The notes below the pieces were generated by a model. That model did not search any database. It was not told the origin of the DNA and was given only the letters and a program-made list of their open reading frames with translations. From Inia geoffrensis (Eukaryota; Chordata; Mammalia; Artiodactyla; Iniidae): DNA of 64,000 nucleotides. Every line of letters begins with the position of its first letter. Within the stretch, counting starts at the first letter, position 1. Made by a program: the position numbers and the translations under genes. Location: contig JAZAQT010000229.1 in assembly GCA_036417435.1 (NCBI GenBank), positions 558,001-622,000 of the forward strand, given 5' to 3'. Of this stretch, positions 1-64,000 are shown piece after piece.

Positions 1-753
1 ACTTAAATAAGTCCTTCAGGGCTTGTGAGGAATCTTGGATTTACCACCTCTACATCCACAGCTGTGGGAGAGATAAGGCTGGACACTTGGGGCTGATACT
101 ATTCGTGAGGGAATGCAAACCCTTTGAGGTAATGGTGCATGGTTCCCATTGCACGGGTCCCAAATCTCCACGTTTACGGGATTTATCCTTCAGCTAAAAT
201 ATGCATGGAAAACCCAGAATATGGTCCACGAAGTGACCAGGCAAAATTATAAACTCATCGCCATTTTCGCCCCCTGGTACTCGAGTTCGCCGTTCCAGAT
301 GCGATATTCACATTCTCCCCACTTGGAGAGTCAATGCCTTTGACCTCTTGTTTGGCACAGTTTGCAATTTTTGTGTAAGATGAACAGGAATAAGGAGAAC
401 GAATGAGCGGCTAACTCGATGTGTTTGGACGGGCACATTGAACTCTGATTTCCCTACAGGAAGAATTCACCAAAGGCTCAGCGTGCCATGCCGGAACGAG
501 ATTAGGGCCTGAAGCAAATCTTCGGGTTTGCGGTCAGCTCACAAGAAAGCGAGTTGAGAAAAGGAGATTTTTGGCACTGTAACTCACAATCCTGCAGAGT
601 TCCAAATGACCCCTATCATCCAAATATTTATTGAAGGAAGGCTGTGAAGAGGACTTGAACGCGACGCAGAATTGCAGAAAACAGATATCAGCGGGTAGAT
701 AAGAATTGCTCTGAAAGAGTAGGAAAAGAGGCAGCAGTTCGACAGTGATGCAC
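1..753. other. Monomer left part, unrecognised (representative)
   Basis: This stretch matches no family I can name on either strand. Its short open frames are not supported as genes. It holds the alpha/beta marker at about 225-255, a moderately CpG-containing stretch at about 260-300 (TCGCC, CTCGAG, TTCGCC), the EcoRI site at 463 and the CTGCAG site near 593. It could be an older mobile-element remnant or ancestral satellite sequence. Confidence 0.6.
463..468. other. EcoRI site, one per monomer (diagnostic landmark)
   Basis: GAATTC occurs once per monomer in the AGGAAGAAGAATTCACC context (monomer 1 lacks one AGA here). A digest would give a ~1.7-kb ladder typical of this satellite class. Confidence 0.8.
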
Positions 754-825
754 TTGGCCAAAAAGGGCGTATGCGTTTTTTCCTGAATATATTCAGGAAA
801 AAACGCATACGCCCTTTTTGGCCAA
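754..825. repeat. 72-bp perfect loopless palindrome (representative copy)
   Basis: The arms are 36 bp, starting TTGGCCAAAAAGGGCG and ending CGCCCTTTTTGGCCAA, with the centre CCTGAATATATTCAGG and no spacer. The palindrome recurs once per monomer. It is perfect in monomers 1, 5-13, 17, 23, 24, 28, 31 and 32; the other copies have 1-4 arm mismatches. As DNA it could extrude a cruciform; as RNA either strand would fold into a long hairpin. It lies exactly at the 5' end of the recognisable L1 part. Confidence 0.97.
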
Positions 826-1710
826 CCAAGCAAGCCTGCAATGGAAATCCGCACTACAAGGAAGTCTCACTTCCCACCGATCCAAAGGGCCGTCCGAAAT
901 AAGTGTAAAATCCAGAGAGACAGGATAGGCCATGGAGAACCGGCAGCCTTGTTATGATGATGGGCGGGATGTAAACTGCCAACAGCCACTCTGGAGAAGT
1001 GCATGGTGTTTCCTGGAAAAAAGAAAAAACAAGTTAGAGAGCCTAGGGCACTTCCACTTATGGTGCTATAGATTCGGAAAATTTAAATGAAAAAGACACA
1101 GCCACACCAAAGTTTGGGGCTGCTCTGTGTACGGGATCCTTGACTATGGTACAACTTTAATAGCCCAGAAAGAGAAAAATGGATATAGAAGTTGTGGTAC
1201 ATCCCTACAATGGAATATCACTCAACAATGAAATCAATGGCAAGAGACCAGTAGCAGCATAATGTGAGGATTTAGTTATGATGATTCTAAGTGAAATAAG
1301 TCACACAGAAAAAGAAACATCATAAGATATCACTAATACCGGGAATGTAAACACGGCTACATGTGAACTGCTTTACAAAACACAACAGAGTCTCACATTT
1401 ACAAAAGAAACTTATGCTTGCTTAAGGGGAAAGGAGAGTGGGGAGGCTGCATAAAACCAGAGGTTGACATTACGACAGATACCATTCCATAAGCCAAATA
1501 TATATTAGACAAGACTTACTCCTTGCTCAACGAAATGGACTCAACACCCCGTATTCAAAACCTAGGAATATGCCTGACTGTGAAGAAACTTAAAACCCAT
1601 ACATTTATAGGTCTCCATAAGAAAATCATTTGTGTACAGCACCATACACACAGCAGTGTCAATAAGCTAAATCCCCTTATAAAAATAAATTTGAAAAAGA
1701 AAACACAAGG
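818..1710 (+). mobile_element. L1 (LINE-1) 3'-terminal fragment inside the monomer (representative)
   Basis: This is a decayed sense copy of the end of an L1. Translating in more than one frame recovers ORF2 C-terminal landmarks in the family order: QPLW with W-FL (about 980-1,015), ALPL (about 1,050), EKDTATPKFGAAL (about 1,088-1,130) and WYI-TMEY (about 1,196-1,225). AAGTGAAATAAGTCACACAG and GGGGAAAGGAGAGTGGGG of the 3' UTR type follow, then an A-rich tail with AATAAA at 1,684-1,689. Frameshifts and stops separate the landmarks, and the Cys/His cluster normally preceding QPLW is lost, so it cannot encode a working protein. Upstream, LANQAS next to the palindrome may match the MANK region of ORF2. 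Equivalent fragments occupy the right half of every monomer. Recognition is from memory of L1 sequence, not a database search. Confidence 0.85.
1684..1689 (+). promoter_or_regulatory. Vestigial L1 polyadenylation signal (AATAAA)
   Basis: AATAAA lies in CCCCTTATAAAAATAAATTT near the end of the L1 fragment, where an L1 3' UTR carries its poly(A) signal. It recurs at the equivalent place in most monomers; monomers 12 and 16 read AAAAATTAATTT and have lost it. The overlapping TATAAAAA could look like a TATA box, but I see no evidence of promoter use. Confidence 0.5.
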
Positions 1711-1730
1711 ACTGTGAAATAGAGAGAAAT

Positions 1731-3465
1731 TCTTAAATAAGTCCTTCAGGGCTTGTGAGGAATCTTGGATTTACCACCTCTACATCCCCAGCTGTGGGAG
1801 AGATAAGGCTGGACACTTGGGGCTGATACTATTGGTGAGGGAATGCAGACCCTTTGAGGTAATGGTGCATGGTTCCCATTCCACGGGTCCCAAATCTCCA
1901 CGTTTAAGGGATTTATCCTTCAGCTAAAATATGCATGGAAAACCCAGAATATGGTCCACGAAGTGACCAAGAAAAATTTTAAAACTCATCACCATTTTCG
2001 CCCCCTGGTACTCGAGTTCGCCGTTCCAGATGCGATATTAACATTCTCCCCACTTGGAGAGTCAGTGCCTTTGACCTCTTGTTTCGCACAGTTTGCAATT
2101 TCTGTGCAAGATGAACAGGAATAAGGAGAACGAATGAGCAGCTAACTCGATGTGTTTGGACGGGCACATTGAACTCTCATTTCCCTACAGGAAGAAGAAT
2201 TCACTAAAGGCTCAGCGTGCCATGCCGGAAAGAGATTAGGGACTGAAGCAATTCTTCGGGTTTGCGGTCAGCTCACAAGAAAGCGAGTTGAGAAAAGGAG
2301 ATTTTTGGCACTGTAACTCACAATCCTACAGAGTTCCAAATGACCCCTATCATCCAAAAATTTATTGAAGGAAGGCTGTGAGGAGGACTTGAACGCGACG
2401 CAGAATTGCAGAAAACAGATATCAGGGGGTAGATAAGAATTGCTCTGAAAGAGCAGGAAAAGAGGCAGCAGTTCGACAGTGATGCACTTGGCGAAAAAGG
2501 GCGTATGCGTTTTTTCCTGAATATATTCAAGAAAAAACGCATACGCCCTTTTTGGCCAACCAAGCAAGCCTGCAATGGAAATCCACACTACAAGGAAGTC
2601 TCACTTCCCACGGATCCAAAGGGCCGTCCGGAAAAAGGGTAAAATCCATAGAGGCAGGACAGGCCATGGAGAACCTGCAGCCTTGTTATGCTGATGGGAG
2701 GGATGTAAATTGCCAACAGCCACTCTGGAGAAGTGCATGGTGTTTCCTGCAACAAAGAAAAAACCAAGCTAGAGAGCCTAGGGCACTTCCACTTATGGTG
2801 CTATAGATTCGGAAAATTTAAATGAAAAAGACACAGCCACACCAAAGTTTGGGGCTGCTCTGTGTATGGGATCCTTGACTATGGTACAACTTTAATAGCC
2901 CAGAAAGAGAAAAATGGATATAGAAGTTGTGGTACATCCCTACAATGGAATATCACTCAACAATGAAATCAATGGCAACAGACCAGTAGCAGCATAATGA
3001 GAGGATTTAGTTATGATGATTCTAAGTGAAATAAGTCACACAGAAAAAGAAACATCATAAGATATCACTAATACCGGGAATGTAAACACGGCTACGAGTG
3101 AACTGCATTACAAAACACAACAGAGTCTCACATTTACAAAAGAAACTTATGCTTGCTTAAGGGGAAAGGAGAGTGGGGAGGCTGCATAAAACCAGAGGTT
3201 CACATTAGGACAGATACCATTCCATAAGCCAAATATATATTAGACAAGACCTACTCCTTGCTCAACGAAATGGACTCAACACCCCGTATTCAAAACCTAG
3301 GAATATGCCTGACTATGAAGAAAATTAAAACCCATACATTTATAGGTCTCCATAAGAAAATCATTTGTGTACAGCACCATACACACAGCAGTGTCAATAA
3401 GCTAAATCCCCTTATAAAAATAAATTTGAAAAAGAAAACACAAGGAATGTGAAATAGAGAGAAAT
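1731..3465 (+). repeat. Satellite monomer 2 (alpha)
   Basis: Length 1,735 bp. Palindrome 2,488-2,559 with two mismatches (TTGGCGAAAA; ATTCAAGAAAA). L1 part 2,552-3,445. Left half resembles that of monomer 4. Confidence 0.95.
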
Positions 3466-5199
3466 TCTTAAATAAGTCCTTCAGGGCTTGTGAGGAATCT
3501 TGGATTTACCACCTCTACATCCATAGATGTGGGAGAGATAAGGCTGGACACTTGGGGCTGATACTATTGGTGAGGGAATGCAGACCCTTTGAGGTAATGG
3601 TGCATGGTTCCCATTCCACGGGTCCCAAATCTCCACGTTTAAGGGATTTATCCTTCAGCTAAAATATGCATGGAAAACCCAGAATATGGTCCACGAAGTG
3701 ACCAGGCAAAATTTTAAAACTCATCGCCATTTTCGCCCCCTGGTACTCTAGTTCTCCGTTCCAGATGCGATATTAACATTCTCCCCACATGGAGAGTCAG
3801 TGCCTTTGACCTCTTGTTTGGCACAGTTTGCAATTTCTGTGGAAGATGAACAGGAATAAGGAGAACGAAAGAGCAGCTAACTCCATGTGTTTGGACGGGC
3901 ACATTGAACTCTGATTTCCCTACAGGAAGAAGAATTCAACAAAGGCTCAGCGTGCCATGCCGGAAAGAGATTAGGGACTGAAGCAATTCTTCGGGTTTGC
4001 GGTCAGCTCACAAGAAAGCGAGTTGAGAAAAGGAGATTTTTGGCACTGTAACTCACAATCCTGCAGAGTTCCAAATGACCCCTATCATCCAAAAATTTAT
4101 TGAATTAAGGCTGTGAAGAGGACTTGAACGTGACGCAGAATTGCAGAAAACAGATATCAGGGGGTAGATAAGAATTGCTCTGAAAGCGTAGGAAAAGAGG
4201 CAGCAGTTCGACAGTGATGCACTTGGCCAAAAAGGGCGTATGCGATTTTTCCTGAATATATTCAGGAAAAAACGCATACGCCCTTTTTGGCCAACCAAGC
4301 AAGCCTGCAATGGAAATCCGCACTACAAGGAAGTCTCACTTCCCACGGATCCAAAGGGCCGTCCGGAAAAAGGGTAAAATCCAGAGAGGCAGGACAGGCC
4401 ATGGAGAACCGGCAGCCTTGTTATGCTGATGGGAGGGATGTAAATTGCCAACAGCCACTCTGGAGAAGTGCATGGTGTTTCCTGGAACAAAGAAAAAAAC
4501 AAGCTAGAGAGCCTAGGGCACTTCCACTTATGGTGCTATAGATTCGGAAAATTTAAATGAAAAAGACACAGCCACACCAAAGTTTGGGGCTGCTCTGTGT
4601 ACGGGATCCTTGACTATGGTACAACTTTAATAGCCCAAAAGAGAAATATGGATATAAAAGTTGTGGCACATCCCTACAATGGAATATCACTCAACAATGA
4701 AATCAAAGGCAACAGACCAGTAGCAGCATAATGAGAGGATTTAGTTATGATGATTCTAAGTGAAATAAGTCACACAGAAAAAGAAACATCATAAGATATC
4801 ACTAATACCGGGAATGTAAACACGGCTACGTGTGAACTGCATTAGAAAACACAACAGAGTCTCACATTTACAAAAGAAACTTATGCTTGCTTAAGGAGAA
4901 AGGAGAGTGGGGAGGCTGCATAAAACCAGAAGTTGACATTAGGACAGATACCATTCCATAAGCCAAATATATATTAGACAAGACCTACTCCTTGCTCAAC
5001 CAAATGGACTCTACACCCCGTATTCAAAACCCAGGAATATACCTGAGTATGAAGAAAATTAAAACCCATACATTTATAGGTCTCCATAAGAAAATCATTT
5101 GTGTATAGCAGCATACACACAGCAGTGTCAATAAGCTAAATCCCCTTATAAAAATAAATTTGAAAAAGAAAACACAAGGAATGTGAAATAGAGAGAAAT
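3466..5199 (+). repeat. Satellite monomer 3 (alpha)
   Basis: Length 1,734 bp. Palindrome 4,223-4,294 with one mismatch (GCGATTTTT). L1 part 4,287-5,179. Its tail has ACACCTGAGTATG-like private changes and an in-frame TAG (GTGTATAGCAG). Confidence 0.95.
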
Positions 5200-6934
5200 T
5201 CTTAAATAAGTCCTTCAGGGCTTGTGAGGAATCTTGGATTTACCACCTCTACATCCCCAGCTGTGGGAGAGATAAGGCTGGACACTTGGGGCTGATACTA
5301 TTGGTGAGGGAATGCAGACCTTTTGAGGTAATGGTGCATGGTTCCCATTCCACGGGTCCCAAATCTCCACGTTTAAGGGATTTATCCTTCAGCTAAAATA
5401 TGCATGGAAAACCCAGAATATGGTCCACGAAGTGACCAGGAAAAATTTTAAAACTCATCACCATTTTCGCCCCCTGGTACTCGAGTTCGCCGTTCCAGAT
5501 GCGATATTAACATTCTCCCCACTTGGAGAGTCAGTGCCTTTGACCTCTTCTTTCGCACAGTTTGCAATTTCTGTGCAAGATGAACAGGAATAAGGAGAAC
5601 GAATCAGCAGCTAACTCGATGTGTTTGGACGGGCACATTGAACTCTCATTTCCCTACAGGAAGAAGAATTCACTAAAGGCTCAGCGTGCCATGCCGGAAA
5701 GAGATTAGGGCCTGAAGCAATTCTTCGGGTTTGCGGTCAGCTCACAAGAAAGCGAGTTGAGAAAAGGAGATTTTTGGCACTGTAACTCACAATCCTGCAG
5801 AGTTCCAAATGACCCCTATCAACCAAAAATTTATTGAAGGAAGGCTGTGAGGAGGACTTGAACGCGACGCAGAATTGCAGAAAACAGATATCAGGGGGTA
5901 GATAAGAATTGCTCTGAAAGAGCAGGAAAAGAGGCAGCAGTTCGACAGTGATGCACTTGGCCAAAAAGTGCGTATGCGTTTTTTCCTGAATATATTCAGG
6001 AAAAAACGCATACGCCCTTTTTGGCCAACCAAGCAAGCCTGCAATGGAAATTCGCAATACAAGGAAGTCTCACTTCCCACCGATCCAAACTGCCGTCCGA
6101 AAATATTGTAAAATCCAGAGAGGCAGGACAGGCCATGGAGAACCGGCAGCCTTGTTATGCTGATGGGCGGGATGTAAATTGCCAACAGCCACTCTGGAGA
6201 AGTGGATGGTGTTTCCTGGAACAAAGAATAAAACAAGCTAGAGAGCCTAGGGCACTTCCACTTATGGTGCTATAGATTCGGAAAATTTAAATGAAAAAGA
6301 CACAGCCACACCAAAGTTTGGGGCTGCTCTGTGTACGGGATCCTTGACTATGGTACAACTTTAATAGCCCAGAAAGAGAAAAATGGATATAGAAGTTGTG
6401 GTACATCCCTACAATGGAATATCACTCAACAATGAAATCAATGGCAACAGACCAGTAGCAGCATAATGTGAGGATTTAGTTATGATGATTCTAAGTGAAA
6501 TAAGTCACACAGAAAAAGAAACATCATAAGATATCACTAATACCGGGAATGTAAACACGGCTACGTGTGAACTGCTTTACAAAACACAACAGAGTCTCAC
6601 ATTTACAAAAGAAACTTATGCTTGCTTAAGGGGAAAGGAGAGTGGGGAGGCTGCATAAAACCAGAGGTTGACATTACGACAGATACCATTCCATAAGCCA
6701 AATATATATTAGACAAGACCTACTCCTTGCTCAACGAAATGGACTCAACACCCCGTATTCAAAACCTAGGAATATGCCTGACTATGACGAAAATTAAAAC
6801 CCATACATTTATAGGTCTCCATAAGAAAATCATTTGTGTACAGCACCATACACACAGCAGTGTCAATAAGCTAAATCCCCTTATAAAAATAAATTTGAAA
6901 AACAAAACACAAGGACTGTGAAATAGAGAGAAAT
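5200..6934 (+). repeat. Satellite monomer 4 (alpha, chimeric)
   Basis: Length 1,735 bp. Palindrome 5,957-6,028 with one mismatch (AAAAAGTGCG). L1 part 6,021-6,914. Left half is monomer-2-like, right half is block-B type; the switch lies within 5,924-6,051. Confidence 0.95.
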
Positions 6935-8669
6935 TCTTAAATAAGTCCTTCAGGGCTTGTGAGGAATCTTGGATTTACCACCTCTACATCCACAGCTGGG
7001 GGAGAGATAAGGCTGGACACTTGCGGCTGATAGTATTGGTGAGGGAATGCAGATCCTTTGAGGTAATGGTGCATGGTTCCCATTCCACGGGTCCCAAATC
7101 TCCACGTTTAAGGGATTTATCCTTCAGCTAAAATATGCATGGAAAACCCAGAATATGGTCCACGAAGTGATCAGGCATAATTTCTAAAACTCGTCGCCAT
7201 TTTCGCCCCCTGGTACTCGAGTTCGCCGTTCCAGATGCGATATTAACATTCTCCCCACTTGGAGAGTCAGTGCCTTTGACCTCTTGTTTGGCACAGTTTG
7301 CAATTTCTGTGGAAGATGAACAGGAATAAGGAGAACCAATGAGCGGCTAACTCGATGTGTTTGGACGGGCACATTGAACTCTGATTTCCTTACAGGAAGA
7401 AGAATTCACCAAAGGCTCAGAGTGCCATGCCGGAACGAGATTAAGGCCTGAAGCAATTCTTCGGGTTTGCGGTCAGCTCACAAGAAAGCGAGTTGAGAAA
7501 AGGAGATTTTTGGCACTGTAACTCACAATCCTGCAGAGTTCCAAATGCCCCTATCATCCAAAAATTTATTGAAGGAAGGCTGTGAAGAGGACTTGAACGC
7601 GACGCAGAATTGCAGAAAACAGATATTAGGGGGTAGATAAGAATTGGTCTGAAAGAGCAGGAAAAGAGGCAGCAGTTCGACAGTGATGCACTTGGCCAAA
7701 AAGGGCGTATGCGTTTTTTCCTGAATATATTCAGGAAAAAACGCATACGCCCTTTTTGGCCAACCAAGCAAGCCTGCAATGGAAATCCGCACTACAAGGA
7801 AGTCTCACTTCCCACCGATCCAAACGGCCGTCCGAAAAAAGTGTAAAATCCAGAGAGGCAGGACAGGCCATGGAGAACCGGCAGCCTTGTTATGCTGATG
7901 GGTGGGATGTAAATTGCCAACAGCCACTCTGGAGAAGTGGATGGTGTTTCCTGGAACAAAGAAAAAAACAAGCTAGAGAGCCTAGGGCACTTCCACTTAT
8001 GGTGCTATAGATTCGGAAAGTTTAAATGAAAAAGACACAGCCACACCAAAGTTTGGGGCTGCTCTGTGTACGGGATCCTTGACTATGGTACAACTTTAAT
8101 AGCCCAAAAAGAGAAATATGGATATAAAAGTTGTGGTACATCCCTACAATGGAATATCACTCAACAATGAAATCAATGGCAACAGACCAGGAGCAGCATA
8201 ATGAGAGGATTTAGTTATGATGATTCTAAGTGAAATAAGTCACACAGAAAAAGAAACATCATAAGATATCACTAATACCGGGAATGTAAACACGGCTACG
8301 TGTGAACTGCATTACAAAACACAACAGAGTCTCACATTTACAAAAGAAACTTATGCTTGCTTAAGGGGAAAGGAGAGTGGGGAGGCTGCATAAAACCAGA
8401 GGTTCACATTAGGACAGATACCATTCCATAAGCCAAATATATATTAGACAAGACCTACTCCTTGCTCAACGAAATGGACTCAACACCCCGTATTCAAAAC
8501 CTAGGAATATGCCTGACTATGAAGAAAATTAAAACCCATACATTTATAGGTCTCCATAAGAAAATCATTTGTGTACAGCACCATACACACAGCAGTGTCA
8601 ATAAGCTAAATCCCCTTATAAAAATAAATTTGAAAAAGAAAACACAAGGAATGTGAAATAGAGAGAAAT
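6935..8669 (+). repeat. Satellite monomer 5 (beta)
   Basis: Length 1,735 bp. Palindrome 7,692-7,763, perfect. L1 part 7,756-8,649. It carries the one-base deletion CCAAATGCCCC that also marks monomers 7, 9 and 11. Confidence 0.95.
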
Positions 8670-10404
8670 TCTTAAATAAGTCCTTCAGGGCTTGTGAGGA
8701 ATCTTGGATTTACCACCTCTACATCCACAGATGTGGGAGAGATAAGGCTGGACACTTGGGGCTGATACTATTGGTGAGGGAATGCAGACCCTTTGGGGTA
8801 ATGGTGCATGGTTCCCATTGCACGGGTCCCAAATCTCCACGTTTAAGGGATTTATCCTTCAGCTAAAATATGCATGGAAAACCGAGAATATGGTCCACGA
8901 AGTGACCAGGCAAAATTTTAAAACTCATCGCCATTTTCGCCCCCTGGTACTCTAGTTCTCCGTTCCAGATGCGATATTAACATTCTCCCCACTTGGAGAG
9001 TCAGTGCCTTTGACCTCTTGTTTCGCACAGTTTGCAATTTCTGTGGAAGATGAACAGGAATAAGGAGAACGAATGAGCAGCTAACTCCATGTGTTTGGAC
9101 GGGCACATTGAACTCTGATTTCCCTACAGGAAGAAGAATTCAACAAAGGCTCAGCGTGCCATGCCGGAAAGAGATTAGGGACTGAAGCAATTCTTCGGGT
9201 TTGCGGTCAGCTCACAAGAAAGCGAGTTGAGAAAAGGAGATTTTTGGCCCTGTAACTCACAATCCTGCAGAGTTCCAAATGACCCCTATCATCCAAAAAT
9301 TTATTGAAGGAAGGCTGTGAAGAGGACTTGAACGCGACGCAGAATTGCAGAAAACAGATATCAGGGGGTAGATAAGAATTGGTCTGAAAGAGTAGGAAAA
9401 GAGGCAGCAGTTCGACAGTGATGCACTTGGCCAAAAAGGGCGTATGCGTTTTTTCCTGAATATATTCAGGAAAAAACGCATACGCCCTTTTTGGCCAACC
9501 AAGCAAGCCTGCAATGGAAATTCGCAATACAAGGAAGTCTCACTTCCCACCGATCCAAACTGCCGTCCGAAAATATTGTAAAATCCAGAGAGGCAGGACA
9601 GGCCATGGAGAACCGGCAGCCTTGTTATGCTGATGGGCGGGATGTAAATTGCCAACAGCCACTCTGGAGAAGTGGATGGTGTTTCCTGGAACAAAGAATA
9701 AAACAAGCTAGAGAGCCTAGGGCACTTCCACTTATGGTGCTATAGATTCGGAAAATTTAAATGAAAAAGACACAGCCACACCAAAGTTTGGGGCTGCTCT
9801 GTGTACGGGATCCTTGACTATGGTACAACTTTAATAGCCCAGAAAGAGAAAAATGGATATAGAAGTTGTGGTACATCCCTACAATGGAATATCACTCAAC
9901 AATGAAATCAATGGCAACAGACCAGTAGCAGCATAATGTGAGGATTTAGTTATGATGATTCTAAGTGAAATAAGTCACACAGAAAAAGAAACATCATAAG
10001 ATATCACTAATACCGGGAATGTAAACACGGCTACGTGTGAACTGCTTTACAAAACACAACAGAGTCTCACATTTACAAAAGAAACTTATGCTTGCTTAAG
10101 GGGAAAGGAGAGTGGGGAGGCTGCATAAAACCAGAGGTTGACATTACGACAGATACCATTCCATAAGCCAAATATATATTAGACAAGACCTACTCCTTGC
10201 TCAACGAAATGGACTCAACACCCCGTATTCAAAACCTAGGAATATGCCTGACTATGACGAAAATTAAAACCCATACATTTATAGGTCTCCATAAGAAAAT
10301 CATTTGTGTACAGCACCATACACACAGCAGTGTCAATAAGCTAAATCCCCTTATAAAAATAAATTTGAAAAACAAAACACAAGGACTGTGAAATAGAGAG
10401 AAAT
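8670..10404 (+). repeat. Satellite monomer 6 (alpha)
   Basis: Length 1,735 bp. Palindrome 9,427-9,498, perfect. L1 part 9,491-10,384. XhoI site replaced by CTCTAG; shares TTTTTGGCCCTG with monomers 8, 10 and 12. Confidence 0.95.
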
Positions 10405-12139
10405 TCTTAAATAAGTCCTTCAGGGCTTGTGAGGAATCTTGGATTTACCACCTCTACATCCACAGCTGGGGGAGAGATAAGGCTGGACACTTGCGGCTGA
10501 TAGTATTGGTGAGGGAATGCAGACCCTTTGAGGTAATGGTGCATGGTTCCCATTCCACGGGTCCCAAATCTCCACGTTTAAGGGATTTATCCTTCAGCTA
10601 AAATATGCATGGAAAACCCAGAATATGGTCCACGAAGTGATCAGGCATAATTTCTAAAACTCGTCGCCATTTTCGCCCCCTGGTACTCGAGTTCGCCGTT
10701 CCAGATGCGATATTAACATTCTCCCCACTTGGAGAGTCAGTGCCTTTGACCTCTTGTTTGGCACAGTTTGCAATTTCTGTGGAAGATGAACAGGAATAAG
10801 GAGAACCAATGAGCGGCTAACTCGATGTGTTTGGACGGGCACATTGAACTCTGATTTCCTTACAGGAAGAAGAATTCACCAAAGGCTCAGAGTGCCATGC
10901 CGGAACGAGATTAAGGCCTGAAGCAATTCTTCGGGTTTGCGGTCAGCTCACAAGAAAGCGAGTTGAGAAAAGGAGATTTTTGGCACTGTAACTCACAATC
11001 CTGCAGAGTTCCAAATGCCCCTATCATCCAAAAATTTATTGAAGGAAGGCTGTGAAGAGGACTTGAACGCGACGCAGAATTGCAGAAAACAGATATTAGG
11101 GGGTAGATAAGAATTGGTCTGAAAGAGCAGGAAAAGAGGCAGCAGTTCGACAGTGATGCACTTGGCCAAAAAGGGCGTATGCGTTTTTTCCTGAATATAT
11201 TCAGGAAAAAACGCATACGCCCTTTTTGGCCAACCAAGCAAGCCTGCAATGGAAATCCGCACTACAAGGAAGTCTCACTTCCCACCGATCCAAACGGCCG
11301 TCCGAAAAAAGTGTAAAATCCAGAGAGGCAGGACAGGCCATGGAGAACCGGCAGCCTTGTTATGCTGATGGGTGGGATGTAAATTGCCAACAGCCACTCT
11401 GGAGAAGTGGATGGTGTTTCCTGGAACAAAGAAAAAAACAAGCTAGAGAGCCTAGGGCACTTCCACTTATGGTGCTATAGATTCGGAAAGTTTAAATGAA
11501 AAAGACACAGCCACACCAAAGTTTGGGGCTGCTCTGTGTACGGGATCCTTGACTATGGTACAACTTTAATAGCCCAAAAAGAGAAATATGGATATAAAAG
11601 TTGTGGTACATCCCTACAATGGAATATCACTCAACAATGAAATCAATGGCAACAGACCAGGAGCAGCATAATGAGAGGATTTAGTTATGATGATTCTAAG
11701 TGAAATAAGTCACACAGAAAAAGAAACATCATAAGATATCACTAATACCGGGAATGTAAACACGGCTACGTGTGAACTGCATTACAAAACACAACAGAGT
11801 CTCACATTTACAAAAGAAACTTATGCTTGCTTAAGGGGAAAGGAGAGTGGGGAGGCTGCATAAAACCAGAGGTTCACATTAGGACAGATACCATTCCATA
11901 AGCCAAATATATATTAGACAAGACCTACTCCTTGCTCAACGAAATGGACTCAACACCCCGTATTCAAAACCTAGGAATATGCCTGACTATGAAGAAAATT
12001 AAAACCCATACATTTATAGGTCTCCATAAGAAAATCATTTGTGTACAGCACCATACACACAGCAGTGTCAATAAGCTAAATCCCCTTATAAAAATAAATT
12101 TGAAAAAGAAAACACAAGGAATGTGAAATAGAGAGAAAT
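10405..12139 (+). repeat. Satellite monomer 7 (beta)
   Basis: Length 1,735 bp. Palindrome 11,162-11,233, perfect. L1 part 11,226-12,119. Near-identical to monomer 5. Confidence 0.95.
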
Positions 12140-13874
12140 TCTTAAATAAGTCCTTCAGGGCTTGTGAGGAATCTTGGATTTACCACCTCTACATCCACAG
12201 ATGTGGGAGAGATAAGGCTGGACACTTGGGGCTGATACTATTGGTGAGGGAATGCAGACCCTTTGGGGTAATGGTGCATGGTTCCCATTGCACGGGTCCC
12301 AAATCTCCACGTTTAAGGGATTTATCCTTCAGCTAAAATATGCATGGAAAACCGAGAATATGGTCCACGAAGTGACCAGGCAAAATTTTAAAACTCATCG
12401 CCATTTTCGCCCCCTGGTACTCTAGTTCTCCGTTCCAGATGCGATATTAACATTCTCCCCACTTGGAGAGTCAGTGCCTTTGACCTCTTGTTTCGCACAG
12501 TTTGCAATTTCTGTGGAAGATGAACAGGAATAAGGAGAACGAATGAGCAGCTAACTCCATGTGTTTGGACGGGCACATTGAACTCTGATTTCCCTACAGG
12601 AAGAAGAATTCAACAAAGGCTCAGCGTGCCATGCCGGAAAGAGATTAGGGACTGAAGCAATTCTTCGGGTTTGCGGTCAGCTCACAAGAAAGCGAGTTGA
12701 GAAAAGGAGATTTTTGGCCCTGTAACTCACAATCCTGCAGAGTTCCAAATGACCCCTATCATCCAAAAATTTATTGAAGGAAGGCTGTGAAGAGGACTTG
12801 AACGCGACGCAGAATTGCAGAAAACAGATATCAGGGGGTAGATAAGAATTGGTCTGAAAGAGTAGGAAAAGAGGCAGCAGTTCGACAGTGATGCACTTGG
12901 CCAAAAAGGGCGTATGCGTTTTTTCCTGAATATATTCAGGAAAAAACGCATACGCCCTTTTTGGCCAACCAAGCAAGCCTGCAATGGAAATTCGCAATAC
13001 AAGGAAGTCTCACTTCCCACCGATCCAAACTGCCGTCCGAAAATATTGTAAAATCCAGAGAGGCAGGACAGGCCATGGAGAACCGGCAGCCTTGTTATGC
13101 TGATGGGCGGGATGTAAATTGCCAACAGCCACTCTGGAGAAGTGGATGGTGTTTCCTGGAACAAAGAATAAAACAAGCTAGAGAGCCTAGGGCACTTCCA
13201 CTTATGGTGCTATAGATTCGGAAAATTTAAATGAAAAAGACACAGCCACACCAAAGTTTGGGGCTGCTCTGTGTACGGGATCCTTGACTATGGTACAACT
13301 TTAATAGCCCAGAAAGAGAAAAATGGATATAGAAGTTGTGGTACATCCCTACAATGGAATATCACTCAACAATGAAATCAATGGCAACAGACCAGTAGCA
13401 GCATAATGTGAGGATTTAGTTATGATGATTCTAAGTGAAATAAGTCACACAGAAAAAGAAACATCATAAGATATCACTAATACCGGGAATGTAAACACGG
13501 CTACGTGTGAACTGCTTTACAAAACACAACAGAGTCTCACATTTACAAAAGAAACTTATGCTTGCTTAAGTGGAAAGGAGAGTGGGGAGGCTGCATAAAA
13601 CCAGAGGTTGACATTACGACAGATACCATTCCATAAGCCAAATATATATTAGACAAGACCTACTCCTTGCTCAACGAAATGGACTCAACACCCCGTATTC
13701 AAAACCTAGGAATATGCCTGACTATGACGAAAATTAAAACCCATACATTTATAGGTCTCCATAAGAAAATCATTTGTGTACAGCACCATACACACAGCAG
13801 TGTCAATAAGCTAAATCCCCTTATAAAAATAAATTTGAAAAACAAAACACAAGGACTGTGAAATAGAGAGAAAT
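12140..13874 (+). repeat. Satellite monomer 8 (alpha)
   Basis: Length 1,735 bp. Palindrome 12,897-12,968, perfect. L1 part 12,961-13,854. Near-identical to monomer 6; private T near 13,571. Confidence 0.95.
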
Positions 13875-15609
13875 TCTTAAATAAGTCCTTCAGGGCTTGT
13901 GAGGAATCTTGGATTTACCACCTCTACATCCACAGCTGGGGGAGAGATAAGGCTGGACACTTGCGGCTGATAGTATTGGTGAGGGAATGCAGACCCTTTG
14001 AGGTAATGGTGCATGGTTCCCATTCCACGGGTCCCAAATCTCCACGTTTAAGGGATTTATCCTTCAGCTAAAATATGCATGGAAAACCCAGAATATGGTC
14101 CACGAAGTGATCAGGCATAATTTCTAAAACTCGTCGCCATTTTCGCCCCCTGGTACTCGAGTTCGCCGTTCCAGATGCGATATTAACATTCTCCCCACTT
14201 GGAGAGTCAGTGCCTTTGACCTCTTGTTTGGCACAGTTTGCAATTTCTGTGGAAGATGAACAGGAATAAGGAGAACCAATGAGCGGCTAACTCGATGTGT
14301 TTGGACGGGCACATTGAACTCTGATTTCCTTACAGGAAGAAGAATTCACCAAAGGCTCAGAGTGCCATGCCGGAACGAGATTAAGGCCTGAAGCAATTCT
14401 TCGGGTTTGCGGTCAGCTCACAAGAAAGCGAGTTGAGAAAAGGAGATTTTTGGCACTGTAACTCACAATCCTGCAGAGTTCCAAATGCCCCTATCATCCA
14501 AAAATTTATTGAAGGAAGGCTGTGAAGAGGACTTGAACGCGACGCAGAATTGCAGAAAACAGATATTAGGGGGTAGATAAGAATTGGTCTGAAAGAGCAG
14601 GAAAAGAGGCAGCAGTTCGACAGTGATGCACTTGGCCAAAAAGGGCGTATGCGTTTTTTCCTGAATATATTCAGGAAAAAACGCATACGCCCTTTTTGGC
14701 CAACCAAGCAAGCCTGCAATGGAAATCCGCACTACAAGGAAGTCTCACTTCCCACCGATCCAAACGGCCGTCCGAAAAAAGTGTAAAATCCAGAGAGGCA
14801 GGACAGGCCATGGAGAACCGGCAGCCTTGTTATGCTGATGGGTGGGATGTAAATTGCCAACAGCCACTCTGGAGAAGTGGATGGTGTTTCCTGGAACAAA
14901 GAAAAAAACAAGCAAGAGAGCCTAGGGCACTTCCACTTATGGTGCTATAGATTCGGAAAGTTTAAATGAAAAAGACACAGCCACACCAAAGTTTGGGGCT
15001 GCTCTGTGTACGGGATCCTTGACTATGGTACAACTTTAATAGCCCAAAAATAGAAATATGGATATAAAAGTTGTGGTACATCCCTACAATGGAATATCAC
15101 TCAACAATGAAATCAATGGCAACAGACCAGTAGCAGCATAATGAGAGGATTTAGTTATGATGATTCTAAGTGAAATAAGTCACACAGAAAAAGAAACATC
15201 ATAAGATATCACTAATACCGGGAATGTAAACACGGCTACGTGTGAACTGCATTACAAAACACAACAGAGTCTCACATTTACAAAAGAAACTTATGCTTGC
15301 TTAAGGGGAAAGGAGAGTGGGGAGGCTGCATAAAACCAGAGGTTCACATTAGGACAGATACCATTCCATAAGCCAAATATATATTAGACAAGACCTACTC
15401 CTTGCTCAACGAAATGGACTCAACACCCCGTATTCAAAACCTAGGAATATGCCTGACTATGAAGAAAATTAAAACCCATACATTTATAGGTCTCCATAAG
15501 AAAATCATTTGTGTACAGCACCATACACACAGCAGTGTCAATAAGCTAAATCCCCTTATAAAAATAAATTTGAAAAAGAAAACACAAGGAATGTGAAATA
15601 GAGAGAAAT
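13875..15609 (+). repeat. Satellite monomer 9 (beta)
   Basis: Length 1,735 bp. Palindrome 14,632-14,703, perfect. L1 part 14,696-15,589. AGCAAGAGAG here and in monomer 11 replaces AGCTAGAGAG. Confidence 0.95.
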
Positions 15610-17344
15610 TCTTAAATAAGTCCTTCAGGGCTTGTGAGGAATCTTGGATTTACCACCTCTACATCCACAGATGTGGGAGAGATAAGGCTGGACACTTGGG
15701 GCTGATACTATTGGTGAGGGAATGCAGACCCTTTGAGGTAATGGTGCATGGTTCCCATTGCACGGGTCCCAAATCTCCACGTTTAAGGGATTTATCCTTC
15801 AGCTAAAATATGCATGGAAAACCGAGAATATGGTCCACGAAGTGACCAGGCAAAATTTTAAAACTCATCGCCATTTTCGCCCCCTGGTACTCTAGTTCTC
15901 CGTTCCAGATGCGATATTAACATTCTCCCCACTTGGAGAGTCAGTGCCTTTGACCTCTTGTTTCGCACAGTTTGCAATTTCTGTGGAAGATGAACAGGAA
16001 TAAGGAGAACGAATGAGCAGCTAACTCCATGTGTTTGGACGGGCACATTGAACTCTGATTTCCCTACAGGAAGAAGAATTCAACAAAGGCTCAGCGTGCC
16101 ATGCCGGAAAGACATTAGGGACTGAAGCAATTCTTCGGGTTTGCGGTCAGCTCACAAGAAAGCGAGTTGAGAAAAGGAGATTTTTGGCCCTGTAACTCAC
16201 AATCCTGCAGAGTTCCAAATGACCCCTATCATCCAAAAATTTATTGAAGGAAGGCTGTGAAGAGGACTTGAACGCGACGCAGAATTGCAGAAAACAGATA
16301 TCAGGGGGTAGATAAGAATTGGTCTGAAAGAGTAGGAAAAGAGGCAGCAGTTCGACAGTGATGCACTTGGCCAAAAAGGGCGTATGCGTTTTTTCCTGAA
16401 TATATTCAGGAAAAAACGCATACGCCCTTTTTGGCCAACCAAGCAAGCCTGCAATGGAAATTCGCAATACAAGGAAGTCTCACTTCCCACCGATCCAAAC
16501 TGCCGTCCGAAAATATTGTAAAATCCAGAGAGGCAGGACAGGCCATGGAGAACCGGCAGCCTTGTTATGCTGATGGGCGGGATGTAAATTGCCAACAGCC
16601 ACTCTGGAGAAGTGGATGGTGTTTCCTGGAACAAAGAAAAAAACAAGCTAGAGAGCCTAGGGCACTTCCACTTATGGTGCTATAGATTCGGAAAATTTAA
16701 ATGAAAAAGACACAGCCACACCAAAGTTTGGGGCTGCTCTGTGTACGGGATCCTTGACTATGGTACAACTTTAATAGCCCAGAAAGAGAAAAATGGATAT
16801 AGAAGTTGTGGTACATCCCTACAATGGAATATCACTCAACAATGAAATCAATGGCAACAGACCAGTAGCAGCATAATGTGAGGATTTAGTTATGATGATT
16901 CTAAGTGAAATAAGTCACACAGAAAAAGAAACATCATAAGATATCACTAATACCGGGAATGTAAACACGGCTACGTGTGAACTGCTTTACAAAACACAAC
17001 AGAGTCTCACATTTACAAAAGAAACTTATGCTTGCTTAAGGGGAAAGGAGAGTGGGGAGGCTGCATAAAACCAGAGGTTGACATTACGACAGATACCATT
17101 CCATAAGCCAAATATATATTAGACAAGACCTACTCCTTGCTCAACGAAATGGACTCAACACCCCGTATTCAAAACCTAGGAATATGCCTGACTATGACGA
17201 AAATTAAAACCCATACATTTATAGGTCTCCATAAGAAAATCATTTGTGTACAGCACCATACACACAGCAGTGTCAATAAGCTAAATCCCCTTATAAAAAT
17301 AAATTTGAAAAACAAAACACAAGGACTGTGAAATAGAGAGAAAT
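15610..17344 (+). repeat. Satellite monomer 10 (alpha)
   Basis: Length 1,735 bp. Palindrome 16,367-16,438, perfect. L1 part 16,431-17,324. Confidence 0.95.
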
Positions 17345-19079
17345 TCTTAAATAAGTCCTTCAGGGCTTGTGAGGAATCTTGGATTTACCACCTCTACATC
17401 CACAGCTGGGGGAGAGATAAGGCTGGACACTTGCGGCTGATAGTATTGGTGAGGGAATGCAGACCCTTTGAGGTAATGGTGCATGGTTCCCATTCCACGG
17501 GTCCCAAATCTCCACGTTTAAGGGATTTATCCTTCAGCTAAAATATGCATGGAAAACCCAGAATATGGTCCACGAAGTGATCAGGCATAATTTCTAAAAC
17601 TCGTCGCCATTTTCGCCCCCTGGTACTCGAGTTCGCCGTTCCAGATGCGATATTAACATTCTCCCCACTTGGAGAGTCAGTGCCTTTGACCTCTTGTTTG
17701 GCACAGTTTGCAATTTCTGTGGAAGATGAACAGGAATAAGGAGAACCAATGAGCGGCTAACTCGATGTGTTTGGACGGGCACATTGAACTCTGATTTCCT
17801 TACAGGAAGAAGAATTCACCAAAGGCTCAGAGTGCCATGCCGGAACGAGATTAAGGCCTGAAGCAATTCTTCGGGTTTGCGGTCAGCTCACAAGAAAGCG
17901 AGTTGAGAAAAGGAGATTTTTGGCACTGTAACTCACAATCCTGCAGAGTTCCAAATGCCCCTATCATCCAAAAATTTATTGAAGGAAGGCTGTGAAGAGG
18001 ACTTGAACGCGACGCAGAATTGCAGAAAACAGATATTAGGGGGTAGATAAGAATTGGTCTGAAAGAGCAGGAAAAGAGGCAGCAGTTCGACAGTGATGCA
18101 CTTGGCCAAAAAGGGCGTATGCGTTTTTTCCTGAATATATTCAGGAAAAAACGCATACGCCCTTTTTGGCCAACCAAGCAAGCCTGCAATGGAAATCCGC
18201 ACTACAAGGAAGTCTCACTTCCCACCGATCCAAACGGCCGTCCGAAAAAAGTGTAAAATCCAGAGAGGCAGGACAGGCCATGGAGAACCGGCAGCCTTGT
18301 TATGCTGATGGGTGGGATGTAAATTGCCAACAGCCACTCTGGAGAAGTGGATGGTGTTTCCTGGAACAAAGAAAAAAACAAGCAAGAGAGCCTAGGGCAC
18401 TTCCACTTATGGTGCTATAGATTCGGAAAGTTTAAATGAAAAAGACACAGCCACACCAAAGTTTGGGGCTGCTCTGTGTACGGGATCCTTGACTATGGTA
18501 CAACTTTAATAGCCCAAAAAGAGAAATATGGATATAAAAGTTGTGGTACATCCCTACAATGGAATATCACTCAACAATGAAATCAATGGCAACAGACCAG
18601 TAGCAGCATAATGAGAGGATTTAGTTATGATGATTCTAAGTGAAATAAGTCACACAGAAAAAGAAACATCATAAGATATCACTAATACCGGGAATGTAAA
18701 CACGGCTACGTGTGAACTGCATTACAAAACACAACAGAGTCTCACATTTACAAAAGAAACTTATGCTTGCTTAAGGGGAAAGGAGAGTGGGGAGGCTGCA
18801 TAAAACCAGAGGTTCACATTAGGACAGATACCATTCCATAAGCCAAATATATATTAGACAAGACCTACTCCTTGCTCAACGAAATGGACTCAACACCCCG
18901 TATTCAAAACCTAGGAATATGCCTGACTATGAAGAAAATTAAAACCCATACATTTATAGGTCTCCATAAGAAAATCATTTGTGTACAGCACCATACACAC
19001 AGCAGTGTCAATAAGCTAAATCCCCTTATAAAAATAAATTGGAAAAAGAAAACACAAGGAATGTGAAATAGAGAGAAAT
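17345..19079 (+). repeat. Satellite monomer 11 (beta)
   Basis: Length 1,735 bp. Palindrome 18,102-18,173, perfect. L1 part 18,166-19,059. Last beta copy of the block-B dimers. Confidence 0.95.
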
Positions 19080-20814
19080 TCTTAAATAAGTCCTTCAGGG
19101 CTTGTGAGGAATCTTGGATTTACCACCTCTACATCCACAGATGTGGGAGAGATAAGGCTGGACACTTGGGGCTGATACTATTGGTGAGGGAATGCAGACC
19201 CTTTGAGGTAATGGTGCATGGTTCCCATTGCACGGGTCCCAAATCTCCACGTTTAAGGGATTTATCCTTCAGCTAAAATATGCATGGAAAACCCAGAATA
19301 TGGTCCACGAAGTGACCAGGCAAAATTTTAAAACTCATCGCCATTTTCGCCCCCTGGTACTCTAGTTCTCCGTTCCAGATGCGATATTAACATTCTCCCC
19401 ACTTGGAGAGTCAGTGCCTTTGACCTCTTGTTTCGCACAGTTTGCAATTTCTGTGGAAGATGAACAGGAATAAGGAGAACGAATGAGCAGCTAACTCCAT
19501 GTGTTTGGACGGGCACATTGAACTTTGATTTCCCTACAGGAAGAAGAATTCAACAAAGGCTCAGCGGGCCATGCCGGAAAGAGATTAGGGACTGAAGCAA
19601 TTCTTCGGGTTTGCAGTCAGCTCACAAGAAAGCGAGTTGAGAAAAGGAGATTTTTGGCCCTGTAACTCACAATCCTGCAGAGTTCCAAATGACCCCTATC
19701 ATCCAAAAATTTATTGAAGGAAGGCTGTGAAGAAGACTTGAACGCGACGCAGAATTGCAGAAAACAGATATCAGGGGGTAGATAAGAATTGCTCTGAAAG
19801 AGTAGGAAAAGAGGCAGCAGTTCGACAGTGATGCACTTGGCCAAAAAGGGCGTATGCGTTTTTTCCTGAATATATTCAGGAAAAAACGCATACGCCCTTT
19901 TTGGCCAACCAAGCAAGCCTGCAATGGAAATTCGCAATACAAGGAAGTCTCACTTCCCACCGATCCAAACGGCCGTCCGAAAATATTGTAAAATCCAGAG
20001 AGGCAGGACAGGCCATGGAGAACCGGCAGCCTTGTTATGCTGATGGGCGGGATGTAAATTGCCAACAGCCACTCTGGAGAAGTGGATGGTGTTTCCTGGA
20101 ACAAAGAAAAAAACAAGCTAGAGAGCCTAGGGCACTTCCACTTATGGTGCTATAGATTCGGAAAATTTAAATGAAAAAGACACAGCCACACCAAAGTTTG
20201 GGGCTGCTCTGTGTACGGGATCCTTGACTATGGTACAACTTTAATAGCCCAGAAAGAGAAAAATGGATATAGAAGTTGTGGTACATCCCTACAATGGAAT
20301 ATCACTCAACAATGAAATCAATGGCAACAGACCAGTAGCAGCATAATGTAAGGATTTAGTTATGATGATTCTAAGTGAAATAAGTCACACAGAAAAAGAA
20401 ACATCATAAGATATCACTAATACCGGGAATGTAAACACGGCTACGTGTGAACTGCTTTACAAAACACAACAGAGTCTCACATTTACAAAAGAATCTTATG
20501 CTTGCTTAAGGGGAAAGGAGAGTGGGGAGGCTGCATAAAACCAGAGGTTGACATTACGACAGATACCATTCCATAAGCCAAATATATATTAGACAAGACC
20601 TACTCCTTGCTCAACCAAATGGACTCAACACCCCGTATTCAAAACCTAGGAATATGCCTGACTATGAAGAAAATTAAAACCCATACATTTATAGGTCTCC
20701 ATAAGAAAATCATTTGTGTACAGCAGCATACACACAGCAGTGTAAATAAGCTAAATCCTCTTATAAAAATTAATTTGAAAAAGAAAACACAAGATATGTC
20801 AAATAGAGAGAAAT
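19080..20814 (+). repeat. Satellite monomer 12 (alpha)
   Basis: Length 1,735 bp. Palindrome 19,837-19,908, perfect. L1 part 19,901-20,794. Block-B alpha variant that diverges toward its 3' end (CAGCAGCAT, GTAAATAAGC, AATTAATTTG); this tail is what block C repeats at 27,683. Confidence 0.95.
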
Positions 20815-22549
20815 TCTTAAATAAGTCCTTCAGGGCTTGTGAGGAATCTTGGATTTACCACCTCTACATCCACAGCTGTGGGAGAGATAAGGCTGGACAC
20901 TTGGGGCTGATACTATTGGTGAGGGAATGCAGACCCTTTGAGGTAATGGTGCATGGTTCCCATTGCACGGGTCCCAAATCTCCACGTTTAAGGGATTTAT
21001 CCTTCAGCTAAAATATGCATGGAAAACCCAGAATATGGTCCACGAAATGACCAGGCAAAATTTTAAAACTCATCGCCATTTTCCCCCACTGGTACTCGAG
21101 TTCGCCGTTCCAGATGCGATATTAACATTCTCCCCACTTGGAGAGTCAGTGCCTTTGACCTCTTGTTTGGCACAGTTTGCATTTTCTGTGGAAGATGAAC
21201 AGGAATAAGGAGAACGAATGAGCAGCTAACTCCATGTGTTTGGACGGGCACATTGAACTCTGATTTCCCTACAGGAAGAAGAATTCACCAAAGGCTCAGC
21301 GAGCCATGCCGGAACGAGTTTAGGGACTGAAGCAATTCTTCGGGTTTGCGTTCAGCTCACAAAAAAGCGAGTTGAGAAAAGGAGATTTTTGGCACTGTAA
21401 CTCACAATCCTGCAGAGTTCCAAATGACCCCTATCATTCAAAAATTTATTGAAGGAAGGCTGTGAAGAGGACTTGAACGCGACGCAGAATTGCAGAAAAC
21501 AGATATCAGGGGGTAGATAAGAATTGCTCTGAAAGCGTAGGAAAAGAGGCAGCAGTTCGACAGTGATGCACTTGGCCAAAAAGGGCGTATGCGTTTTTTC
21601 CTGAATATATTCAGGAAAAAACGCATACGCCCTTTTTGGCCAATCAAGCAAGCCTGAAATGGAAATCCGCACTACAAGGAAGTCTCAATTCCCACCGATC
21701 CAAAGGGCCCTCCGAAAAAAGTGTAAAATCCAGAGAGGCAGGACAGGCCGTGGAGAACCGGCAGCCTTGTTATGCTGATGGGCGGCATGTAAATTGCCAA
21801 CAGCCACTCTGGAGAAGTGGATGGTGTTTCCTGGAACAAAGAAAAAAACAAGCTAGAGAGCCTAGGGCACTTCCACTTATGGTGCTATAGATTCGGAAAA
21901 TTTAAATGAAAAAGACACAGCCACACCAAAGTTTGGGGCTGCTCTGTGTACGGGATCCTTGACTATGGTACAACTTTAATAGCCCAGAAAGAGAAAAATG
22001 CATATAGAAGTTGTGGTACATCCCTACAATGGAATATCACTCAACAATGAAATCAATGGCAACAGACCAGTAGCAGCATAATGACAGGATTTAGTTATGA
22101 TGATTCTAAGTGAAATAATTCACACAGAAAAAGAAACATCATAAGATATCACTAATACAGGGAATGTAAACACGGCTACGTGTGAACTGCATTACAAAAC
22201 ACAACAGAGTCTCACATTTACAAAAGAAACTTATGCTTGCTTAAGGGGAAAGGAGAGTGGGGAGGCTGCATAAAACCAGAGGTTCACATTAGGACAGATA
22301 CCATTCCATAAGCCAAATATATATTAGACAAGACCTACTCCTTGCTCAACCAAATGGACTCAACACCCCGTATTCATAACCTTGGAATATGCCTGACTAT
22401 GAAGAAAATTAAAACCCATACATTTATAGGTCTCCATAAGAAAATCATTTGTGTACAGCACCATACACACAGCAGTGTCAATAAGCTAAATCCCCTTATA
22501 AAAATAAATTTGAAAAACAAAACACAAGGACTGTGAAATAGAGAGAAAT
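20815..22549 (+). repeat. Satellite monomer 13 (alpha)
   Basis: Length 1,735 bp. Palindrome 21,572-21,643, perfect. L1 part 21,636-22,529. First monomer of tetramer C1; it follows another alpha monomer and so breaks the alternation. Confidence 0.95.
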
Positions 22550-24284
22550 TCTTAAATAAGTCCTTCAGGGCTTGTGAGGAATCTTGGATTTACCACCTCT
22601 ACATCCACAGCTGGGGGAGAGATAAGGCTGGACACTTGGGGCTGATAGTATTGGTGAGGGAATGCAGACCCTTTGAGGTAATGGTGCATGGTTCCCATTC
22701 CACGGGTCCCAAATCTCCACGTTTAAGGGATTTATCCTTCAGCTAAAATATGCATGGAAAACCCAGAATATGGTCCACGAAGTGATCAGGCATAATTTCT
22801 AAAACTCATCGCCATTTTCGCCCCTGATACTCGAGTTCGCCGTTCCAGATGCGAGATTAACATTCTCCCCACTTGGAGAGTCAGTGCCTTTGACCTCTTG
22901 TTTGGCACAGTTTGCAATTTCTGTGGAAGATGAACAGGAATAAGGAGAACCAATGAGCGGCTAACTCGATGTGTTTGGACGGGCACATTGAAGTTTGATT
23001 TCCCTACAGGAAGAAGAATTCACCAAAGGCTCAGCGGGCCATGCCGGAACGAGATTAGGGCCTGAAGCAATTCTTTGGGTTTTCGGTCAGCTCACAAGAA
23101 AGCGAGTTGAGAAAAGGAGATCTTTGGCACTGTAGCTCACAATCCTGCAGAGTTCCAAATGACCCCTATCATCCAAAAATTTATTGAAGGAAGGCTGTGA
23201 AGAGGACTTGAACGCGACGCAGAATTGCAGAAAACAGATATCAGGGGGTAGATAAGAATTGCTCTGAAAGCGTAGGAAAAGAGGCAGCAGTTCGACAGTG
23301 ATGCACTTGGCCAAAAAGGGCGTATGCGTTTTTTCCTGAATATATTCAGGAAAAAAGGCATACGCCCTTTTTGGCCAACCAAGCAAGCCTGCAATGGAAA
23401 TCCGCACTACAAGGAAGTCTCACTTCCCACGGATCCAAAGGGCCGTCCGAAAAAAGTGTAAAATCCAGAGAGGCAGGACAGGCCATGGAGAACCGGCAGC
23501 CTTGTTATGCTGATGGGCGGGATGTAAATTGCCAACAGCCACTCTGGAGAAGTGGATGGTGTTTCCTGGAACAAAGAAAAAAACAAGCTAGAGAGCCTAG
23601 GGCACTTCCACTTATGGTGCTATAGATTCGGTAAATTTAAATGAAAAAGACACAGCCACACCAAAGTTTGGGGCTGCTCTGTGTACGGGATCCTTGACTA
23701 TGGTACAACTTTAATAGTCCAGAAAGAGAAAAATGGATATAGAAGTTGTGGTACATCCCTACAATGGAATATCACTCAACAATGAAATCCATGGCAACAC
23801 ACCAGTAGCAGCATAATGACAGGATTTAGTTATGATGATTCTAAGTGAAATAAGTCACACAGAAAAAGAAACATCATAAGATATCACTAATACCGGGAAT
23901 GTAAACACGGCTACGTGTGAACTGCATTACAAAACACAACAGAGTCTCACATTTACAAAAGAAACTTATGCTTGCTTAAGGGGAAAGGAGAGTGGGGAGG
24001 CTGCATAAAACCAGAGGTTCACATTAGGACAGATACCATTCCATAAGCCAAATATATATTAGACAAGACCTACTCATTGCTCAACCAAATGGACTCAACA
24101 CCCCGTATTCAAAACCTTGGAATATGGCTGACTATGAAGAAAATTAAAACCCATACATTTATGGGTCTCCATAAGAAAATCATTTGTGTACACCACCATA
24201 CACACAGCAGTGTCAATAAGCTAAATCCCCTTATAAAAATAAATTTGAAAAACAAAACACAAGGAATGTTAAATAGAGAGAAAT
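22550..24284 (+). repeat. Satellite monomer 14 (beta)
   Basis: Length 1,735 bp. Palindrome 23,307-23,378 with one mismatch (AAAAAAGGCATACG). L1 part 23,371-24,264. Confidence 0.95.
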
Positions 24285-26018
24285 TCTTAAATAAGTCCTT
24301 CAGGGTTTGTGAGGAATCTTGGATTTACCACCTCTACATCCACAGCCGTGGGAGAGATAAGGCTGGACACTGGGGCTTATACTATTGGTGAGGGAATGCA
24401 GACCCTTTGAGGTAATGGTGCATGGTTCCCATTGCACGGGTCCCAAGTCTCCACGTTTAAGAGATTTATCCTTCAGCTAAAATATGCATGGAAAACCCAG
24501 AATATGGTGCACGAAGTGACCAGGCAAAATTTTAAAACTCATCGCCATTTTCGCCCCCTGGTACTCGAGTTCGCCCTTCCAGATGCGATATTAACATTCT
24601 CCCCACTTGGAGAGTCAGTGCCTTTGACCTCTTGTTTGGCACAGTTTGCAATTTCTGTGGAAGATGAACAGGAATAAGGAGAACCAATGAGCGGCTAACT
24701 CGATGTGTTTGGACGGGCACATTGAACTCTGATTTCCCTACAGGAAGAAGAATTCACCAAAGGCTCAGCGGGCCATGCCGGAACGAGATTAGGGCCTGAA
24801 GCAATTCTTCAGGTTTGCGGTCAGCTCACAAGAAAGCGAGTTGAGAAAAGGAGATTTTTGGCACTGTAACTCACAATCCTGCAGAGTTCCAAATGACCTC
24901 TATCATCCAAAAATTTATTGAAGGAAGGCTGTGAAGAGGACTTCAACCCGACGCAGAATTGCAGAAAACAGATATCAGGGGGTAGATAAGAATTGCTCTG
25001 AGAGCGTAGGAAAAGAGGCAGCAGTTCGACAGTGATGCACTTGGCCAAAAAGGGCGTATGCGTTGTTTCCTGAATATATTCAGGAAAAAACGCATACGCC
25101 CTTTTTGGCCAACCAAGCAAGCCTGCAATGGAAATCCGCATTACAAGGAAGTCTCATTTCCCACCGATCCAAAGAGCCGTCCGAAAAAATTGTAAAATCC
25201 AGAGAGGCAGGACAGGCCATGGAGAACCGGCAGCCTTGTTATGCTGATGGACTGGATGTAAACTGCCAACAGCCACTCTGGAGAAGTGGATGGTGTTTCC
25301 TGGAACAAAGAGAAAAACAAGCTAGAGAGCCTAGGGCACTTCCACTTATGGTGCTATAGATTCGGAAAATTTAAATGAAAAAGACACAGCCACACCAAAG
25401 TTTGGGGCTGCTCTGTGTGCGGGATCCTTGACTATGGTACAACTTTAATAGCCCAGAAAGAGAAAAATGGATATAGAAGTTGTGGTACATCCCTACAATG
25501 GAATATCACTCAACAATGAAATCAATGGCAACAGACCAGTAGCAGCATAATGAGAGGATTTAGTTATGATGATTCTAAGTGAAATAAGTCACACAGAAAA
25601 AGAAACATCATAAGATATCACTAATACCGGGAATGTAAACACGGCTACGCGTGAGCTGCATTTCAAAACAAAACAGAGTCTCACATTTACAAAAGAAACT
25701 TAGGCTTGCTTAAGGGTAAAGGAGAGTGGGGAGGCTGCATAAAACCAGAGGTTGACATTAGGACAGATACCATTCCATAAGCCAAATATTTATTAGACAA
25801 TACCTACTCCTCGCTCAACCATATGGACTCAACGCCCCGTATTCAAAACCTAGGAATATACCTGACTATCAAGAAAATTAAAACCCATACATTTATAGGT
25901 CTCCATAAGAAAATCATTTGTGTACAGCACCTTACACACAGCAGTGTCAATAAGCTAAATCCCCTTATAAAAATAAATTGGAAAAACAAAACACAAGGAA
26001 TGTGAAATAGAGAGAAAT
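24285..26018 (+). repeat. Satellite monomer 15 (alpha)
   Basis: Length 1,734 bp (one T missing in GACACTGGGGCT). Palindrome 25,041-25,112 with one mismatch (GCGTTGTTTCC). L1 part 25,105-25,998, with CGTGAGCTGCATTTC and CCAAATATTTATT variants. Confidence 0.95.
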
Positions 26019-27753
26019 TCTTAAATAAGTCCTTCAGGGCTTGTGAGGAATCTTGGATTTACCACCTCTACATCCACAGCTGGGGGAGAGATAAGGCTGG
26101 ATACTTGGGCCTGATAGTATTGGTGAGGGAATGCAGACCATTTGAGGTAATGGTGCATGGTTCCCATTCCACGGGTCCCAAATCTCCACGTTTAAGTGAT
26201 TTATCCTTCAGCTAAAATATGCATGGAAAACCCAGAATATGGTCCACGAAGTGATCAGGCATAATTTCTAAAACTCATCGCCATTTTCGCCCCTGATACT
26301 CGAGTTCGCCGTTCCAGATGCGATATTAACATTCTCCCCACTTGGAGAGTCAGTGCCTTTGACCTCTTGTTTGGCACAGTTTGCAATTTCTGTGGAAGAT
26401 GAACAGGAATAAGGAGAACCAATGAGCGGCTAAATCGATGTGTTTGGACGGGCACATTGAACTTTGATTTCCCTACAGGAAGAAGAATTCACCAAAGGCT
26501 CAGCGGGCCATGCCGGAACGAGATTAGGGCCTGAAGCAATTCTTCGGGTTTTCGGTCAGCTCACAAGAAAGCGAGTTGAGAAAAGGAGATCTTTGGCACT
26601 GTAGCTCACAATCCTGCAGAGTTCCAAATGACCCCTATCATCCAAAAATTTATTGAAGGAAGGCTGTGAAGAGGACTTGAACGCGACGCAGAATTGCAGA
26701 AAACAGATATCAGGGGGTAGATAAGAATTGCTCTGAAAGCGTAGGAAAAGAGGCAGCAGTTCGACAGTGATGCACTTGGCCAAAAAGGGCGTATGCGTTT
26801 TTTCCTGAATATATTCAGGAAAAAAGGCATACGCCCTTTTTGGCCAACCAAGCAAGCCTGCAATGGAAATCCGCACTACAAGGAAGTCTCACTTCCCACG
26901 GATCCAAAGGGCCGTCCGAAAAAAGTGTAAAATCCAGAGAGGCAGGACAGGCCATGGAGAACCGGCAGCCTTGTTATGCTGATGGGCGGGATGTAAATTG
27001 CCAACAGCCACTCTGGAGAAGTGGATGGTGTTTCCTGGAACAAAGAAAAAAACAAGCTAGAGAGCCTAGGGCACTTCCACTTATGGTGCTATAGATTCGG
27101 AAAATTTAAATGAAAAAGACACAGCCACACCAAAGTTTGGGGCTGCTCTGTGTACGGGATCCTTGACTATGGTACAACTTTAATAGTCCAGAAAGAGAAA
27201 AATGGATATAGAAGTTGTGGTACATCCCTACAATGGAATATCACTCAACAATGAAATCCATGGCAACACACCAGTAGCAGCATAATGACAGGATTTAGTT
27301 ATGATGATTCTAAGTGAAATAAGTCACAAAGAAAAAGAAACATCATAAGATATCACTAATACCGGGAATGTAAACACGGCTACGTGTGAACTGCATTACA
27401 AAACACAACAGAGTCTCACATTTACAAAAGAAACTTATGCTTGCTTAAGGGGAAAGGAGAGTGGGGAGGCTGCATAAAACCAGAGGTTCACATTAGGACA
27501 GATACCATTCCATAAGCCAAATATATATTAGACAAGACCTACTCATTGCTCAACCAAATGGACTCAACACCCCGTATTCAAAACCTTGGAATATGGCTGA
27601 CTATGAAGAAAATTAAAACCCATACATTTATGGGTCTCCATAAGAAAATCATTTGTGTACACCACCATACACACAGCAGTGTAAATAAGCTAAATCCTCT
27701 TATAAAAATTAATTTGAAAAAGAAAACACAAGATATGTCAAATAGAGAGAAAT
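26019..27753 (+). repeat. Satellite monomer 16 (beta, chimeric tail)
   Basis: Length 1,735 bp. Palindrome 26,776-26,847 with one mismatch. L1 part 26,840-27,733; its tail changes to the monomer-12 type between 27,666 and 27,682. Confidence 0.95.
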
Positions 27754-29488
27754 TCTTAAATAAGTCCTTCAGGGCTTGTGAGGAATCTTGGATTTACCAC
27801 CTCTACATCCACAGCTGTGGGAGAGATAAGGCTGGACACTTGGGGCTGATACTATTGGTGAGGGAATGCAGACCCTTTGAGGTAATGGTGCATGGTTCCC
27901 ATTGCACGGGTCCCAAATCTCCACGTTTAAGGGATTTATCCTTCAGCTAAAATATGCATGGAAAACCCAGAATATGGTCCACGAAATGACCAGGCAAAAT
28001 TTTAAAACTCATCGCCATTTTCGCCCACTGGTACTCGAGTTCGCCGTTCCAGATGCGATATTAACATTCTCCCCACTTGGAGAGTCAGTGCCTTTGACCT
28101 CTTGTTTGGCACAGTTTGCATTTTCTGTGGAAGATGAACAGGAATAAGGAGAACGAATGAGCAGCTAACTCCATGTGTTTGGACGGGCACATTGAACTCT
28201 GATTTCCCTACAGGAAGAAGAATTCACCAAAGGCTCAGCGAGCCATGCCGGAACGAGTTTAGGGACTGAAGCAATTCTTCGGGTTTGCGTTCAGCTCACA
28301 AAAAAGCGAGTTGAGAAAAGGAGATTTTTGGCACTGTAACTCACAATCCTGCAGAGTTCCAAATGACCCCTATCATTCAAAAATTTATTGAAGGAAGGCT
28401 GTGAAGAGGACTTGAACGCGACGCAGAATTGCAGAAAACAGATATCAGGGGGTAGATAAGAATTGCTCTGAAAGCGTAGGAAAAGAGGCAGCAGTTCGAC
28501 AGTGATGCACTTGGCCAAAAAGGGCGTATGCGTTTTTTCCTGAATATATTCAGGAAAAAACGCATACGCCCTTTTTGGCCAATCAAGCAAGCCTGAAATG
28601 GAAATCCGCACTACAAGGAAGTCTCAATTCCCACCGATCCAAAGGGCCCTCCGAAAAAAGTGTAAAATCCAGAGAGGCAGGACAGGCCGTGGAGAACCGG
28701 CAGCCTTGTTATGCTGATGGGCGGCATGTAAATTGCCAACAGCCACTCTGGAGAAGTGGATGGTGTTTCCTGGAACAAAGAAAAAAACAAGCTAGAGAGC
28801 CTAGGGCACTTCCACTTATGGTGCTATAGATTCGGAAAATTTAAATGAAAAAGACACAGCCACACCAAAGTTTGGGGCTGCTCTGTGTACGGGATCCTTG
28901 ACTATGGTACAACTTTAATAGCCCAGAAAGAGAAAAATGCATATAGAAGTTGTGGTACATCCCTACAATGGAATATCACTCAACAATGAAATCAATGGCA
29001 ACAGACCAGTAGCAGCATAATGACAGGATTTAGTTATGATGATTCTAAGTGAAATAATTCACACAGAAAAAGAAACATCATAAGATATCACTAATACAGG
29101 GAATGTAAACACGGCTACGTGTGAACTGCATTACAAAACACAACAGAGTCTCACATTTACAAAAGAAACTTATGCTTGCTTAAGGGGAAAGGAGAGTGGG
29201 GAGGCTGCATAAAACCAGAGGTTCACATTAGGACAGATACCATTCCATAAGCCAAATATATATTAGACAAGACCTACTCCTTGCTCAACCAAATGGACTC
29301 AACACCCCGTATTCATAACCTTGGAATATGCCTGACTATGAAGAAAATTAAAACCCATACATTTATAGGTCTCCATAAGAAAATCATTTGTGTACAGCAC
29401 CATACACACAGCAGTGTCAATAAGCTAAATCCCCTTATAAAAATAAATTTGAAAAACAAAACACAAGGACTGTGAAATAGAGAGAAAT
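27754..29488 (+). repeat. Satellite monomer 17 (alpha)
   Basis: Length 1,735 bp. Palindrome 28,511-28,582, perfect. L1 part 28,575-29,468. Tetramer counterpart of monomer 13. Confidence 0.95.
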
Positions 29489-31223
29489 TCTTAAATAAGT
29501 CCTTCAGGGCTTGTGAGGAATCTTGGATTTACCACCTCTACATCCACAGCTGGGGGAGAGATAAGGCTGGACACTTGGGGCTGATAGTATTGGTGAGGGA
29601 ATGCAGACCCTTTGAGGTAATGGTGCATGGTTCCCATTCCACGGGTCCCAAATCTCCACGTTTAAGGGATTTATCCTTCAGCTAAAATATGCATGGAAAA
29701 CCCAGAATATGGTCCACGAAGTGATCAGGCATAATTTCTAAAACTCATCGCCATTTTCGCCCCTGATACTCGAGTTCGCCGTTCCAGATGCGAGATTAAC
29801 ATTCTCCCCACTTGGAGAGTCAGTGCCTTTGACCTCTTGTTTGGCACAGTTTGCAATTTCTGTGGAAGATGAACAGGAATAAGGAGAACCAATGAGCGGC
29901 TAACTCGATGTGTTTGGACGGGCACATTGAAGTTTGATTTCCCTACAGGAAGAAGAATTCACCAAAGGCTCAGCGGGCCATGCCGGAACGAGATTAGGGC
30001 CTGAAGCAATTCTTTGGGTTTTCGGTCAGCTCACAAGAAAGCGAGTTGAGAAAAGGAGATCTTTGGCACTGTAGCTCACAATCCTGCAGAGTTCCAAATG
30101 ACCCCTATCATCCAAAAATTTATTGAAGGAAGGCTGTGAAGAGGACTTGAACGCGACGCAGAATTGCAGAAAACAGATATCAGGGGGTAGATAAGAATTG
30201 CTCTGAAAGCGTAGGAAAAGAGGCAGCAGTTCGACAGTGATGCACTTGGCCAAAAAGGGCGTATGCGTTTTTTCCTGAATATATTCAGGAAAAAAGGCAT
30301 ACGCCCTTTTTGGCCAACCAAGCAAGCCTGCAATGGAAATCCGCACTACAAGGAAGTCTCACTTCCCACGGATCCAAAGGGCCGTCCGAAAAAAGTGTAA
30401 AATCCAGAGAGGCAGGACAGGCCATGGAGAACCGGCAGCCTTGTTATGCTGATGGGCGGGATGTAAATTGCCAACAGCCACTCTGGAGAAGTGGATGGTG
30501 TTTCCTGGAACAAAGAAAAAAACAAGCTAGAGAGCCTAGGGCACTTCCACTTATGGTGCTATAGATTCGGTAAATTTAAATGAAAAAGACACAGCCACAC
30601 CAAAGTTTGGGGCTGCTCTGTGTACGGGATCCTTGACTATGGTACAACTTTAATAGTCCAGAAAGAGAAAAATGGATATAGAAGTTGTGGTACATCCCTA
30701 CAATGGAATATCACTCAACAATGAAATCCATGGCAACACACCAGTAGCAGCATAATGACAGGATTTAGTTATGATGATTCTAAGTGAAATAAGTCACACA
30801 GAAAAAGAAACATCATAAGATATCACTAATACCGGGAATGTAAACACGGCTACGTGTGAACTGCATTACAAAACACAACAGAGTCTCACATTTACAAAAG
30901 AAACTTATGCTTGCTTAAGGGGAAAGGAGAGTGGGGAGGCTGCATAAAACCAGAGGTTCACATTAGGACAGATACCATTCCATAAGCCAAATATATATTA
31001 GACAAGACCTACTCATTGCTCAACCAAATGGACTCAACACCCCGTATTCAAAACCTTGGAATATGGCTGACTATGAAGAAAATTAAAACCCATACATTTA
31101 TGGGTCTCCATAAGAAAATCATTTGTGTACACCACCATACACACAGCAGTGTCAATAAGCTAAATCCCCTTATAAAAATAAATTTGAAAAACAAAACACA
31201 AGGAATGTTAAATAGAGAGAAAT
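29489..31223 (+). repeat. Satellite monomer 18 (beta)
   Basis: Length 1,735 bp. Palindrome 30,246-30,317 with one mismatch. L1 part 30,310-31,203. Counterpart of monomer 14. Confidence 0.95.
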
Positions 31224-32957
31224 TCTTAAATAAGTCCTTCAGGGTTTGTGAGGAATCTTGGATTTACCACCTCTACATCCACAGCCGTGGGAGAGATAAG
31301 GCTGGACACTGGGGCTTATACTATTGGTGAGGGAATGCAGACCCTTTGAGGTAATGGTGCATGGTTCCCATTGCACGGGTCCCAAGTCTCCACGTTTAAG
31401 AGATTTATCCTTCAGCTAAAATATGCATGGAAAACCCAGAATATGGTGCACGAAGTGACCAGGCAAAATTTTAAAACTCATCGCCATTTTCGCCCCCTGG
31501 TACTCGAGTTCGCCCTTCCAGATGCGATATTAACATTCTCCCCACTTGGAGAGTCAGTGCCTTTGACCTCTTGTTTGGCACAGTTTGCAATTTCTGTGGA
31601 AGATGAACAGGAATAAGGAGAACCAATGAGCGGCTAACTCGATGTGTTTGGACGGGCACATTGAACTCTGATTTCCCTACAGGAAGAAGAATTCACCAAA
31701 GGCTCAGCGGGCCATGCCGGAACGAGATTAGGGCCTGAAGCAATTCTTCAGGTTTGCGGTCAGCTCACAAGAAAGCGAGTTGAGAAAAGGAGATTTTTGG
31801 CACTGTAACTCACAATCCTGCAGAGTTCCAAATGACCTCTATCATCCAAAAATTTATTGAAGGAAGGCTGTGAAGAGGACTTCAACCCGACGCAGAATTG
31901 CAGAAAACAGATATCAGGGGGTAGATAAGAATTGCTCTGAGAGCGTAGGAAAAGAGGCAGCAGTTCGACAGTGATGCACTTGGCCAAAAAGGGCGTATGC
32001 GTTGTTTCCTGAATATATTCAGGAAAAAACGCATACGCCCTTTTTGGCCAACCAAGCAAGCCTGCAATGGAAATCCGCATTACAAGGAAGTCTCATTTCC
32101 CACCGATCCAAAGAGCCGTCCGAAAAAATTGTAAAATCCAGAGAGGCAGGACAGGCCATGGAGAACCGGCAGCCTTGTTATGCTGATGGACTGGATGTAA
32201 ACTGCCAACAGCCACTCTGGAGAAGTGGATGGTGTTTCCTGGAACAAAGAGAAAAACAAGCTAGAGAGCCTAGGGCACTTCCACTTATGGTGCTATAGAT
32301 TCGGAAAATTTAAATGAAAAAGACACAGCCACACCAAAGTTTGGGGCTGCTCTGTGTGCGGGATCCTTGACTATGGTACAACTTTAATAGCCCAGAAAGA
32401 GAAAAATGGATATAGAAGTTGTGGTACATCCCTACAATGGAATATCACTCAACAATGAAATCAATGGCAACAGACCAGTAGCAGCATAATGAGAGGATTT
32501 AGTTATGATGATTCTAAGTGAAATAAGTCACACAGAAAAAGAAACATCATAAGATATCACTAATACCGGGAATGTAAACACGGCTACGCGTGAGCTGCAT
32601 TTCAAAACAAAACAGAGTCTCACATTTACAAAAGAAACTTAGGCTTGCTTAAGGGTAAAGGAGAGTGGGGAGGCTGCATAAAACCAGAGGTTGACATTAG
32701 GACAGATACCATTCCATAAGCCAAATATTTATTAGACAATACCTACTCCTCGCTCAACCATATGGACTCAACGCCCCGTATTCAAAACCTAGGAATATAC
32801 CTGACTATCAAGAAAATTAAAACCCATACATTTATAGGTCTCCATAAGAAAATCATTTGTGTACAGCACCTTACACACAGCAGTGTCAATAAGCTAAATC
32901 CCCTTATAAAAATAAATTGGAAAAACAAAACACAAGGAATGTGAAATAGAGAGAAAT
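31224..32957 (+). repeat. Satellite monomer 19 (alpha)
   Basis: Length 1,734 bp. Palindrome 31,980-32,051 with one mismatch. L1 part 32,044-32,937. Counterpart of monomer 15. Confidence 0.95.
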
Positions 32958-34692
32958 TCTTAAATAAGTCCTTCAGGGCTTGTGAGGAATCTTGGATTTA
33001 CCACCTCTACATCCACAGCTGGGGGAGAGATAAGGCTGGATACTTGGGCCTGATAGTATTGGTGAGGGAATGCAGACCATTTGAGGTAATGGTGCATGGT
33101 TCCCATTCCACGGGTCCCAAATCTCCACGTTTAAGTGATTTATCCTTCAGCTAAAATATGCATGGAAAACCCAGAATATGGTCCACGAAGTGATCAGGCA
33201 TAATTTCTAAAACTCATCGCCATTTTCGCCCCTGATACTCGAGTTCGCCGTTCCAGATGCGATATTAACATTCTCCCCACTTGGAGAGTCAGTGCCTTTG
33301 ACCTCTTGTTTGGCACAGTTTGCAATTTCTGTGGAAGATGAACAGGAATAAGGAGAACCAATGAGCGGCTAAATCGATGTGTTTGGACGGGCACATTGAA
33401 CTTTGATTTCCCTACAGGAAGAAGAATTCACCAAAGGCTCAGCGGGCCATGCCGGAACGAGATTAGGGCCTGAAGCAATTCTTCGGGTTTTCGGTCAGCT
33501 CACAAGAAAGCGAGTTGAGAAAAGGAGATCTTTGGCACTGTAGCTCACAATCCTGCAGAGTTCCAAATGACCCCTATCATCCAAAAATTTATTGAAGGAA
33601 GGCTGTGAAGAGGACTTGAACGCGACGCAGAATTGCAGAAAACAGATATCAGGGGGTAGATAAGAATTGCTCTGAAAGCGTAGGAAAAGAGGCAGCAGTT
33701 CGACAGTGATGCACTTGGCCAAAAAGGGCGTATGCGTTTTTTCCTGAATATATTCAGGAAAAAAGGCATACGCCCTTTTTGGCCAACCAAGCAAGCCTGC
33801 AATGGAAATCCGCACTACAAGGAAGTCTCACTTCCCACGGATCCAAAGGGCCGTCCGAAAAAAGTGTAAAATCCAGAGAGGCAGGACAGGCCGTGGAGAA
33901 CCGGCAGCCTTGTTATGCTGATGGGCGGGATGTAAATTGCCAACAGCCACTCTGGAGAAGTGGATGGTGTTTCCTGGAACAAAGAAAAAAACAAGCTAGA
34001 GAGCCTAGGGCACTTCCACTTATGGTGCTATAGATTCGGAAAATTTAAATGAAAAAGACACAGCCACACCAAAGTTTGGGGCTGCTCTGTGTACGGGATC
34101 CTTGACTATGGTACAACTTTAATAGTCCAGAAAGAGAAAAATGGATATAGAAGTTGTGGTACATCCCTACAATGGAATATCACTCAACAATGAAATCCAT
34201 GGCAACACACCAGTAGCAGCATAATGACAGGATTTAGTTATGATGATTCTAAGTGAAATAAGTCACAAAGAAAAAGAAACATCATAAGATATCACTAATA
34301 CCGGGAATGTAAACACGGCTACGTGTGAACTGCATTACAAAACACAACAGAGTCTCACATTTACAAAAGAAACTTATGCTTGCTTAAGGGGAAAGGAGAG
34401 TGGGGAGGCTGCATAAAACCAGAGGTTCACATTAGGACAGATACCATTCCATAAGCCAAATATATATTAGACAAGACCTACTCATTGCTCAACCAAATGG
34501 ACTCAACACCCCGTATTCAAAACCTTGGAATATGGCTGACTATGAAGAAAATTAAAACCCATACATTTATGGGTCTCCATAAGAAAATCATTTGTGTACA
34601 CCACCATACACACAGCAGTGTCAATAAGTTAAATCCCCTTATAAAAATAAATTTGAAAAACAAAACACAAGGAATGTTAAAAAGAGAGAAAT
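32958..34692 (+). repeat. Satellite monomer 20 (beta)
   Basis: Length 1,735 bp. Palindrome 33,715-33,786 with one mismatch. L1 part 33,779-34,672. Like monomer 16, but its tail does not switch. Confidence 0.95.
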
Positions 34693-36427
34693 TCTTAAAT
34701 AAGTCCTTCAGGGTTTGTGAGGAATCTTGGATTTACCACCTCTACATCCACAGCCGTGGGAGAGATAAGGCTGGACACTGGGGCTGATACTATTGGTGAG
34801 GGAATGCAGACCCTTTGAGGTAATGGTGCATGGTTCCCATTGCACGGGTCCCAAGTCTCCACGTTTAAGAGATTTATCCTTCAGCTAAAATATGCATGGA
34901 AAACCCAGAATATGGTGCACGAAGTGACCAGGCAAAATTTTAAAACTCATCGCCATTTTCGCCCCCTGGTACTCGAGTTCGCCCTTCCAGATGCGATATT
35001 AACATTCTCCCCACTTGGAGAGTCAGTGCCTTTGACCTCTTGTTTGGCACAGTTTGCAATTTCTGTGGAAGATGAACAGGAATAAGGAGAACCAATGAGC
35101 GGCTAACTCGATGTGTTTGGACGGGCACATTGAACTCTGATTTCCCTACAGGAAGAAGAATTCACCAAAGGCTCAGCGGGCCATGCCGGAACGAGATTAG
35201 GGCCTGAAGCAATTATTCAGGTTTGCGGTCAGCTCACAAGAAAGCGAGTTGACAAAAGGAGATTTTTGGCATTGTAACTCACAATCCTGCAGAGTTCCAA
35301 ATGACCTCTATCATCCAAAAATTTATTGAAGGAAGGCTGTGAAGAGGACTTCAACCCGACGCAGAATTGCAGAAAACAGGTATCAGGGGGTAGATAAGAA
35401 TTGCTCTGAGAGCGTAGGAAAAGAGGCAGCAGTTCGACAGTGATGCACTTGGCCAAAAAGGGCGTATGCGTTGTTTCCTGAATATATTCAGGAAAAAACG
35501 CATACGCCCTTTTTGGCCAACCAAGCAAGCCTGCAATGGAAATCCGCATTACAAGGAAGTCTCACTTCCCACCGATCCAAAGAGCCGTCCGAAAAAAATT
35601 GTAAAATCCAGAGAGGCAGGACAGGCCATGGAGAACCGGCAGCCTTGTTATGCTGATGGACTGGATGTAAACTGCCAACAGCCACTCTGGAGAAGTGGAT
35701 GGTGTTTCCTGGAACAAAGAGAAAAACAAGCTAGAGAGCCTAGGGCACTTCCACTTATGGTGCTATAGATTCGGAAAATTTAAATGAAAAAGACACAGCC
35801 ACACCAAAGTTTGGGGCTGCTCTGTGTGCGGGATCCTTGACTATGGTACAACTTTAATAGCCCAGAAAGAGAAAAATGGATATAGAAGTTGTGGTACATC
35901 CCTACAATGGAATATCACTCAACAATGAAATCAATGGCAACAGACCAGTAGCAGCATAATGAGAGGATTTAGTTATGATGATTCTAAGTGAAATAAGTCA
36001 CACAGAAAAAGAAACATCATAAGATATCACTAATACCGGGAATGTAAACACGGCTACGCGTGAGCTGCATTTCAAAACAAAACAGAGTCTCACATTTACA
36101 AAAGAAACTTAGGCTTGCTTAAGGGTAAAGGAGAGTGGGGAGGCTGCATAAAACCAGAGGTTGACATTAGGACAGATACCATTCCATAAGCCAAATATTT
36201 ATTAGACAATACCTACTCCTCGCTCAACCATATGGACTCAACGCCCCGTATTCAAAACCTAGGAATATACCTGACTATCAAGAAAATTAAAACCCATACA
36301 TTTATAGGTCTCCATAAGAAAATCATTTGTGTACAGCACCTTACACACAGCAGTGTCAATAAGCTAAATCCCCTTATAAAAATAAATTGGAAAAACAAAA
36401 CACAAGGAATGTGAAATAGAGAGAAAT
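34693..36427 (+). repeat. Satellite monomer 21 (alpha)
   Basis: Length 1,735 bp. Palindrome 35,449-35,520 with one mismatch. L1 part 35,513-36,407. Like monomer 19, plus one extra A in GAAAAAAATTG that opens a different short frame. Confidence 0.95.
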
Positions 36428-38162
36428 TCTTAAATAAGTCCTTCAGGGCTTGTGAGGAATCTTGGATTTACCACCTCTACATCCACAGCTGGGGGAGAGA
36501 TAAGGCTGGATACTTGGGCCTGATAGTATTGGTGAGGGAATGCAGACCATTTGAGGTAATGGTGCATGGTTCCCATTCCACGGGTCCCAAATCTCCACGT
36601 TTAAGTGATTTATCCTTCAGCTAAAATATGCATGGAAAACCCAGAATATGGTCCACGAAGTGATCAGGCATAATTTCTAAAACTCATCGCCATTTTCGCC
36701 CCTGATACTCGAGTTCGCCGTTCCAGATGCGATATTAACATTCTCCCCACTTGGAGAGTCAGTGCCTTTGACCTCTTGTTTGGCACAGTTTGCAATTTCT
36801 GTGGAAGATGAACAGGAATAAGGAGAACCAATGAGCGGCTAAATCGATGTGTTTGGACGGGCACATTGAACACTGATTTCCCTACAGGAAGAAGAATTCA
36901 CCAAAGGCTCAGCGGGCCATGCCGGAACGAGATTAGGGCCTGAAGCAATTCTTCGGGTTTTCGGTCAGCTCACAAGAAAGCGAGTTGAGAAAAGGAGATC
37001 TTTGGCACTGTAGCTCACAATCCTGCAGAGTTCCAAATGACCCCTATCATCCAAAAATTTATTGAAGGAAGGCTGTGAAGAGGACTTGAACGCGACGCAG
37101 AATTGCAGAAAACAGATATCAGGGGGTAGATAAGAATTGCTCTGAAAGCGTAGGAAAAGAGGCAGCAGTTCGACAGTGATGCACTTGGCCAAAAAGGGCG
37201 TATGCGTTTTTTCCTGAATATATTCAGGAAAAAAGGCATACGCCCTTTTTGGCCAACCAAGCAAGCCTGCAATGGAAATCCGCACTACAAGGAAGTCTCA
37301 CTTCCCACGGATCCAAAGGGCCGTCCGAAAAAAGTGTAAAATCCAGAGAGGCAGGACAGGCCGTGGAGAACCGGCAGCCTTGTTATGCTGATGGGCGGGA
37401 TGTAAATTGCCAACAGCCACTCTGGAGAAGTGGATGGTGTTTCCTGGAACAAAGAAAAAACCAAGCTAGAGAGCCTAGGGCACTTCCACTTATGGTGCTA
37501 TAGATTCGGAAAATTTAAATGAAAAAGACACAGCCACACCAAAGTTTGGGGCTGCTCTGTGTACGGGATCCTTGACTATGGTACAACTTTAATAGCCCAG
37601 AAAGAGAAAAATGGATATAGAAGTTGTGGTACATCCCTACAATGGAATATCACTCAACAATGAAATCCATGGCAACACACCAGTAGCAGCATAATGACAG
37701 GATTTAGTTATGATGATTCTAAGTGAAATAAGTCACACAGAAAAAGAAACATCATAAGATATCACTAATACCGGGAATGTACACACGGCTACGCGTGAGC
37801 TGCATTTCAAAACAAAACAGAGTCTCACATTTACAAAAGAAACTTAGGCTTGCTTAAGGGTAAAGGAGAGTGGGGAGGCTGCATAAAACCAGAGGTTGAC
37901 ATTAGGACAGATACCATTCCATAAGCCAAATATTTATTAGACAATACCTACTCCTCGCTCAACCATATGGACTCAACGCCCCGTATTCAAAACCTAGGAA
38001 TATACCTGACTATCAAGAAAATTAAAACCCATACATTTATAGGTCTCCATAAGAAAATCATTTGTGTACAGCACCATACACACAGCAGTGTCAATAAGCT
38101 AAATCCCCTTATAAAAATAAATTTGAAAAACAAAACACAAGGAATGTGAAATAGAGAGAAAT
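36428..38162 (+). repeat. Satellite monomer 22 (beta, chimeric L1 part)
   Basis: Length 1,735 bp. Palindrome 37,185-37,256 with one mismatch. L1 part 37,249-38,142, changing from monomer-20 to monomer-21 type between 37,699 and 37,793. Confidence 0.95.
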
Positions 38163-39897
38163 TCTTAAATAAGTCCTTCAGGGCTTGTGAGGAATCTTGG
38201 ATTTACCACCTCTACATCCACAGCTGGGGGAGAGATAAGGCTGGACACTTGGGCCTGATAGTATTGGTGAGGGAATGCAGACCATTTGAGGTAATGGTGC
38301 ATGGTTCCCATTCCACGGGTCCCAAATCTCCACGTTTAAGTGATTTATCCTTCAGCTAAAATATGCATGGAAAACCCAGAATATGGTCCACGAAGTGATC
38401 AGGCATAATTTCTAAAACTCATCGCCATTTTCGCCCCTGATACTCGAGTTCGCCGTTCCAGATGCGATATTAACATTCTCCCCACTTGGAGAGTCAGTGC
38501 CTTTGACCTCTTGTTTGGCACAGTTTGCAATTTCTGTGGAAGATGAACAGGAATAAGGAGAACCAATGAGCGGCTAAATCGATGTGTTTGGACGGGCACA
38601 TTGAACTCTGATTTCCCTACAGGAAGAAGAATTCACCAAAGGCTCAGCGGGCCATGCCGGAACGAGATTAGGGCCTGAAGCAATTCTTCGGGTTTTCGGT
38701 CAGCTCACAAGAAAGCGAGTTGAGAAAAGGAGATCTTTGGCACTGTAGCTCACAATCCTGCAGAGTTCCAAATGACCCCTATCATCCAAAAATTTATTGA
38801 AGGAAGGCTGTGAAGAGGACTTGAACGCGACGCAGAATTGCAGAAAACAGATATCAGGGGGTACATAAGAATTGCTCTGAAAGCGTAGGAAAAGAGGCAG
38901 CAGTTCGACAGTGATGCACTTGGCCAAAAAGGGCGTATGCGTTTTTTCCTGAATATATTCAGGAAAAAACGCATACGCCCTTTTTGGCCAACCAAGCAAG
39001 CCTGAAATGGAAATCCGCACTACAAGGAAGTCTCACTTCCCACGGATCCAAAGCGCCGTCCGAAAAAAGTGTAAAATCCAGAGAGGCAGGACAGGCCGTG
39101 GAGAACCGGCAGCCTTGTTATGCTGATGGGCGGGATGTAAATTGCCAACAGCCACTCTGGAGAAGTGGATGGTGTTTCCTGGAACAAAGAAAAAACCAAG
39201 CTAGAGAGCCTAGGGCACGTCCACTTATGGTGCTATAGATTCGGAAAATTTAAATGAAAAAGACACAGCCACACCAAAGTTTGGGGCTGCTCTGTGTACG
39301 GGATCCTTGACTATGGTACAACTTTAATAGCCCAGAAAGAGAAAAATGGATATAGAAGTTGTGGTACATCCCTACAATGGAATATCACTCAACAATGAAA
39401 TCCATGGCAACACACCAGTAGCAGCATAATGACAGTATTTAGTTATGATGATTCTAAGTGAAATAAGTCACACAGAAAAAGAAACATCATAAGATATCAC
39501 TAATACCGGGAATGTAAACACGGCTACGTGTGAACTGCATTACAAAACACAACAGAGTCTCACATTTACAAAAGAAACTTATGCTTGCTTAAGGGGAAAG
39601 GAGAGTGGGGAGGCTGCATAAAAAAAGAGGTTGACATTAGGCCAGATACCATTCCATAAGCCAAATATATATTAGACAAGACCTACTCATTGCTCAACCA
39701 AATGGACTCAACACCCCGTATTCAAAACCTTGGAATATGGCTGACTATGAAGAAAATTAAAACCCATACATTTATGGGTCTCCATAAGAAAATCATTTGT
39801 GTACACCACCATACACACAGCAGTGTCAATAAGCTAAATCCCCTTATAAAAATAAATTTGAAAAACAAAACACAAGGAATGTTAAATAGAGAGAAAT
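38163..39897 (+). repeat. Satellite monomer 23 (beta)
   Basis: Length 1,735 bp. Palindrome 38,920-38,991, perfect. L1 part 38,984-39,877. Second beta in a row; right half begins the block-D tetramer. Confidence 0.95.
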
Positions 39898-41631
39898 TCT
39901 TAAATAAGTCCTTCAGAGTTTGTGAGGAATCTTGGATTTACCACCTCTACATCCACAGCTGTGGGAGAGATAAGGCTGGACACTGGGGCTGATACTATTG
40001 GTGAGGGAATGCAGACCCTTTGAGGTAATGGTGCATGGTTCCCATTGCACGGGTCCCAAGTCTCCACGTTTAAGGGATTTATCCTTCAGCTAAAATATGC
40101 ATGGAAAACCCAGAATATGGTGCACGAAGTGACCAGGCAAAATTTTAAAACTCATCGCCATTTTCGCCCCCTGGTACTCGAGTTTGCCCTTCCAGATGCG
40201 ATATTAACATTCTCCCCACTTGGAGAGTAAGTGCCTTTGACCTCTTGTTTGGCACAGTTTGCAATTTCTGTGGAAGATGAACAGGAATAAGGAGAACCAA
40301 TGAGCGGCTAACTCGATGTGTTTGGACGGGCACATTGAACTCTGATTTCCCTACAGGAAGAAGAATTCACCAAAGGCTCAGTGGGCCATGCCGGAACGAG
40401 ATTAGGGCCTGAAGCAATTCTTCAGGTTTGCGGTCAGCTCACAAGAAAGCGAGTTGAGAAAAGGAGATTTTTGGCACTGTAACTCACAATCCTGCAGAGT
40501 TCCAAATGACCTCTATCATCCAAAAATTTATTGAAGGAAGGCTGTGAAGAGGACTTGAACCCGACGCAGAATTGCAGAAAACAGATTTCAGGGGGTAGAT
40601 AAGAATTGCTCTGAGAGCGTAGGAAAAGAGGCAGCAGCTCGACAGTGATGCACTTGGCCAAAAAGGGCGTATGCGTTTTTTCCTGAATATATTCAGGAAA
40701 AAACGCATACGCCCTTTTTGGCCAAGCAAGCAAGCCTGCAATGGAAATACGCACTACAAGGAAGTCTCACTTCCCACCGATCCAAATGGCCGTCCGAAAA
40801 AAGTGTAAAATCCAGAGAGGCAGGACAGGCCATGGAGAACCGGCAGCCTTGTTAAGCTGATGGGCGGGATGTAAATTGCCAACAGCCAATCTGGAGAAGT
40901 GGATGGTGTTTCCTGGAACAAAGAAAAAAACAAGGTAGAGAGCCTAGGGCACTTCCACTTATGGTGCTATAGATTCGGAAAATTTAAATGAAAAAGACAC
41001 AGCCACACCAAAGTTTGGGGCTGCTCTGTGTACGGGAGCCTTGACTATGGTACAACTTTAATAGCCCAGAAAGAGAAAAATGGATATAGAAGTTGTGGTA
41101 CATCCCTACAATGGAATATCACTCAACAATGAAATCAATGGCAACAGACCAGTAGCAGCATAATGAGAGGATTTAGTTATGATGATTCTAAGTGAAATAA
41201 GTCACACAGAAAAAGAAACATCATAAGATATCACTAATACCGGGAATGTAAACACGGCTACGTGTGAACTGCATTACAAAACACAACAGAGTCTCACATT
41301 TACAAAAGAAACTTATGCTTGCTTAAGGGGAAAGGACAGTGGGGAGGCTGCATAAAACCAGAGGTTCACATTAGGACAGATACCATTCCATAAGCCAAAT
41401 ATATATTAGACAAGACCTACTCCTTGCTCAACCAAATGGATTCAACACCCCGTATTCAAAACCTAGGAATATGCCTGACTATGAAGAAAATTAAAACCCA
41501 TACATTTATAGGTCTCCATAAGAAAATCATTTGTGTACAGCACCATACACACAGCAGTGTCAATAAGCTAAATCCCCTTATAAAAATAAATTTGAAAAAC
41601 AAAACACAAGGAATGTGAAATAGAGAGAAAT
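39898..41631 (+). repeat. Satellite monomer 24 (alpha)
   Basis: Length 1,734 bp. Palindrome 40,654-40,725, perfect and extendable to 74 bp. L1 part 40,718-41,611 with the stop-creating TTGTTAAGC and the BamHI-destroying GGGAGCC. Confidence 0.95.
40653..40726. repeat. Palindrome extended to 74 bp (monomer 24)
   Basis: A C-to-G change just 3' of the right arm (GGCCAAGCAAG where others read GGCCAACCAAG) adds one base pair on each side. The same change is in monomer 28 at 47,589-47,662, the tetramer counterpart. Confidence 0.9.
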
Positions 41632-43365
41632 TCTTAAATAAGTCCTTCAGGGCTTGTGAGGAATCTTGGATTTACCACCTCTACATCCCCAGCTGTGGGA
41701 GAGATAAGGCTGGACACTTGGGGCTGATAGTATTGGTGAGGGAATGCAGACCCTTTGAGGTAATGGTGCATGGTTCCCATTCCACGGGTCCCAAATCTCC
41801 ACGTTTAAGGGATTTATCCTTCAGCTAAAATATGCATGGAAAACCCAGAATATGGTCCACGAAGTGATCAGGCATAATTTCTAAAACTCATCGCCATTTT
41901 CGCCCCCTGGTACTCGAGTTCGCCATTCCAGATGCGATATTAACATTCTCCCCACTTGGAGAGTCAGTGCCTTTGACCTCTTGTTTCGCAGTTTGCAATT
42001 TCTGTGGAAGATGAACAGGAATATTGAGAACGAATGAGCGGCTAACTCGATGTGTTTCGACGGGCACATTGAACTCTGATTTCCCTACAGGAAGAAGAAT
42101 TCAACAAAGGCTCAGCGGGCCATGCCGGAACGAGATTAAGGCCTGAAGCAATTCTTCGGGTTTGTGGTCAGCTCAAAAGAAAGCGAGTTGAGAAAAGGAG
42201 ATTTTTGGCACTGTAACTCACAATCCTGCAGAGTTCCAAATGACGCCTATCATCCAAAAATTTATTGAAGGAAGGCTGTGAAGAGGCCTTGAACGCGACG
42301 CAGAATGGCAGAAAACAGATATCAGGGGATAGATAAGAATTGCTCTGAAAGAGAAGGAAAAGAGGCAGCAGTTCGACAGTGATGCACTTGGCCAAAAGGG
42401 GCGTAAGCGTTTTTTCCTGAATATATTCAGGAAAAGACGCATACACCCTTTTTGGCCAACCAAGCAAGCCTGCAATGGAAATCCGCACTACAAGGAAGTC
42501 TCACTTCCCACCGATCCAAATGGCCGTCCGAAAAAAGTGTAAAATCCAGAGAGGCAGGACAGGCCATGGAGAACCGGCAGCCTTGTTAAGCTGATGGGCG
42601 GGATGTAAATTGCCAACAGCCAATCTGGAGAAGTGGATGGTGTTTCCTGGAACAAAGAAAAAAACAAGGTAGAGAGCCTAGGGCACTTCCACTTATGGTG
42701 CTATAGATTCGGAAAATTTAAATGAAAAAGACACAGCCACACCAAAGTTTGGGGCTGCTCTGTGTACGGGAGCCTTGACTATGGTACAACTTTAATAGCC
42801 CAGAAAGAGAAAAATGGATATAGAAGTTGTGGTACATCCCTACAATGGAATATCACTCAACAATGAAATCAATGGCAACAGTCCAGTAGCAGCATAATGA
42901 GAGGATTTAGTTATGATGATTCTAAGTGAAATAAGTCACGCAGAAAAAGAAAAATCATAAGATATCACTAATACCGGGAATGTAAACACGGCTACGTGTG
43001 AACTGCATTACAAAACACAACAGAGTCTCACATTTACAAAAGAAACTTATGCTTGCTTAAGGGGAAAGGACAGTGGGGAGGCTGCATAAAACCAGAGGTT
43101 CACATTAGGACAGATACCATTCCATAAGCCAAATATATATTAGACAAGACCTACTCCTTGCTCAACCAAATGGACTCAACACCCCGTATTCAAAACCTAG
43201 GAATATGCCTGACTATGAAGAAAATTAAAACCCATACATTTATAGGTCTCCATAAGAAAATCATTTGTGTACAGCACCATACACACAGCAGTGTCAATAA
43301 GCTAAATCCCCTTATAAAAATAAATTTGAAAAACAAAACACAAGGAATGTGAAATAGAGAGAAAT
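41632..43365 (+). repeat. Satellite monomer 25 (beta)
   Basis: Length 1,734 bp (two bases missing in TTTCGCAGTTTGC). Palindrome 42,388-42,459 with four mismatches. L1 part 42,452-43,345, matching that of monomer 24. Confidence 0.95.
42388..42459. repeat. Decayed palindrome, 4 arm mismatches (monomer 25 class)
   Basis: The left arm reads AAAAGGGGCGTAAGCG and the right arm AAAAGACGCATACACCC. The arms disagree at four positions, two of which would still allow G-U pairs in RNA. Monomers 26 (44,122-44,193) and 29 (49,324-49,395) share this form; monomer 30 (51,058-51,129) has three mismatches. Confidence 0.9.
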
Positions 43366-45099
43366 TCTTAAATAAGTCCTTCAGGGCTTGTGAGGAATCT
43401 TGGATTTACCACCTCTACATCCCCAGCTGTGGGAGAGATAAGGCTGGACACTTGGGGCTGATAGTATTGGTGAGGGAATGCAGACCCTTTGAGGTAATGG
43501 TGCATGGTTCCCATTCCACGGGTCCCAAATCTCCACGTTTAAGGGATTTATCCTTCAGCTAAAATATGCATGGAAAACCCAGAATATGGTCCACGAAGTG
43601 ATCAGGCATAATTTCTAAAACTCATCGCCATTTTCGCCCCCTGGTACTCGAGTTCGCCATTCCAGATGCGATATTAACATTCTCCCCACTTGGAGAGTCA
43701 GTGCCTTTGACCTCTTGTTTCGCAGTTTGCAATTTCTGTGGAAGATGAACAGGAATATTGAGAACGAATGAGCGGCTAACTCGATGTGTTTCGACGGGCA
43801 CATTGAACTCTGATTTCCCTACAGGAAGAAGAATTCAACAAAGGCTCAGCGGGCCATGCCGGAACGAGATTAAGGCCTGAAGCAATTCTTCGGGTTTGTG
43901 GTCAGCTCACAAGAAAGCGAGTTGAGAAAAGGAGATTTTTGGCACTGTAACTCACAATACTGCAGAGTTCCAAATGACGCCTATCATCCAAAAATTTATT
44001 GAAGGAAGGCTGTGAAGAGGCCTTGAACGCGACGCAGAATTGCAGAAAACAGATATCAGGGGATAGATAAGAATTGCTCTGAAAGAGAAGGAAAAGAGGC
44101 AGCAGTTCGACAGTGATGCACTTGGCCAAAAGGGGCGTAAGCGTTTTTTCCTGAATATATTCAGGAAAAGACGCATACACCCTTTTTGGCCAACCAAGCA
44201 AGCCTGCAATGGAAATCCGCACTACAAGGAAGTCTCACTTCCCACCGATCCAAAGGGCCCTCCGAAAAAAGTGTAAAATCCAGAGAGGCAGGACAGGCCA
44301 TGGAGAACTGGCAGCCTTGTTATGCTGATGGGCGGGATGTAAATTGCCAACAGCCACTCTGGAGAAGTGGATGGTGTTTCCTGGAACAAAGAAAAAACCA
44401 AGCTAGAGAGCCTAGGGCACTTCCACTTATGGTGCTATAGATTCGGAAAATTTAAATGAAAAAGACACAGCCACACCAAAGTTTGGGGCTGCTCTGTGTA
44501 CGGGATCCTTGACTATGGTACAACTTTAATAGCCCAGAAAGAGAAAAATGGATATAGAAGTTGTGGTACATCCCTACAATGGAATATCACTCAACAATGA
44601 AATCAATGGAAACAGACCAGTAGCAGCATAATGAGAGGATTTAGTTATGATGATTCTAAGTGAAATAAGTCACACAGAAAAAGAAACATCATAAGATATC
44701 ACTAATACCGGGAATGTAAACACGGCTACGCGTGAGCTGCATTTCAAAACAAAACAGAGTCTCACATTTACAAAAGAAACTTAGGCTTGCTTAAGGGTAA
44801 AGGAGAGTGGGGAGGCTGCATAAAACCAGAGGTTGACATTAGGACAGATACCATTCCATAAGCCAAATATATATTAGACAAGACCTACTCCTTGCTCAAC
44901 CAAATGGACTCAACAACCCGTATTGAAAACCTAGGAATATGCCTGACTATGAAGAAAATTAAAACCCATGCATTTATAGGTCTCCATAAGAAAATCATTT
45001 GTGTACAGCAGCATACACACAGCAGTGTCAATAAGCTAAATCCCCTTATAAAAATAAATTTGAAAAAGAAAACACAAGGAATGTCAAATAGAGAGAAAT
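43366..45099 (+). repeat. Satellite monomer 26 (beta, chimeric)
   Basis: Length 1,734 bp. Palindrome 44,122-44,193 with four mismatches. L1 part 44,186-45,079. Left half equals monomer 25; right half is a different variant, with the switch at 44,180-44,254. Confidence 0.95.
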
Positions 45100-46833
45100 T
45101 CTTAAATAAGTCCTTCAGGGTTTGTGAGGAATCTTGGATTTACCACCTCTACATCCACAGCTGTGGGAGAGATAATGCTGGACACTGGGGCTGATACTAT
45201 TGGTGAGGGAATGCAGACCCTTTGAGGTAATGGTGCATGGTTCCCATTGCACGGGTCCCAAGTCTCCACGTTTAAGGGATTTATCCTTCAGCTAAAATAT
45301 GCATGGAAAACCCAGAATATGGTCCACGAAGTGACCAGGCAAAATTTTAAAACTCATCGCCATTTTCGCCCGCTGGTACTCGAGTTCGCCCTTCCAGATG
45401 CGATATTAACATTCTCCCCACTTGGAGAGTCAGTGCCTTTGACCTCTTGTTTGGCACAGTTTGCAATTTCTGTGGAAGATGAACAGGAATAAGGAGAACC
45501 AATGAGTGGCTAACTCGATGTGTTTGGACGGGCACATTAAACTCTGATTTCCCTACAGGAAGAAGAATTCACCAAAGGCTCAGCGGGCCATGCCGGAACG
45601 AGATTAGGGCCTGAAGCAATTCTTCGGGTTTGCGGTCAGCTCACAAGAAAGCGAGTTGAGAAAAGGAGATCTTTGGCACTGTAACTCACAATCCTGCAGA
45701 GTTCCAAATGACCTCTATCATCCAAAAATTTATTGAAGGAACGCTGTGAAGAGGACTTGAACCCGACGCAGAATTGCAGAAAACAGATATCAGGGTGTAG
45801 ATAAGAATTGCTCTGAAAGCGTAGGAAAAGAGGCAGCAGTTCGACAGTGATGCACTTGGTCAAAAAGGGCGTATGCGTTTTTTCCTGAATATATTCAGGA
45901 AAAAAGGCATACGCCCTTTTTGGCCAACCAAGCAAGCCTGCAATGGAAATCCGCACTACAAGGAAGTCTCACTTCCCACGGATCCAAAGGGCCGTCCGAA
46001 AAAAGTGTAAAATCCAGAGAGGCAGGACAGGCCGTGGAGAACCGGCAGCCTTGTTATGCTGATGGGCGGGATGTAAATTGCCAACAGCCACTCTGGAGAA
46101 GTGGATGGTGTTTCCTGGAACAAAGAAAAAACCAAGCTAGAGAGCCTAGGGCACGTCCACTTATGGTGCTATAGATTCGGAAAATTTAAATGAAAAAGAC
46201 ACAGCCACACCAAAGTTTGGGGCTGCTCTGTGTACGGGATCCTTGACTATGGTACAACTTTAATAGCCCAGAAAGAGAAAAATGGATATAGAAGTTGTGG
46301 TACATCCCTACAATGGAATATCACTCAACAATGAAATCCATGGCAACACACCAGTAGCAGCATAATGACAGGATTTAGTTATGATGATTCTAAGTGAAAT
46401 AAGTCACACAGAAAAAGAAACATCATAAGATATCACTAATACCGGGAATGTAAACACGGCTACGTGTGAACTGCATTACAAAACACAACAGAGTCTCACA
46501 TTTACAAAAGAAACTTATGCTTGCTTAAGGGGAAAGGAGAGTGGGGAGGCTGCATAAAAAAAGAGGTTGACATTAGGCCAGATACCATTCCATAAGCCAA
46601 ATATATATTAGACAAGACCTACTCATTGCTCAACCAAATGGACTCAACACCCCGTATTCAAAACCTTGGAATATGGCTGACTATGAAGAAAATTAAAACC
46701 CATACATTTATGGGTCTCCATAAGAAAATCATTTGTGTACACCACCATACACACAGCAGTGTCAATAAGCTAAATCCCCTTATAAAAATAAATTTGAAAA
46801 ACAAAACACAAGGAATGTTAAATAGAGAGAAAT
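45100..46833 (+). repeat. Satellite monomer 27 (alpha)
   Basis: Length 1,734 bp. Palindrome 45,856-45,927 with two mismatches (TTGGTCAAAA; GGCATACG). L1 part 45,920-46,813. Follows the beta-beta pair. Confidence 0.95.
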
Positions 46834-48567
46834 TCTTAAATAAGTCCTTCAGAGTTTGTGAGGAATCTTGGATTTACCACCTCTACATCCACAGCTGTGG
46901 GAGAGATAAGGCTGGACACTGGGGCTGATACTATTGGTGAGGGAATGCAGACCCTTTGAGGTAATGGTGCATGGTTCCCATTGCACGGGTCCCAAGTCTC
47001 CACGTTTAAGGGATTTATCCTTCAGCTAAAATATGCATGGAAAACCCAGAATATGGTGCACGAAGTGACCAGGCAAAATTTTAAAACTCATCGCCATTTT
47101 CGCCCCCTGGTACTCGAGTTTGCCCTTCCAGATGCGATATTAACATTCTCCCCACTTGGAGAGTAAGTGCCTTTGACCTCTTGTTTGGCACAGTTTGCAA
47201 TTTCTGTGGAAGATGAACAGGAATAAGGAGAACCAATGAGCGGCTAACTCGATGTGTTTGGACGGGCACATTGAACTCTGATTTGCCTACAGGAAGAAGA
47301 ATTCACCAAAGGCTCAGTGGGCCATGCCGGAACGAGATTAGGGCCTGAAGCAATTCTTCAGGTTTGCGGTCAGCTCACAAGAAAGCGAGTTGAGAAAAGG
47401 AGATTTTTGGCACTGTAACTCACAATCCTGCAGAGTTCCAAATGACCTCTATCATCCAAAAATTTATTGAAGGAAGGCTGTGAAGAGGACTTGAACCCGA
47501 CGCAGAATTGCAGAAAACAGATTTCAGGGGGTAGATAAGAATTGCTCTGAGAGCGTAGGAAAAGAGGCAGCAGCTCGACAGTGATGCACTTGGCCAAAAA
47601 GGGCGTATGCGTTTTTTCCTGAATATATTCAGGAAAAAACGCATACGCCCTTTTTGGCCAAGCAAGCAAGCCTGCAATGGAAATACGCACTACAAGGAAG
47701 TCTCACTTCCCACCGATCCAAATGGCCGTCCGAAAAAAGTGTAAAATCCAGAGAGGCAGGACAGGCCATGGAGAACCGGCAGCCTTGTTAAGCTGATGGG
47801 CGGGATGTAAATTGCCAACAGCCAATCTGGAGAAGTGGATGGTGTTTCCTGGAACAAAGAAAAAAACAAGGTAGAGAGCCTAGGGCACTTCCACTTATGG
47901 TGCTATAGATTCGGAAAATTTAAATGAAAAAGACACAGCCACACCAAAGTTTGGGGCTGCTCTGTGTACGGGAGCCTTGACTATGGTACAACTTTAATAG
48001 CCCAGAAAGAGAAAAATGGATATAGAAGTTGTGGTACATCCCTACAATGGAATATCACTCAACAATGAAATCAATGGCAACAGACCAGTAGCAGCATAAT
48101 GAGAGGATTTAGTTATGATGATTCTAAGTGAAATAAGTCACACAGAAAAAGAAACATCATAAGATATCACTAATACCGGGAATGTAAACACGGCTACGTG
48201 TGAACTGCATTACAAAACACAACAGAGTCTCACATTTACAAAAGAAACTTATGCTTGCTTAAGGGGAAAGGACAGTGGGGAGGCTGCATAAAACCAGAGG
48301 TTCACATTAGGACAGATACCATTCCATAAGCCAAATATATATTAGACAAGACCTACTCCTTGCTCAACCAAATGGATTCAACACCCCGTATTCAAAACCT
48401 AGGAATATGCCTGACTATGAAGAAAATTAACACCCATACATTTATAGGTCTCCATAAGAAAATCATTTGTGTACAGCACCATACACACAGGAGTGTCAAT
48501 AAGCTAAATCCCCTTATAAAAATAAATTTGAAAAACAAAACACAAGGAATGTGAAATAGAGAGAAAT
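46834..48567 (+). repeat. Satellite monomer 28 (alpha)
   Basis: Length 1,734 bp. Palindrome 47,590-47,661, perfect and extendable to 74 bp. L1 part 47,654-48,547. Counterpart of monomer 24. Confidence 0.95.
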
Positions 48568-50301
48568 TCTTAAGTAAGTCCTTCAGGGCTTGTGAGGAAT
48601 CTTGGATTTACCACCTCTACATCCCCAGCTGTGGGAGAGATAAGGCTGGACACTTGGGGCTGATAGTATTGGTGAGGGAATGCAGACCCTTTGAGGTAAT
48701 GGTGCATGGTTCCCATTCCACGGGTCCCAAATCTCCACGTTTAAGGGATTTATCCTTCAGCTAAAATATGCATGGAAAACCCAGAATATGGTCCACGAAG
48801 TGATCAGGCATAATTTCTAAAACTCATCGCCATTTTCGCCCCCTGGTACTCGAGTTCGCCATTCCAGATGCGATATTAACATTCTCCCCACTTGGAGAGT
48901 CAGTGCCTTTGACCTCTTGTTTCGCAGTTTGCAATTTCTGTGGAAGATGAACAGGAATATTGAGAACGAATGAGCGGCTAACTCGATGTGTTTCGACGGG
49001 CACATTGAACTCTGATTTCCCTACAGGAAGAAGAATTCAACAAAGGCTCAGCGGGCCATGCCGGAACGAGATTAAGGCCTGAAGCAATTCTTCGGGTTTG
49101 TGGTCAGCTCACAAGAAAGCGAGTTGAGAAAAGGAGATTTTTGGCACTGTAACTCACAATCCTGCAGAGTTCCAAATGACGCCTATCATCCAAAAATTTA
49201 TTGAAGGAAGGCTGTGAAGAGGCCTTGAACGCGACGCAGAATTGCAGAAAACAGATATCAGGGGATAGATAAGAATTGCTCTGAAAGAGAAGGAAAAGAG
49301 GCAGCAGTTCGACAGTGATGCACTTGGCCAAAAGGGGCGTAAGCGTTTTTTCCTGAATATATTCAGGAAAAGACGCATACACCCTTTTTGGCCAACCAAG
49401 CAAGCCTGCAATGGAAATCCGCACTACAAGGAAGTCTCACTTCCCACCGATCCAAATGGCCGTCCGAAAAAAGTGTAAAATCCAGAGAGGCAGGACAGGC
49501 CATGGAGAACCGGCAGCCTTGTTAAGCTGATGGGCGGGATGTAAATTGCCAACAGCCAATCTGGAGAAGTGGATGGTGTTTCCTGGAACAAAGAAAAAAT
49601 CAAGGTAGAGAGCCTAGGGCACTTCCACTTATGGTGCTATAGATTCGGAAAATTTAAATGAAAAAGACACAGCCACACCAAAGTTTGGGGCTGCTCTGTG
49701 TACGGGAGCCTTGACTATGGTACAACTTTAATAGCCCAGAAAGAGAAAAATGGATATAGAAGTTGTGGTACATCCCTACAATGGAATATCACTCAACAAT
49801 GAAATCAATGGCAACAGAGCAGTAGCAGCATAATGAGAGGATTTAGTTATGATGATTCTAAGTGAAATAAGTCACACAGAAAAAGAAACATCATAAGATA
49901 TCACTAATACCGGGAATGTAAACACGGCTACGTGTGAACTGCATTACAAAACACAACAGAGTCTCACATTTACAAAAGAAACTTATGCTTGCTTAAGGGG
50001 AAAGGACAGTGGGGAGGCTGCATAAAACCAGAGGTTCACATTAGGACAGATACCATTCCATAAGCCAAATATATATTAGACAAGACCTACTCCTTGCTCA
50101 ACCAAATGGACTCAACACCCCGTATTCAAAACCTAGGAATATGCCTGACTATGAAGAAAATTAAAACCCATACATTTATAGGTCTCCATAAGAAAATCAT
50201 TTGTGTACAGCACCATACACACAGCAGTGTCAATAAGCTAAATCCCCTTATAAAAATAAATTTGAAAAACAAAACACAAGGAATGTGAAATAGAGAGAAA
50301 T
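48568..50301 (+). repeat. Satellite monomer 29 (beta)
   Basis: Length 1,734 bp. Palindrome 49,324-49,395 with four mismatches. L1 part 49,388-50,281. Counterpart of monomer 25. Confidence 0.95.
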
Positions 50302-52035
50302 TCTTAAATAAGTCCTTCAGGGCTTGTGAGGAATCTTGGATTTACCACCTCTACATCCCCAGCTGTGGGAGAGATAAGGCTGGACACTTGGGGCTGATAG
50401 TATTGGTGAGGGAATGCAGACCCTTTGAGGTAATGGTGCATGGTTCCCATTCCACGGGTCCCAAATCTCCACGTTTAAGGGATTTATCCTTCAGCTAAAA
50501 TATGCATGGAAAACCCAGAATATGGTCCACGAAGTGATCAGGCATAATTTCTAAAACTCATCGCCATTTTCGCCCCCTGGTACTCGAGTTCGCCATTCCA
50601 GATGCGATATTAACATTCTCCCCACTTGGAGAGTCAGTGCCTTTGACCTCTTGTTTCGCAGTTTGCAATTTCTGTGGAAGATGAACAGGAATATTGAGAA
50701 CGAATGAGCGGCTAACTCGATGTGTTTCGACGGGCACATTGAACTCTGATTTCCCTACAGGAAGAAGAATTCAACAAAGGCTCAGCGGGCCATGCCGGAA
50801 CGAGATTAAGGCCTGAAGCAATTCTTCGGGTTTGTGGTCAGCTCACAAGAAAGCGAGTTGAGAAAAGGAGATTTTTGGCACTGTAACTCACAATCCTGCA
50901 GAGTTCCAAATGACGCCTATCATCCAAAAATTTATTGAAGGAAGGCTGTGAAGAGGCCTTGAACACGACGCAGAATTGCAGAAAACAGATATCAGGGGAT
51001 AGATAAGAATTGCTCTGATAGAGAAGGAAAAGAGGCAGCAGTTCGACAGTGATGCACTTGGCCAAAAGGGGCGTAAGCGTTTTTTCCTGAATATATTCAG
51101 GAAAAAACGCATACACCCTTTTTGGCCAACCAAGCAAGCCTGCAATGGAAATCCGCACTACAAGGAAGTCTCACTTCCCACCGATCCAAAGGGCCCTCCG
51201 AAAAAAGTGTAAAATCCAGAGAGGCAGGACAGGCCATGGAGAACTGGCAGCCTTGTTATGCTGATGGGCGGGATGTAAATTGCCAACAGCCACTCTGGAG
51301 AAGTGGATGGTGTTTCCTGGAACAAAGAAAAAACCAAGCTAGAGAGCCTAGGGCACTTCCACTTATGGTGCTATAGATTCGGAAAATTTAAATGAAAAAG
51401 ACACAGCCACACCAAAGTTTGGGGCTGCTCTGTGTACGGGATCCTTGACTATGGTACAACTTTAATAGCCCAGAAAGAGAAAAATGGATATAGAAGTTGT
51501 GGTACATCCCTACAATGGAATATCACTCAACAATGAAATCAATGGAAACAGACCAGTAGCAGCATAATGAGAGGATTTAGTTATGATGATTCTAAGTGAA
51601 ATAAGTCACACAGAAAAAGAAACATCATAAGATATCACTAATACCGGGAATGTAAACACGGCTACGCGTGAGCTGCATTTCAAAACAAAACAGAGTCTCA
51701 CATTTACAAAAGAAACTTAGGCTTGCTTAAGGGTAAAGGAGAGTGGGGAGGCTGCATAAAACCAGAGGTTGACATTAGGACAGATACCATTCCATAAGCC
51801 AAATATATATTAGACAAGACCTACTCCTTGCTCAACCAAATGGACTCAACAACCCGTATTGAAAACCTAGGAATATGCCTGACTATGAAGAAAATTAAAA
51901 CCCATACATTTATAGGTCTCCATAAGAAAATCATTTGTGTACAGCAGCATACACACAGCAGTGTCAATAAGCTAAATCCCCTTATAAAAATAAATTTGAA
52001 AAAGAAAACACAAGGAATGTCAAATAGAGAGAAAT
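50302..52035 (+). repeat. Satellite monomer 30 (beta)
   Basis: Length 1,734 bp. Palindrome 51,058-51,129 with three mismatches. L1 part 51,122-52,015. Counterpart of monomer 26. Confidence 0.95.
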
Positions 52036-53769
52036 TCTTAAATAAGTCCTTCAGGGTTTGTGAGGAATCTTGGATTTACCACCTCTACATCCACAGCTGT
52101 GGGAGAGATAATGCTGGACACTGGGGCTGATACTATTGGTGAGGGAATGCAGACCCTTTGAGGTAATGGTGCATGGTTCCCATTGCACGGGTCCCAAGTC
52201 TCCACGTTTAAGGGATTTATCCTTCAGCTAAAATATGCATGGAAAACCCAGAATATGGTCCACGAAGTGACCAGGCAAAATTTTAAAACTCATCGCCATT
52301 TTCGCCCGCTGGTACTCGAGTTCGCCCTTCCAGATGCGATATTAACATTCTCCCCACTTGGAGAGTCAGTGCCTTTGACCTCTTGTTTGGCACAGTTTGC
52401 AATTTCTGTGGAAGATGAACAGGAATAAGGAGAACCAATGAGCGGCTAACTCGATGTGTTTGGACGGGCACATTGAACTCTGATTTCCCTACAGGAAGAA
52501 GAATTCACCAAAGGCTCAGCGGGCCATGCCGGAACGAGATTAGGGCCTGAAGCAATTTTTCGGGTTTTCGGTCAGCTCACAAGAAAGCGAGTTGAGAAAA
52601 GGAGATCTTTGGCACTGTAACTCACAATTCTGCAGAGTTCCAAATGACCCCTATCATCCAAAAATTTATTGAAGGAAGGCTGTGAAGAGGACTTGAACGC
52701 GACGCAGAATTGCAGAAAACAGATATCAGGCGGTAGATAAGAATTGCTCTGAAAGCGTAGGAAAAGAGGCAGCAGTTCGACAGTGATGCACTTGGCCAAA
52801 AAGGGCGTATGCGTTTTTTCCTGAATATATTCAGGAAAAAACGCATACGCCCTTTTTGGCCAACCAAGCAAGCCTGCAATGGAAATCCGCACTACAAGGA
52901 AGTCTCACTTCCCACGGATCCAAAGGGCCGTCCGAAAAAAGTGTAAAATCCAGAGAGGCAGGACAGGCCGTGGAGAACCGGCAGCCTTGTTATGCTGATG
53001 GGCGGGATGTAAGTTGCCAACAGCCACTCTGGAGAAGTGGATGGTGTTTCCTGGAACAAAGAAAAAACCAAGCTAGAGAGCCTAGGGCACTTCCAGTTAT
53101 GGTGCTATAGATTCGGAAAATTTAAATGAAAAAGACACAGCCACACCAAAGTTTGGGGCTGCTCTGTGTACGGAATCCTTGACTATGGCACAACTTTAAT
53201 CGCCCAGAAAGAGAAAAATGGATATAGAAGTTGTGGTACATCCCTACAATGGAATATCACTCAACAATGAAATCCATGGCAACACACCAGTAGCAGCATA
53301 ATGACAGGATTTAGTTATGATGATTCTAAGTGAAATAAGTCACACAGAAAAAGAAACATCATAAGATATCACTAATACCGGGAATGTAAACACGGCTACG
53401 TGTGAACTGCATTACAAAACACAACAGAGTCTCACATTTACAAAAGAAACTTATGCTTGCTTAAGGGGAAAGGAGAGTGGGGAGGCTGCATAAAACCAGA
53501 GGTTCACATTAGGACAGATACCATTCCATAAGCCAAATATATATTAGACAAGACCTACTCCTTGCTCAACGAAATGGACTCAACACCCCGTATTCAAAAC
53601 CTAGGAATATGGCTGACTATGAAGAAAATTAAAACCCATACATTTATAGGTCTCCATAAGAAAATCATTTGTGTACAGCACCATACACACAGCAGTGTCA
53701 ATAAGCTAAATCCCCTTATAAAAATAAATTTGAAAAACAAAACACAAGGACTGTGAAATAGAGAGAAAT
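52036..53769 (+). repeat. Satellite monomer 31 (alpha)
   Basis: Length 1,734 bp. Palindrome 52,792-52,863, perfect. L1 part 52,856-53,749. Matches monomer 27 only up to about 52,560. Confidence 0.95.
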
Positions 53770-55505
53770 TCTTATATAAGTCCTTCAGGGCTTGTGAGGA
53801 ATCTTGGATTTACCACCTCTACATCCACAGCTGGGGGAGAGATAAGGCTGGACACTTGGGGCTGATAGTATTGGTAAGGGAATGCAGACCCTTTGAGGTA
53901 ATGGTGCATGGTTCCCATTCCACGGGTCCCAAATCTCCACGTTTAAGGGATTTATCCTTCAGCTAAAATATGCATGGAAAACCCAGAATATGGTCCACGA
54001 AGTGATCAGGCATAATTTCTAAAACTCATCGCCATTTTCGCCCCCTGATACTCGAGTTCGCCGTTCCAGATGCGATATTAACATTCTCCCCACTTGGAGA
54101 GTCAGTGCCTTTGACCTCTTGTTTGGCACAGTTTGCAATTTCTGTGGAAGGTGAACAGGAATAAGGAGAACCAATGAGCGGCTAACTCGATGTGTTTGGA
54201 CGGGCACATTGAACTCTGATTTCCCTACAGGAAGAAGAATTCACCAAAGGCTCAGCGGGCCATGCCGGAACGAGATTAGGGCCTGAAGCAATTCTTCGGG
54301 TTTCCGGTCAGCTCACAAGAAAGCGAGTTGAGAAAAGGAGATTTTTGGCACTGTAACTCACAATCCTGCAGAGTTCCAAATGACCCCTATCATCCAAAAA
54401 TTTATTGAAGGAAGGCTGAGAAGAGGACTTGAACGCGACGCAGAATTGCAGAAAACAGATATCAGGGGGTACATAAGAATTGCTCTGAAAGCGTAGGAAA
54501 AGAGGCAGCAGTTCGACAGTGATGCACTTGGCCAAAAAGGGCGTATGCGTTTTTTCCTGAATATATTCAGGAAAAAACGCATACGCCCTTTTTGGCCAAC
54601 CAAGCAAGCCTGCAATGGAAATCCGCACTACAAGGAAGTCTCACTTCCCACGGATCCAAAGGGCCGTATGAAAAAAGTGTAAAATCCAGAGAGGCAGGAC
54701 AGGCCATGGAGAACCGGCAGCCTTGTTATGCTAATGGGCGGGATGTAAGTTGCCAACAGCCACTCTGGAGAAGTGGATGGTGTTTCCTGGAACAAAGAAA
54801 AAACCAAGCTAGAGAGCCTAGGGCACTTCCAATTATGGTGCTATAGATTCGGAAAATTTAAATGAAAAAGACACAGCCACACCAAAGTTTGGGGCTGCTC
54901 TGTGTACGGGATCCTTGACTATGGCACAACTTTAATAGCCCAGAAAGAGAAAAATGGATATAGAAGTTGTGGTACATCCCTACAATGGAATATCACTCAA
55001 CAATGAAATCCATGGCAACACACCAGTAGCAGCATAATGACAGGATTTAGTTATGATGATTCTAAGTGAAATAAGTCACACAGAAAAAGAAACATCATAA
55101 GATATCACTAATACCGGGAATGTAAACACGGCTACGTGTGAACTGCATTACAAAACACAACAGAGTCTCACATTTACAAAAGAAACTTATGCTTGCTTAA
55201 GGGGAAAGGAGAGTGGGGAGGCTGCATAAAACCAGAGGTTCACATTAGGACAGATACCATTCCATAAGCCAAATATATATTAGACAAGACCTACTCCTTG
55301 CTCAACGAAATGGACTCAACACCCCGTATTCAAAACCTAGGAATATGCCTGACTATGAAGAAAATTAAAACCCATACATTTATAGGTCTCCATAAGAAAA
55401 TCATTTGTGTACAGCACCATACACACAGCAGTGTCAATAAGCTAAATCCCCTTATAAAAATAAATTTGAAAAACAAAACACAAGGACTGTGAAATAGAGA
55501 GAAAT
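53770..55505 (+). repeat. Satellite monomer 32 (beta)
   Basis: Length 1,736 bp. Palindrome 54,528-54,599, perfect. L1 part 54,592-55,485. First copy with CTTATATAAGTCC. Confidence 0.95.
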
Positions 55506-57241
55506 TCTTATATAAGTCCTTCAGGGCTTGTGAGGAATCTTGGATTTACCACCTCTACATCCACAGCTGGGGGAGAGATAAGGCTGGACACTTGGGGCTT
55601 ATAGTATTGGTGAGGGAATGCAGACCCTTTGAGGTAATGGTGCATGGTTCCCATTCCACGGGTCCCAAATCTCCACGTTTAAGGGATTTATCCTTCAGCT
55701 AAAATATGCATGGAAAACCCAGAATATGGTCCACGAAGTGATCAGGCATAATTTCTAAAACTCATCGCCATTTTCGCCCCCTGATACTCGAGTTCGCCGT
55801 TCCAGATGCGATATTAACATTCTCCCCACTTGGAGAGTCAGTGCCTTTGACCTCTTGTTTGGCACAGTTTGCAATTTCTGTGGAAGATGAACAGGAATAA
55901 GGAGAATGAATGAGCGGCTAACTCGATGTGTTTGGACGGGCACATTGAACTCTGATTTCCCTACAGGAAGAAGAATTCACCAAAGGCTCAGCGGGCCATG
56001 CCGGAACGAGATTCGGGCCTGAAGCAATTCTTCAGGTTTTCGGTCAGCTCACAAGAAAGCGAGTTGAGAAAAGGAGATCTTTGGCACTGTAACTCACAAT
56101 CCTGCAGAGTTCCAAATGACCCCTATCATCCAAAAATTTATTGAAGGAAGGCTGTGAAGAGGACTTGAACGCGACGCAGAATTGCAGAAAACAGATATCA
56201 GGGGGTAGATAAGAATTGCTCTGAAAGCGTAGGAAAAGAGGCAGCAGTTCGACAGTGATGCACTTGGCCAAAAAGGGCGTATGCGTTTTTTCCTGAATAT
56301 ATTCAGGAAAAAAGGCATACGCCCTTTTTGGCCAACCAAGCAAGCCTGCAATGGAAATCCGCACTACAAGGAAGTCTCACTTCCCACGGATCCAAAGGGC
56401 CGTCCGAAAAAAGTGTAAAATCCAGAGAGGCAGGACAGGCCGTGGAGAACCGGCAGCCTTGTTATGCTGATGGGCGGGATGTAAATTGCCAACAGCCACT
56501 CTGGAGAAGTGGATGGTGTTTCCTGGAACAAAGAAAAAACCAAGCTAGAGAGCCTAGGGCACTTCCACTTATGGTGCTATAGATTCGGAAAATTTAAATG
56601 AAAAAGACACATCCACACCAAAGTTTGGGGCTGCTCTGTGTACGGGATCCTTGACTATGGCACAACTTTAATAGCCCAGAAAGAGAAAAATGGATATAGA
56701 AGTTGTGGTACATCCCTACAATGGAATATCACTCAACAATGAAATCCATGGCAACACACCAGTAGCAGCATAATGACAGGATTTAGTTATGATGATTCTA
56801 AGTGAAATAAGTCACACAGAAAAAGAAACATCATAAGATATCACTAATACCGGGAATGTAAACACGGCTACGTGTGAACTGCATTACAAAACACAACAGA
56901 GTCTCACATTTACAAAAGAAACTTATGCTTGCTTAAGGGGAAAGGAGAGTGGGGAGGCTGCATAAAACCAGAGGTTCACATTAGGACAGATACCATTCCA
57001 TAAGCCAAATATATATTAGACAAGACCTACTCCTTGCTCAACGAAATGGACTCAACACCCCGTATTCAAAACCTAGGAATATGCCTGACTATGAAGAAAA
57101 TTAAAACCCATACATTTATAGGTCTCCGTAAGAAAATCATTTGTGTACAGCACCATACACACAGCAGTGTCAATAAGCTAAATCCCCTTATAAAAATAAA
57201 TTTGAAAAACAAAACACAAGGACTGTGAAATAGAGAGAAAT
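55506..57241 (+). repeat. Satellite monomer 33 (beta)
   Basis: Length 1,736 bp. Palindrome 56,264-56,335 with one mismatch. L1 part 56,328-57,221, with GACACATCCAC and GTCTCCGTAAG. Confidence 0.95.
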
Positions 57242-58977
57242 TCTTATATAAGTCCTTCAGGGCTTGTGAGGAATCTTGGATTTACCACCTCTACATCCAC
57301 AGCTGGGGGAGAGATAAGGCTGGACACTTGGGGCTGATAGTATTGGTGAGGGAATGCAGACCCTTTGAGGTAATGATGCATGGTTCCCATTCCACGGGTC
57401 CCAAATCTCCACGTTTAAGGGATTTATCCTTCAGCTAAAATATGCATGGAAAACCAAGAATATGGTCCACGAAGTGATCAGGCATAATTTCTAAAACTTA
57501 TCGCCATTTTCGCCCCCTGATACTCGAGTTCGCCGTTCCAGATGCGATATTAACATTCTCCCCACTTGGAGAGTCAGTGCCTTTGACCTCTTGTTTGGCA
57601 CAGTTTGCAATTTCTGTGGAAGATGAACAGGAATAAGGAGAACCAATGAGCGGCTAACTCGATGTGTTTGGACGGGCACATTGAACTCTGATTTCCCTAC
57701 AGGAAGAAGAATTCACCAAAGGCTCAGCGGGCCATGCCGGAACGAGATAAGGGCCTGAAGCAATTCTTCGGGTTTTCGGTCAGCTCACAAGAAAGCGAGT
57801 TGAGAAAAGGAGATCTTTGGCACTGTAACTCACAATCCTGCAGAGTTCCAAATGACCCCTATCATCCAAAAATTTATTAAAGGAAGGCTGTGAAGAGGAC
57901 TTGAACGCGACGCAGAATTGCAGAAAACAGATATCAGGGGGTAGATAAGAATTGCTCTGAAAGCGTAGGAAAAGAGGCAGCAGTTCGACAGTGATGCACT
58001 TGGCCAAAAAGGGCGTATGCGTTGTTTCCTGAATATATTCAGGAAAAAACGCATACGCCCTCTTTGGCCAACCAAGCAAGCCTGCAATGGAAATCCGCAC
58101 TACAAGGAAGTCTCACTTCCCACGGATCCAAAGGGCCGTCCGAAAAAAGTGTAAAATCCAGAGAGGCAGGACAGGCCGTGGAGAACCGGCAGCCTTGTTA
58201 TGCTGATGGGCGGGATGTAAGTTGCCAACAGCCACTCTGGAGAAGTGGATGGTGTTTCCTGGAACAAAGAAAAAACCAAGCTAGAGAGCCTAGGGCACTT
58301 CCACTTATGGTGCTATAGATTCGGAAAATTTAAATGAAAAAGACACAGCCACACCAAAGTTTGGGGCTGCTCTGTGTACGGGATCCTTGACTATGGCACA
58401 ACTTTAATAGCCCAGAAAGAGAAAAATGGATATAGAAGTTGTGGTACATCCCTACAATGGAATATCACTCAACAATGAAATCCATGGCAACACACCAGTA
58501 GCAGCATAATGACAGGATTTAGTTATGATGATTCTAAGTGAAATAAGTCACACAGAAAAAGAAACATCATAAGATATCACTAATACCGGGAATGTAAACA
58601 CGGCTACGTGTGAACTGCATTACAAAACACAACAGAGTCTCACATTTACAAAAGAAACTTATGCTTGCTTAAGGGGAAAGGAGAGTGGGGAGGCTGCATA
58701 AAACCAGAGGTTCACATTAGGACAGATACCATTCCATAAGCCAAATATATATTAGACAAGACCTACTCCTTGCTCAACGAAATGGACTCAACACCCCGTA
58801 TTCAAAACCTAGGAATATGCCTGACTATGAAGAAAATTAAAACCCATACATTTATAGGTCTCCATAAGAAAATCATTTGTGTACAGCACCATACACACAG
58901 CAGTGTCAATAAGCTAAATCCCCTTATAAAAATAAATTTGAAAAACAAAACACAAGGACTGTGAAATAGAGAGAAAT
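57242..58977 (+). repeat. Satellite monomer 34 (beta)
   Basis: Length 1,736 bp. Palindrome 58,000-58,071 with two mismatches (GTTGTTTCC; CCCTCTTTGG). L1 part 58,064-58,957. Confidence 0.95.
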
Positions 58978-60713
58978 TCTTATATAAGTCCTTCAGGGCT
59001 TGTGAGGAATCTTGGATTTACCACCTCTACATCCACAGCTGGGGGAGAGATAAGGCTGGACACTTGGGGCTTATAGTATTGGTGAGGGAATGCAGACCCT
59101 TTGAGGTAATGGTGCATGGTTCCCATTCCACGGGTCCCAAATCTCCACGTTTAAGGGATTTATCCTTCAGCTAAAATATGCATGGAAAACCCAGAATATG
59201 GTCCACGAAGTGATCAGGCATAATTTCTAAAACTCATCGCCATTTTCGCCCCCTGATACTCGAGTTCGCCGTTCCAGATGCGATATTAACATTCTCCCCA
59301 CTTGGAGAGTCAGTGCCTTTGACCTCTTGTTTGGCACAGTTTGCAATTTCTGTGGAAGATGAACAGGAATAAGGAGAACGAATGAGCGGCTAACTCGATG
59401 TGTTTGGACGGGCACATTGAACTCTGATTTCCCTACAGGAAGAAGAATTCACCAATGGCTCAGCGGGCCATGCCGGAACGAGATTAGGGCCTGAAGCAAT
59501 TCTTCAGGTTTTCGGTCAGCTCACAAGAAAGCGAGTTGAGAAAAGGAGATCTTTGGCACTGTAACTCACAATCCTGCAGAGTTCCAAATGACCCCTATCA
59601 TCCAAAAATTTATTGAAGGAAGGCTGTGAAGAGGACTTGAACGCGACGCAGAATTGCAGAAAACAGATATCAGGGGGTAGATAAGAATTGCTCTGAAAGC
59701 GTAGGAAAAGAGGCAGCAGTTCGACAGTGATGCACTTGGCCAAAAAGGGCGTATGCGTTTTTTCCTGAATATATTCAGGAAAAAAGGCATACGCCCTTTT
59801 TGGCCAACCAAGCAAGCCTGCAATGGAAATCCGCACTACAAGGAAGTCTCACTTCCCACGGATCCAAAGGGCCGTCCGAAAAAAGTGTAAAATCCAGAGA
59901 GGCAGGACAGGCCGTGGAGAACCGGCAGCCTTGTTATGCTGATGGGCGGGATGTAAATTGCCAACAGCCACTCTGGAGAAGTGGATGGTGTTTCCTGGAA
60001 CAAAGAAAAAACCAAGCTAGAGAGCCTAGGGCACTTCCACTTATGGTGCTATAGATTCGGAAAATTTAAATGAAAAAGACACATCCACACCAAAGTTTGG
60101 GGCTGCTCTGTGTACGGGATCCTTGACTATGGCACAACTTTAATAGCCCAGAAAGAGAAAAATGGATATAGAAGTTGTGGTACATCCCTACAATGGAATA
60201 TCACTCAACAATGAAATCCATGGCAACACACCAGTAGCAGCATAATGACAGGATTTAGTTATGATGATTCTAAGTGAAATAAGTCACACAGAAAAAGAAA
60301 CATCATAAGATATCACTAATACCGGGAATGTAAACACGGCTACGTGTGAACTGCATTACAAAACACAACAGAGTCTCACATTTACAAAAGAAACTTATGC
60401 TTGCTTAAGGGGAAAGGAGAGTGGGGAGGCTGCATAAAACCAGAGGTTCACATTAGGACAGATACCATTCCATAAGCCAAATATATATTAGACAAGACCT
60501 ACTCCTTGCTCAACGAAATGGACTCAACACCCCGTATTCAAAACCTAGGAATATGCCTGACTATGAAGAAAATTAAAACCCATACATTTATAGGTCTCCG
60601 TAAGAAAATCATTTGTGTACAGCACCATACACACAGCAGTGTCAATAAGCTAAATCCCCTTATAAAAATAAATTTGAAAAACAAAACACAAGGACTGTGA
60701 AATAGAGAGAAAT
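58978..60713 (+). repeat. Satellite monomer 35 (beta)
   Basis: Length 1,736 bp. Palindrome 59,736-59,807 with one mismatch. L1 part 59,800-60,693. Counterpart of monomer 33. Confidence 0.95.
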
Positions 60714-62449
60714 TCTTATATAAGTCCTTCAGGGCTTGTGAGGAATCTTGGATTTACCACCTCTACATCCACAGCTGGGGGAGAGATAAGGCTGGACACT
60801 TGGGGCTGATAGTATTGGTGAGGGAATGCAGACCCTTTGAGGTAATGATGCATGGTTCCCATTCCACGGGTCCCAAATCTCCACGTTTAAGGGATTTATC
60901 CTTCAGCTAAAATATGCATGGAAAACCCAGAATATGGTCCACGAAGTGATCAGGCATAATTTCTAAAACTCATCGCCATTTTCGCCCCCTGATACTCGAG
61001 TTCGCCGTTCCAGATGCGATATTAACATTCTCCCCACTTGGAGAGTCAGTGCCTTTGACCTCTTGTTTGGCACAGTTTGCAATTTCTGTGGAAGATGAAC
61101 AGGAATAAGGAGAACCAATGAGCGGCTAACTCGATGTGTTTGGACGGGCACATTGAACTCTGATTTCCCTACAGGAAGAAGAATTCACCAAAGGCTCAGC
61201 GGGCCATGCCGGAACGAGATAAGGGCCTGAAGCAATTCTTCGGGTTTTCGGTCAGCTCACAAGAAAGCGAGTTGAGAAAAGGAGATCTTTGGCACTGTAA
61301 CTCACAATCCTGCAGAGTTCCAAATGACCCCTATCATCCAAAAATTTATTGAAGGAAGGCTGTGAAGAGGACTTGAACGCGACGCAGAATTGCAGAAAAC
61401 AGATATCAGGGGGTAGATAAGAATTGCTCTGAAAGCGTAGGAAAAGAGGCAGCAGTTCGACAGTGATGCACTTGGCCAAAAAGGGCGTATGCGTTGTTTC
61501 CTGAATATATTCAGGAAAAAACGCATACGCCCTCTTTGGCCAACCAAGCAAGCCTGCAATGGAAATCCGCACTACAAGGAAGTCTCACTTCCCACGGATC
61601 CAAAGGGCCGTCCGAAAAAAGTGTAAAATCCAGAGAGGAAGGACAGGCCGTGGAGAACCGGCAGCCTTGTTATGCTGATGGGCGGGATGTAAGTTGCCAA
61701 CAGCCACTCTGGAGAAGTGGATGGTGTTTCCTGGAACAAAGAAAAAACCAAGCTAGCGAGCCTAGGGCACTTCCACTTATGGTGCTATAGATTCGGAAAA
61801 TTTAAATGAAAAAGACACAGCCACACCAAAGTTTGGGGCTGCTCTGTGTACGGGATCCTTGACTATGGCACAACTTTAATAGCCCAGAAAGAGAAAAATG
61901 GATATAGAAGTTGTGGTATATCCCTACAATGGAATATCACTCAACAATGAAATCCATGGCAACACACCAGTAGCAGCATAATGACAGGATTTAGTTATGA
62001 TGATTCTAAGTGAAATAAGTCACACAGAAAAAGAAACATCATAAGATATCACTAATACCGGGAATGTAAACACGGCTACGTGTGAACTGCATTACAAAAC
62101 ACAACAGAGTCTCACATTTACAAAAGAAACTTATGCTTGCTTAAGGGGAAAGGAGAGTGGGGAGGCTGCATAAAACCAGAGGTTCACATTAGGACAGATA
62201 CCATTCCATAAGCCAAATATATATTAGACAAGACCTACTCCTTGCTCAACGAAATGGACTCAACACCCCGTATTCAAAACCTAGGAATATGCCTGACTAT
62301 GAAGAAAATTAAAACCCTTACATTTATAGGTCTCCGTAAGAAAATCATTTGTGTACAGCACCATACACACAGCAGTGTCAATAAGCTAAATCCCCTTATA
62401 AAAATAAATTTGAAAAACAAAACACAAGGACTGTGAAATAGAGAGAAAT
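60714..62449 (+). repeat. Satellite monomer 36 (beta)
   Basis: Length 1,736 bp. Palindrome 61,472-61,543 with two mismatches. L1 part 61,536-62,429. Counterpart of monomer 34, but with GTGGTATATCC shared with monomer 37. Confidence 0.95.
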
Positions 62450-64000
62450 TCTTATATAAGTCCTTCAGGGCTTGTGAGGAATCTTGGATTTACCACCTCT
62501 ACATCCACAGCTGGGGGAGAGATAAGGCTGGACACTTGGGGCTGATAGTATTGGTGAGGGAATGCAGACCCTTTGAGGTAATGGTGCATGGTTCCCATTC
62601 CACGGGTCCCAAATCTCCACGTTTAAGGGATTTATCCTTCAGCTAAAATATGCATGGAAAACCCAGAATATGGTCCACGAAGTGATCAGGCATAATTTCT
62701 AAAACTCATCGCCATTTTCGCCCCCTGATACTCGAGTTCGCCGTTCCAGATGCGATATTAACATTCTCCCCACTTGGAGAGTCAGTGCCTTTGACCTCTT
62801 GTTTGGCACAGTTTGCAATTTCTGTGGAAGATGAACAGGAATAAGGAGAACCAATGAGCGGCTAACTCGATGTGTTTGGACGGGCACATTGAACTCTGAT
62901 TTCCCTACAGGAAGAAGAATTCACCAAAGGCTCAGCGGGCCATGCCGGAACGAGATTAGGGCCTGAAGCAATTCTTCGGGTTTTCGGTCAGCTCACAAGA
63001 AAGCGAGTTGAGAAAAGGAGATCTTTGGCACTGTAACTCACAATCCTGCAGAGTTCCAAATGACCCCTATCATCCAAAAATTTATTGAAGGAAGGCTGTG
63101 AAGAGGACTTGAACGCGACGCAGAATTGCAGAAAACAGATATCAGGGGGTAGATAAGAATTGCTCTGAAAGCGTAGGAAAAGAGGCAGCAGTTCGACAGT
63201 GATGCACTTGGCCAAAAAGGGCGTATGCATTGTTTCCTGAATATATTCAGGAAAAAACGCATACGCCCTCTTTGGCCAACCAAGCAAGCCTGCAATGGAA
63301 ATCCGCACTACAAGGAAGTCTCACTTCCCACGGATCCAAAGGGCCGTCCGAAAAAAGTGTAAAATCCAGAGAGGCAGGACAGGCCGTGGAGAACCGGCAG
63401 CCTTGTTATGCTGATGGGCGGGATGTAAGTTGCCAACAGCCACTCTGGAGAAGTGGATGGTGTTTCCTGGAACAAAGAAAAAACCAAGCTAGAGAGCCTA
63501 GGGCACTTCCACTTATGGTGCTATAGATTCGGAAAATTTAAATGAAAAAGACACAGCCACACCAAAGTTTGGGGCTGCTCTGTGTACGGGATCCTTGACT
63601 ATGGCACAACTTTAATAGCCCAGAAAGAGAAAAATGGATATAGAAGTTGTGGTATATCCCTACAATGGAATATCACTCAACAATGAAATCCATGGCAACA
63701 CACCAGTAGCAGCATAATGACAGGATTTAGTTATGATGATTCTAAGTGAAATAAGTCACACAGAAAAAGAAACATCATAAGATATCACTAATACCGGGAA
63801 TGTAAACACGGCTACGTGTGAACTGCATTACAAAACACAACAGAGTCTCACATTTACAAAAGAAACTTATGCTTGCTTAAGGGGAAAGGAGAGTGGGGAG
63901 GCTGCATAAAACCAGAGGTTCACATTAGGACAGATACCATTCCATAAGCCAAATATATATTAGACAAGACCTACTCCTTGCTCAACGAAATGGACTCAAC
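62450..64000 (+). repeat. Satellite monomer 37 (beta, cut by window edge)
   Basis: 1,551 bp are present. Palindrome 63,208-63,279 with three mismatches (ATGCATTGTTTCC; CCCTCTTTGG). L1 part from 63,272 to the edge. The array clearly continues past the window. Confidence 0.93.

Follow-up and report, generated by a model that had tools for sequence, protein, structure and literature searches.

A perfect palindrome in an abundant satellite of Inia geoffrensis, probably the relic of a mariner-type MITE

The window analysed here is a stretch of 64,000 nucleotides (G000:C178:558001-622000) from an assembly of 2.75 Gb in 895 contigs, and it consists of satellite DNA (Table 1). A palindrome is present once in each of the 37 head-to-tail monomers. 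Sixteen of these copies are perfect, and all 16 share the same sequence over 72 bases, which is also the consensus of the window. An earlier note on this DNA had described a spacerless 72-bp palindrome, one per monomer and perfect in 16 of 37 copies, and our recount confirms it in every detail (exact at 754-825, found in 37/37 monomers). In two of the 16 perfect copies, centred at 40689 and 47625, the symmetry is one base pair longer (74 bp). The chance expectation for a 36-bp arm in 64 kb, about 64000 x 4^-36, is negligible. Other perfect palindromes in the window do not exceed 46 bp, and the centres listed for them belong to damaged 72-bp palindromes. The proportion of 16/37 is ordinary for this array: in the alignment of 36 monomers the commonest haplotype of a 72-bp segment has 13.3 copies on average, and in 39% of segments it has 15 or more; for the palindrome the number is 16. 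Mean pairwise divergence among the 36 full monomers is 2.84%. A weak higher-order pattern is also visible, with mean divergence of 2.1% and 1.9% at monomer lags 2 and 4 versus 2.6-2.8% at lags 1, 3 and 5. Tandem Repeats Finder, whose longest period is 500, found nothing in the window.

Table 1. Positions of the satellite array, of selected palindrome copies and of neighbouring features in the window
Feature	Position	Strand	Basis or reading
Array of 37 head-to-tail satellite monomers, each with a palindrome, 1734-1736 bp	1..64000	+	Start-to-start spacing
Perfect 72-bp palindrome, reference copy, two 36-nt arms without spacer	754..825	.	Read as a probable mariner-type MITE relic
Right outer flank CCAAGCAA; right end on the other strand reads GGTTGGCCAAAAAG	826..833	.	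Comparison by eye
Stretch like cetartiodactyl L1 3' end	1160..1460 (limits approximate)	+	Resemblance, in line with the L1 origin published for the common satellite of cetaceans
Imperfect copy, 2 broken pairs	2488..2559	.	Palindrome comparison across monomers
Copy with perfect symmetry reaching 74 bp, centre 40689	40653..40726	.	
Haplotype with most damage in the window, 4 broken pairs, common to 3 copies	42388..42459	.	

The satellite that carries the palindrome resembles the common satellite of cetaceans, which contains L1 sequence and has a unit of about 1.7 kb in other species of the group. Unit length, abundance and the L1 portion all fit, the last by resemblance: we take the stretch at 1160..1460 to be a cetartiodactyl L1 3' end. 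Genome-wide counts were obtained by pattern searches; a search of this assembly in DNA mode, which skips very common words, gave 0 matches. Within 2 mismatches the arm has 75,092 and 75,433 matches, and the reversed control has 0. Because every palindrome puts one arm on either strand, these numbers correspond to about 75,000 units, which at 1735 bp per unit add up to some 130 Mb (4.7% of the assembly). Sites that match all 72 bases exactly number 30,762, about 41% of the ~75,000 and near the 16/37 of the window. Recent homogenisation, one of the explanations put forward in the earlier note, thus holds only in part: the exact copies bear out homogenisation, but it extends over the whole genome and is neither purely recent nor purely local. 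In blind samples of other contigs the same satellite was found on C300, C500 and C250 but not on C400 and C600. A subfamily with longer units keeps the arm as well, exact arms being spaced 1752-1753 bp and mixed with 1735 (G000:C2:3001329-3055503). Among the matches listed, C1 has eight isolated exact arms (95.3-103.0 Mb and 149.8 Mb) and no exact 72-mer, versus long arrays on C2. The collections viral_contigs, genome_contigs, plasmids and phages contained 0 matches to the satellite or to the transposon end described below, and short strings of the sequence had no match in the literature searched.

Sampling of C178 covered positions 450,001-691,775 and five more 10-kb stretches, where 144 monomers span the palindrome. 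They comprise 118 young copies and 26 from old, diverged units, represented by seven units, D1-D7; three of these old copies, odd in length, were left out of pair scoring. The young copies diverge by 1.8% in the flanks and by 1.1% in the palindrome, and 60 of them are perfect, while none of the 26 old units has a perfect palindrome. Between diverged monomers, a non-satellite insert of ~5.07 kb with L1-like 3' ends occurs six times in 242 kb of C178 (L003:3016-8087; gaps at 466928, 490174, 503016, 515858, 530432 and 545006). One of its reading frames resembles part of a polymerase from an endogenous retrovirus. For the copy in L008, 285 differences were counted over 4450 aligned bases, a total to which a short and doubtful second alignment contributes. 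The start of the contig (L009, C178:1-10000) is a degenerate telomere-like repeat; its frames read LTLT as CTAACC would, and there is also a larger period, 2,687 bp.

At centromeres that lack CENP-B boxes, a role for dyad symmetries has been proposed, and a cruciform or dyad might likewise be needed for centromere function here. In favour of this idea, besides the proposal itself, stands the very stable hairpin predicted for a perfect copy as single-stranded DNA (folding energy -43.1 kcal/mol, z -15.4). Broken copies are, however, common (21/37 in the window), and from the telomere-like repeat at the start of C178 no centromeric position follows for the array. As far as the sequence allows us to judge, such a requirement is very improbable.

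Perfect copies all belong to the consensus haplotype (60/60 among the 144 C178 monomers), and none of the 118 young copies was perfect with any other haplotype. Mirrored pairs are present in 4 of 36 distinct 72-nt haplotypes, where about 0.8 would be expected, and they trace to only two independent events, which is near chance. One is 25/48, carried by the D7 line and young copies related to it; the other, 22/51 in D2, is a CpG pair. Since there are only these two events and no other perfect haplotype in young copies, the current symmetry exists by descent. The present symmetry reflects descent together with concerted evolution, and ongoing arm-to-arm repair is not seen; as an ongoing process, the arm-to-arm conversion considered in the earlier note is not supported by these counts. 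We therefore do not favour the hypothesis that arm-to-arm correction, by template switching at a hairpin, keeps the arms alike. The two mirrored pairs could be its products, and the arms may have been equalised once, as all five differences from a dispersed MITE end (discussed below) are mirrored. On the other hand, young haplotypes are almost all one-sided, and the four haplotypes with mirrored pairs represent just two events, one of them at a CpG. The mirrored differences would be explained equally well by a source element with such ends, though no facing pairs turned up in the first 100 of 810 places matching a query for such an element. Altogether we consider continuing correction improbable.

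Within the arrays, the palindrome decays at about the rate of its flanks. It has 12 variable sites in the window versus 11.5 expected per 72, and a nucleotide diversity of 2.4% versus 2.9%. In young copies, distinct changes amount to 0.444 per site versus 0.526, and 22% of segments are as low; 61 of 116 copies have the majority haplotype of the palindrome, 15% of segments being as high. On C300 the palindrome is changed at 3/72 sites with flanks at 4%, and on C500 at none with flanks at 3%. The comparison of decay and symmetry with the flanks, which the earlier note had proposed, yields a flank-like rate and no clear excess of symmetric changes inside arrays, and this is the sequence part of what that note had named as refuting its idea. 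Some weak retention would still be compatible with the deep branch and with genome-wide numbers for the palindrome and one control. The changes in young copies are rich in transversions (transitions 332/875 outside the palindrome and 15/32 inside, versus 21/32 in copies of the embedded insert). In old lineages the flanks are transversion-rich as well and the palindrome is not (23 transitions and 10 transversions in D1-D6).

There are two sources of a possible retention signal, old lineages and genome-wide counts. Firstly, in six old lineages the distance to consensus is 7.6% for the palindrome versus 16.5% for the whole unit, the lowest of 1664 segments (z -3.2). The rank of most conserved segment is weakened by a tree-based count, because distance to consensus counts changes on the consensus branch once per lineage; on the tree the values are 0.51 and 0.71 steps per site, and 146 of 1522 segments are as low as the palindrome. 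Much of the old-lineage difference sits on the branch to the array consensus, where 0/69 palindrome sites changed versus 110/1479 elsewhere (7.4%; 0.9% of segments at zero, simple probability 0.005). With a stricter outgroup the numbers are 0/65 versus 66/1183, and 1.9% of segments are at zero. By lineage, palindrome changes and divergence outside the palindrome are 7/70 and 13.9% in D2, 7/69 and 11.0% in D3, 2/69 and 10.2% in D4, 5/72 and 9.4% in D5, 5/71 and 11.7% in D6, and 3/69 and 9.2% in D7. Only D4 is outstandingly low among segments (152/1491 changes elsewhere, no other segment equal). Units from C250 differ among themselves: L028 has 2/72 changes in the palindrome versus 140/1282 (10.9%) in the flank, L033 8/72 versus 33/191, and L032, where the palindrome has been lost at flank rate, 10/72 versus 27/189. 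Secondly, one control 72-mer has 13,545 + 9,305 = 22,850 exact copies genome-wide, although locally it is more uniform than the palindrome (75/116 versus 61/116 copies). The excess of exact palindrome copies over this control is modest and comes from a single control window.

These data could mean that the palindrome is weakly retained, with intact units amplifying or persisting more often, for example through a start site of replication or recombination or through a protein site, and with units at array edges decaying freely. The empty consensus branch, the low count in D4, the C250 unit with a well-kept palindrome in a diverged flank, and the 30,762 exact sites for about 75,000 arms, more than the control reaches, would all agree with this. 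However, the branch test was picked after seeing the data, the tree-based total is not significant, and there is no deficit within young arrays. The 5-7 changes in D2, D3, D5 and D6 are not unusual among segments, another C250 unit has 10/72 changes, and the genome-wide comparison depends on that one control window. We regard weak retention as unlikely, though clearly less so than a centromeric requirement or continuing arm correction. Slightly less probable still is its selfish version, in which a captured transposon palindrome would act as a cis-element: intact units would be amplified or repaired more often and would stay exact over tens of thousands of copies, and edge units would lose it.

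The origin of the palindrome is suggested by a dispersed element of the same genome. An artiodactyl transposon end, presumably of mariner type, was used as a genome query. The sequence GGTTGGCCAAAAAGTTCRTTYRGG has 540 + 507 exact matches genome-wide (1,047 ends), and its reversed control has 0. Among the first 100 places listed, the ends are scattered along C1 and C3 and include 9 facing pairs, which measure 68-73 bp from one homologous end to the other (72 bp in the satellite). The dispersed element ends with the same outer TTGGCCAAAAAG as the palindrome. Between arm and element end 17 of 22 bases agree, the outer 12 being all identical. The right end shares 14 bases with the element, among them a GG outside the palindrome, and the left side is without such a GG (CAC before TTGG). 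No TA duplication is visible at the 754/825 edges, whose outer ends may have decayed.

At all five positions where the arm departs from the dispersed element, the opposite arm has the mirrored change, so the two arms were presumably alike by the time of the satellite's expansion. Such ends may have come with the source element, or a single round of equalisation, for example by template switching, may have produced them. Independent decay of an inserted MITE would not lead to such mirroring, and this, like the missing TA duplication, speaks against a MITE origin. When the satellite-type arm was sought as a dispersed MITE subfamily, 338 + 472 = 810 matches were obtained; no facing pairs at ~50 bp were present among the first 100 of these places, many of which are at satellite spacing and some isolated. 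In Rfam, a query of 3.6 kb had no hit at the cut-off of any family, the best being mir-3167 with 40.3 versus 86 bits. The family mir-3926, whose ends also read UGGCCAAAAAG, scored 34.3 bits versus a cut-off of 82, and any perfect hairpin may score so.

We suggest that the palindrome is the relic of a mariner-type MITE within the satellite, maintained by neutral concerted evolution with no function needed, and we give this reading a probability of roughly two in three. A possible course of events is as follows. A mariner-type MITE would have sat in the ancestral satellite unit, and the palindrome would be what remains of it. Either from the outset or by a later change, its two inverted ends would have formed a perfect palindrome without spacer, no later than the spread of the satellite. 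As the structure of the array suggests, this perfect form was probably copied with the ~1.74-kb unit through unequal exchange and amplification. Single mutations would then break the palindrome at about the flank rate, while the amplification of unbroken units would keep the consensus perfect. The copies present today may be explained in this way with no cruciform, hairpin or protein-binding function.

If our assumptions are true, the ancestral satellite captured a mariner MITE, and the palindrome is the record of that event. About 75,000 natural copies would then be at hand for measuring palindrome decay, template switching and amplification bias. Should the weak retention signal hold, the old question of selection on satellite dyads would become directly testable from long reads.

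Several known systems can be compared with this one. The common cetacean satellite is L1-derived according to a row of a review table (cetaceans, L1, "Common satellite"), which cites Kapitonov et al. 1998; papers of Arnason and Widegren also belong here, and from a cited title the killer whale unit is 1,579 bp (PMC8909793, PMC5615363, PMC7763226). As far as these partial sources describe it, that satellite is like ours in its long unit, its L1 tail (in our case by resemblance) and its great abundance. The portions available of the literature searched for palindromes with cetacean terms mention no palindrome in it, and one may well be described in the original papers. The accessible part of PMC1784062 presents MADE1, a mariner MITE of 80 bp that forms a near-perfect palindrome of two 37-bp ends around a 6-bp centre and is connected with the human mir-548 hairpins; such MITEs can thus be near-perfect palindromes. 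MADE1 has its 6-bp centre and is dispersed, whereas the perfect palindrome described here is spacerless and locked in a satellite. In the latter respect it is similar to Mboumar of ants, by the excerpt seen of PMC2581405 an element of the mariner family that likewise lies within satellite DNA.
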